This document shows, piece by piece, positions 1-39,432 of a DNA stretch of 39,432 nt. The DNA comes from a virus. The translations under genes were made by a program, and so were the position numbers. The first letter of the stretch is position 1, and every line of letters begins with the position of its first letter. The stretch is taken from positions 1 to 39,432 of IMG/VR virus record IMGVR_UViG_3300042557_000501; one strand, written 5' to 3'. The notes below the pieces were generated by a model. It had not been told where the DNA came from, searched no databases, and worked only from the letters and a program-made list of their open reading frames with translations.

Positions 1-2
1 AA

Positions 3-41
3 GGTCAGTTTGTGACCGTTGCTAAAGATGTTGAGCCTTAA
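3..41 (+). other. Left-edge reading frame, possible gene end
   Basis: Frame 3 reads GQFVTVAKDVEP and then stops at TAA 39-41, which looks protein-like and could be the last residues of a gene cut by the window edge. If the two ends of the window are joined, the codon before it becomes TAA, so this frame would not be coding; in that case the gene running off the right end would stop at TGA 13-15 instead. The two readings exclude each other and the sequence alone does not decide. Confidence 0.25.
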
Positions 42-65
42 AAATCGCATTAAAAAATTACTATA

Positions 66-73
66 TACCTTTG
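66..73 (+). promoter_or_regulatory. Bacteroidetes-type -7 promoter box
   Basis: TACCTTTG matches the TAnnTTTG -7 element recognised by the Bacteroidetes primary sigma factor. It lies in the only gap near the left edge and gives a leader of roughly 20 nt before the ATG at 101. No clear TTG -33 element stands at the usual spacing. It probably drives the first structural gene and the terminase-tail genes behind it. Confidence 0.55.
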
Positions 74-100
74 TAGCCGAATCATAAAAACGACCCAAAA

Positions 101-655
101 ATGTCATGTAACTCATTTTGCCAAGACCAACTACCCGAACAGTTACTGAATGACTGCGGGGCAACGGTAACGGGTGGCGGTGACCAAGCTATTATATTTG
201 CTTGCGATGCTACCACTACCGACTTTTCAGACGAAGTAACCATTGCCGCTGATATTGCAAGTGGAAAAGCTACCTTATTCCAAGCGATTAAAGTAGGTGT
301 TCCCGCTCAATCTGCTGTTGCTGCTGGGGCTTCTTATATCGCTGGGGCAGAGCCAAACACAACTACCTACACAATCGCGGGTACATGGATGGATCAAAAC
401 GTGAACGATACGAATGACCTTGCATACGCTGCAATCAACGCATCGAGCGGTACGGTTGTAGGCGCAATCCTAATCAAACCAGTTGACGAAACAACTGTTG
501 GCATATTGGTTAGAGGTGTGAAAGGTTTGCAGTTTGTGGGCAGCTTGGTATTTCCTGATGACAATACCGATAACGCTCACTACGAGTTCACTTTTAATGG
601 TAAGTTTGCAACTGGCATAAAGAGCCAAGTGCTACCCGTTGGAATCTTCTCTTAG
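101..655 (+). CDS. Structural protein, probable major tail tube protein
   Basis: 184 residues, beta-rich and soluble, with no signal peptide or membrane segment. It has its own promoter, and alternating hydrophobic strands around residues 120-180 end in a pattern (FPDDNTDNAHYEFTFNGKF) reminiscent of siphovirus tail tube proteins. The size suits a tube subunit. The N-terminus is Cys-containing (MSCNSFCQDQL), a trait shared by several other virion proteins here. It lies upstream of terminase rather than next to the tail chaperone, so the tube call is inferred from composition and size. It could instead be a capsid decoration protein. Confidence 0.45.
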   Translation: MSCNSFCQDQLPEQLLNDCGATVTGGGDQAIIFACDATTTDFSDEVTIAADIASGKATLFQAIKVGVPAQSAVAAGASYIAGAEPNTTTYTIAGTWMDQNVNDTNDLAYAAINASSGTVVGAILIKPVDETTVGILVRGVKGLQFVGSLVFPDDNTDNAHYEFTFNGKFATGIKSQVLPVGIFS

Positions 656-1523
656 TAGTATACTTTTAATCGCATTCGGAAAGCGGGGTTATGGGCTAAT
701 GGCTCACAACCTCGCTTTGTCGTTACATAAGCACAGCCCGAACGTACCGATACATATTTTCATAAGTGAGGACATATCGTTAAACCTCACGCGCCCAGAA
801 CTATTCGCGTCTATAAATATCCTACCTACCAAAGCCTATTTGAACAACGGAGGGCGTATTGACCCCGCGAAAGTCAAAACTCAAATATACACTTTGGGGC
901 GTTCGATTGGATTAGACAAGTTCCTTTACTTAGATGTCGATGGATTAGCGTTGTGCGATATTGAACCTTTACTCCAAGACCTAAACGGCACAACCGTAGC
1001 TACCGAAGTGATGGGTTCGGGTGGTCGGTTTGATGAAATTGCGTATAATCTTTGGGCGAAATCGGAACGTACTTGGTCACACTTTGGGCTAAGTGAAACG
1101 GCTACACTTTGCGGCATTCAGTCAAGTTGGATGTACTTTGAAGCTGGGCGTGTTTGCGATAAGATGCAAGAGTATTTGGACTATTACATGGAGGTGGGCA
1201 TACCCCGCGATATGCTGCAATTTGATTGGGGTGGCACGGTACCTGACGAGTTGCTATATCAAGGGGTGTTCGCAAAGATGGGGATAGTACCCAAGCGAAC
1301 TACAGGCAAGCCCGTTATCTACTTTGGCAACCGCGATAACGTCAAAACCGAAAGTGAGGTGAAAACGGGTTACTACGTGCTATCAATTTACGGGCAAGGA
1401 ACGGGGAAAACCTTAACTTTGCAGCGTTATTTCGCGATGTACGAACGCGAATTGAAGCAACTTAATGCACCTTCGCAGCTGGCAAGGATAAGACAGGACA
1501 AGCATTTGAATCGTGGAAATTAG
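639..1523 (+). CDS. GT-A fold glycosyltransferase, GT8-like
   Basis: 294 residues. The N-terminus forms a Rossmann-like strand and helix (SILLIAFGKRGYGLMAHN), and a DxD motif (YLDVDG, D99 and D101) would bind the nucleotide sugar through a metal ion. The layout resembles GT8-type enzymes, which transfer a sugar from a UDP- or GDP-sugar. TTG at 639 is chosen as start because the first ATG (690) would remove the first strand; the gene then overlaps the upstream stop by 17 nt, which suggests translational coupling. It overlaps the terminase gene downstream by 11 nt. A role in decorating a virion protein or a host surface glycan is inferred; the acceptor is unknown. Confidence 0.7.
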   Translation: MESSLSSILLIAFGKRGYGLMAHNLALSLHKHSPNVPIHIFISEDISLNLTRPELFASINILPTKAYLNNGGRIDPAKVKTQIYTLGRSIGLDKFLYLDVDGLALCDIEPLLQDLNGTTVATEVMGSGGRFDEIAYNLWAKSERTWSHFGLSETATLCGIQSSWMYFEAGRVCDKMQEYLDYYMEVGIPRDMLQFDWGGTVPDELLYQGVFAKMGIVPKRTTGKPVIYFGNRDNVKTESEVKTGYYVLSIYGQGTGKTLTLQRYFAMYERELKQLNAPSQLARIRQDKHLNRGN

Positions 1524-2814
1524 TATTAATAAGGCATTTGCGCCCGCGTTTGCTTCAAGTAAACGATACATCCATTTCTACGGAGGCCGAGCGTCAGGGA
1601 AATCGCACAATATCGCCCTTTACCTTTTAGGCCGTTGTATGCAGCCCGATTACTTTAGGGGCGTTCTAATGCGCGAAATACACGGGTCAATTCGTGACAG
1701 CCAATTCCGCGAAATGAAAGATCTAATCGAAGCGCATGGATTAACCCCAATGTTTCAGGTAAACGAAACTACAATGGCGTTTAGATGCTTACTCACGGGC
1801 AACACGATAATCTCACGGGGCTTAAAAAAGACAAGCAAGAACGAAACCGCAAAGGTCAAATCCATAAAAGATCCCAGCGTTATTTGGTTTGAAGAAGCCG
1901 ATGAAATAAGCGCGGAGGACTTTCGTAAAGCCGATATGTCGGTGAGAACAACACGGGGGCGGCTGCAAATCTTAATTAGCTATAATACCGATATTGAGGA
2001 AACGCATTGGCTTAGAACAGACTTTCACGACCAAGACCGCGATGATACTTTCTACTGCCATACGACATACGAAACCAATGCAAAGAACTTAGACAGCGCG
2101 TATATCCGAACGCTTACCACGCTGCAAACAGTAGACCCCGACTATTACCGAGTTTATGTTCTTGGACTTTGGGGTGGTAAAAAAGTAGTTGCACCTTTCG
2201 CCCATGCGTTCGACCGTAGCACTCACGTTAAGCCTTGCAGCTACAGCCCGACCCGACCGCTTTACATTTCGATGGACTTTAACATCGACCCGTTTGCGTT
2301 TATCTACTATCAATTTTGGCGCGATACGGAGGGCTACCATTTGCACGTATTTGAGGAGGAAACGATATTAGGCGGCACGGTTGATGAAGCAATTAACCGA
2401 ATCAAAAACAAGTACGGCCAAGCATTGCATCTGTTAACCATACAAGGCGATTACAACGGCACTAATCGCAGCATGGTATCGCCCGACAAGTTGAGCGTTT
2501 ACAAAACTTTACAGAAAGGGTTACGTTTACAGGATAGGCAATTCGACCTAAGACCAAACCCAAAGCACGTTAACAGCCGAAACGATGTGAACTATTTTCT
2601 GCGAAACTTTACAGACTTTAGAATCGACCCGAAATGCTTATATTTGACCCGTGACTTTGAACGTGTTGAAATTAACCCAGATGGCAGTATTCGCAAGTCA
2701 GACCGTTCACAGGGTAACCAAAGAGCCGACCATTTAGACGCTGCACGATACATGATTAACGGTAAAGACGTGCAGGCTTGGGCAAACATTCATAGGAAAA
2801 CAAACAATGGATAA
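1513..2814 (+). CDS. terL: Terminase large subunit
   Basis: 433 residues, normal length. The N-terminal ATPase has Walker A GGRASGKS (24-31) and Walker B VIWFEEADE (123-131, with E127/E128 at the catalytic position). The C-terminal RNase H-like nuclease shows candidate metal ligands D255 (SMDFN), D313 (GDYNG) and D409 (HLDAARY). It is of the PBSX/Terminase_3 type and pumps DNA into the prohead and cuts concatemers. GTG 1513 is the start; it overlaps the glycosyltransferase end and keeps the strand before Walker A. The small subunit follows it, the reverse of the usual order. Confidence 0.95.
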   Translation: MEISINKAFAPAFASSKRYIHFYGGRASGKSHNIALYLLGRCMQPDYFRGVLMREIHGSIRDSQFREMKDLIEAHGLTPMFQVNETTMAFRCLLTGNTIISRGLKKTSKNETAKVKSIKDPSVIWFEEADEISAEDFRKADMSVRTTRGRLQILISYNTDIEETHWLRTDFHDQDRDDTFYCHTTYETNAKNLDSAYIRTLTTLQTVDPDYYRVYVLGLWGGKKVVAPFAHAFDRSTHVKPCSYSPTRPLYISMDFNIDPFAFIYYQFWRDTEGYHLHVFEEETILGGTVDEAINRIKNKYGQALHLLTIQGDYNGTNRSMVSPDKLSVYKTLQKGLRLQDRQFDLRPNPKHVNSRNDVNYFLRNFTDFRIDPKCLYLTRDFERVEINPDGSIRKSDRSQGNQRADHLDAARYMINGKDVQAWANIHRKTNNG

Positions 2815-3274
2815 ATTACCACATCCATCGCGTATTTTTAAGACGCCTAACGATTTACTTGAAGCGTGGAAAGCGTACAAGAAAAGCCTACAATCTAAAG
2901 CGTTGGAATGGCCTAAAATTCAGTATGTCGGTAAAGATGGCACAAGAGTTGAGGACTATCCAAAGTTGCCTTTGGTAATGGATGGCTTTGAATCATTTTG
3001 TTATGATTTTTATGGATGCGTTAACCAATACTTTGATAATAAAGACGGGTATTACGATGACTTCGTTACTATCTGTTCGCATATACGTAAGGAAATAAGA
3101 GCCGACCAAATAACTGGCGGGCTACTTGGCAACTACAATGCAAGCATAACCAATAGACTTAACAACCTAACTGAAAGCACAACAACTGAATTAACAGGCA
3201 ATTTGCCAACCTCGGTTACATTTAACTTCACCGACATGAGCGGGGATAAAACAGACGAAGATGAGCTGCTATAA
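2807..3274 (+). CDS. terS: Terminase small subunit, gp3-like DNA-packaging protein
   Basis: 155 residues. The pattern of an N-terminal helix that begins RIFKTPNDLLEAWKAYKKS, then LVMDGFESFCYDFYGCVNQYF, then EEI-type helices (IRKEIRADQITGGLLGNYN) and ASITNRLNNL is typical of the P22 gp3-like packaging family found in Bacteroidetes phages. It recognises the packaging site and delivers DNA to the large subunit. The ATG at 2807 overlaps the large-subunit stop by 8 nt. The acidic C-terminus (DKTDEDELL) may bind the large subunit; that is inferred. The central call is firm because the conserved blocks occur in the right order. Confidence 0.85.
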   Translation: MDKLPHPSRIFKTPNDLLEAWKAYKKSLQSKALEWPKIQYVGKDGTRVEDYPKLPLVMDGFESFCYDFYGCVNQYFDNKDGYYDDFVTICSHIRKEIRADQITGGLLGNYNASITNRLNNLTESTTTELTGNLPTSVTFNFTDMSGDKTDEDELL

Positions 3275-3602
3275 CTGCGGGGGTTGCTCCGAAACAGAAA
3301 GAATGAACCTATGTCTAACGTCCGTTAATTTCGGCACGTTTCCTGTAAGCACATCGGTAACGCTAACCTTTGAATCCCTTGCGGATGGAAGCATTAGTAC
3401 GGTCACGCAAACAAGCGCGAACACTGGCAACCTCACAATACTTGCAGCCGCGTTACCTTCATTCGTGGCGGGCGTTCGTTACAAGGTAAGCGCAAACGTA
3501 ACTTGGACAGGAATAACGTGTGCCATTGTTGAATTTGGATTAGTACAGGGCGCAAGTGGAATCGTTACGAATGCTGCAAATGTGTTGACGGTATGCAATT
3601 AG
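3261..3602 (+). CDS. Small Cys-rich, beta-rich protein
   Basis: 113 residues, family not recognised. The first 20 residues carry five cysteines (MSCYNCGGCSETERMNLC), followed by a Thr/Ser-rich, beta-sandwich-like body ending in VCN. It overlaps the small terminase gene by 14 nt and the next gene by 10 nt, so it is co-translated with packaging and tail genes. It may be a minor virion or decoration protein. The Cys-rich start is shared with other structural proteins in this window. Confidence 0.6.
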   Translation: MSCYNCGGCSETERMNLCLTSVNFGTFPVSTSVTLTFESLADGSISTVTQTSANTGNLTILAAALPSFVAGVRYKVSANVTWTGITCAIVEFGLVQGASGIVTNAANVLTVCN

Positions 3603-3880
3603 GTATAATTGTCCTAACCTCGCTTGTTTCCGTTGGCTTTCACTTAGCCGTTATGGAGTTGATATTCACATTCTACGGCAATCCTGAGAACTTTTACCTA
3701 TCACTAATCAAGCTGCACCAAAAGCTATCTAAGCCCCTTTGGTACTGCCCTACTTGCATGGCTTCGGTATGGGGTACGATTGGGCATTTCTACTTAGATG
3801 GCGAACTATACCTTTGGCCTGTCACCGTACTATCCGTTGCATTTCTAAACACACTACTTAACAAATGGGTATCAAATTAG
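3593..3880 (+). CDS. Small membrane protein with CPTC motif, DUF1360-like
   Basis: 95 residues with two or three hydrophobic segments (about 4-27, 55-67 and 73-88). Between them lies WYCPTCMASVWGT, which resembles the CxxC-plus-SxWG pattern of DUF1360-type phage membrane proteins. Function is unknown; a holin or other membrane role is possible, but its place between terminase and the tail chaperone does not support lysis. It overlaps both neighbours. Confidence 0.6.
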   Translation: MQLGIIVLTSLVSVGFHLAVMELIFTFYGNPENFYLSLIKLHQKLSKPLWYCPTCMASVWGTIGHFYLDGELYLWPVTVLSVAFLNTLLNKWVSN

Positions 3881-4479
3881 CAAACCTAATCTTTGGGGCG
3901 CAACGTCTAAGCGATTGGCATAGGGCTAACCAAGCTGCTAATGTGCGTAGTGGTATGGTAGCCGAGTTCAAAGATGACAAAGGGCGGTGGTATTACTCAT
4001 TCAGAGATGAAGGCGATGTACCTATTACACGGCTATCCGAAGCCCACACACACCTTCAATACATGGCTGCTGGGTTAAGTTCCGAAACGTGGAAGCAAGC
4101 ACTTGAAACGATTACCGTGTGCCTTGCCAAACAGGACATTATCAAAGCTGGCGTGGTAATTAACGACCTGACCGACCTTGAAAAGAAGATCGTGAACTTG
4201 GATGCTTTGGTGAACATTATCGCCATCAACTACGTGCGCGAAGACGAGGACGTGTCAAAGATTAGCGCGTCCATCCATGCTGAAAAGTGCGACTACCTTA
4301 AGCATGAAACGGAGGAAGGTCGCTTTTTTTTTCGACTGCCCATGTTCATCAAATTACTGAGCGGGCTAACGGTTTCCAAGCAAGATGCAACGACCTTATC
4401 GAGAAACTTTCAACTGGTAAGCGAAAATCTGAAAAGAAGGTGGTCGATTTTACGTTCAGAGCAGCCCACCAACGAATAA
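3865..4479 (+). CDS. Tail assembly chaperone, short (gpG-like) form
   Basis: 204 residues, soluble and helix-rich. It stands directly before the tape measure gene, where siphophages encode the chaperone that coats the tape measure protein during tail assembly. The zero frame ends at TGA 4477-4479, while an overlapping -1 frame stays open from 4308 to 4661. A run of nine T at 4324-4332 sits at the start of that overlap. The residues before the run (GRFFF, ending at 156) would be shared by both forms. The chaperone call is based on position and the frameshift layout, not on sequence similarity I could recognise. Confidence 0.65.
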   Translation: MGIKLANLIFGAQRLSDWHRANQAANVRSGMVAEFKDDKGRWYYSFRDEGDVPITRLSEAHTHLQYMAAGLSSETWKQALETITVCLAKQDIIKAGVVINDLTDLEKKIVNLDALVNIIAINYVREDEDVSKISASIHAEKCDYLKHETEEGRFFFRLPMFIKLLSGLTVSKQDATTLSRNFQLVSENLKRRWSILRSEQPTNE

Positions 4480-4661
4480 GCAAGCAACGGCTTGAGTGGA
4501 CGCGATTCCTTCGCTTTATGGGCAAGGATTCAGACGGGTTCGCAAGGTTACGGGATATGGGGCGTTCCGACTTCCTTTTGGAATTGTTTACCTTTGTCGA
4601 AACGCGGTTAAGCGAGATTAAACAGGCAAAGGATGGCAGACGAAATAGTAGCAAAGTATAG
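3865..4661 (+). CDS. Tail assembly chaperone, -1 frameshift (gpGT-like) form
   Basis: Slippage by -1 on T TTT TTT (4326-4332) would join residues 1-156 of the short form to 109 residues read from 4332 to the TAG at 4659-4661, giving about 265 residues. The -1 frame is closed by TGA at 4305-4307 just before the T run and then open throughout, which is the layout of lambda G/GT and most siphophage chaperones. The extension is basic and helix-rich and overlaps the tape measure start at 4633. A weak downstream stem (4338-4341 with 4363-4366) is the only stimulator seen. Less likely, the extension is made separately from GTG 4440. Confidence 0.6.
4326..4332 (+). promoter_or_regulatory. Predicted -1 ribosomal frameshift site
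   Basis: T TTT TTT fits the X XXY YYZ slippery heptamer in the zero frame of the chaperone gene. It lies inside a run of nine T (4324-4332), the only canonical heptamer in the stretch where both frames are open. A homopolymer sequencing error is the main alternative, but either length leaves two coding-looking frames. Confidence 0.6.
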
Positions 4662-7215
4662 GGTTGATGTTTCGGGGGCGAGTGCTTCACTTGACCAATT
4701 AGCCGCTAAGACCCAAAAGACGGGGCAAACATTAGACGATTCATTCAACAAGGGTTCTGACGGTGTAAAGCGGTTACAATCCGAATTAGCCAAACAACCA
4801 AAGACATTAGCCGACTTAGAACTTCGCTTGGTTAAGTTGAAGGAATTGCTCCGCGATGATACCAAGATAGGCACGGAGGGATTTAAGCAAGTTACAAAGG
4901 CTATAAACGACACCAACGCGGCTATAAAACAGGCGAATGCTTCACTCGAAGAAACTCCAAAGAAAACAAATATAATAGTTGACGGGTTTAAGAAGTTGGG
5001 CGCGGCTATGCTGGCGGCATTTGCAGCGGATAGAATTGTTGCATTTGCAAAGGAAGCCGTAGAACTTGCGGCAAAAGCGGAGGGTGTTGAACGTGCTTTT
5101 AAAAAGATTGGAAGCGCTGATTTGCTTAATGGGTTAAGAAGTGCAACAAGGGGAACGGTTACCGATTTGGTCTTAATGCAAAGCGCTGTTAAGGCGGACA
5201 ACTTCAAAATACCTTTAGACCAATTAGGCAGCCTTTTAAAGTATGCCCAAATGCAAGCCCGCGCAACTGGTCAAGATGTGGATTACCTTGTTGAATCGCT
5301 TATCACTGGTATAGGCAGAAAGTCGGTTTTAGTCTTGGACAACTTGCAAATAAGCGCGGTTGAATTACGAGAAAAATTAGGTGATGTTTCACTTGAGGCC
5401 GCAACCGTTGGGCAAGTTGCGGAAGCCGTTGGAACAATAGCATCTGCATCATTTGCCAAAATGGGTGAGCAGGCTTTAACAACAGCCGACAAGATAGCAA
5501 AAGTCAAAACCGCTTTTGATAATTTTAAAGTTGCGGTTGGCAAAGAGATAATACTTCAATTTGCTGACCTTAACGATGAAATAGCAAAAACAGGCGAAAT
5601 ACTTGGTAAAAGTGATATAGACGCTGCTTCTTTAGCGTTAAAAGGGCTTGGGTTAGTGGTTAAATTACTACTTACGCCATTTAGCGAATTGAATTGGTTA
5701 ATTCAGCAGAACGCCAAGATATTCGCGTTTTTCAAAGGGCTATTTGATGGCGATGAATTGGAAACGGGAAGTAATCAACTAACCGCGTTACAAAAAGGAT
5801 TTGCAGATATACGCAAGCTAATTGACGAAAACAATAAAGCAAAGGAAGCTGACAACGCTACAACAAAAAAACAAATCGAAAACCTATTTTTCGTAAACAG
5901 CGCGTTGAAGTTGCTGAACGAAGAAATGGAATTAGAGGGAACAAGCCTTGAAAGAATTACCGCAATACTGCCCGAAATACTCCGATTGGAAGAACAAAGA
6001 AGAAAGATTTTAGGCGAAGAAACGTTGGCGGCAAAGGCGGCTAGGATAGCAAAAGAGGAACTGCTAAAAATTGAGCAAAAACGCGCGGAGGATTACAACA
6101 AAGCTCAATCCGAGGAAGCCGAAAGGTTACTCAAACAGGAGGAGGACAACGCAAAGGAACGGGTTAAGATTGCGGAGGACATGGCAAAGATGCTTATTGA
6201 TATTGAGCGGTATTTGGCAACGACAAGCGAAGAAATAAGGGATGTTGATTTAGCTGATAATCAAAGACAGTATGAAAAAGACCTTAAAGATGTAATTAAC
6301 GCTGGGGCTGAAAAAGTTTTAGAAGGTGAAAAGTTAACCGCGCAACTTCAAGCGATTACAGACGCTAAAAACAAGGCAGATGAAGACGCGCAAAAAGCGC
6401 ATAACGACAGGATTTTAGGACTAAATAAGGATAAGAACGATTCAATAAAAGACCAAGATGCTGAACTTGCTGCCGAAAAACAAAAGAAATTAGATGATGA
6501 ATTAGATGCAATTGTTACCTATACAGGAGTGGCAGTTCAAGTTGTTGGGTTAATAGCACAGGCGCAACAACAACAAAACGATTACGAGTTTGCATTACTT
6601 GACGAGCGATTAGAAAGAGGGTTAATTACTCAAGAAGAATACGACAATAAGCGTAGGCAGTTGATGCAAAAGCAAGCCGAAGATGCTAAGACCGTTGCCG
6701 TTTTTAGTGCCATATTAGGCGGAATTGTGGCGGTGGTTAATGCGTTCAGAGATGGTGGTCCAGTATTGGCTGCAATTACTGCCGCTTTAGTTGCTATTGA
6801 AGTTGGCTTGGCTATTGCGACACCAGTACCCCAATTCGCAAAGGGTGTTGTAGATTTGCAAGGTGAGGGAACAGGAACAAGCGATTCGATTAGTGCTAAG
6901 CTATCAAAAGGCGAAAGCGTTATCACAGCTAAGGAAACAAGCAAGCACAAAGGGCTACTTGAAGCGATGAACAAAGGACTTGCAGAAAAGTACATACTAA
7001 GTAATTACGTAAAGCCAGCGTTGGATAGTGCGATGTTAAGCGGGTTTACGGATATTGGTAAAAGTGCGGAAATTAACGGGTTAACGGCTAACTTGAAAGA
7101 CCATAACATTATCGCGGCAATGGATAGAAATAGACAGGCAACCGTACAAGGTTTAAAAATTATAGCCGAAAGAATGAGCAATCAAAAGGCGGCTAAACGT
7201 GGAGGATATGCTTAG
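4633..7215 (+). CDS. Tape measure protein
   Basis: 860 residues, the longest gene here. The N-terminus (VDVSGASASLDQLAAKT) is typical of tape measure proteins, followed by long alpha-helical, coiled-coil-like stretches, with the region around 400-620 rich in E, K and A. Hydrophobic segments lie at about 629-642, 689-705 and 716-733, as expected for the part that later enters the host membrane. The tail VVDLQGEGTGTSDSISAKLSKGESVIT is common in Bacteroidetes phage tape measures. With the usual 0.15 nm per residue, it predicts a tail of about 130 nm. It overlaps the chaperone extension by 29 nt. Confidence 0.92.
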   Translation: MADEIVAKYRVDVSGASASLDQLAAKTQKTGQTLDDSFNKGSDGVKRLQSELAKQPKTLADLELRLVKLKELLRDDTKIGTEGFKQVTKAINDTNAAIKQANASLEETPKKTNIIVDGFKKLGAAMLAAFAADRIVAFAKEAVELAAKAEGVERAFKKIGSADLLNGLRSATRGTVTDLVLMQSAVKADNFKIPLDQLGSLLKYAQMQARATGQDVDYLVESLITGIGRKSVLVLDNLQISAVELREKLGDVSLEAATVGQVAEAVGTIASASFAKMGEQALTTADKIAKVKTAFDNFKVAVGKEIILQFADLNDEIAKTGEILGKSDIDAASLALKGLGLVVKLLLTPFSELNWLIQQNAKIFAFFKGLFDGDELETGSNQLTALQKGFADIRKLIDENNKAKEADNATTKKQIENLFFVNSALKLLNEEMELEGTSLERITAILPEILRLEEQRRKILGEETLAAKAARIAKEELLKIEQKRAEDYNKAQSEEAERLLKQEEDNAKERVKIAEDMAKMLIDIERYLATTSEEIRDVDLADNQRQYEKDLKDVINAGAEKVLEGEKLTAQLQAITDAKNKADEDAQKAHNDRILGLNKDKNDSIKDQDAELAAEKQKKLDDELDAIVTYTGVAVQVVGLIAQAQQQQNDYEFALLDERLERGLITQEEYDNKRRQLMQKQAEDAKTVAVFSAILGGIVAVVNAFRDGGPVLAAITAALVAIEVGLAIATPVPQFAKGVVDLQGEGTGTSDSISAKLSKGESVITAKETSKHKGLLEAMNKGLAEKYILSNYVKPALDSAMLSGFTDIGKSAEINGLTANLKDHNIIAAMDRNRQATVQGLKIIAERMSNQKAAKRGGYA

Positions 7216-9268
7216 TATTACATCGCCCGATTTTAGCATTACCAATCAACCTAACGGGATAACCGAATTAACGCACCGTGTATATTACTCAAGTGATTTA
7301 AGCGGTTTTCTTGAAGAAATAAACGGGGATTTAACTTTCTACGGAGCAGACTATACATTCCTTAGACGTGCCTACCTTAACAATTCATGCCGCATTATTC
7401 CATTTGAATTAACAGATGGGTGCGGTTTGGTATTGGACTGCAATATGTTTCTAAACGAATGCGAGTGGCGGCCTGACTTATGCCAAGTCAAAGGGCAACT
7501 TGTAGATGGTGGGTTCTTATCGCTTATTGACCAAAACATGGCAATCAAAGCCTATGTGAATGTGGGGCGGTCAAAGAACGATGTTGATATTTCTTCAAGT
7601 GCTGTGGAGCAAACCGACCTATTTTACTACGGGCAAAACCAACAAAGCGGGGGCGGTGACATTGCAGCGCAAAACAGGGTAGGCGTTCGCGTTTACGATG
7701 CCTTTAAGATGCTTGTTGCCTTTATGACTGATGGGGCTTTGGGGTTTGAATCGGACTTCTTTAGACCCGATGACTTAGGGCGTGGTTATTACACGCTTAT
7801 CACAGGCAATTCGTTAAGGACGGGCGATGTAAATAGTTGGCCGCTTATTTCATTTGAAGAACTTTATACTGATTGTCAAAGGCTTTTTAACTTATCATTT
7901 GCAACGGAAACGGTGGGCGGTGTTAGGCGTTTAAGGATTGAGCCGACTTCATTCTTTAGGCAAACCAACGCTTCGATAACACTTGCCGACCCTGACGCTG
8001 TTACCCAAACATCAAACGAAAAGAGTTTTTACCAAAAGATTGAGTTTGGTTCAAATAAGTTTAGCGATGCCAATTTCGACTATTTTCCAAATGCTACCTT
8101 TTTGGGATTTAGAGAGGAAGAGTTCCATTTAGGTGGGCAATGCAATACGCGCAATGTTTTAAAATTACAAACAGAAACTTTAATTTACGACACCAACCGA
8201 ATTCAAGCCGCGTTACCCGTTGCAAGTGGTGGGGCTGCCGACCCTGACAATATATTGGATGAGGACATTTACATCGTTCAACATTATTCAGATAATTCAG
8301 TTGCCAACACGCCCAATCCATTAAGCCCGACCGTTAATGTTTACTTTAATGAGATATTAAGTAACTACAATATCGCGCTAAGGTGGGGAGATGGAATACC
8401 TTACCCGATATATTTGTTTTTAGGATTGGCGCAGAACTTTGCTACTGGGGTGTTAACAATCACAAACTTTTTGCTTGCTGGAATTGGAGTATTTCGGTAC
8501 GTTTTAGGTGGCGATAGTAATTTTGGTTTATTAGAACCTTTGCGGCAAATTGTTAATTGTAATGATGATACCTTTCCGCTTGGAGAAGACCCGAACGGAA
8601 ACTATACTATTCAGTTAGCAACACCTTCAGCGCTTAACCCCGCATGGAGTGGCCCGAATCCTTACAACCTTTTAGGTGGACGATATACCGCACCGTTTGA
8701 TGCAGTTTACGTTTGCAAATTTGAGGGTATAACTTACATTGAAACACAAGATCCAGCGCAAATTTTCGGTTTTGGCATGGCATTTCAAGTGTTTAATAGC
8801 TTTGATGTATTTCAATACGAACACTATTGGTTCAAAACATCGCAGCCTAATGCTGTTGGATTTGGAACGGCAAGTAATCAATGGGACGTAAGCGTTCCTT
8901 TGTTTATGAACACGGGTGATTATGTTATATTGACCATATTTGACCCTAAAGATTTAACATCTGATGGTGACGGGTTAGATTACACCATTATTTATATTCT
9001 GAACGGGGCAAAGTTTATAGTTGAAGATCCTTTAGGCGGTCAATGGGCAACCTACGACCCGAACGATAATGCTTTAATTAATACCGCCATTAAATATCCA
9101 ATTACTTCGCAAACATGGCAAACCTATCTAAACAATAGGCATGGTATAATATCCGTTCCATTTAACAACGGGGCTATTGAGGGAAGGACAAACGACCTTA
9201 GCCGCAACCTTCACACGGGAATGACCGAGGTCAAAATAGTTAGTACCTTTGGGCAAACTGAAATATGA
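7199..9268 (+). CDS. Distal tail / baseplate protein with C1q-like domain
   Basis: 689 residues directly after the tape measure, the position of distal tail or hub proteins. The N-terminal 130 residues are beta-rich with strand pairs like those of tail-tip scaffold proteins. Residues about 490-600 (YTAPFDAVYVCKF, then NQWDVSVPLFMNTGDYVILTI) resemble a C1q/TNF-type jelly roll, a fold often used in phage receptor-binding parts. The start may be GTG 7199 or ATG 7208; GGAGG sits too close to the ATG to settle it. Upstream overlap is 17 nt. The exact subunit is not identified. Confidence 0.65.
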   Translation: MEDMLSITSPDFSITNQPNGITELTHRVYYSSDLSGFLEEINGDLTFYGADYTFLRRAYLNNSCRIIPFELTDGCGLVLDCNMFLNECEWRPDLCQVKGQLVDGGFLSLIDQNMAIKAYVNVGRSKNDVDISSSAVEQTDLFYYGQNQQSGGGDIAAQNRVGVRVYDAFKMLVAFMTDGALGFESDFFRPDDLGRGYYTLITGNSLRTGDVNSWPLISFEELYTDCQRLFNLSFATETVGGVRRLRIEPTSFFRQTNASITLADPDAVTQTSNEKSFYQKIEFGSNKFSDANFDYFPNATFLGFREEEFHLGGQCNTRNVLKLQTETLIYDTNRIQAALPVASGGAADPDNILDEDIYIVQHYSDNSVANTPNPLSPTVNVYFNEILSNYNIALRWGDGIPYPIYLFLGLAQNFATGVLTITNFLLAGIGVFRYVLGGDSNFGLLEPLRQIVNCNDDTFPLGEDPNGNYTIQLATPSALNPAWSGPNPYNLLGGRYTAPFDAVYVCKFEGITYIETQDPAQIFGFGMAFQVFNSFDVFQYEHYWFKTSQPNAVGFGTASNQWDVSVPLFMNTGDYVILTIFDPKDLTSDGDGLDYTIIYILNGAKFIVEDPLGGQWATYDPNDNALINTAIKYPITSQTWQTYLNNRHGIISVPFNNGAIEGRTNDLSRNLHTGMTEVKIVSTFGQTEI

Positions 9269-10896
9269 GCCTCGATTTAATCCCATACCAGCCGTTACCC
9301 TTTGGATTAGAGGACAACTGCACCCTTCCATGTTATGAGGGATGGATGCAAAAGATACAAGGCAGCACAGACGTTACATCCGTTCAATTTGCATACGGGG
9401 CGTGCGCTAATACGTTCAGCGAAACAATAGACGGCAACTTTACGGGATCTGGAGTTGATTGGATACAAGGCGGATTGTGGACGTTTCCCGATACGCGGGC
9501 TGTTAGTCCAATAGGCGGTGCTGGTTATATTCGGCAAGCAATAGCCAATGCAAGCGGTTTATATTACGAACTGGAGTTTACAATTGTGGTAAATAACGGG
9601 CTAATGTTGCTGAACTTTAGCGATGGAACAATCATTCCCTATTCAGCAAGTGGAACGTATACCTACACGTTTGAAAGCGTGGGCAAGACTTACGTGGAGT
9701 TCTTTTTCAATTCAGCGTTAGGGGGTACGGTTGCTAATGTTATAATGAAGCCGATTTTAACGCGGGTTAAGTTGGGGTTATTTTATCAAGATGGCACGTT
9801 TTTAGCATTTTTAGATGATCCAATATATGCTGCCGTAACCTACAACAACGGATTTTTAACGTATAACATAAATTGGAACGGGCTTGGTTTTCCCGAAGGT
9901 TGCCTTTACTTAGCCGCTTACGACCCTTGCCAATGCTCGCAGTTTGGATTTGCTGGTGATGACTTCCAAAGCCAAGCGCAATGGGATGTATACGCGGGCG
10001 GTGATGACTTAATTGTTATCACAGGCGGAACGATGCAAGCAAGCGCGATTACCCAAGCTGCCCACTATGTTAGGCGAAGGGATGTTCTTTGCCGAGATGT
10101 GGCGTACACAATCACGTTCACCATTAGCGGAATGCAAGGAACTGACACGTTCCAATTCGCAGCTGGGTTAACAAGCGGAACGATATACACAACGGACGGA
10201 ACTTATACGGAGGTAATAAATCCAACGTGGACAAACGATGACCCGTTGGATTTGAGGTTCTTATTCCTGTTGGACATTGCTACTTTGCATTTCGTATTGA
10301 TTACCGATTTCACTATTGAAGCAGTTGAGCCTATCGTTACCTATCGAAGCGTGGCGTTTGAATTGAAAGATACCTTTTGCCAATGCACGGTACTTGTATC
10401 CGCTTGCGGAAATGATGACCAGTTTAATATGGGATTTGTTGGCACAGGATTTAACCCGTCTATTCGCTTAGAATCAACTTTGAGGACTTCAAACTATCCA
10501 ACTACCCGTGAAGCCTATGAGTTCAGCACAGGGCAAAAAAAGACTACCTATATGCGTACTCGAAAGGCGCGGTCTTTTGCTTACGGTGCGCCCGAATACG
10601 TGCATGACTTTATACGGTTAACGCTTGGGTTTGATAACGTCTACTTAGATGGTAGGGCTTCATTCTGCGAAGATGAAGAACCGCCATCGATAAGCTGGAG
10701 CGATGAAGTGGATTTCGGAGTTGCTACTTACACGTTCAGCGATGCCATAGAATTAACCGAGAAACGACCTTGCGCAGACGGTGTGCCTTTGGGATGCGAC
10801 ATTAATGGTGTCGAATTGGAGGTAAACGTAGGCACACGCAAGCCAATAATAAACACATCAACAGGCAAGACAATAAACATACCTAAACCGATATAA
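9265..10896 (+). CDS. Tail-tip protein with two carbohydrate-binding-like modules
   Basis: 543 residues, starting in an ATGA junction with the previous tail gene. Two similar beta-sandwich blocks, about 50-165 and 240-355, each start with a F-x-D/G-W-type pattern (NFTGSGVDWIQGGLWTF; DDFQSQAQWDVYAGGDDLIV) and run through aromatic strands, like inserted carbohydrate-binding modules. Cysteine pairs (CQCSQF, CQCTVL) border them. The C-terminal part (TREAYEFSTGQKKTTYMRTRKA) is a conserved-looking phage tail segment. A surface-glycan-binding tail-tip role is inferred from fold-like patterns and position. Confidence 0.6.
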   Translation: MSLDLIPYQPLPFGLEDNCTLPCYEGWMQKIQGSTDVTSVQFAYGACANTFSETIDGNFTGSGVDWIQGGLWTFPDTRAVSPIGGAGYIRQAIANASGLYYELEFTIVVNNGLMLLNFSDGTIIPYSASGTYTYTFESVGKTYVEFFFNSALGGTVANVIMKPILTRVKLGLFYQDGTFLAFLDDPIYAAVTYNNGFLTYNINWNGLGFPEGCLYLAAYDPCQCSQFGFAGDDFQSQAQWDVYAGGDDLIVITGGTMQASAITQAAHYVRRRDVLCRDVAYTITFTISGMQGTDTFQFAAGLTSGTIYTTDGTYTEVINPTWTNDDPLDLRFLFLLDIATLHFVLITDFTIEAVEPIVTYRSVAFELKDTFCQCTVLVSACGNDDQFNMGFVGTGFNPSIRLESTLRTSNYPTTREAYEFSTGQKKTTYMRTRKARSFAYGAPEYVHDFIRLTLGFDNVYLDGRASFCEDEEPPSISWSDEVDFGVATYTFSDAIELTEKRPCADGVPLGCDINGVELEVNVGTRKPIINTSTGKTINIPKPI

Positions 10897-10897
10897 G

Positions 10898-11452
10898 ATG
10901 GCAAGTATTAACGTCAATAATTTACCAGCAAAGGCAGCCGCAGCAATTACAACGGCCGACCAAGTGATGACCTTTACGGCAAGCGGAGATACTACTCAAA
11001 CGCCATTTAATGAAGCGGTGGCACAGGCTAATAGTTTGAACGCAAACGCGGCCATAAACATTGCAAGCGTTACCATTCCAACGGCCGAAGTATTGACATT
11101 GTTCACTACTCCCGTACCTTTTGGAATTACCGTTCCTGTTGGGTACTATTTACGTGTGCTAGGTTGCGATGGGTATTTAGATTTTAATACAATAGCTTAT
11201 GCAACCAATGGAAAACTGCTAATAAAAACCGTTGGAACTACCGACCCGCAAGCTGGATGGAGTGGGGCTCAGTTTTTATTCGGCACAACAAACCGATATT
11301 CTACAGGCTCACTAACGTCAGGAACTAGCGTTACGTCAAACCAACTAATTAGCGGTGCAGACTTGGAGGCGTATATTGATATTGGCAACCCAACGGCTGG
11401 CGATTCAGATATTACCGTTACACTTACCTACATACTAATCCCAACGCCTTAG
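10898..11452 (+). CDS. Small beta-rich virion protein
   Basis: 184 residues, Ala/Thr-rich and low in charge, with an N-terminus (MASINVNNLPAKAAAAITTADQVM) that may form a short helix before a beta-sandwich. The gene starts one base after the previous stop and ends one base before the next ATG. It is probably a tail-tip or decoration subunit, but no family was recognised. Confidence 0.6.
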   Translation: MASINVNNLPAKAAAAITTADQVMTFTASGDTTQTPFNEAVAQANSLNANAAINIASVTIPTAEVLTLFTTPVPFGITVPVGYYLRVLGCDGYLDFNTIAYATNGKLLIKTVGTTDPQAGWSGAQFLFGTTNRYSTGSLTSGTSVTSNQLISGADLEAYIDIGNPTAGDSDITVTLTYILIPTP

Positions 11453-11453
11453 T

Positions 11454-12386
11454 ATGCCTACCGCAGCCGAATTACTTCGCGACAAGGTTAACGGCCTAAC
11501 GGATATTCCTGACAGTTGGGTTAATCGAGTGACGGGGATACAGCCAAAGATAGCTGCAAGGTTAACGCGGTTAATGGCTAAGCTAACCACTACCAACGGA
11601 GTAGTTGACCAAACAGGCGCAAACCTTAGAACGGTCACGGCTATACTTGAGGACTTGCGGGCTTACATGACGCAAGGCGAATATGCTACGGTGATAGGTG
11701 AATTAAATAAAGACTTCATTCAGCAGCAAGCCACTTCCACAGCCTACATGACAACTTTAGGCGGGCAAGGTATCGAAACCACATTTGCAGCCCAAACATA
11801 CGCAGCAAGACGGGCGCAACTTGTAGGGCAACTGGTAAACGGAATAGATGAAGCCGTGTTGAATCCCGTCTTTGAAACGCTACTTACAGGGATTGAAACC
11901 AAAGCGAGTTACTCCGATTTATTGGTAAGCGTAACGGATAGCATAGTTGGCACACCTAACTACGACGGGCGGTTACTTGCTTATTCGCGGCAACTTGTTA
12001 CCGATACCATTGGCATAACGGATCGGGCGTTTACCGAGATTATCGCAGCAGACTTAGGCTTAGAGTGGTATCGTTACACGGGAGGTTTAATGGACACGAC
12101 CAGATGCTTTTGCGAAAAACGCAACGGCAAGTGGTATCATAAAAAAGAGATTGAAAGCTGGGGCAACAAAGAGAATTTAGGCGAATGCAACACGGGCAAA
12201 GGATGGGCGGGAATGAATCGAGCTACGGATTCAAGTACAATCTTTGCCTATGCCGGTGGGTATAATTGCCAGCATTCTATATTGCCCGTTTCCGAAGCAG
12301 CAGTACCAACCGACACGCTCAAAGAAGCAATAGCTAAAGGATTCTATAAACCAAATGCAAAAACCCGTAAACTATTGGGAATATAG
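11454..12386 (+). CDS. MuF-like minor head protein
   Basis: 310 residues. The N-terminal two thirds are helical; the C-terminal domain has RCFCEKRNGKWYHKKEIESW (from R217) and GYNCQHSILPV (from G269), the pattern of the phage Mu gpF / SPP1 gp7 minor head proteins (C-x-C, RNGK, then a GxNCxH signature). In other phages these proteins sit inside the capsid and may be ejected with DNA. Here the gene lies behind the tail-tip genes and 3.4 kb before the portal, which is unusual. No toxin domain is fused to it. Confidence 0.7.
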   Translation: MPTAAELLRDKVNGLTDIPDSWVNRVTGIQPKIAARLTRLMAKLTTTNGVVDQTGANLRTVTAILEDLRAYMTQGEYATVIGELNKDFIQQQATSTAYMTTLGGQGIETTFAAQTYAARRAQLVGQLVNGIDEAVLNPVFETLLTGIETKASYSDLLVSVTDSIVGTPNYDGRLLAYSRQLVTDTIGITDRAFTEIIAADLGLEWYRYTGGLMDTTRCFCEKRNGKWYHKKEIESWGNKENLGECNTGKGWAGMNRATDSSTIFAYAGGYNCQHSILPVSEAAVPTDTLKEAIAKGFYKPNAKTRKLLGI

Positions 12387-12388
12387 TT

Positions 12389-12396
12389 TAATTTTG
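12389..12396 (+). promoter_or_regulatory. -7 promoter box 4 nt before ATG
   Basis: TAATTTTG matches TAnnTTTG and is followed by four bases and then the ATG at 12401, so a transcript would start at or inside the start codon. No TTG -33 element was found. It lies in a 14-nt gap between genes and probably opens the glycosylation island. Confidence 0.45.
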
Positions 12397-12400
12397 CCGA

Positions 12401-12616
12401 ATGCTTATCAAAACGGGTCACGTTATCGAGTTCAATATCGGTGAATTTGTGTACCTCAAAATGGATAAGGAACAGGAACGACTAATGGTAGTTGCCATCA
12501 CTCTAAAACCTTGTAACGCTGTTATGTATGGAGTAAGCAACTCAAAGGATGAAAGCTGGTGCTACGGTATTGAGTTAAGCGCAGAACGGGATATACTTTT
12601 AGCTACATCGAATTGA
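12401..12616 (+). CDS. Small hypothetical protein
   Basis: 71 residues, beta-rich (GHVIEFNIGEFVYLKMD), soluble. It resembles small single-domain proteins common in Bacteroidetes phages but no family was recognised. It has its own promoter box 4 nt upstream and overlaps the next gene by 4 nt. Confidence 0.6.
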   Translation: MLIKTGHVIEFNIGEFVYLKMDKEQERLMVVAITLKPCNAVMYGVSNSKDESWCYGIELSAERDILLATSN

Positions 12617-13296
12617 TTGCACTAACGTCTATTTCACCACGCCACGCGATTGGTGACGCACAAATAAAAGCAGTAGAAAGTTGGAAAGCGCAAGGTTGCC
12701 GAGTTATATCTTTGAATACTGCCAGCGAAATTTCGCTACTTAAAGACCGCTACAATATTGAGTTTGTCGAGGTAACGATTACAACCAAAGGTCTATACAA
12801 AGCACCTTATATTCTGATTGGCTCATTTATAGACCACGCAAGGAATAACGGTTTTGAATCAATAATGTTAATCAATAGCGACATTATTTTGAGGGGCGCG
12901 GTATCGGAGTATTTCAACAAGTGCAAAGAGGGATTAGTATTCTGCAACCGAACCGATTTTAACGGCAATTTTCAAGACCAAAAGTTATACCCTAATGGCT
13001 TTGACGTTTTCTTTATTCACTCCGACTATTACGATTTGATACCTCACACGCTATTTGCTATGGGGCAAACGTGGTGGGATTATTGGCTACCTTATCGCTT
13101 CATTATGAGCCGCGTGCAGTTGTTTCTAATCAAAGACCCTATATTTATGCACGAACGCCATCCCGTGCAATACAACGCTGATGAATGGCACAGAATGACA
13201 AGGCACTTTAGTTGGGTGGAAAACTACTTAGAAAGAGGGCGGCCACAGGACATAAACAACACGGTGTTTAGATTGATTCAAGCCAAATGCAAATAG
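12613..13296 (+). CDS. Glycosyltransferase-like protein
   Basis: 227 residues. An N-terminal Rossmann-like part (ALTSISPRHAIGDAQIKAVESW) resembles GT-A enzymes, and MLINSDII (N88-S89-D90) stands where a DxD motif would be. TTG 12613 is the start, overlapping the previous TGA; the next methionine would lose the first strand. The C-terminus is rich in aromatics and His (WWDYWLPYRF, MHERHP), common in acceptor sites. Because the motif is NSD rather than DxD, activity is less certain than for its neighbour. It overlaps the next gene by 10 nt. Confidence 0.6.
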   Translation: MIALTSISPRHAIGDAQIKAVESWKAQGCRVISLNTASEISLLKDRYNIEFVEVTITTKGLYKAPYILIGSFIDHARNNGFESIMLINSDIILRGAVSEYFNKCKEGLVFCNRTDFNGNFQDQKLYPNGFDVFFIHSDYYDLIPHTLFAMGQTWWDYWLPYRFIMSRVQLFLIKDPIFMHERHPVQYNADEWHRMTRHFSWVENYLERGRPQDINNTVFRLIQAKCK

Positions 13297-13967
13297 ACAT
13301 TCTAATAAGGACTTATCCCAAAGATTACGAGTGGCTGCACTTAGCCCTTGCATCTATTCAAAAGCACGTCACGGGCTATCGTAATATCGTTATTTGCACA
13401 CCAAAACCGCGCGGATTGGAACACCTAACCGCTGAAAGAGTAGTTCAAGTACCTGACCTTCCTGATGGTTACATTGGGCAGCAGCTGACCAAGTTGGAAG
13501 CATGGAAATATACCGATGCCGATGCCGTTGTGTTTTGGGATAGCGATGTAATTGCCATCGAACCGTTGGATGTTAACGAGTATTTTGAGAATGGAAAACC
13601 TATCATTTGGAAAACACGTTATTCAGAAATTACTTGCCCATGGCAACCGATAACCGAAGCCGCGATGAAATACATGGTGGAGTGGGAATATATGCGGAGG
13701 ATGCCTTTAGTTTACCACACAAAGACGCTAAAGAACGTATGTATGTATTTAGAGGAAGTTCATAAATTACCGCTGTTCACTTACCTAAGCCGCGTTCCTT
13801 ATCGTTCCTTTTCGGAATTTAATGTGATGGGTGCATTTGCCGAAGTGCATGAGCCGAAAGGTTACGTATTCAAAGATACCAACGGGGCTGATATGCCAAA
13901 GATTAAGGCAATGCAGTTTTGGAGTTGGGGCGGGATTACTAATGATGTTTTAGCGCAAATCAAATGA
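13287..13967 (+). CDS. Glycosyltransferase, GT-A fold
   Basis: 226 residues. Starts with a nucleotide-binding strand (QIDILIRTYPKDYEWLHLALASI) and has a clear DxD motif in FWDSDVIAIEPL (D85 and D87). The layout fits GT2- or DUF6492-like enzymes that add one sugar. It overlaps both neighbours (10 and 4 nt), so it is translated with the FkbM methyltransferase and dehydratase. Acceptor and donor are unknown; a GDP-sugar derived from the dehydratase two genes downstream is an attractive inference. Confidence 0.7.
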   Translation: MQIDILIRTYPKDYEWLHLALASIQKHVTGYRNIVICTPKPRGLEHLTAERVVQVPDLPDGYIGQQLTKLEAWKYTDADAVVFWDSDVIAIEPLDVNEYFENGKPIIWKTRYSEITCPWQPITEAAMKYMVEWEYMRRMPLVYHTKTLKNVCMYLEEVHKLPLFTYLSRVPYRSFSEFNVMGAFAEVHEPKGYVFKDTNGADMPKIKAMQFWSWGGITNDVLAQIK

Positions 13968-14638
13968 TTATACACGAATTTCCAAACGGTAAAAAAGTAG
14001 CGTTAATTGAGGACGATACTCACATAAGCAAGTGGGTAATTGAGAACCAACGCTTAGACCACGACCGAAGCACGTTACCGCTATTAGATGAATTTATCCA
14101 TCGGGGCTTTACGGTAGTTGACATTGGGGCTTATATCGGTGACCATACCATTGCCTATTCTAATCGGGTCGGGTCGCGTGGTTCTGTTTACGCATTTGAG
14201 CCAAACCCGAAAGCCTTTGAATGTTTGGAGTATAATTTGAAAGGCAAGGATAACACGGTATGCTTTAAGCGTGGGGTAAGCGACAAGAAACACACCATAG
14301 GATTAGCCCACGATATTAACGCTGGGGCTACTCACGCCATCGCAGAGGGCAATATCCAATGCGTTTCATTAGATTCAATTAACCTACCCGAATGCGACTT
14401 CATTAAGATGGATTGCGAGGGTATGGAAGTCAAAGCGTTAAAAGGCGCAGCGTTAACCATTAAAAAATTCGCACCTACTATGTTAATAGAGGTGAACGAA
14501 ACCGCACTTGAAAGGCAAGGTGAAAGCCGCGCTTCTTTGCTTGCCTTGTTGGATTCTATGGGATATGAGTACCGCAACCTTTACAAAAATGAGGGATTGG
14601 AAGGGGCGCAAGTGGACATTATTTGTACTCCGATATGA
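13964..14638 (+). CDS. FkbM-family SAM-dependent methyltransferase
   Basis: 224 residues. Motif I VVDIGAYIGDHT (from V51/V52) binds S-adenosylmethionine, followed by VYAFEPNPKAFECLEYNL and DFIKMDCEGMEVKALKGA (D150, E152), all diagnostic of FkbM-type methyltransferases, which O-methylate sugars or polyketides. It lies between a glycosyltransferase and GDP-mannose dehydratase with 4-nt overlaps, so sugar methylation is the natural reading. Length is normal for the family. Confidence 0.85.
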   Translation: MIIHEFPNGKKVALIEDDTHISKWVIENQRLDHDRSTLPLLDEFIHRGFTVVDIGAYIGDHTIAYSNRVGSRGSVYAFEPNPKAFECLEYNLKGKDNTVCFKRGVSDKKHTIGLAHDINAGATHAIAEGNIQCVSLDSINLPECDFIKMDCEGMEVKALKGAALTIKKFAPTMLIEVNETALERQGESRASLLALLDSMGYEYRNLYKNEGLEGAQVDIICTPI

Positions 14639-15624
14639 AAGCATTTGTAACTGGTGCAACGGGTCAGGATGGAAGCTATCTTTCGGAGTACCTTCTTAGC
14701 TTAGGCTACGAAGTACACGGCATGATTCGCGCAAGTTCAAACATCGTGCAAGAATCTAAACGGTTAAAGTTGTGCTACTCAAACCCGAAATTCCACACGC
14801 ACTACGGGGATATGACCGACCCGTTAAGTTTGGAGCGGATATTAACAGACGTACAGCCCGATGAAGTTTACAACTTAGCAGCACAATCACACGTACGCAT
14901 TTCTTTTGACGTGCCGCAATTTACCGTTCAAACCGATGCCGTTGGCGTGATTAACTTGTTGGAATCGATGCGGAGGGTTTGCCCGAATGCCAAGATGTAC
15001 CAAGCAAGCAGCAGCGAAATGTTTGGGCTTAGTTGTGATGCGGACGGCTACCAACGCGAAACAACACCGCTCAATCCTGTTAGCCCTTACGGCTGCTCAA
15101 AGGTATTCGCTTACAACGTGGTTCGCCATTATCGGAGGGCTTACGGAATGCACTTGAGTAATGGGATTCTATTTAACCACGAAAGCCCGCGCAGAGGTGT
15201 TGACTTTGTAACGAATAAGGTAGTCAAGGCTGCCGCAATGATAGCACACGGCAAACAGGACAAACTGGAGTTGGGCAACTTAGATGCAAGTAGGGATTGG
15301 GGTCACGCTAAAGACTACGTGAAAGTGATGCACGCCATGCTGCAACTTAGCGAGCCGACTGATTACGTATGCAGCATGATGGAAACGCACACCGTACGCG
15401 AGTTATGCGAGTTGGCGTTTAGTTACTTCGATTTGAATTATCGCGATCATGTAACACTTAACCCGAAATACTTACGTGCGGAGGAACTGCCATACTTGAA
15501 AGGCGATTCGACAAAGTTGCGGAGCGAATTAGGATGGCAACCGACATACACTTTTGAAAGTATGATAATCGAAATGTGCCAGCATTGGACTGATGAGATA
15601 AACGGCAAAGAAAGCACACGCTAA
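14635..15624 (+). CDS. gmd: GDP-mannose 4,6-dehydratase
   Basis: 329 residues. NAD(P)-binding TGATGQDG (6-13), catalytic SSSE (S125-E128) and Y152-xxx-K156 (PYGCSK), and the family blocks NGILFNHESPRRG and LGNLDASRDWGHAKDYV are all present. It converts GDP-mannose to GDP-4-keto-6-deoxymannose, precursor of fucose, rhamnose and perosamine sugars. ATG 14635 is chosen over an upstream in-frame ATG because it makes an ATGA junction and matches family N-termini. It is shorter than the roughly 370-residue bacterial enzymes, missing a C-terminal insertion. No reductase follows, so the host must finish the sugar. Confidence 0.92.
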   Translation: MKAFVTGATGQDGSYLSEYLLSLGYEVHGMIRASSNIVQESKRLKLCYSNPKFHTHYGDMTDPLSLERILTDVQPDEVYNLAAQSHVRISFDVPQFTVQTDAVGVINLLESMRRVCPNAKMYQASSSEMFGLSCDADGYQRETTPLNPVSPYGCSKVFAYNVVRHYRRAYGMHLSNGILFNHESPRRGVDFVTNKVVKAAAMIAHGKQDKLELGNLDASRDWGHAKDYVKVMHAMLQLSEPTDYVCSMMETHTVRELCELAFSYFDLNYRDHVTLNPKYLRAEELPYLKGDSTKLRSELGWQPTYTFESMIIEMCQHWTDEINGKESTR

Positions 15625-15632
15625 AAATTAAC

Positions 15633-15640
15633 TAACTTTG
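15633..15640 (+). promoter_or_regulatory. -7 promoter box 4 nt before ATG
   Basis: TAACTTTG matches TAnnTTTG and is followed by four bases and the ATG at 15645. No -33 TTG was seen. It would start the head-gene transcript (small basic protein, portal, scaffold). Confidence 0.45.
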
Positions 15641-15644
15641 TGGC

Positions 15645-15761
15645 ATGGCACGAAATATAAAGATACGTCCTCAAGATAGGCCAATACGGGGGCGGTGTGG
15701 CGGCAAAAAGTCAGGCTGCCAATTGACTGACTTTTATATCGTAATGAAACAGGCAGCATGA
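15645..15761 (+). CDS. Small basic protein before portal
   Basis: 38 residues, Arg/Lys-rich with two cysteines (GRCGGKKSGC). It fills the gap between the dehydratase and portal genes, follows a promoter box by 4 nt and shares an ATGA junction with the portal gene at 15758, all of which support real translation. Function unknown. An alternative is that it only serves as a short leader frame coupling portal translation. Confidence 0.45.
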   Translation: MARNIKIRPQDRPIRGRCGGKKSGCQLTDFYIVMKQAA

Positions 15762-17557
15762 ACGAGGTCGATGTTAGGCGGTTATTAGATAATGTTCTTG
15801 AAGTTGAAAAGAACACTAAAAAAGGTGATATTCCTAAGTATCGGGATGGTTACGTTGCCGCAATCGAGCAGCGCAATTCTATACTTGTCCATGCAGACCC
15901 TAACGTATTCCCCGAAAAGCTATTTAGAAACCGCGCCCCGAATCAAGATTTGGAGCAACAAAAGTATATAAAGGACAATTATACCAACACCACATCGCAA
16001 GTATTCCAAGACTACCTAACCGTTATTGGTAGGGCGTTTATAGATTCCAACTGGCAAGTAATACCGAAAGAAGGTAGTGAGGATTTGATGAAATACCTAC
16101 TTACCGACTTGCCTATTTATGGATCTGTTGAAACCTTTGTGAAAGGCGTATTACCTTCCATCAAAACAAAAGATGCAAACGGTTTGGTTGCCGTTATGCC
16201 GCACGGATTTGAGTATGTAGAAAGTGAGGATGGTGAAAGTAGAGTTGATGACCAAAAACTATTTGAGCCAACCATTTACTATTATGCCAGCGATAAGGTT
16301 ATCGACTACAAAAGCGGCCATTATGCCCTTTGCGTTAGTTCTGAAATGTCACGGGTCGAGTACAACGGAAAAGAACATAGAATGGGGCGGGTTATGTATT
16401 TGTATACCCGCGAAACCATTTGGAGAATTGAGCAAGTGGGCAGACAAACCGAAAACACTTACGCAATCTTTGAATACTTTGCACACGGTGAGGGTATCTT
16501 GCCCGTTATTGAATTAAAAGGAGCGCCACAGATTTCGCCCGATGGCAGTATCTATTGGGTAAGTCCTTTTTATTACGCGGTTGGTCTGCTGAACTTAGCC
16601 TTAACAAATCGCAATTACTTACAGCTATCAATAGCTAATAGCGCGTTTCCATTTAGAATTATGAAAGCTTCAAAGTGCGAGTTCCACGATGAAGTAAGCA
16701 ATTGCCAAAACGGACATTTGATTTCAATTGAAACGGGCAAAGACGTAGGTACGTGTGGGGCGTGTCAAGGTACGGGAGCATATCGCCCAGTTAGCCCGAT
16801 GGGTACTTTGCTTTGGACTGATTCAGACCGATTCAGCGAAGGCCAAGCAAGCAACTACCCACTTGTCGAATACGTAGAACCGTCCACCAATGCAATGTCT
16901 TTCGTGCGTGAACAGGTGGATATTGATACCAAAGAAGCGCGGTCAATTCTGCACCTACAAACGTCTACAACCGATGTAAAGGGTTCAAAGGATATGACGG
17001 CTACAGGGATGGCAATAGACCAGCAGTCTATGTTTTCGTTTGTTAAGAGCGTGAGTGAGCAGATATTCGATGTGTTTGACTTTGCCAATCACAGGATAGC
17101 ATTCCAACGCTATGAAGATGCTGACCTTGCCCCGACTTTGATTTATCCGCAGACGTTTGATTTTAGAACCGAAGCCGATATATGGGAGCAGATTAAGATG
17201 GCAAGGGATAGCGAAGCACCCGCATACATTATGCACACGTTGTTCTACCAACTAATGAACAATCTACTTAGTTCAGACGTTGATGCACAGGCGGTTCTAA
17301 GTTCTATTGTTATTGCAGACAAGTTGTTTGCTTTAAGCGACACGGCCATCGCATTGCGTAAGGCAACCAACTCAATTGAGCCGTGGCAAATTACCTTGCA
17401 TGATTCGTCTATTCAGATTGCACAGGAGTTGATACAAGAAGATCCTAAGTTCTTGGAGCTGGATAATGCTGAACGTGTGGCAAAACTTGTAGAACGGGCG
17501 AAATTGAATACCTTTGTGCCTAATTCATTACTCACGAATCAAATCTTGAATGCCTAA
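15758..17557 (+). CDS. Portal protein
   Basis: 599 residues. It reads like the large Bacteroidetes siphophage portal: FQDYLTVIGRAFIDSNWQV near 90, a long stem-like helical block at about 390-470 (VREQVDIDTKEARSILHL, then TATGMAIDQQSMFSFVKSV), and a helical C-terminus. It forms the dodecameric channel for DNA passage and binds terminase. Residues 307-340 hold C307, C316, C333 and C336 plus H310 and H320 (KCEFHDEVSNCQNGH, then CGACQGTG), a zinc-ribbon-like insertion that is unusual in portals. The identification rests on length, head-gene context and helical layout. Confidence 0.75.
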   Translation: MNEVDVRRLLDNVLEVEKNTKKGDIPKYRDGYVAAIEQRNSILVHADPNVFPEKLFRNRAPNQDLEQQKYIKDNYTNTTSQVFQDYLTVIGRAFIDSNWQVIPKEGSEDLMKYLLTDLPIYGSVETFVKGVLPSIKTKDANGLVAVMPHGFEYVESEDGESRVDDQKLFEPTIYYYASDKVIDYKSGHYALCVSSEMSRVEYNGKEHRMGRVMYLYTRETIWRIEQVGRQTENTYAIFEYFAHGEGILPVIELKGAPQISPDGSIYWVSPFYYAVGLLNLALTNRNYLQLSIANSAFPFRIMKASKCEFHDEVSNCQNGHLISIETGKDVGTCGACQGTGAYRPVSPMGTLLWTDSDRFSEGQASNYPLVEYVEPSTNAMSFVREQVDIDTKEARSILHLQTSTTDVKGSKDMTATGMAIDQQSMFSFVKSVSEQIFDVFDFANHRIAFQRYEDADLAPTLIYPQTFDFRTEADIWEQIKMARDSEAPAYIMHTLFYQLMNNLLSSDVDAQAVLSSIVIADKLFALSDTAIALRKATNSIEPWQITLHDSSIQIAQELIQEDPKFLELDNAERVAKLVERAKLNTFVPNSLLTNQILNA

Positions 17558-17852
17558 AAATACTTTAATTAAGTGCATAGTTAACGGCAAAGAGTTACGC
17601 CTATTTAACTATGAAGCCCTAACGGGTGAGTTCTTTAGTCGGTTACTTAAACTGCCGAACATCAAAAGCATCGAAGTAAGCGACCCGAATTTAGAGGACA
17701 AATTAACCAAAGACGAATTTAGCCAGCTTGCCCAAAGGTTTGAGTACCTTGCGCCTAAAGTAAGGAAGCCCGAACCTTTGCCGTTGGAGGAATTTGAAAC
17801 GCCTACCGAAAAACCAAAACAAACCCGTAAACCAAAAACAGATGCCAATTGA
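17550..17852 (+). CDS. Small hypothetical protein, head module
   Basis: 100 residues with a compact N-terminal domain (LIKCIVNGKELRLFNYEAL) and a Pro/Lys-rich C-terminal tail (KPKQTRKPKTD). It lies between portal and scaffold and overlaps both (8 and 11 nt). No family recognised; a minor head protein is a reasonable guess from context only. Confidence 0.6.
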   Translation: MPKNTLIKCIVNGKELRLFNYEALTGEFFSRLLKLPNIKSIEVSDPNLEDKLTKDEFSQLAQRFEYLAPKVRKPEPLPLEEFETPTEKPKQTRKPKTDAN

Positions 17853-18621
17853 AGTTAAAGACCTTGCCGACTTTTTGGGCGTTACCATAACAGCCGACAC
17901 CACTATTGATAACGTCAAAGAAGAAATAAACGCGAAGTACGTGCCAACTGAAAGGCATTCAACAGCGTTAGGCGAATTGAACGGAAAAGTATCACACGCC
18001 ATTAAAAAGGGGTTTAAAGATATAGGGGTTGAAATTGACCCGTCTGAATTGAAAGATAAAAACCTTACTGATTTGCCATCAATTTTTGCGGGCGCGGTTA
18101 AGTCACGATTTGCCGAACTTGAAGCCGCAAAAGGTTTGACGGCTGAACAGGCAGAGGCTAAGTTTAAAGGTGATTTGGACAAGTACAAGAAGCAACTCGA
18201 AGATTTGAGCGGGCTTCATGAAGGAACGAAAAACGAATTTAACCAGTTTAAAGAAAGCGTAATTTCTGAAAAGCGTACGGGCAAAATTCAAGGCGAATTT
18301 GAAAACGTGCTAAAAGGATTGAAGTTTTCAGAAGCCGCAAGCCCGTTAGCCGTAAAGGGATTCAAAGCCGATTTGAACGAAACATTCAAATTTGATTTGA
18401 GCGAAGAAGGCAACCCGATTGTCCGCGATATTAAAGGCGAACTGATTAAATCAAAAGTTAAAAGTGGTGAGCCAGCTACCTACGAAGAAGTGATTAAAGC
18501 CAAGTTTGAAGAGTCAAAATTGGGTGCTGTAATCGATTCAAAAAAAGTACCTAACTTTGCCACCACTTACACGCCACCAATCGGACAGAATAACGTCAAG
18601 AAGGTAGCTGCAAGGCATTAA
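17842..18621 (+). CDS. Capsid scaffold-like protein
   Basis: 259 residues from ATG 17842, highly charged and predicted helical, with an N-terminal domain (DLADFLGVTITADTTIDNV) and a coiled-coil-like middle (TAEQAEAKFKGDLDKYKKQLEDL). It lies immediately before the major capsid gene, the standard scaffold position. An in-frame TTG 48 nt earlier is less likely. No protease motif was seen, so it may be a simple scaffold removed or cleaved by another factor. Confidence 0.6.
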   Translation: MPIEVKDLADFLGVTITADTTIDNVKEEINAKYVPTERHSTALGELNGKVSHAIKKGFKDIGVEIDPSELKDKNLTDLPSIFAGAVKSRFAELEAAKGLTAEQAEAKFKGDLDKYKKQLEDLSGLHEGTKNEFNQFKESVISEKRTGKIQGEFENVLKGLKFSEAASPLAVKGFKADLNETFKFDLSEEGNPIVRDIKGELIKSKVKSGEPATYEEVIKAKFEESKLGAVIDSKKVPNFATTYTPPIGQNNVKKVAARH

Positions 18622-18720
18622 TACGAATACGAGTACACTTTGGGCGTGACATCCCTTAAAATGTTTTTTGGCGAGGATTGCGGCCTACTGCATGACATCA
18701 AACCTTAAAACTAAAACATC
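18622..18720 (+). promoter_or_regulatory. Capsid gene leader
   Basis: 99 nt of non-coding sequence before the most highly expressed gene. It contains TACACTTTG (18634-18642 region), one base longer than the TAnnTTTG box, and two near-identical TGACATC copies (about 18647 and 18692). The leader AAAACTAAAACATC before the ATG is A-rich and lacks a Shine-Dalgarno, as in efficiently translated Bacteroidetes genes. Confidence 0.35.
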
Positions 18721-19809
18721 ATGTCACAATCATTGTGCGAAATCGTAACTTGCCCAGCAATACAGAACTCTTTGGATTCTGCTTTTGCTAATCAAAACAA
18801 TATGGCTCCCATTGCGTTGCCATTCCTTACCCACGTAATGAGCGAGGGTAACCGTTCAGCATCAACAATCAAAGGCTTAACAGGCGCGTCTAAAGTGCGT
18901 CAGGTCGAGATTGTTTATGACCAACCCTTCCTAACCTCCGACATCAACGAGAATACTTCTGGTTGTGCGGCTAGTCACACCGAATGCGACTTTGTTGAAA
19001 CTTACAGCTTTGACACGTCTTTGAACGTAGGTAAGGACTTCACAGTTAGCCCTTCCGATTTGGTTGGTACTTGCGAAGAAAATAGCGCATTTGTTGCCCG
19101 CAAAGTTCAAAAGATTATAAACGGAATTAAGGAGAAAGAAAGTGAGCGCCTTGCCCTTGCTGCTGCTACTCAATTCGGTGGATGGTCAAAGGACACTGGT
19201 GATATTCTTGGAACTAACCTTAGTGGTAACATTCTTCAGGTTAATACCACTTTGGCAAACGGAACGGATGCACGTCCTGTTAACTCTGCTTTGTTTGAGC
19301 AAATTCAAACCGCTCTTTTGATGAGCCGTATTAACGGTGCTTCAATCTTTGGAGCGAATGAGTTGGCAAGCTACTTGCGTAAGGCAATAGCTGGTGGTTC
19401 ATCTGATGGACTTGGATATGACTTGATGGCAATTATCGAGCGTTTCGGTCTTGCCGCGGTTTATGACCGTCATTTGGCCAATGCTTTGGTATCGGTTAAC
19501 GCTACTAACCTTGCCGTTGGTCTTGGTTCTATCGTTCCAGTTGGATTTAGCTTGTACGAAGCTGACTTCAATAAGTTGTCGGATTCTTCCAACATCGCAG
19601 ATACCATCTTCGATCCAGCTACTGGCATGAAGTTCGACTACCGTATGCAACGCCTTTGTGATGATTGGAACATCAACATACGTGCAACATACCAATACTA
19701 CACAGCCCCAGCATACCTTTACCAAGTTGGCAGCAACTTTGAAGGAGTAAAAGGACTTGCAGCGTTGGAAGTAGTTTGTACTGATTTGGCTGCTTGTGCA
19801 GAAGGATAA
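18721..19809 (+). CDS. Major capsid protein
   Basis: 362 residues, directly after the scaffold-like gene and followed by a strong terminator. The N-terminal arm (residues 1-50, MSQSLCEIVTCPAIQNS) has two cysteines; the middle shows an extended loop-like region (VEIVYDQPFLTSDINENTSGC) and a long helix VARKVQKIINGIKEKESERLALAAATQFGGW as in an HK97-type spine. The C-terminal FDYRMQRLCDDWNINIRATYQYY fits the P/A-domain strands. The codons (frequent GGT, CGT and CTT) differ from neighbours and suggest high expression. Fold assignment is inferred. Confidence 0.8.
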   Translation: MSQSLCEIVTCPAIQNSLDSAFANQNNMAPIALPFLTHVMSEGNRSASTIKGLTGASKVRQVEIVYDQPFLTSDINENTSGCAASHTECDFVETYSFDTSLNVGKDFTVSPSDLVGTCEENSAFVARKVQKIINGIKEKESERLALAAATQFGGWSKDTGDILGTNLSGNILQVNTTLANGTDARPVNSALFEQIQTALLMSRINGASIFGANELASYLRKAIAGGSSDGLGYDLMAIIERFGLAAVYDRHLANALVSVNATNLAVGLGSIVPVGFSLYEADFNKLSDSSNIADTIFDPATGMKFDYRMQRLCDDWNINIRATYQYYTAPAYLYQVGSNFEGVKGLAALEVVCTDLAACAEG

Positions 19810-19828
19810 TTGATTAACCTAAAATTGA

Positions 19829-19862
19829 AGGGGTTGGGCTAATACCTAACCCCTTTTTTTTT
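19829..19862 (+). terminator. Rho-independent terminator after capsid gene
   Basis: AGGGGTTGGG (19829-19838) pairs with CCTAACCCCT (19845-19854) in a 10-bp stem with one G-U pair and a six-base loop, followed by a run of nine T to 19862. This would end the transcript from the capsid promoter. Confidence 0.9.
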
Positions 19863-19865
19863 ACT

Positions 19866-19873
19866 TAAATTTG
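19866..19873 (+). promoter_or_regulatory. -7 promoter box 4 nt before ATG
   Basis: TAAATTTG matches TAnnTTTG and begins three bases after the terminator T run, with four bases left to the ATG at 19878. It would restart transcription for the connector and tail-completion genes. Confidence 0.5.
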
Positions 19874-19877
19874 CGAT

Positions 19878-20867
19878 ATGACTTGCTTAGAAACACTTAT
19901 AGGATTGCAAGGGGGTTGTGCCGACATTAGTACGGCTGCAAATACCTACCTAAATACCAAAGTCACCTACTCCGAACTTTCATCTTATGTAGACCAAAAC
20001 GACTACCCAAGCGTTGATGACTTGTTTATCGCGTTACGTAGTCAGGCGGTTCGTGAGGTAATTGATTCGATTACAGCCCACATGAAAGATGGGTTCGTTG
20101 CCAAGACCGTTGTAAGCACTCAAACGATTGGGTACGCTGGTACGTCCTTAGCTACTTCGGCTGCATTGGCGAAGTACAAAGGCGTTAAACTTTGGCGCAA
20201 GTACCCTATGCCTTTCTTAGCTTATCGGGTTACAAGTGTTGGGTTCATCGGTAATTACACGGGCAACGTAACGGTGTTATTTGTGGATGGTATTACGGGC
20301 GTAACTTTAGGAAGTCAGGTAGTTGCCGCGGTGGCTGGTCAAGAAATAAGCGTTGACGTGAACGCATTGTATCGCGTGGAAAAGTTGCTTATCATTTACA
20401 ATGCAAGCGCGATTACAGCCTACAAAACAACCCCAACAACATCGGGGCAAACTTGCTACACTTGCCCGACATCGTGCAGCATAAACGCACACGTGACCGC
20501 ACAGGCAATAACGGCTACAATAGGTGCGCCACTTACCCAATCAACTTTAAGCGACATGGGAGGGCTTATATTGAGCGTATCGATGGAGTGCGATGCGGAG
20601 GGTTGGATGTGCCAGTACAGGCAGCAATTAGCTATGCCAATACTCTTTAAGGTTGCCGAGTTGGTTATGGAATACGCGCTTTACAACACTTCGAGGGGTA
20701 ACACCAACACGGTTCGCGACTATGACAAACTTGTGGCTCGGCAAAGTATGTACCGCGATAATTTCAACACGGCAATGGATAGGGTATTCAATACCGTTAA
20801 CCTACCCAACGACCCGATATGTTTTAATTGCCGACGCGGCATCCAGATTAGAACGACCTTGCCATGA
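19878..20867 (+). CDS. Structural protein, probable head-tail connector region
   Basis: 329 residues following the capsid gene. The N-terminal half is helical (DVDDLFIALRSQAVREVIDSITAHM-type pattern), then a beta-sandwich (GNVTVLFVDGITGV), a Cys cluster (CYTCPTSC) and a C-terminal helical block with CFNCRR. It starts MTCLETL. The place between capsid and tail-completion genes suggests a connector, adaptor or decoration protein; no family was recognised. Confidence 0.55.
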   Translation: MTCLETLIGLQGGCADISTAANTYLNTKVTYSELSSYVDQNDYPSVDDLFIALRSQAVREVIDSITAHMKDGFVAKTVVSTQTIGYAGTSLATSAALAKYKGVKLWRKYPMPFLAYRVTSVGFIGNYTGNVTVLFVDGITGVTLGSQVVAAVAGQEISVDVNALYRVEKLLIIYNASAITAYKTTPTTSGQTCYTCPTSCSINAHVTAQAITATIGAPLTQSTLSDMGGLILSVSMECDAEGWMCQYRQQLAMPILFKVAELVMEYALYNTSRGNTNTVRDYDKLVARQSMYRDNFNTAMDRVFNTVNLPNDPICFNCRRGIQIRTTLP

Positions 20868-20968
20868 TCCGCGAAAGGGATAGGGCTTGCGAGTGGATTA
20901 GTGGCTTAGGTTACTGCCGATTTACACGCACTTATACATCTTTTACTTTTCAGTTATGGCTCAATTAA
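20864..20968 (+). CDS. Small hypothetical protein bridging two genes
   Basis: 34 residues (begins MIRERDRACEWISGLGYC, aromatic-rich C-terminus). It overlaps the upstream stop in ATGA and the next ATG at 20956 by 13 nt, so it covers the only 88-nt gap in this cluster. Translation is supported by these junctions only; it may act as a coupling leader frame. Confidence 0.4.
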   Translation: MIRERDRACEWISGLGYCRFTRTYTSFTFQLWLN

Positions 20969-21513
20969 CGCCCGAACAATTTGCGGCTAAGTTGCGCGAG
21001 AAAGCAAAGGCAATAGCGTTAAACGCACCTTTACAAATTGCAGCGCAATCCGTCCACGCAGATAGGGTAATTCGGATTTTTAGCGATGGCATAAGTGGCG
21101 CGAGTTACAATAAAACAGACGCGCTTTATGTAGCCGACAAGGATTTAAGGCGGGCGGGAACTCACAAAGGCAAAACAGGCAAGCAAATAAAGACCACGTA
21201 TTACCCAAGCTATTACGACCTTAAACAGCAGCAAGGCTTTGACCCGAACACGGTTAATATGCGTTTGACAAACGACTTACAAAGCGACTTTGCAAACTCA
21301 CAGAAAACTAACACAACGGGCGCACCTCCAGTAGGTGAAGTAATTAAGGTAAACAATAATTTATATGTGGAAGCATTGCGGAGGTCGGAGAACGTGGATA
21401 AGCTGAAAGGCAATATAAAGCGTTTCGGTAACTTTGTGGCATTCACTCAAAAAGAGAAAGACGATTTTCAAAGGAGATACGCTTTTGAAATGACAAAACT
21501 ACTTCAATCATGA
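20956..21513 (+). CDS. Tail-completion / virion morphogenesis protein
   Basis: 185 residues with an N-terminal helix (TPEQFAAKLREKAKAIALNAP), a basic middle (KDLRRAGTHKGKTGKQIKTT, YYPSYYDLKQQQGFDPNTV) and NMRLTNDLQSDFANS, a pattern seen in gp10-like virion morphogenesis proteins of Bacteroidetes phages. Those join head to tail or complete the tail end. An ATGA junction follows. The family call is tentative. Confidence 0.55.
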   Translation: MAQLTPEQFAAKLREKAKAIALNAPLQIAAQSVHADRVIRIFSDGISGASYNKTDALYVADKDLRRAGTHKGKTGKQIKTTYYPSYYDLKQQQGFDPNTVNMRLTNDLQSDFANSQKTNTTGAPPVGEVIKVNNNLYVEALRRSENVDKLKGNIKRFGNFVAFTQKEKDDFQRRYAFEMTKLLQS

Positions 21514-23108
21514 CCGAAGCAATAGTAAACTACCTTAATCTTAAACTTGAAACCGTTGGAAGGTTAGGGGTTATTCATTGCCTTGCTGAATTACGGAGTG
21601 ATGGCACGACTACCGTACCCTACGTTTACAGCGGAACTGGGCAAGTAGTACCGATTAACATTGATGGCGGTAACTTGTCTTATTGGAGGATGGATAACCC
21701 AATTAGCTTTGAACCGATTGTTGGAAAATATGGCGTTAATCAAATGTCAGGTACTTACGACCTACGTTTGGTTGTCGTTGCAAGGCGCAAGGATAGCACA
21801 GTAGACGATGCCTTTATGCCAACAAGGTTAGCGGAGGACATCGCTAACCAAATAACGGGCAGCTTTCCCGATTTGAAACTTCTACTCAAAGCCCAATCCG
21901 TTAGCATTAGGGTTAATTCAATAGATACAAACATCCCGAAGATATGGGGCGAAGAATTTACAGGCACGCAAGTAAACGACCTTAATTATACACGGGCTAT
22001 AATGGCCTTAAGCGTTTCGGTAACGGTAATTGGTAGCCGCGACTGTTGGCAGAATGAGTGCGATATTGACCCGAACATTCTGCACATCTTTGACTTTTGC
22101 AATCCTAATGTAGTCGCTGAATTAACGCCAACGCAAGTGGCCTGTTTGGAAGATGCTTTATGCGAACCTTGCTTAGATGCAACCATTGATATTAACGGGT
22201 TGCCATTCGATACCGTTCCAAGCGGAGGAACTTTAGATATTGCAGTTATTGACACGGGTTCAAATCCAGTTGGCTCACAAAGTGGAACGGATTGGGTTAT
22301 CGCCAACAACGCCACGTATATAAATAGCGTTCAAGTTACTGACCAAGCCGCTGAACAAGATGCCTTTATTGCTGTTGAATTAGACGGTAATCCATCGGGA
22401 ACGTGGAATTCTGGTACGCAAACTTGGGAGGTTACAAGCCCACCTTGCGCAGATGGAAACATCGAACTAAACGGTGTGCCAGTCGCTACGGTTGCAAGCG
22501 GAGGCACGGAGGACATTCCTGTACTTTCAGAGGGTTCAAATCCTGTCGGTTCTCTTGTAGGGTCAGATTGGGTAATTGAAAATAACGCCACTACAATAAA
22601 CGGTGTTCAAGTAACCGATCAAGAAGCAGAACAGGATGCGGCTATATTTGTAACCCGTGACGGAGTTCAAAACGGTACTTGGAATGCTGGAATTCAAACG
22701 TGGGAAGTCACCTCCGCAGCCTGTTCACCAGTCACCTTTCAGATAAACGCAGTCAACAAGGAATCCTTGTCAAGTGGTTCTACGTTTAACTTAATCACTA
22801 AGTTAGACGGGGCGGTTAATTCGGGAACGTACGATGCGCCTACGGATACGCTTAGCTTTACAAGTGCAAACGACCTTACCATAAATATATCGGTTGCAGT
22901 TAGCGCGGTTAGTGCCACATTTACAGTAGCCGCAATTACAGCGGGTACAATCACAGCGGTTAACGCTGGAGGTTTGGGTAGCTTTGTAATCAAGAAAAAC
23001 GCTGGAGTAGTTACCGCACCTTTCACAATGGCAATAGCAGACGTTATGTTGTTTGAATTTACGGCAGCCGTAAGCGCAACCACAATAGTATTAACGGGAA
23101 CATTCTAA
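21510..23108 (+). CDS. Tail-terminator-like protein with fibre-type repeats
   Basis: 532 residues. Residues 1-195 look like a small head-tail joining or tail terminator protein (TEAIVNYLNLKLETVGRLGV to VSVTVIGSRDCW). Two tandem repeats of about 92 residues follow, beginning near 225 and 317, each with NG-P/V, SGGT, GSNPVGS, WVI-NNAT, VQVTDQ, AEQDA, GTWN and TWEVTS. A third, degenerate copy begins near 409 (QINAVNKESLSSGSTF), then a hydrophobic Ala/Thr-rich end. Cys-x2-Cys (CEPC) marks the joint. The repeats resemble those of phage fibres. A neck-attached fibre or whisker is inferred. Confidence 0.6.
   Translation: MTEAIVNYLNLKLETVGRLGVIHCLAELRSDGTTTVPYVYSGTGQVVPINIDGGNLSYWRMDNPISFEPIVGKYGVNQMSGTYDLRLVVVARRKDSTVDDAFMPTRLAEDIANQITGSFPDLKLLLKAQSVSIRVNSIDTNIPKIWGEEFTGTQVNDLNYTRAIMALSVSVTVIGSRDCWQNECDIDPNILHIFDFCNPNVVAELTPTQVACLEDALCEPCLDATIDINGLPFDTVPSGGTLDIAVIDTGSNPVGSQSGTDWVIANNATYINSVQVTDQAAEQDAFIAVELDGNPSGTWNSGTQTWEVTSPPCADGNIELNGVPVATVASGGTEDIPVLSEGSNPVGSLVGSDWVIENNATTINGVQVTDQEAEQDAAIFVTRDGVQNGTWNAGIQTWEVTSAACSPVTFQINAVNKESLSSGSTFNLITKLDGAVNSGTYDAPTDTLSFTSANDLTINISVAVSAVSATFTVAAITAGTITAVNAGGLGSFVIKKNAGVVTAPFTMAIADVMLFEFTAAVSATTIVLTGTF
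22180..22731 (+). repeat. Tandem coding repeat, two ~276-bp units
   Basis: Two consecutive units (about 22180-22455 and 22456-22731) encode repeats of about 92 residues sharing long identical stretches such as NPVGS, VQVTDQ and TWEVTS. Protein similarity is higher than DNA identity, which points to an old duplication under selection. Boundaries are approximate. Confidence 0.65.
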
Positions 23109-23962
23109 TGAGTAGACGCGTCAATCTTATTGGGTATAGTTCAGCACCTTTATACTTACCACAGACCATTGCTTATATGGCTGTGACAGGCATACCAGCG
23201 GACGGAACAATTACTATTTATGGAGTTTCAGGATTAAGTGTATGGACAGCCGTTAATAATTTTTTTATAACGGGAGTAGCTGACGGATGGCTTTCTCAAA
23301 TGATGGCTCTTTATTTATACATCGGAGGAACTGCAACAACACATAAATATAACGCGGTTAACCCGTTAGATACTGATGCCGCCTTTAGGGTTACGTGGGC
23401 TGGAACAATAACCCATAGTGCTACGGGGGTTAAGGGTAATGGAGTAAATGGATGGGGAGATACTCACTTAATTTATTCAACCAGTCTAAGCCCTTACAGT
23501 TCTGCAATAGGATATTATAACTCGCTTAATGATTGGTCTGTTGACCGAATGGACATTGGGGCAAGTGGTGGGTATCTGCCCATATTTGCCATTTTTAAAA
23601 GCATAGCTCCGGGCAACGTGTTTGTTGGCGATGGATTAGATTATGGAGCACATAGAATTTTCAGAAACATAGGTTCTGTTACTGGATTATTTGATATGTC
23701 TATTGAAAGCAATGTAATGCAATCTTTAGCTAGAAATGGCGTATTGTTAGGTTCGGTCAATACCGTGCCGCAAACACAATCTAACGGCCCAGCAGTACCA
23801 ATAGCTTTGATGGCACGTAGGGATAACGCAAACCCTGTACAATTCTCTCCAGCTACATACAATATGCACTACATAGCTAAAGGTCTTACCATAGCTCAAA
23901 GGTTAAGTTTTTATAACGCAATTCAAGCACTACAAGTTATTCTAAATAGACCAGCGATATGA
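23108..23962 (+). CDS. Fibre-like protein with lectin-type domain
   Basis: 284 residues, starting in a TAATG junction after the repeat protein. The C-terminal half (NMHYIAKGLTIAQRLSFYNAIQALQ) matches the end of concanavalin/LamG-like domains often found in Bacteroidetes phage fibres, and VKGNGVNGWGDTHLIY resembles its first strand. It probably binds a host surface glycan. No signal peptide. Receptor binding is inferred from the domain and its neighbours. Confidence 0.65.
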   Translation: MSRRVNLIGYSSAPLYLPQTIAYMAVTGIPADGTITIYGVSGLSVWTAVNNFFITGVADGWLSQMMALYLYIGGTATTHKYNAVNPLDTDAAFRVTWAGTITHSATGVKGNGVNGWGDTHLIYSTSLSPYSSAIGYYNSLNDWSVDRMDIGASGGYLPIFAIFKSIAPGNVFVGDGLDYGAHRIFRNIGSVTGLFDMSIESNVMQSLARNGVLLGSVNTVPQTQSNGPAVPIALMARRDNANPVQFSPATYNMHYIAKGLTIAQRLSFYNAIQALQVILNRPAI

Positions 23963-24162
23963 TAGTGGCATTACTAACAAACGAACAGGCTAATAACTTT
24001 ATGAATTTAGAGTTTGCAAACGATTGTAGGTGTTACCCTGTTCAAGATGGATTAGGTAGGTGGGTAATCGGTATTGATGAAATGAACGGAATTGGATTAG
24101 ATTGTGAATTAGTTGAATGGATACCAGTTGAAAAAATACCTTTAAGCGATGAAATTCAGTAG
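23959..24162 (+). CDS. Small hypothetical protein
   Basis: 67 residues, acidic, starting in an ATGA junction. Begins MIVALLTNEQANNFMNLEF and ends with an acidic tail (EKIPLSDEIQ). No family recognised. It sits between fibre and holin-like genes and overlaps the next gene by 14 nt. Confidence 0.6.
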   Translation: MIVALLTNEQANNFMNLEFANDCRCYPVQDGLGRWVIGIDEMNGIGLDCELVEWIPVEKIPLSDEIQ

Positions 24163-24379
24163 CCACTACATCCGCTTAATACTTGCATTTATCGTGTACA
24201 TTAGCGCAATGGGTTACGTATTCGCGGCTTCATTTTTAACTATCCCAACGGAGAACCAGCGGACAATCGACACGGCTATTGGCTTTGCCTTTGGTATCGT
24301 TACCTCCGTTGCATCATATTATTTTGGCAGTTCGCAAGGATCGGCCGATAAAGACAAACGAAACAATGGCACACTTTAA
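24149..24379 (+). CDS. Holin-like two-helix membrane protein
   Basis: 76 residues with hydrophobic segments at about 7-28 and 42-60, a short polar loop between them (TIPTENQRTID) and a charged C-terminus (GSADKDKRNNGTL). The YYFGSSQGSADK motif is common in small phage holin-like proteins. Size and topology fit a class II holin, which makes the membrane lesion for lysis. The next gene overlaps by 14 nt. Call by topology and context only. Confidence 0.55.
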   Translation: MKFSSHYIRLILAFIVYISAMGYVFAASFLTIPTENQRTIDTAIGFAFGIVTSVASYYFGSSQGSADKDKRNNGTL

Positions 24380-24677
24380 GGCAATGGAAGCAGAGGGGAT
24401 AGCGGCAATAGTTTCAGCGGTTGTAGGGCTTGCTGGTGGTAAATTTTGGGGCAAAAGTCAACAACTTGACGAGGTTAAGCTATTGATTAGTGAATACCAA
24501 GAAGCACATAAGCTAACAAAGGAAGATTTGTCCGATATTCGCGCAGAATTAGAGAGGTCTAAAAAAGCCGAAGAAATTTGTTTCCAACAGCATAGAGAAG
24601 CAATGCACAGAATAGACGAATTAGACCGTGGCATTCGCTCATTTACAGGAATACCAACTAAACCGAAGAATGAATAA
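24366..24677 (+). CDS. Membrane-anchored coiled-coil protein
   Basis: 103 residues. A single hydrophobic segment (residues about 10-25, GIAAIVSAVVGLAGG) is followed by a charged heptad-like helix (QQLDEVKLLISEYQEAHKLT to RAELERSKKAEEI). ATG 24366 is used because it lies inside the holin-like gene's end. Topology is like an inner-membrane spanin or a small lysis accessory protein, but no lipoprotein partner was found. Confidence 0.5.
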   Translation: MAHFKAMEAEGIAAIVSAVVGLAGGKFWGKSQQLDEVKLLISEYQEAHKLTKEDLSDIRAELERSKKAEEICFQQHREAMHRIDELDRGIRSFTGIPTKPKNE

Positions 24678-24790
24678 TGGCAAAGATAACCGTAGGGGGT
24701 CAATTTAAGCCCCGTAGCAGACGCAAATTGCGCAGACATAGTAAGAGTAGGGCTAAAGGATTCAAAGCGTACAGAGGGCAAGGGCGTTAA
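24677..24790 (+). CDS. Very basic small protein
   Basis: 37 residues with 14 Lys/Arg (RSRRKLRRHSKSRAKGFK is the core), nearly protamine-like. It starts one base inside the previous stop region (TAATG) and ends 15 nt before the exonuclease ATG. Its charge suggests nucleic-acid binding, perhaps in the capsid, but nothing beyond composition supports this. Translation is supported by the tight spacing. Confidence 0.5.
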   Translation: MAKITVGGQFKPRSRRKLRRHSKSRAKGFKAYRGQGR

Positions 24791-24805
24791 CCTTACAAAA
24801 TAAAA

Positions 24806-25615
24806 ATGTTCAATATCCAATTTGCGTTACCACCCGAAGGATTTAAGCGACTTTTTTACGATATTGAAACAAGCCCGAACATCGGTTTCTTTTGGCAAGC
24901 TGGCTACAAGCTAAACATACCGCCCGAAAACATAATAAAAGAACGTGCCATCATTTGCATCTGTTGGAAATGGGAAGGGCAAAAAGTAGTGCATAGCGTG
25001 GAATGGCAAGAGGGTTGCGACATTGCAGCCCTTTCGGCATTTATGGCGGTTGCTTTAGAAGCTGATGAAATAGTAGGGCATAACGGGGATAACTTTGACG
25101 AGAAATGGATTCGCACCCGTTGCCTTATTCATGGCATAATTTGTCCTCCAAAGTTTACCAGTTTGGACACGCTAAAGAAAGCCCGTACGCATTTCCGATT
25201 TAACTCTAACAAGTTGGACTACTTAGGGCAGCTACTTTTGGGCAAAGGCAAAGACAGCGTGTCGTGGGGCGATTGGGTAGCCGTTGTGCTGCATAATGAC
25301 CGTGATGCGTTGGATAAGATGGTAGCATATTGCAAGGTTGACGTGGAGGTGTTGGAGGGCGTGTTCCATAAGTTGCAACCCTATGTTACAAGCAACTCAC
25401 ACGCTGGGGCGGCTACTGGGCATGGTAGGTATAGTTGCCCAGCCTGCGGAAGCGAAGAAACAATTAACAGGGGCACACGTTACACGGCTGCTGGATTACC
25501 ACGCCATCGGATTACTTGCACAAATAAACTTTGCGGAAAGCATTTCACCGTAAGCACTAAAGTATTACAGGACAAGATTGCAGACGATTACATCAAAGCT
25601 AAACGAGCCGAATGA
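24806..25615 (+). CDS. DnaQ-like 3'-5' exonuclease with zinc ribbon
   Basis: 269 residues. Exo I FYDIETSPN (D19, E21), Exo II GHNGDNFDEKW (N93, D98) and Exo III YCKVDV (Y175, D179) define a DEDDy 3'-5' exonuclease of the type found in family B polymerases. C-terminal C211-x2-C214 and C238-x4-C243 form a zinc ribbon. No polymerase gene is present in the window, so it may proofread for the host polymerase or process ends. The next gene starts in an ATGA junction. Confidence 0.85.
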   Translation: MFNIQFALPPEGFKRLFYDIETSPNIGFFWQAGYKLNIPPENIIKERAIICICWKWEGQKVVHSVEWQEGCDIAALSAFMAVALEADEIVGHNGDNFDEKWIRTRCLIHGIICPPKFTSLDTLKKARTHFRFNSNKLDYLGQLLLGKGKDSVSWGDWVAVVLHNDRDALDKMVAYCKVDVEVLEGVFHKLQPYVTSNSHAGAATGHGRYSCPACGSEETINRGTRYTAAGLPRHRITCTNKLCGKHFTVSTKVLQDKIADDYIKAKRAE

Positions 25616-25791
25616 CAAAGCAAGAAGCTACACTTTTCGCAAAGGATATGTATCAGGCATTCAATACTATGGATAGAAATTCTTGGCGTGAACACGTAAG
25701 GAATGAAGCTCGTAAAAAAGGTGAAGATGAAGGATGGGCATTGACAGCAGAAATGTGGCTGGAGCAAATGTTTACTGTTTACAAAAAATGA
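25612..25791 (+). CDS. Small hypothetical protein
   Basis: 59 residues, helical and charged (FAKDMYQAFNTMDRNSWREH, KKGEDEGWAL). ATGA junctions on both sides support translation. No family recognised. Confidence 0.55.
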   Translation: MTKQEATLFAKDMYQAFNTMDRNSWREHVRNEARKKGEDEGWALTAEMWLEQMFTVYKK

Positions 25792-25985
25792 GCCTACGCT
25801 ATGAGCAAGAAGCATCTTTGTTAATTACCCGTGAGTTTCTGCTCGACTTGCTGAATACAAGCACGCGGCCAAAGACCGTTAAGCAACTAAAAGAAAGGGC
25901 ACGAAGGTGTCTAAGGCATTACCCACCGCTGGATGTTGATGGCAGTCCTATCTTTTCAAACGATGACTTTTCAAACGTCCGCTAA
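25788..25985 (+). CDS. Small hypothetical protein, end of late module
   Basis: 65 residues from ATG 25788 (ATGA junction). Two helical blocks (YEQEASLLITREFLLDLLN, KTVKQLKERARRCLRHYPPL) with a basic centre suggest a helix-turn-helix-like or helical adaptor. It ends with DDFSNVR 16 nt before the terminator at 26002, so it is the last gene of the virion and lysis half. Confidence 0.55.
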   Translation: MSLRYEQEASLLITREFLLDLLNTSTRPKTVKQLKERARRCLRHYPPLDVDGSPIFSNDDFSNVR

Positions 25986-26001
25986 TTTCGGACGGTTCAA
26001 T

Positions 26002-26026
26002 AGTAAGTTTATAGGCTTACTTTTTT
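26002..26026 (+). terminator. Late operon terminator
   Basis: AGTAAG (26002-26007) pairs with CTTACT (26016-26021), loop of eight, followed by T6. A short but T-rich terminator placed right behind the last virion-half gene. Confidence 0.5.
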
Positions 26027-26053
26027 AGTTAGAAAGTCAACTTATAGGCTTAC
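26009..26053 (+). repeat. 12-bp direct repeat, operator-like
   Basis: TTATAGGCTTAC occurs at 26009-26020 and 26042-26053, starts 33 bp apart (about three helical turns). The second copy ends 7 bp before the TATCTTTG promoter box, where a bound regulator would touch RNA polymerase. The first copy overlaps the terminator stem. Confidence 0.55.
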
Positions 26054-26059
26054 GTTTAC

Positions 26060-26067
26060 TATCTTTG
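26060..26067 (+). promoter_or_regulatory. -7 promoter box for upstream small RNA unit
   Basis: TATCTTTG matches TAnnTTTG. No TTG at -33, where instead the second 12-bp repeat lies, so activity may depend on a regulator. It would start the transcript near 26073. Confidence 0.6.
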
Positions 26068-26072
26068 TACCA

Positions 26073-26175
26073 ACAGTACCCGAACGCTTACCATTCAGAA
26101 CAGCGTACCAGTTAGGGTCTTTTACTTAGCCCGTTGTGAGGTTTGTGGTTATCCTTGCAACGGGTTTCTTTTTTT
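26073..26175 (+). ncRNA. Candidate small RNA 1
   Basis: About 100 nt between the TATCTTTG box and an intrinsic terminator. A 5' stem ACGCT/AGCGT (around 26083-26109) is followed by GTCTTTT (26117-26123) and then the terminator stem CCCGTTG (26130-26136) with CAACGGG (26158-26164) and TTTCTTTTTTT. It shares GTCTTTT, the stem and the tail with the next unit. Ends are approximate. A long leader with attenuators is the alternative. Confidence 0.5.
26130..26175 (+). terminator. Hairpin terminator of small RNA 1
   Basis: 7-bp stem CCCGTTG/CAACGGG with a 21-base loop, then TTTC and a T7 run. The same stem and tail recur 112 bp downstream. Confidence 0.6.
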
Positions 26176-26182
26176 ATATTTG
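26175..26182 (+). promoter_or_regulatory. Promoter of small RNA 2
   Basis: TATATTTG with TTG at 26155-26157, a 17-base spacer, so both Bacteroidetes elements are present. The box begins inside the T run of the preceding terminator, so the two elements overlap. Confidence 0.65.
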
Positions 26183-26187
26183 CACCA

Positions 26188-26285
26188 ATCAAACTTGGCA
26201 CGCCTCTGATTAAAGCGCACTTTGCCGAGTCTTTTCGGCCCGTTGCTTTCACCGTAACCAATCGGCAGGCAACGGGTTTCTTTTT
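26188..26285 (+). ncRNA. Candidate small RNA 2
   Basis: About 98 nt, no reading frame of note. A 5' stem CTTGGCA/TGCCGAG (7 bp with one G-U) is followed by GTCTTTT (26229-26235) and terminator stem CCCGTTGC (26239-26246) with GCAACGGG (26269-26276), then TTTCTTTTTA. Order and motifs match small RNA 1, so the two look like a duplicated gene. Target unknown. Confidence 0.55.
26239..26285 (+). terminator. Hairpin terminator of small RNA 2
   Basis: 8-bp stem CCCGTTGC/GCAACGGG with a 22-base loop, then TTTCTTTTT. Nearly the same as the terminator at 26130. Confidence 0.65.
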
Positions 26286-26289
26286 ATTT

Positions 26290-26344
26290 ATTTTCACTTT
26301 TGTAAGTTTCGTGATATTTAGATAGAAAACGAAGTGTACTTTTG
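26290..26344 (+). promoter_or_regulatory. Early promoter module A
   Basis: ATTTT-N2-CTTTTGTA-AGTTT (26290-26309), TAGAAAA (26323-26329) and -7 box TACTTTTG (26337-26344). The same order and spacing recurs at 33418-33474 and 35723-35778. The leader after it carries CAAATAACCACAA (26351-26363), identical to the leader at 35785-35797. Confidence 0.55.
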
Positions 26345-26375
26345 TCCTATCAAATAACCACAAAAACAAAACACA

Positions 26376-26609
26376 ATGGAAACACAAACCAACACACTGA
26401 CTGAAGCCCAAGCTCAAGATTTTATTCGAGCCGAAATGAAACGCAGAACAGACTTAGTGAATGACGCTAAGTTTCGCGAAATCTGCGTTAAGCACGTTAA
26501 GGGAATGGGTATATCTGCAAAGGAGTGGAACAAAAACAAGGTTCACTTTTTGATGGTATTCGCCAATGAGTTTTGCAGGAAGGAAAATGAAGAACTTAGG
26601 AACGCATAA
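26376..26609 (+). CDS. First early protein, hypothetical
   Basis: 77 residues, helical and charged (TEAQAQDFIRAEMKRRTDLV, KGMGISAKEWNKNK). It follows promoter module A with a 31-nt A-rich leader and is the first gene behind the regulatory hub, so it is probably made soon after infection. No family recognised. ISAKEWNKNKVHFLMVFANEF might be a small DNA-binding helix pair, but this is weak. Confidence 0.65.
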   Translation: METQTNTLTEAQAQDFIRAEMKRRTDLVNDAKFREICVKHVKGMGISAKEWNKNKVHFLMVFANEFCRKENEELRNA

Positions 26610-26621
26610 CTAACCAAACCA

Positions 26622-26661
26622 GCATCCGAACGGGGGCGAGCAATCAAACCCGAACGGATGC
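26622..26661 (+). repeat. Intergenic inverted repeat / stem-loop
   Basis: GCATCCG (26622-26628) pairs with CGGATGC (26655-26661); after a symmetrical AA/AA internal loop, CGGG (26631-26634) pairs with CCCG (26649-26652). Eleven base pairs, 14-base loop, no T run, so it is not a terminator. It occupies most of the 67-nt gap between two early genes and may be an RNA processing or protein-binding element. Confidence 0.6.
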
Positions 26662-26676
26662 ACAAAACCACAACCC

Positions 26677-26940
26677 ATGACCACACTAACACAACTCGAA
26701 ACCGCGCTAATTGAAACGCCAAACCTTAGCGAATTGGCAAAACTAAAAGGACAAATTGCAGCGGTGCGTTTGCAATCAGATACCTCCGCACACATCGAAT
26801 GCGACAAAGTAACTCTGGGCGAAATTGCCCGCGCTTTACAGGTTGAAAGCCATTGGAACGGGCGCACTTATAGCCTGACTATTGAAAACGGGGCGCACTT
26901 TGTAATCCTTCAAACGCCTGTAATTGTAAACGCCAAATGA
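26677..26940 (+). CDS. Hypothetical early protein
   Basis: 87 residues: a helical N-terminus (LETALIETPNLSELAKLKGQI) and a beta-rich C-terminus (YSLTIENGAHFVILQTPV). Leader ACAAAACCACAACCC is A/C-rich like the other early leaders. An ATGA junction joins it to the next gene. No family recognised. Confidence 0.6.
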   Translation: MTTLTQLETALIETPNLSELAKLKGQIAAVRLQSDTSAHIECDKVTLGEIARALQVESHWNGRTYSLTIENGAHFVILQTPVIVNAK

Positions 26941-27308
26941 AGATGACAGCAGAACAACTGGCAGCCATTAAGCAAAGGCTATCCGAGCGCAAATTTTTAC
27001 CCAATGTAAGCGTGGAAGGGCTATGTATTGCGGCAATGCGAGTCCATCAAATCGAGTGGGAGCAGATAACAAGAAAATCCAACCTTCCGCACGTAGTGAA
27101 GTGTCGGGAGCAAATAGCCTACGTTATCTACACTTACATCAATCAATCTACTTACTTGGGCATAGGTAAGCTACTGAATAGAACCCATGCTACAATCATT
27201 CACAACGTAAGGCAAGCAAGGGGCTATGCATCAATTGAGCCAAAGTACAAAGAGCAAATTGAAACAATAGTAGAGATGGCGAAGCAATGGGAACAAGAGC
27301 AGAAATAA
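26937..27308 (+). CDS. DnaA domain IV-like DNA-binding protein
   Basis: 123 residues. The C-terminal half, from about 51 (PHVVKCREQIAYVIYTYINQ) through YLGIGKLLNRTHATIIHNVRQA, follows the DnaA C-terminal domain pattern: a helix with R-x2-A-x-Y, then an [LI]-x-x-IG-x-x-x-x-R-x-H-[AT]-T-[VI]-[LI]-H helix-turn-helix that binds DnaA boxes in bacterial DnaA. The ATPase part is absent. Next to replication genes, it may help open the phage origin or act as an anti- or co-DnaA factor; the role is inferred. ATGA junction upstream. Confidence 0.65.
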   Translation: MKMTAEQLAAIKQRLSERKFLPNVSVEGLCIAAMRVHQIEWEQITRKSNLPHVVKCREQIAYVIYTYINQSTYLGIGKLLNRTHATIIHNVRQARGYASIEPKYKEQIETIVEMAKQWEQEQK

Positions 27309-27469
27309 TACGCGCCCTACTACTACAAGGCAGCTACTCCGTTGTCGACTTACAAGCCCACGTTAGCCGAATACAACAGCGCAAGAAATGGAGTGATAGC
27401 GTAATCGAGAATGAGTTGAAGAAGTTGCCAGTTACTAAAGACGAAAACCTTTATACGATTATACCATGA
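27287..27469 (+). CDS. Small winged-helix-like protein
   Basis: 60 residues with helices RAEIIRALLLQGSYSVVDLQ and WSDSVIENELKKLP and a final strand, the size of a minimal winged helix. It overlaps the DnaA-like gene by 22 nt and the next gene by 4 nt. DNA binding is a fold-level guess. Confidence 0.5.
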   Translation: MGTRAEIIRALLLQGSYSVVDLQAHVSRIQQRKKWSDSVIENELKKLPVTKDENLYTIIP

Positions 27470-27951
27470 CGCAAAGCAACACAAGAGTAGACCGAATAGC
27501 ATTATTTAAGAAGGTACTAACCTACGGAAAGTCAACAAAGCAATATTGCAAAGACCACAGTTTAACGAATTACGCGGCTATATCTGACAAGATTAGAAAG
27601 GCTAAAGATGAATTAAGATGGTCAAAAAAGCAAGGCGTTATAGATTATTTAAAAGGCTTTTGTTCGGACTCAAATGACATTGCATTTTTTAGAAATGATT
27701 GGTTAAAAGCTATTGAAATTTACCAAGAACAAGAAAAGAATAGTATAGAATGGACTAACATAAAAAACGGAATACCTGACGTTTCTGACGTTTTAGTTAT
27801 TGGTAAGATGGAAGGTGATACAATAGCCGATATGTATATGGCAATGTTTTACGAAGATGAATTAAAATTCGTATGCGTAGGGGATTCAAGCGATAGACAA
27901 ATTTACTCGGTTACACATTGGATGCCAATTCCTAAATATCCATGCCAGTAA
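27466..27951 (+). CDS. DUF551-containing protein
   Basis: 161 residues. The N-terminus (RVDRIALFKKVLTYGKSTKQY) looks like a helix-turn-helix. The C-terminus has the DUF551 signature: IEWTNIKNGIPDV, then VLVIGKMEG and VTHWMPIPKYPCQ. DUF551 is a small domain of unknown function common in phage early regions. Codons differ little from neighbours. ATGA start; overlap of 10 nt with the next gene. Confidence 0.7.
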   Translation: MTQSNTRVDRIALFKKVLTYGKSTKQYCKDHSLTNYAAISDKIRKAKDELRWSKKQGVIDYLKGFCSDSNDIAFFRNDWLKAIEIYQEQEKNSIEWTNIKNGIPDVSDVLVIGKMEGDTIADMYMAMFYEDELKFVCVGDSSDRQIYSVTHWMPIPKYPCQ

Positions 27952-28223
27952 ACAAGTCCGCTTTCAAACGCTATCTTGTAATCATTCGCGAGCTGCGTGC
28001 TGCAAGTTATGATTATCCACTCACTCGGTTTGCTTTAGCCGATAAGGTTAATTCGTTCCTGGGAAATGATATTTCTGCGGCAACAGTTGAAAAAGACATA
28101 CAAACATTAAGGCATGATAGCGATCTTGCGTTTTTCGTGCCAATCCGAGCGCGTAACTTAGGCTATTGGATTGAGGACGACTACCTACTATCCGAACACA
28201 TCGCCAAAACGTGGAGGGTATGA
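27942..28223 (+). CDS. WYL-type N-terminal winged helix regulator-like
   Basis: 93 residues. AFKRYLVIIRELRAASYDYPLTRFALADKVNSFL followed by ISAATVEKDIQTLRHDSDLAF and FVPIRARNLGYWI is the pattern of the N-terminal DNA-binding domain of Bacteroidetes WYL regulators; the WYL effector domain itself is missing. It may be a repressor or antirepressor of the early region. A 20-residue frame (28220-28282, MSQTERLKEPLAF) starts in its ATGA stop and may be translated. Confidence 0.6.
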   Translation: MPVNKSAFKRYLVIIRELRAASYDYPLTRFALADKVNSFLGNDISAATVEKDIQTLRHDSDLAFFVPIRARNLGYWIEDDYLLSEHIAKTWRV

Positions 28224-28247
28224 GCCAAACCGAACGATTAAAAGAAC

Positions 28248-28269
28248 CCCTTGCATTTAGTTGCGAGGG
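28248..28269 (+). repeat. Short hairpin before early promoter
   Basis: CCCTTGCA (28248-28255) pairs with TGCGAGGG (28262-28269) with one G-U and a six-base loop. No T run. The same CCCTTGCA occurs again at 28423-28430 and inverted at 28361-28368. Confidence 0.5.
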
Positions 28270-28270
28270 C

Positions 28271-28301
28271 TTGCATAATTAAAAACTATTTACTACATTT
28301 G
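28271..28301 (+). promoter_or_regulatory. Promoter of primase-helicase gene
   Basis: TTG at 28271-28273 and TACATTTG at 28294-28301, a 20-base spacer, fit the Bacteroidetes -33/-7 pair. It gives a leader of about 140 nt before the ATG at 28446. Confidence 0.6.
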
Positions 28302-28445
28302 CAACCGTTCGGAGTTAGACGCCCGAATGTAAAACGATATGATTCACACATTAAACATCTTGCAAGGGTAAAAACATTACGGGCGGCCATGTCGCGTCTG
28401 TAATTACTGTGCGTCTACACAGCCCTTGCATCTTTGTTATCTCAA
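28302..28445 (+). ncRNA. Structured leader with short leader frame
   Basis: TGCAAGGG (28361-28368) pairs with CCCTTGCA (28423-28430), enclosing hairpin CTGTG/CACAG (28407-28411 with 28418-28422). AGACGC (28317-28322) can pair with either of two GCGTCT copies (28394-28399, 28411-28416), so alternative folds exist. ATG 28339 opens a ten-residue frame (MIHTLNILQG) whose stop at 28369 lies just past the left arm, so a translating ribosome would melt it. This could be a cis-acting control element or a separate small RNA. Confidence 0.45.
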
Positions 28446-30644
28446 ATGAGTAAAATTAGCCTATTCAAAAAGCTACCGTTAAAAGGTCATCCGCATATCT
28501 GCGATGAACTAATGACGATGTTTGACTTCTTTAGTGCCGTTAAGTACGGCCAATGGAAAGACCAAGTTATCGCAATTCGTGGAATTGAAGATAAAAATAC
28601 ACGCGATATGGCTAAAAAAAACCTACCATCCGTCACCATTTCGGGAACTTTTAGAGAAAGGAAAGGCGAATTACTTATTGAGCATAGCGGTTTTTTAGCG
28701 GTCGACATCGATAAGTTTAGCGACAAAACTGAATTGCTGGCCGATGCCTATACTCATGCGTTATTCTATTCTGCAAGTGGAAAAGGTCTTGTTTGCGTAG
28801 TAAAAGTAAACCCCGAAAAGCATAAGGAAAGCTACGCATGGTTATCGAATTACTACTTTACTACTTATGGAATAGTAGTAGATGAAATGCCGAAAAACGT
28901 GGCGTCTCTTAGATTTGTAAGCTACGACCCCGAAATTTTCATAAACGAAAAGAGTAAAAAGTCAGGAGTAAAAGCCGAAAGTCGCGCAAAAATTCAAAGT
29001 ATTCCAGTTGTTTGTCCTCCATCCGTAGCTGGCGAAATGTGTCAGGAGGTTAAGTCTTTGGGTATTGATATTGCGCCCGATTACGAAAGCTATTTGCGTT
29101 TAGGTTTATCGGTTGCGGCTGGCTTTGGTGAGGACGGGCGGTCTATGTTTCATGCCCTGTGCTTTGCTTCGCCAAAATATGATTCAAGTCAGGCCGACCG
29201 AAAATATACTGAATGCCTAAAGACCGTGCCCCGTTCAAAAGTTGGTGTTGGTACGTTCTACTGGATGCTAAAACAAGTTGGCATCCATGCACCTAAAACC
29301 AATAGCCGTTCGGTGCAAGTTGCCGCGATGGGTAAACGTGCTGGCCGACAAATTGAAGGGGTTGTGCAGCAACTTGTAGAAATTGACGGGCTAAGTCAGG
29401 AACAGGCCATGTCGGTTGCCAAAGAGGTTTATAGCCGCGATGACATAGACCTTCGCAAAGTTTCGAGCGACCCCGAAAACTTAATCGAAGGGGTTATGGA
29501 ATGGATTCGCCAAAACCATCCAATTCGTAAAAATGCCATCACTCAAAAGCTGGAAGAAAACGGGCAAGAGGTTAGCAAAGAAAGGCTAAACAGTATCTAT
29601 TTGCGTGGCCGCTTAATGTTTAACACTAAGGATGTAACATTTGATTTAATCGAACGGGTTATCTTTTCAGACTTTACGCATGAATTTAACCCGATAAACG
29701 AATATATTGACCATAACCGATACCGAAATGGCAAAGGTCAACTTGATGCGTTATGTAAAACGATTGCAACGGATAGCCCACACTCCGAAATCTTTATTCG
29801 CAAATGGTGTTTAGGATGGATTGCAGCATTAAACGGCCATCCTGTGCGCTCCGTATTGACTTTAGTGGGTGGACAAAACACGGGCAAGACTGAATGGTTT
29901 AGACGGTTGCCACCTTCACCACTTCGCAAGTATTACGCAGAATCAAAATTGGATGCTGGCAAGGACGATGACATTTTAATGTGTCAAAAGTTATGGGTTA
30001 TGGATGACGAAATGGGTGGCAAGTCTAAACAGGATGAAAAGCGTTTCAAAGAACTAACATCCAAGTCGACATTTAGCCTTCGCGCACCTTATGGCCGACA
30101 TAATGAGGACTACAAGCGTTTAGCGATACTTTGCGGAACATCGAATGAAGAAGATGTAATAAACGACCCAACTGGAAACACAAGAATACTGCCTGTGAGG
30201 GTGCAAAGTATAAACCATGAAGCCTACAATGCTATTGATAAGGATGAACTATTTATGGAGTGCGTTCGGGCTTATGAAAGCGGGGAAAGCTGGCAACTAA
30301 GCCGCGAAGAACTTGCGCTATTGGATAGTGTTGGTGCTGAATTTGAAACGACACCATACGAACGTGAATTGATTTTGTCAAACATTGCGCTACCAAGAGC
30401 GGGGGCTTATACGTCTTTTTGTACGGCCACCGAAATTAAAGACCTAATTGAAACGAGAACAAAGCAAAAGATTTTCAGCATGAAGCGGTTTGGAATGGAA
30501 CTAAAAAAGGTCTTTGGTAAGCCAATTGCAAAGCGTATAAATGGTTTTCCGTGTAAGGTTTATGAAATTATGAAGATGGATGACAACAATCCTACTACAC
30601 GGGAAACGCACGCCACCATTGACATTGATGAACCTCCTTTCTAA
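28446..30644 (+). CDS. Primase-helicase, VirE/BT4734 type
   Basis: 732 residues. The N-terminal BT4734/VirE_N-like region has LAVDIDKF (V86-F91, D87 and D89) and FYSASGKGLVCVV, fitting an AEP-type primase core; a PriCT-2-like segment follows (about 200-280). The C-terminal VirE P-loop ATPase has GGQNTGKT (475-482) and LWVMDDE (516-522). Residues 660-711 form a winged-helix-like tail (TATEIKDLI, MKRFGMELKKVF, NGFPCKVYEI). It would prime and unwind phage DNA. ATG 28446 is used; an upstream in-frame TTG lies within the leader. An origin-like region starts 2 nt after the stop. Confidence 0.85.
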   Translation: MSKISLFKKLPLKGHPHICDELMTMFDFFSAVKYGQWKDQVIAIRGIEDKNTRDMAKKNLPSVTISGTFRERKGELLIEHSGFLAVDIDKFSDKTELLADAYTHALFYSASGKGLVCVVKVNPEKHKESYAWLSNYYFTTYGIVVDEMPKNVASLRFVSYDPEIFINEKSKKSGVKAESRAKIQSIPVVCPPSVAGEMCQEVKSLGIDIAPDYESYLRLGLSVAAGFGEDGRSMFHALCFASPKYDSSQADRKYTECLKTVPRSKVGVGTFYWMLKQVGIHAPKTNSRSVQVAAMGKRAGRQIEGVVQQLVEIDGLSQEQAMSVAKEVYSRDDIDLRKVSSDPENLIEGVMEWIRQNHPIRKNAITQKLEENGQEVSKERLNSIYLRGRLMFNTKDVTFDLIERVIFSDFTHEFNPINEYIDHNRYRNGKGQLDALCKTIATDSPHSEIFIRKWCLGWIAALNGHPVRSVLTLVGGQNTGKTEWFRRLPPSPLRKYYAESKLDAGKDDDILMCQKLWVMDDEMGGKSKQDEKRFKELTSKSTFSLRAPYGRHNEDYKRLAILCGTSNEEDVINDPTGNTRILPVRVQSINHEAYNAIDKDELFMECVRAYESGESWQLSREELALLDSVGAEFETTPYERELILSNIALPRAGAYTSFCTATEIKDLIETRTKQKIFSMKRFGMELKKVFGKPIAKRINGFPCKVYEIMKMDDNNPTTRETHATIDIDEPPF

Positions 30645-30645
30645 A

Positions 30646-30757
30646 TGTAGTAGGAAGAAACCAAAAATAAAGCGATGTTTCTTTCAAACGAAAAAAAATA
30701 ATTCTTAAAAAATAAAATATACATCCATTATAATATATACACTTTCTTCCTACTACA
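30646..30757 (+). repeat. Perfect 15-bp inverted repeat
   Basis: Arms 30646-30660 and 30743-30757 are exact reverse complements, 82 bp apart, flanking the most AT-rich stretch of the window. Confidence 0.9.
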
Positions 30758-30822
30758 ATTAACTACACCACTTAAAGTGAATAAAATCAAATAATAAATT
30801 AGGTGGTAAGAAAAGTAGTTAG

Positions 30823-30830
30823 TACATTTG
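30823..30830 (+). promoter_or_regulatory. Promoter of GIY-YIG-like gene
   Basis: TACATTTG matches TAnnTTTG and gives a leader of about 30 nt that is A/C-rich (ACTACAAACTAAAACAAAAA). It overlaps the right part of the origin-like dyads, so an initiator bound there could repress it. Confidence 0.6.
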
Positions 30831-30865
30831 TGAATCTTCTAACTACAAACTAAAACAAAAAGACA

Positions 30866-31471
30866 ATGAAAGGTTATGTGTATTTTTTTCGACAACTTGA
30901 AAGCCCATATGTTAAAATTGGCTACACGAATAATGAAAGTGTATCAATGCGATTTGCGGCTTTCAAAATGTATTCACCTCTTGGGGCTACCATTGATGCA
31001 GTAATTGAATCCTCAAATGCTAAATTATTAGAATCGGAACTTCACGTACGATATGCCGCAAAAAGAGTGTCAGGCGAGTTTTTTCAAATGACATCTGATG
31101 AAGTTGAAGCTATAAGAAGGGCAAATGAAGGCAGCGATGAAAGGGATTTGAGAAATGTAATTGAGGTTTTTATTTCAAGTGGTTCGTGTGATGACATGAA
31201 GAGATTAAAAAATATGATTTTGAAAGTAGCCCCAACATACGACAATACTCAAAAGTTAAAAATTGAAGTTTTAGTTCACGATGTGGTAAACAAAAGATTT
31301 ATAGGCACAAGGTTTACAGCTACTGAGGTTCAAAATTTTTTAGCTGATACCATTGATGACATCGAAGATTTGCCATCACTAAAGCAAATAGGCGAGGTTT
31401 TGAAGTTAACCTACAAAATCAAGTCTTACAAAGTAAACGGTCAAAGTAGAAAAATGTATTCAGTAGAATAA
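30866..31471 (+). CDS. T5orf172/GIY-YIG-type nuclease with wHTH tail
   Basis: 201 residues. Residues 1-95 read as a T5orf172-type GIY-YIG domain (GYVYFFRQ, YVKIGYTN, MRFAAFKMYSPLG, ELHVRYAAKRVSGEFFQM). A linker follows, then residues 151-201 (TATEVQNFL, LPSLKQIGEVLKL, NGQSRKMYSV) that align by eye with the last 50 residues of the primase-helicase. A shared DNA-binding tail suggests both act at the same site, probably the origin-like region directly upstream. Homing-type or nicking activity is possible; I see no proof of catalysis. Confidence 0.7.
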   Translation: MKGYVYFFRQLESPYVKIGYTNNESVSMRFAAFKMYSPLGATIDAVIESSNAKLLESELHVRYAAKRVSGEFFQMTSDEVEAIRRANEGSDERDLRNVIEVFISSGSCDDMKRLKNMILKVAPTYDNTQKLKIEVLVHDVVNKRFIGTRFTATEVQNFLADTIDDIEDLPSLKQIGEVLKLTYKIKSYKVNGQSRKMYSVE

Positions 31472-31475
31472 ACGC

Positions 31476-32915
31476 ATGATTGAACTACGAGAATACCAAA
31501 CAGAATCAATTACAGAGCTGCGTAAGGGCTTTAAAGCACACCACAGACAAGTGCTTTGCCTTCCTACGGGTGCTGGCAAGACGGTTGTCTTTTCTGAAAT
31601 GGTACGCATGGCCGCTGAAAAAGGAACGCAAACGCTAGTGCTAACGGATAGGGTCGAACTATTTGCACAAACATTTGCAGCGATGGAACGTGTAGGCATT
31701 ACGCCCCAATTGATACACGCTAAAGGAAATAGAACAATAGATATACACGCATTGGTTAGCGTTGGAATGGTGGAAACGGTTAAACGTAGGATTGATGCAA
31801 TTGCATTCTACAAACCGACATTGATAATAATCGATGAAGCGCACAAAGGAAACTTCACAAAAATACTGGACTTGTTTCCAATGGCGCGAGTTATCGGAGC
31901 AACGGCCACACCAATAGGAAAACACTTTTACAAGTATTACACGGGCATTGTTTCAACTATTGACATTCCAGAGTTGGTTGCTAATGGCTACCTTTCAGAA
32001 TGTCGAGCCTTTCAAATGCAAGATGATTTAAGCGATTTAAAGACGGTTGCTGGAGAATATACGGAGGACAGTCTTTATGGCCACTTTAATAAGCAAAAGC
32101 TATTTGATGGAGTAATAAGCGAATGGCACAAACACGCAAACGGAAAAAAGACAATTGTATTTAACGTGAACATCCAGCACGCTATAAACATGACAATGGC
32201 CTTTAATGCTGCTGGCATACATTCAGAGTGCATAACAAGCAAAACGCCAACTGATGAAAGGAATCGAATACTTAGCGCGTTTAAATTAGGTTTGTTTCCT
32301 GTGCTGAATAATTGTGGTATTTTAACAACTGGCTACGATGAACCGACAATCGAATGTGTTATTATGAATCGGGCAACTAAAAGCCTTGCGTTATGGCTGC
32401 AATGCTGCGGTCGTGGTTCTCGAGTTATTCATGGTGTGAAATCGCAATTTACTGTTTTGGACTTTGGTTTAAACCATAATGAACATGGAATGTGGGCAGA
32501 ACCTAGAGAATGGAAAATTGCACCTCCAAAGAAGAAAAAGACGCAAGACGTTGCTCCAGTTAAGGAATGCCCGAAATGTAATTCAATGCTATTTGCAAGC
32601 GCAAGGACTTGCCGATATTGCGACCATGAATTTCCAATGGATGGCAAGCCGCTAAGCGTTGGAAGCATGGTGGAATTTACACGCGAACGGGGCGCGTATA
32701 CTGGGCGAAGGTTTAGCACTTTAAACGTAGATGAATTAATCGAACTGGAAGCATCAAAAGCGTACAAACCTACCTTTATTTGGAGGGTAATTAGATCACG
32801 TGGCAAAGCAACTATTCAAGAATACGCAAGCAAAAAAAGGTATTCGAGTGGATGGGTTTACAGGCAAGAAAAGGAAATTAATAATTCAGAATTTAACGAC
32901 TACATCATAAAATGA
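31476..32915 (+). CDS. SSL2-type superfamily 2 helicase
   Basis: 479 residues. LREYQTESI (Q motif-like), Walker A PTGAGKT (30-36), DEAH box (D120-H123), GATATPIGK and C-terminal motif VI-like QCCGRGSR define an SF2 helicase like SSL2/RAD25 and phage DEAD/DEAH helicases. Zinc-finger cysteines C365-x2-C368 and C379-x2-C382 follow, then a basic tail (WRVIRSRGKATIQEYASKKR). It probably serves replication, repair or recombination together with the VRR-NUC nuclease, which overlaps it by 4 nt. Confidence 0.9.
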   Translation: MIELREYQTESITELRKGFKAHHRQVLCLPTGAGKTVVFSEMVRMAAEKGTQTLVLTDRVELFAQTFAAMERVGITPQLIHAKGNRTIDIHALVSVGMVETVKRRIDAIAFYKPTLIIIDEAHKGNFTKILDLFPMARVIGATATPIGKHFYKYYTGIVSTIDIPELVANGYLSECRAFQMQDDLSDLKTVAGEYTEDSLYGHFNKQKLFDGVISEWHKHANGKKTIVFNVNIQHAINMTMAFNAAGIHSECITSKTPTDERNRILSAFKLGLFPVLNNCGILTTGYDEPTIECVIMNRATKSLALWLQCCGRGSRVIHGVKSQFTVLDFGLNHNEHGMWAEPREWKIAPPKKKKTQDVAPVKECPKCNSMLFASARTCRYCDHEFPMDGKPLSVGSMVEFTRERGAYTGRRFSTLNVDELIELEASKAYKPTFIWRVIRSRGKATIQEYASKKRYSSGWVYRQEKEINNSEFNDYIIK

Positions 32916-33244
32916 AATCGGAGGCAGCAATACAGGGCGAATGCGTAATGTGGCTATGGAACGAACGACCAGAAACACGGGGTAAACTTTTTGAGGTCAA
33001 CAATAATCCACTAAACAAAATAGACGGGGCGCGAAGAAAAGCGATGGGTATGGTAGCTGGCGTGTCAGATTTGATTTACCTCCGTGATGGGTTGCCGCCT
33101 TTGTGCATAGAGATGAAAGATGAAACAGGCAAGCAATCACAGGCACAAAAGGACTGGCAAAAAGTAGCCGAATCCGTTGGATGCAAGTATGTAATCGTTC
33201 GCAGCCTTGCGGAGTTTCAAGAATTGTTCGATGGCGAAGGATAA
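32912..33244 (+). CDS. VRR-NUC domain nuclease
   Basis: 110 residues, a complete small VRR-NUC domain: E4/Q8 helix (SEAAIQGECVMWLW), GVSDLIYL with catalytic Asp, CIEMKDETGKQSQAQKDW with E-x-K, and the closing VRSLAEFQELF. This restriction-like fold cuts branched DNA in other proteins; phage members usually stand next to a helicase, as here. Confidence 0.88.
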   Translation: MKSEAAIQGECVMWLWNERPETRGKLFEVNNNPLNKIDGARRKAMGMVAGVSDLIYLRDGLPPLCIEMKDETGKQSQAQKDWQKVAESVGCKYVIVRSLAEFQELFDGEG

Positions 33245-33413
33245 GGCAATAGTGCTACTTACTACCCAACCAACCCACACCAGAGCCTTCCAACGCAACG
33301 GTAAAACGTATTGGGTGGATGGAATTGAACAACGGGGCGAAGATTGGTATTGCAGCATTCGGGAAGCTGACGGTCAAAAGTGGTGGTGGATTGAGGAATC
33401 AAAATGTAAATAA
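33231..33413 (+). CDS. Small hypothetical protein
   Basis: 60 residues from ATG 33231, rich in Trp (WYCSIREADGQKWWWIEESK). It overlaps the nuclease by 14 nt. An in-frame start 24 nt upstream is less likely. No family recognised. Confidence 0.5.
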   Translation: MAKDKAIVLLTTQPTHTRAFQRNGKTYWVDGIEQRGEDWYCSIREADGQKWWWIEESKCK

Positions 33414-33417
33414 ATTT

Positions 33418-33474
33418 ATTTTAGCTTTTGTATGTTTTAAGATAGTTTAATAGAAAAGAGTAAACGTAGATTTG
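33418..33474 (+). promoter_or_regulatory. Early promoter module B
   Basis: TTTTAGCTTTTGTATGTTTT (33419-33438), TAGAAAAG (33451-33458) and -7 box TAGATTTG (33467-33474). The first block is identical to that at 35724-35743. Drives the methyltransferase fusion and the gene after it. Confidence 0.6.
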
Positions 33475-33501
33475 ACGAATAATTAAAAACCATAAAAACA
33501 A

Positions 33502-34893
33502 ATGAACCAAGCAAAACTTTTTGAGGACAATGTTAAATTTATTACAGTTGAATCTGTGATAGGGTCGGGCTACGAAAACGATGTAGCTAAATTAGCAATA
33601 CAGGACAAGGTGGCATATCGAGCCGCCCGAAAGAATATGCAAATACACTCCGCTGTTATTTTGCATATAAATGATGAATTTGCGGGATTCTTTACGTTTC
33701 AAATTAACCATGATGCAAAAGAGTTTTGTTTGCTTCAATCGGCTATGGATTTGGACAAAAAGGACAAACAGATTTACGCTAAAATGGTGGGCGAAATAAT
33801 CAAACAAAACACGTTTGGTTATCCAATGGTAATGACTGTTAGTCAAAAGCACGATTTGGAAAACCCTAAAGTATTTGCGCAAATCGGGTTCAAAGAGTAT
33901 TTGAATTTAAGCGGATATTCATACATGGTTTATGGTGAACTAAAACAAGTTCGATTGAAACGCTTAGCCCACGCCACAATGACAAACGTGTGGAACAGCA
34001 CAAAAGGCGATTGGCTTAAAATGAAAAAAGAATGGAACGAAAAAATTGAAGCCGCTGGTGAACGTAACGGTGTTATAAATCCAAAGTATGCAAGCCGTGA
34101 GGGTGCATGGATGGGTGACAATGGAATGTCTAATGTGGTTTTAGCAACGCAAGAAGTAGCGGAGGACGGGACTATAATTGACAAAAAAGGAAAGTCGTTT
34201 AACGGTAACGTATCGGTTTTAGACCCTGTTGCCTGTGAGGTAATACTCCGTTTCTTTATGCCTAAAGATGGCGTAAGGGTTTACAATCCTTTTGGTGGTG
34301 GCGTTCAATTTGGATTTGTAACAGGTGACCACGGCTACGAATACACATCGAGCGAAATACGACAAAACCAATGTGACGCAAACAATGCAATCTGCAAGGA
34401 CTTTTACAGCACGAAATGGGTTAAGTCCGATAGTTCAAAGTTTAAGCCAAAACAGAAATACGATTTGGTTTTTACTTGCCCACCGTATTACCAAGTTGAG
34501 GACTATTTGGACTATGACGGCAAACCGCCCGTAGGTGAGTTGAATGCAATCCCAACTTACGATGAGTTTAGAGATACGCTTTTTGCTGGGTATAAACACG
34601 CTATTGATGCCCTAAATGATAATTGTTTCTTTGTCGTAATGACAGGCGATAGCCGCGATAAAAACGGGGCGTATTATGGTTGCGAAGCGGAGCATGAAAT
34701 TTTCTTCAAGCAACAAGGGCTACACATTTACAATAAAATTATTTATTTGGAGTGTGAGTTTACACGCCTTGCCCACGCTAAAAGAACGCTGCATTATCGC
34801 AAGTTTCCAAAGCGCGAACAAAAGATACTTGTATTTTACAAGGGCGATATGACTAAAATTAAAGAGCGTCACGAAAATATAGGCCGTCTGTAA
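33502..34893 (+). CDS. GNAT-like domain fused to DNA methyltransferase
   Basis: 463 residues. Residues about 10-160 have a GNAT/Mom-like layout (AVILHINDEFAGFFTFQI, VGEIIKQNTFGYPMVMTVSQ, VFAQIGFKEY). The C-terminal part has motif I RVYNPFGGGVQFGF (V260-G267) and motif IV TCPPYY (T325-Y330), an amino-methyltransferase of the N6-adenine or N4-cytosine type. In phage Mu, the GNAT-like Mom protein modifies adenines; here a similar module is joined to a methylase. With the next gene it may hypermodify phage DNA against restriction. It shares one base with the next gene (TAATG). Confidence 0.75.
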   Translation: MNQAKLFEDNVKFITVESVIGSGYENDVAKLAIQDKVAYRAARKNMQIHSAVILHINDEFAGFFTFQINHDAKEFCLLQSAMDLDKKDKQIYAKMVGEIIKQNTFGYPMVMTVSQKHDLENPKVFAQIGFKEYLNLSGYSYMVYGELKQVRLKRLAHATMTNVWNSTKGDWLKMKKEWNEKIEAAGERNGVINPKYASREGAWMGDNGMSNVVLATQEVAEDGTIIDKKGKSFNGNVSVLDPVACEVILRFFMPKDGVRVYNPFGGGVQFGFVTGDHGYEYTSSEIRQNQCDANNAICKDFYSTKWVKSDSSKFKPKQKYDLVFTCPPYYQVEDYLDYDGKPPVGELNAIPTYDEFRDTLFAGYKHAIDALNDNCFFVVMTGDSRDKNGAYYGCEAEHEIFFKQQGLHIYNKIIYLECEFTRLAHAKRTLHYRKFPKREQKILVFYKGDMTKIKERHENIGRL

Positions 34894-35723
34894 TGCGCAA
34901 TTATTCGCACAAAATTTCACTTACGCAAAACTCAAGAGGTATCTACTCGTTAGATACCTCTATTGGGTGCAATAGTGGAATGACAAATGAAAAAGGCGGC
35001 TGTTATGGTGATTGCTACGCTGCAAAATCTGCTAAACTTTATGGGTACGATTTTTCAAAAACGGTACTCCGTGACTTTATAAATGAAAAGCACAGGCGCA
35101 AAATAGTAGATGGAATTAACCGCGTAAAGCTTGATTTTATACGTATTGGAACAAGTGGAGACCCGTCCGAAAATTGGGAACATACCATTAAAATAATCAA
35201 AGGAATTGAGAATTGCAACAAGCAAATTGTGATAATTACAAAGCATTGGACAAACCTAAACCAATCGCAGTTGGATTATTTAACTACGGTGAACGTGTGT
35301 ATTAACACCTCCGTTTCTGCATTGGACAAGCCTAATTTAGTTCAAAACAGTTTGGAGCAATACGAGTTATTAAAACGATATTGCAAGTCGGTTTTACGGG
35401 TTGTTTCGGCTGACTTCAATTTAGAAAATGAAACGGGTCACAAATTGGCAAAGGTTCAATCTGAATTATTCAAAAACGAAAACACGCTGGATACGGTTTT
35501 GAGATTAAATAAAAGAAACGCTTTAGTAACTGATGGCGTGGTGAAAGTTTCTGAAACTACTTTTTTAGGCAAAAAGGCTTTAGTTAGTAAATTCAAACCA
35601 AGTACATATTTTGGCAAGTGTTCAACTTGTCATGAAATGTGTGGGCTAAACATTAAGCCATCAATTCAGCAATATCCAAACAAACGAGGCACAATAAAAC
35701 AATTAAAGTTATTTAAAAAATAA
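34893..35723 (+). CDS. Radical-SAM-like / gp88-like Fe-S protein
   Basis: 276 residues. An N-terminal cysteine cluster C26-x10-C37-x3-C41 (GGCYGDCYAAKSAKLYG) is followed by alternating strands and helices of barrel type (RIGTSGDPSENWEHTIKII, KQIVIITKHW, VNVCINTSVSAL), as in radical SAM proteins and the gp88-like phage family. C243-x2-C246-x3-C250 near the end could bind a second cluster. The spacing is not the usual CxxxCxxC, so radical chemistry is not certain. Translational coupling to the methyltransferase fusion argues for a joint reaction, probably on DNA bases. Confidence 0.65.
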   Translation: MRNYSHKISLTQNSRGIYSLDTSIGCNSGMTNEKGGCYGDCYAAKSAKLYGYDFSKTVLRDFINEKHRRKIVDGINRVKLDFIRIGTSGDPSENWEHTIKIIKGIENCNKQIVIITKHWTNLNQSQLDYLTTVNVCINTSVSALDKPNLVQNSLEQYELLKRYCKSVLRVVSADFNLENETGHKLAKVQSELFKNENTLDTVLRLNKRNALVTDGVVKVSETTFLGKKALVSKFKPSTYFGKCSTCHEMCGLNIKPSIQQYPNKRGTIKQLKLFKK

Positions 35724-35778
35724 TTTTAGCTTTTGTATGTTTTGAAACATTTAATTAGAAACACTACCCCGATATTTG
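35723..35778 (+). promoter_or_regulatory. Early promoter module C
   Basis: TTTTAGCTTTTGTATGTTTT (35724-35743), TAGAAA (35756-35761) and GATATTTG (35771-35778), which lacks the first T of the -7 consensus. The leader contains CAAATAACCACAA (35785-35797), as in module A. Confidence 0.5.
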
Positions 35779-35798
35779 ACCCAACAAATAACCACAAC

Positions 35799-36071
35799 AT
35801 GATTACTAAAGAAAACCAAGAGTTGCATTTAAAAATGATTCGCTCGATTGAAAACATTATTACACTTAAAAATAATGTAGCAATGGGATGTGAAGAAGAT
35901 GAAGCCGAGCTGGAAAAGCAAGAGGCAAGAATACCAGCGATGAAAGCGTGGGCAAATTCAAATGGAACAACAAAAGACGTTCTTTCATGGATAAGCAGCC
36001 GCCCAAGTGCTTGGGGATTAGACGGCCGTAAATTTATTGCCAGTGAAATGTATGACGTATTTGCTAACTAA
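35799..36071 (+). CDS. Small helical early protein
   Basis: 90 residues from ATG 35799, which follows the A/C-rich leader; an in-frame TTG at 35733 lies inside the promoter module and is rejected. Helical and acidic (MGCEEDEAELEKQEARIPAM), with a compact end (WISSRPSAWGLDGRKFIASE). No family recognised. Confidence 0.6.
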   Translation: MITKENQELHLKMIRSIENIITLKNNVAMGCEEDEAELEKQEARIPAMKAWANSNGTTKDVLSWISSRPSAWGLDGRKFIASEMYDVFAN

Positions 36072-36091
36072 CAATTAAAACCACAAACAAA

Positions 36092-36316
36092 ATGAAAGAC
36101 CATTTAGATTACGACATTAACGACATTACCGTTCGTGTTGAGTACTACTTTGAAAAGGGTAGCGAAGGAACAAGGGATGTGCCACCAACACCCGACACGT
36201 TAGAAGTGGATAGCTTCCATTGGAACGGGATGGATGTAACCCAGCTTGTTAACGCTTGGGCATCATTCGAGGTAAGGAATATCGAGGAAGAACTTTTAGA
36301 GAAATTAGGATTATGA
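36092..36316 (+). CDS. Small hypothetical protein
   Basis: 74 residues, acidic, beta-rich start (NDITVRVEYYFEKGSEG) and helical end. Preceded by an A/C-rich leader (AATTAAAACCACAAACAAA). It shares an ATGA junction with the ERF gene, so it is part of the recombination operon. No family recognised. Confidence 0.6.
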   Translation: MKDHLDYDINDITVRVEYYFEKGSEGTRDVPPTPDTLEVDSFHWNGMDVTQLVNAWASFEVRNIEEELLEKLGL

Positions 36317-36858
36317 AAACAAGCGAATCAATTACAAACATAGCCGTTGCCCTACACAAATTTCACGGGCTAATGGGTAAGGTGGGCAAGGATGCTACAA
36401 ACCCACATTTTAAAAACAAGTACGCTTCTTTGAGTAACATCATAGAAGCCACCACACCGCACCTTAACGCGGTTGGGCTATCGATTATTCAGTTGCCTTG
36501 TGAAAGTGGTTTAGAGACAATGCTATTGCATACATCGGGCGAATACATTAGCAGCGTATCGCTCACTCCGTGTAAAGATGCCAGCAACCCACAGGCTTTG
36601 GGGTCGGCTTTGACTTACGCAAGGCGTTATGCTTTGGGCGCGGTCTTATCTTTGAACATTGATGAGGACGATGACGCAAACAGGGCAACGGTGGCACCGC
36701 AAGCACCCGCGCAAAAGATAAGGGCTTGGCTTAACCCTACGCACCCAAAATGGGAAGCTGCAAAGAAAGCCGTAAGCGAAGGAACAACAACGGTAGCCGA
36801 TATTGAAAAAACCTATGCAATAACAGAATCAGACATTAAATTACTTACATCAAAATGA
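36313..36858 (+). CDS. erf: ERF-family single-strand annealing protein
   Basis: 181 residues. KDATNPHFKNKYASLSNIIEA, then GLSIIQLPCE, SSVSLTP and PQALGSALTYARRYALGAVLSL are the hallmark blocks of ERF recombinases, which anneal complementary single strands in phage recombination. The C-terminal 45 residues (WLNPTHPKWEAAKKAVSEG) are a separate helical module often present in Bacteroidetes homologues. ATG 36313 lies in an ATGA junction and matches the family start. Confidence 0.93.
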   Translation: MKTSESITNIAVALHKFHGLMGKVGKDATNPHFKNKYASLSNIIEATTPHLNAVGLSIIQLPCESGLETMLLHTSGEYISSVSLTPCKDASNPQALGSALTYARRYALGAVLSLNIDEDDDANRATVAPQAPAQKIRAWLNPTHPKWEAAKKAVSEGTTTVADIEKTYAITESDIKLLTSK

Positions 36859-37349
36859 ACAAGCCACTTTATCAAATTGAACAGGAGTACATCGAACTTG
36901 CAACCCTTTTAGAACAAGAGGAATTGACACCCGAAATTGAGAACGCTCTGGCTATAAACCAAGCGGAACTACAAGGTAAAGCAGTCGCTTATGCCTATGT
37001 GATTAAGCAAGCCGAGCATGACGTGGAAGCCATCAAAGCCGAAATTGCAAGGCTACAGGCATTGGCAAAATCGGAGGAGAAGAAAGCCGACCGTTTGAAA
37101 GCTGCAATCTCACAGGCCATGCAATACTTTGAAATCACTGAAGTAAAAACGCCACTAATTAAGCTATCATTCAGAACGTCCAAGCGATGCGTGAATGATG
37201 GCGTGGCTTTCACTTTAGCCGATAGATTCACTACCTTAGTACCTGAAAGCCGCAAACCTAACCTAACCGCAATCAAAGCCGCTATTGAGAATGGCGAAGA
37301 TGTGCAAGGCTACAAAATCGAAACAATAAATAACCTTCAAATTAAATAA
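36855..37349 (+). CDS. Siphovirus Gp157-family protein
   Basis: 164 residues: a long coiled-coil N-terminus (QIEQEYIELATLLEQEELTP through ARLQALAKSEEKKADRLK), then AAISQAMQYFEITEVKTPLI and the beta-rich SFRTSKR, which match the Gp157 family. This family accompanies single-strand annealing genes; a resistance function was once proposed, but its biochemical role is unknown. ATGA junction with erf. Confidence 0.85.
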   Translation: MNKPLYQIEQEYIELATLLEQEELTPEIENALAINQAELQGKAVAYAYVIKQAEHDVEAIKAEIARLQALAKSEEKKADRLKAAISQAMQYFEITEVKTPLIKLSFRTSKRCVNDGVAFTLADRFTTLVPESRKPNLTAIKAAIENGEDVQGYKIETINNLQIK

Positions 37350-37351
37350 TT

Positions 37352-37678
37352 ATGTCACTCGAAATCAAAGGAAAAATTAAGCTGATTAACCCAACCGAAA
37401 CATTTGGCAGCGGGTTCACAAAACGCGAATTTGTAATTACAACCGCAGAACAATATCCACAGGATGTAAAGTTTGAGGTGGTGAAGGATAAGTGCGACAC
37501 GTTGGATAAGTACAAGGTAGGGCAAGAAATAACCGTTCAATTTAACATTAGGGGAAATGAATACGGTGGCAAGTATTACGTGAGTTTGCAAGCGTGGAAA
37601 ATTGTAGTTGGGCAACAGGCAAGCGCACCTACTCCGCAAGTATTTGAAGAGGAAGAGAATACGACATTACCGTTTTGA
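37352..37678 (+). CDS. DUF3127 OB-fold, SSB-like protein
   Basis: 108 residues. IKGKIKLINPTETFGSGFTK, REFVITT, VGQEITVQFNIRGNEY and YYVSLQAWKI give the DUF3127 pattern, an OB-type fold common in Bacteroidetes and their phages. The acidic end EEEENTTLPF resembles the SSB C-terminal tip that recruits partner proteins. It probably binds single-stranded DNA together with ERF and Gp157. Confidence 0.8.
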   Translation: MSLEIKGKIKLINPTETFGSGFTKREFVITTAEQYPQDVKFEVVKDKCDTLDKYKVGQEITVQFNIRGNEYGGKYYVSLQAWKIVVGQQASAPTPQVFEEEENTTLPF

Positions 37679-37679
37679 T

Positions 37680-37847
37680 ATGCGAACCCTATTAATTACC
37701 TATTATTTCAGTTGCCTACTTTGCCCACTTGCTGCCTATGAGCCGCACGTGTGCAAAGAGGTCATTAAGCCGACACCAATACACGTTATGCTGTTTAGCG
37801 TGAATCAACAAAGACTATTTTATAAAGAAATAAACAATGGAAGATAA
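37680..37847 (+). CDS. Small protein with signal-peptide-like start
   Basis: 55 residues from ATG 37680. MRTLLITYYFSCLLCPLAAY looks like a signal peptide or membrane anchor; the rest is short and polar (EPHVCKEVIKPTPIH). LLCP could be a lipobox-like Cys but lacks the usual small residue pair. Exported phage peptides can act in lysis or exclusion; no specific role is supported. Confidence 0.5.
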   Translation: MRTLLITYYFSCLLCPLAAYEPHVCKEVIKPTPIHVMLFSVNQQRLFYKEINNGR

Positions 37848-38070
37848 GCTATTTGAAATTTACCGTACACATGGCATTTGGATTTGGGCGCAACCAAAAA
37901 CAAGGGAAACCGACAATTCAGTTTGTTGGATTGCTAACGGTAGGTATGTACCAACTAAACGGAGTAAAGGATTAGAGGTTGATGCTATTAGCTACAAGGA
38001 ATGCGCAACACCTAAGGATGCGTATGAACACGCAATTAACTACTTAATTTCATCTATAAAAAATGATTAA
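37837..38070 (+). CDS. Small hypothetical protein
   Basis: 77 residues, compact alpha/beta (FEIYRTHGIWIWAQPKTR, ECATPKDAYEHAINYLISS), overlapping both neighbours by 11 and 8 nt. No family recognised. Confidence 0.6.
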   Translation: MEDKLFEIYRTHGIWIWAQPKTRETDNSVCWIANGRYVPTKRSKGLEVDAISYKECATPKDAYEHAINYLISSIKND

Positions 38071-38479
38071 AGCAACCCTAACCCGAACCTACACACCCGC
38101 TCAAACGCTGGGCGAGTTGGTGATTGGCAATTTCAAATGCAATACTTTGGAACTGGCTTGGAAGGATAACGCGGCAAAGATTAGTTGCATTCCCGAAGGC
38201 GTGTACCAAGTCGTTCCACGTCACTCCGCAAAGTATGGCAGACACCTACACATTACCAACGTGCCTAACCGTTCTTTTGTGCTAATCCATTGGGGTAACT
38301 ACGCTGGGAGTATTAACCCAAAGACGGGGCAAAGTGACATCAAAGGATGCGTGTTAGTAGGTTCCGCAATGGCCGACATCAACAAGGATGGAATACTGGA
38401 CATAATAAATTCCAAGCCTACATTTGCGGGATTGATGCTTATGTTTCCTGATGGGTTTGAGCTTATCATTAAGAGTTAA
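38063..38479 (+). CDS. DUF5675 protein, candidate endolysin
   Basis: 138 residues. TLGELVIGNFKCNTLELAW, IPEGVYQVVPRHSAKYGRHL, NRSFVLIHWGNY and KGCVLVGSAM follow the DUF5675 pattern with a conserved His and Cys, similar in order to L,D-transpeptidase-type active sites. Members often occupy the endolysin position in Bacteroidetes phages. No other muralytic enzyme was seen in the window, which supports this call; the enzymatic activity is not established. Confidence 0.7.
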   Translation: MIKATLTRTYTPAQTLGELVIGNFKCNTLELAWKDNAAKISCIPEGVYQVVPRHSAKYGRHLHITNVPNRSFVLIHWGNYAGSINPKTGQSDIKGCVLVGSAMADINKDGILDIINSKPTFAGLMLMFPDGFELIIKS

Positions 38480-38530
38480 CTATATTTCCACAACGTCCAT
38501 CTAATTACACAACTAAAGAAACTAACGTAA

Positions 38531-38538
38531 TACATTTG
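38531..38538 (+). promoter_or_regulatory. -7 promoter box 4 nt before ATG
   Basis: TACATTTG matches TAnnTTTG, followed by four bases and the ATG at 38543. No -33 TTG. Fourth example of this exact spacing. Confidence 0.5.
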
Positions 38539-38542
38539 AGCC

Positions 38543-38743
38543 ATGAGCAACCAAGCAAACAAAGACATACCGATTGAGGGCATATTCACATTAGCCAGCC
38601 AACTGATTGATTTAATCAAAACAGGCATCGAAAAGCGTGGGCTACTTCGCGAACGGGTTAACCGTTTGGAGCAAGCACTACTTAAAGCTGCGGAGTACAA
38701 TTTGATACAGGATGAACGCATTAAAGCCCTCGAGGACAAATGA
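38543..38743 (+). CDS. Small coiled-coil protein
   Basis: 66 residues with a helical heptad pattern (LASQLIDLIKTGIEKRGLLR, ERVNRLEQALLKAAEYNLI). No membrane segment. The promoter box lies 4 nt upstream; an ATGA junction follows. Function unknown. Confidence 0.6.
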   Translation: MSNQANKDIPIEGIFTLASQLIDLIKTGIEKRGLLRERVNRLEQALLKAAEYNLIQDERIKALEDK

Positions 38744-38925
38744 AAACATACGCAATAGTATTGACCGATTCGCACCCGTTAATCCCAAAGAACACCAAGC
38801 TATTGATGTTTGACACTCGCGGATTTGGGCGGCAGTTTGGCAGCAAGCAAAATGGTGATTACTGGAGTGAGGCCTTTATTTTAAGCAAACCAAGTTTGTT
38901 CAAAATAGTAGAAGAAAATGAGTAA
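38740..38925 (+). CDS. Small hypothetical protein
   Basis: 61 residues, compact alpha/beta (TYAIVLTDSHPLIPKNTKLL). Overlaps both neighbours by 4 and 8 nt. No family recognised. Confidence 0.55.
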   Translation: MKTYAIVLTDSHPLIPKNTKLLMFDTRGFGRQFGSKQNGDYWSEAFILSKPSLFKIVEENE

Positions 38926-39154
38926 CTATAGCCACATCACAGACGTGCTAAAGGGCGTGGAGGTAGTTGGTAAAGCGCGGCCAACACGTTACACGGCCAT
39001 TCACTTCGATGGTCGCACAGTTAAGCATTCGGGCACGTTTAGGGATTTCTGCACGTTGCACAAATTCCCATACCACACGCTAAAAACACAAGGAAGCACC
39101 GCGTTCACGGTTGGTTATAACTGGGAGGGGTGGCAATTCACAAAGGAAAACTAA
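38918..39154 (+). CDS. Small basic hypothetical protein
   Basis: 78 residues with a pattern resembling small DNA-binding modules (SGTFRDFCTLHKFPYHTLKT is like the NUMOD/homing-type helix, SFKEFC-type). It ends in GYNWEGWQFTKEN. No family firmly recognised. Confidence 0.55.
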   Translation: MSNYSHITDVLKGVEVVGKARPTRYTAIHFDGRTVKHSGTFRDFCTLHKFPYHTLKTQGSTAFTVGYNWEGWQFTKEN

Positions 39155-39159
39155 CAAAA

Positions 39160-39432
39160 ATGAACCCAGTACTTTTGACAATCCCCGTATTTATCGCAGC
39201 CACGTTAACGCTTGCGTGTGGTATGCTGTTCGCAATTATCCACCAAAAGGATGAAAGGATAGCTGACCTGTTGGAGGATAAAGAAATTTCGATTAAGGCA
39301 ATTACCACGATGCGGAAACTTTACGAAGTGGAGATTGAAGTATCAAAGAAACTTGAAGATGATTTACTTGAAGCTGACAAAGAATATGATGCGAAGAATC
39401 GTGAGTTAAAAGCCGCTAAGGAAACTATTCAT
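39160..39432 (+). CDS. Membrane-anchored coiled-coil protein, partial
   Basis: 91 residues to the window edge. An N-terminal hydrophobic segment (VLLTIPVFIAATLTLACGML) is followed by a charged helix (HQKDERIADLLEDKE, then SKKLEDDLLEADKEYDAKNR), as in inner-membrane spanins. No stop before the end; if joined to base 1, the frame ends after four more codons (KVSL) at base 15. It sits in the same cluster as the DUF5675 gene, which fits a lysis accessory role. Confidence 0.55.
   Translation, partial: MNPVLLTIPVFIAATLTLACGMLFAIIHQKDERIADLLEDKEISIKAITTMRKLYEVEIEVSKKLEDDLLEADKEYDAKNRELKAAKETIH

Follow-up and report, generated by a model that had tools for sequence, protein, structure and literature searches.

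A GNAT-fold–methyltransferase fusion and its radical-SAM-like partner as a candidate DNA hypermodification module of phages

Two overlapping genes in a viral DNA stretch of 39,432 nucleotides (IMG/VR virus record IMGVR_UViG_3300042557_000501, positions 1 to 39,432; the whole stretch is referred to here as the window) raise the question of what is achieved by a protein that joins a GNAT-like domain to an amino-methyltransferase and is encoded directly before a cysteine-rich partner. The features of the locus are as follows.

33419..33438, plus strand: first copy of a 20-base repeat, 83 bases upstream of the start codon of the GNAT-methyltransferase gene, a putative promoter or operator
33502..34893, plus strand: GNAT-methyltransferase fusion protein, 463 aa (open frame; PHROG DNA methyltransferase match)
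33508..33522, plus strand: QAKLF, an N-terminal QxxLF motif resembling the beta sliding-clamp binding motif (enrichment versus shuffles)
33532..33933, plus strand: GNAT-fold domain without CoA-binding loop, residues 11-144 (AlphaFold2, PDB fold matches, loop count)
34189..34884, plus strand: N6/N4-type DNA amino-methyltransferase domain (profile matches)
34285..34302, plus strand: NPFGGG, motif I (AdoMet binding), residues 262-267 (conservation of at least 97%)
34474..34491, plus strand: TCPPYY, motif IV (catalytic), residues 325-330 (CPPYY conservation of at least 97%)
34891..34895, plus strand: TAATG stop/start overlap (read from the sequence)
34893..35723, plus strand: radical-SAM-like protein of family RS-A, 276 aa (AlphaFold2 model and Foldseek matches)
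34968..35015, plus strand: first Cys triplet, C26, C37 and C41 (C-x10-C-x3-C, GCYGDCYA), proposed radical SAM cluster site
35619..35642, plus strand: second Cys triplet, C243, C246 and C250 (C-x2-C-x3-C), proposed auxiliary metal site
35700..35714, plus strand: QLKLF, a C-terminal clamp-like motif, RS-A residues 270-274 (strict motif enrichment)
35724..35743, plus strand: second copy of the 20-base repeat, 3' of the module and 5' of the next gene

Both open reading frames were present as originally predicted, with one base common to the two, and a stop/start gap of -1 or -4 was counted in 87 of 93 pairs of partner genes, an overlap of 1 or 4 bases that makes translational coupling the rule among relatives. 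The pair had also been placed under an early promoter module used elsewhere in the genome; an exact 20-base repeat was indeed found in two identical copies, upstream of the gene pair and of the following gene (chance 0.03), and it may act as a promoter. Genes of replication and recombination lie around the module, encoding a VapE-like primase/helicase (28434-30644), a T5orf172/MUG113 protein (30866-31471), an Erf annealing protein (36256-36858) and an SSB (37352-37678). Six large ORFs of the structural half (window positions 7199-10896 and 18721-23962) were without a PHROG match at E 0.001, which sets this phage well apart from those described.

The amino-methyltransferase part, which occupies approximately residues 230-461 of the first protein, was identified through the presence of motifs I and IV and through family profiles. 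At least 97% of 79 homologues retained NPFGGG and CPPYY, on which the original prediction rested. Homologues of the protein occurred in 156 candidate viral stretches, and it matched PHROG 498 (DNA methyltransferase) with an E-value of 5e-38. Profile matches in the PDB included 2zie (E 1e-13), CcrM and PvuII methylase, and the window protein scored 18.6 bits against Pfam N6_N4_Mtase, which is below the cut-off passed by one sibling at 38.6. Both motif regions stand in the opposite order to that of the PDB methylase matches, suggesting that the domain is circularly permuted with respect to these enzymes of the beta class.

The N-terminal domain was modelled with AlphaFold2 from 77 aligned relatives (pLDDT 89.6, pTM 0.83), and both its topology and a Foldseek probability of 1.00 to PDB GNATs place it in the GNAT superfamily; it gave 303 PDB matches at E<=0.001, and the best 50 of these were nearly all GNAT acetyltransferases. 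The acyl-CoA loop R/Q-x-x-G-x-G/A was missing in 76 of the 77 homologues, its place being taken by a near-invariant EFCLLQSAM stretch, and the domain was therefore classified as GNAT-fold and not as a CoA-dependent acetyltransferase. Residues H49, N69, E74, C76 and Q79 were nonetheless kept in at least 75 of 77, and the domain may have a structural role. The predicted GNAT fold was thus upheld by model and matches, unlike a specific kinship with Mu Mom: the matches were to GNATs in general, the CoA loop was missing, and no Mom-labelled protein appeared among the best 50 viral structure matches, several of which are nameless. Mu Mom and the module share a GNAT fold, tied to DNA modification in Mom and probably so in the module; Mom is not known to have a methyltransferase domain or a radical SAM partner. 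The sole carrier of the loop is a divergent tandem paralogue, the second GNAT-methyltransferase of locus L046 (L046:5254-5871; the contig ends inside it), whose GNAT domain has an intact CoA-type loop, KWKGNGLA, and matches GNAT entries of Pfam and PHROG at the sequence level. A search from this paralogue for further GNAT-methyltransferases with an intact loop found only L046 itself.

The second protein had no match in Pfam, PHROGs, NCBIfam or the PDB by sequence and profile searches, and no relative among 50,697 phage records. Its AlphaFold2 model (pLDDT 93.6, pTM 0.90) is a predicted barrel, and the six cysteines of the two triplets were invariant in all 64 non-redundant relatives, in agreement with the cysteine clusters at both ends and the barrel-like body that had been described. 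With Foldseek, the best match was spore photoproduct lyase, and other radical SAM enzymes (EpeE, OxsB and SuiB) also ranked among the best; the top fold matches were radical SAM enzymes at probabilities of 0.95-0.99, but weak (best E 1.6e-3, TM 0.45). The family is called radical-SAM-like because the invariant spacing of its first triplet is C-x10-C-x3-C and not the canonical CX3CX2C. Like spore photoproduct lyase and the DUF5131-like radical SAM proteins, RS-A combines a barrel with a Cys triplet behind the first strand and, C-terminal to this triplet, YA, GDP and TK motifs; it differs from them in its longer Cys spacing, in its second, C-terminal invariant Cys triplet and in always accompanying a GNAT-methyltransferase. 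DUF5131 matches of two relatives (L077 and L052) were weak and non-significant.

Functional coupling of the two genes is supported by a neighbourhood survey of 84 non-redundant GNAT-methyltransferase ORFs, fetched irrespective of the second protein, in which a radical-SAM-like gene stood beside or was fused to 81 of them (family A in 71, a second family, B, in 10). The three entries without a partner were two L046 ORFs, where a second GNAT-methyltransferase follows, and L064, where the upstream side is cut off. Where at least 2.5 kb was available on both sides, the partner was present in 38 of 38 loci, and other neighbours of the window recurred in no more than 7. In the reverse direction, a GNAT-methyltransferase was found in 59 of 61 non-redundant family-A loci, the other two being interrupted by contig ends. 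Furthermore, the wider set contained 15 single-chain fusions with the radical-SAM-like part N-terminal; complete ORFs among them encode approximately 730-830 residues. These counts come from related sequences and so overstate independence; strong conservation, near-obligate pairing and fusions are far beyond chance.

In the ten family-B (RS-B) loci, the downstream slot is filled by a protein with the motif CQHDCxYCYA, a true CX3CX2C, and all four RS-B proteins tested passed Pfam Radical_SAM (33-44 bits; cut-off 29.5). Alignment of the two families with hhalign was weak (E 4.7e-4, probability 33%); the Cys, GDP/TD and TK motifs lined up, as did motifs of later strands. A methyltransferase tree, from which we take no more than the single origin of the GNAT clade and the repeated exchange of partners, gave the clade a support of 100 and had the A/B partner state switching approximately 13 times, with many forks weakly supported. 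The strongest reason to regard radical SAM chemistry as part of the function is that enzymes of this one superfamily replace one another in the slot. The predicted radical-SAM-like identity of the second protein is accordingly backed by its fold, by motifs that line up with those of a true radical SAM family and by its repeated replacement by that family. Twenty-five family-B loci without a GNAT-methyltransferase (within L274-L339) have a stand-alone ParB-domain gene nearby, which suggests a second modification or targeting context for this family.

Short motifs resembling QL[SD]LF, the textbook beta-clamp motif, were found at the flexible ends of both proteins. Just N-terminal of the GNAT domain, a QxxLF-type motif occurred in 64 of 77 separate and 10 of 14 fused homologues, compared with averages of 2.3 and 0.33 in shuffles; the QAKLF of the window protein departs from strict QLxLF. 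The strict form was present in 13 of 45 RS-A tails (shuffles, 0.23), the motif of the window protein being QLKLF, and a clamp-like tail was carried by 8 of 15 RS-B proteins paired with a GNAT-methyltransferase (two fragments excluded) versus 1 of 61 unpaired ones (Fisher p 3e-6, uncorrected for kinship). Among sibling methyltransferases with a ParB domain, the N-terminal motif occurred in 1 of 74. In eukaryotes, the C5-methyltransferase DNMT1 is coupled to the sliding clamp PCNA through a PIP box; the module, through its candidate clamp motifs, would share the idea of a DNA-modifying enzyme on a sliding clamp. A literature search found no publication on clamp-bound phage DNA methyltransferases.

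The siblings just mentioned are the nearest known relatives of the methyltransferase and have a ParB domain where the GNAT domain stands. These phage ParB-methyltransferases (PHROG 498), including Listeria B054 gp77, Enterococcus phiFL3A gp36 and Croceibacter P2559S gp66, have a homologous methyltransferase domain (27-37% identity, same motif order) and often a partner gene that overlaps downstream, as in the GNAT module. Some of the loci examined had an AdoMet decarboxylase as this partner, others a PLP enzyme or a different gene, and some had none. A SpeD-like AdoMet decarboxylase overlapped or adjoined the ParB-methyltransferase in 25 of 71 loci (L095, L097, L125, L128, L131, L145 and L154 among them; Pfam E 6e-15 for the one tested), a pairing that might serve to aminopropylate DNA from decarboxylated AdoMet. 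Two of the 71 loci also contain a family-B radical SAM gene, and L172 combines such a gene with ParB-methyltransferase and AdoMet decarboxylase. The ParB-methyltransferase chain of Pseudanabaena phage Pam4 contains an inserted PLP-dependent enzyme (L100:2012-4501), and separate PLP (PALP) genes follow the ParB-methyltransferase in L105 and L146. Directly 3' of other ParB-methyltransferases lie a conserved nameless gene (CFSCGNA ... DATSGH; L103:901-1407, L133:4121-4609 and L150:4303-4830) and a PP-loop-like AFSGGKDCLAT protein (L129:4507-5661 and L142:1959-3143), the copies of L133 and L129 being without a Pfam match. Judging by this variety, methyltransferases of the family may often use altered donors or cooperate with a second enzyme.

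It is conceivable, if rather unlikely, that the GNAT module works in the former way, the radical SAM protein altering AdoMet and the methyltransferase domain passing the changed group on to DNA, by analogy with the supply of CmoX by CmoA (PMC12783734). This precedent, the decarboxylases and PLP enzymes beside the siblings and the proposed supply of ParB-methyltransferases by the decarboxylase all speak for such a donor. Yet spore photoproduct lyase, whose fold is the closest, acts on DNA and does not have AdoMet as its product, and an AdoMet decarboxylase, sought in the window on the example of the siblings, was absent there and from all 118 GNAT-methyltransferase loci, so that the module, having neither a ParB domain nor a SpeD gene, does not belong with the decarboxylase systems. 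Ornithine or arginine are also possible substrates of phage AdoMet decarboxylase homologues (PMC10407285), and the altered-donor idea is thus not proven. The CmoA/CmoX/CmoY carboxymethylcytosine pathway of Synechococcus phage S-B43 resembles the module as a multi-enzyme base hypermodification of phage DNA resting on a methyltransferase fold; it differs in its C5-cytosine enzyme, its SPPC motif and its Cx-SAM synthase, and the text of the paper mentions neither GNAT nor radical SAM (PMC12783734). The window protein has TCPPYY in place of SPPC, and no CmoA-like match was found among ten genes scanned beside the module.

Plain amino-methylation, in which the GNAT part would have degenerated into a scaffold or a DNA-binding domain and the radical SAM protein would have a role of its own, would agree with the loss of the CoA loop and with the position of the GNAT domain, which, standing where the siblings have ParB, may serve targeting. 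We regard it as improbable, given the near-obligate pairing, the fusions and the repeated partner replacement inside the radical SAM superfamily, as well as the retention of GNAT residues such as H49 and C76. Still less probable is a pair that edits instead of building, its lyase-like protein reversing a DNA lesion or alkyl mark: spore photoproduct lyase, the best RS-A fold match, is a DNA repair enzyme and family B matches a PHROG labelled DNA repair photolyase, but the lyase match is weak and nothing would explain a repair enzyme that travels only with a methyltransferase. That the GNAT domain modifies RNA or a host protein such as RNA polymerase, with the remainder auxiliary, is very improbable despite the phage GNATs known to modify host proteins (phiKMV Rac, cited in PMC7824862), as the CoA loop is absent, the methyltransferase clade is of the DNA type and the clamp-like motifs point to the replisome.

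The reading that we favour, with moderate confidence, is that of a phage DNA hypermodification module with three enzymatic parts, tethered to the clamp and working in several steps, which probably adds a complex chemical group to phage DNA during replication. Next to the domains, conservation, near-obligate pairing, fusions, partner exchange and motif enrichment observed directly, this model has components that we infer, namely DNA as the substrate, the order of the steps, clamp binding and a protective role. The methyltransferase domain would alkylate an exocyclic amino group, either adenine N6 or cytosine N4, and the spore-photoproduct-lyase-like radical SAM protein would abstract a hydrogen and so functionalise the installed group or the base; a two-step base modification, as the original prediction proposed, is a reasonable inference. 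The GNAT-fold domain, its CoA loop lost, might finish or handle the product without ordinary acetyl-CoA binding. Through the QxxLF motifs of its two proteins, the module would be held at the beta sliding clamp of the host, and we propose that DNA is thereby modified while it is replicating, which could protect it from host nucleases. More tentatively, the module may represent a widespread pathway coupled to replication, where a clamp-tethered DNA amino-alkyltransferase installs a group that is elaborated (or supplied) by a radical SAM enzyme together with a GNAT-fold domain independent of CoA; the resulting base would be one not so far described from nature.

Metagenomic phages contain relatives, as do contigs assigned by binning to Bacteroidota, Thermodesulfobacteriota and Spirochaetota. 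Many lineages within these phyla are anaerobic, and such hosts would suit oxygen-sensitive clusters. An entry of the viral structure library that is 88% identical over the GNAT domain carries the name 'Uncharacterized protein', and no published description of the combination of GNAT-methyltransferase and radical SAM protein was found in the literature searched, with an earlier mention possible in a 2013 survey of complex DNA modifications (doi 10.1093/nar/gkt573). For the ParB-type relatives that adjoin AdoMet decarboxylase genes, aminopropylated DNA is predicted. Should this model of the module prove right, radical chemistry and replisome tethering would join the means by which phages disguise their DNA, and the fusions that occur naturally as one chain would offer an enzyme that is convenient to study.
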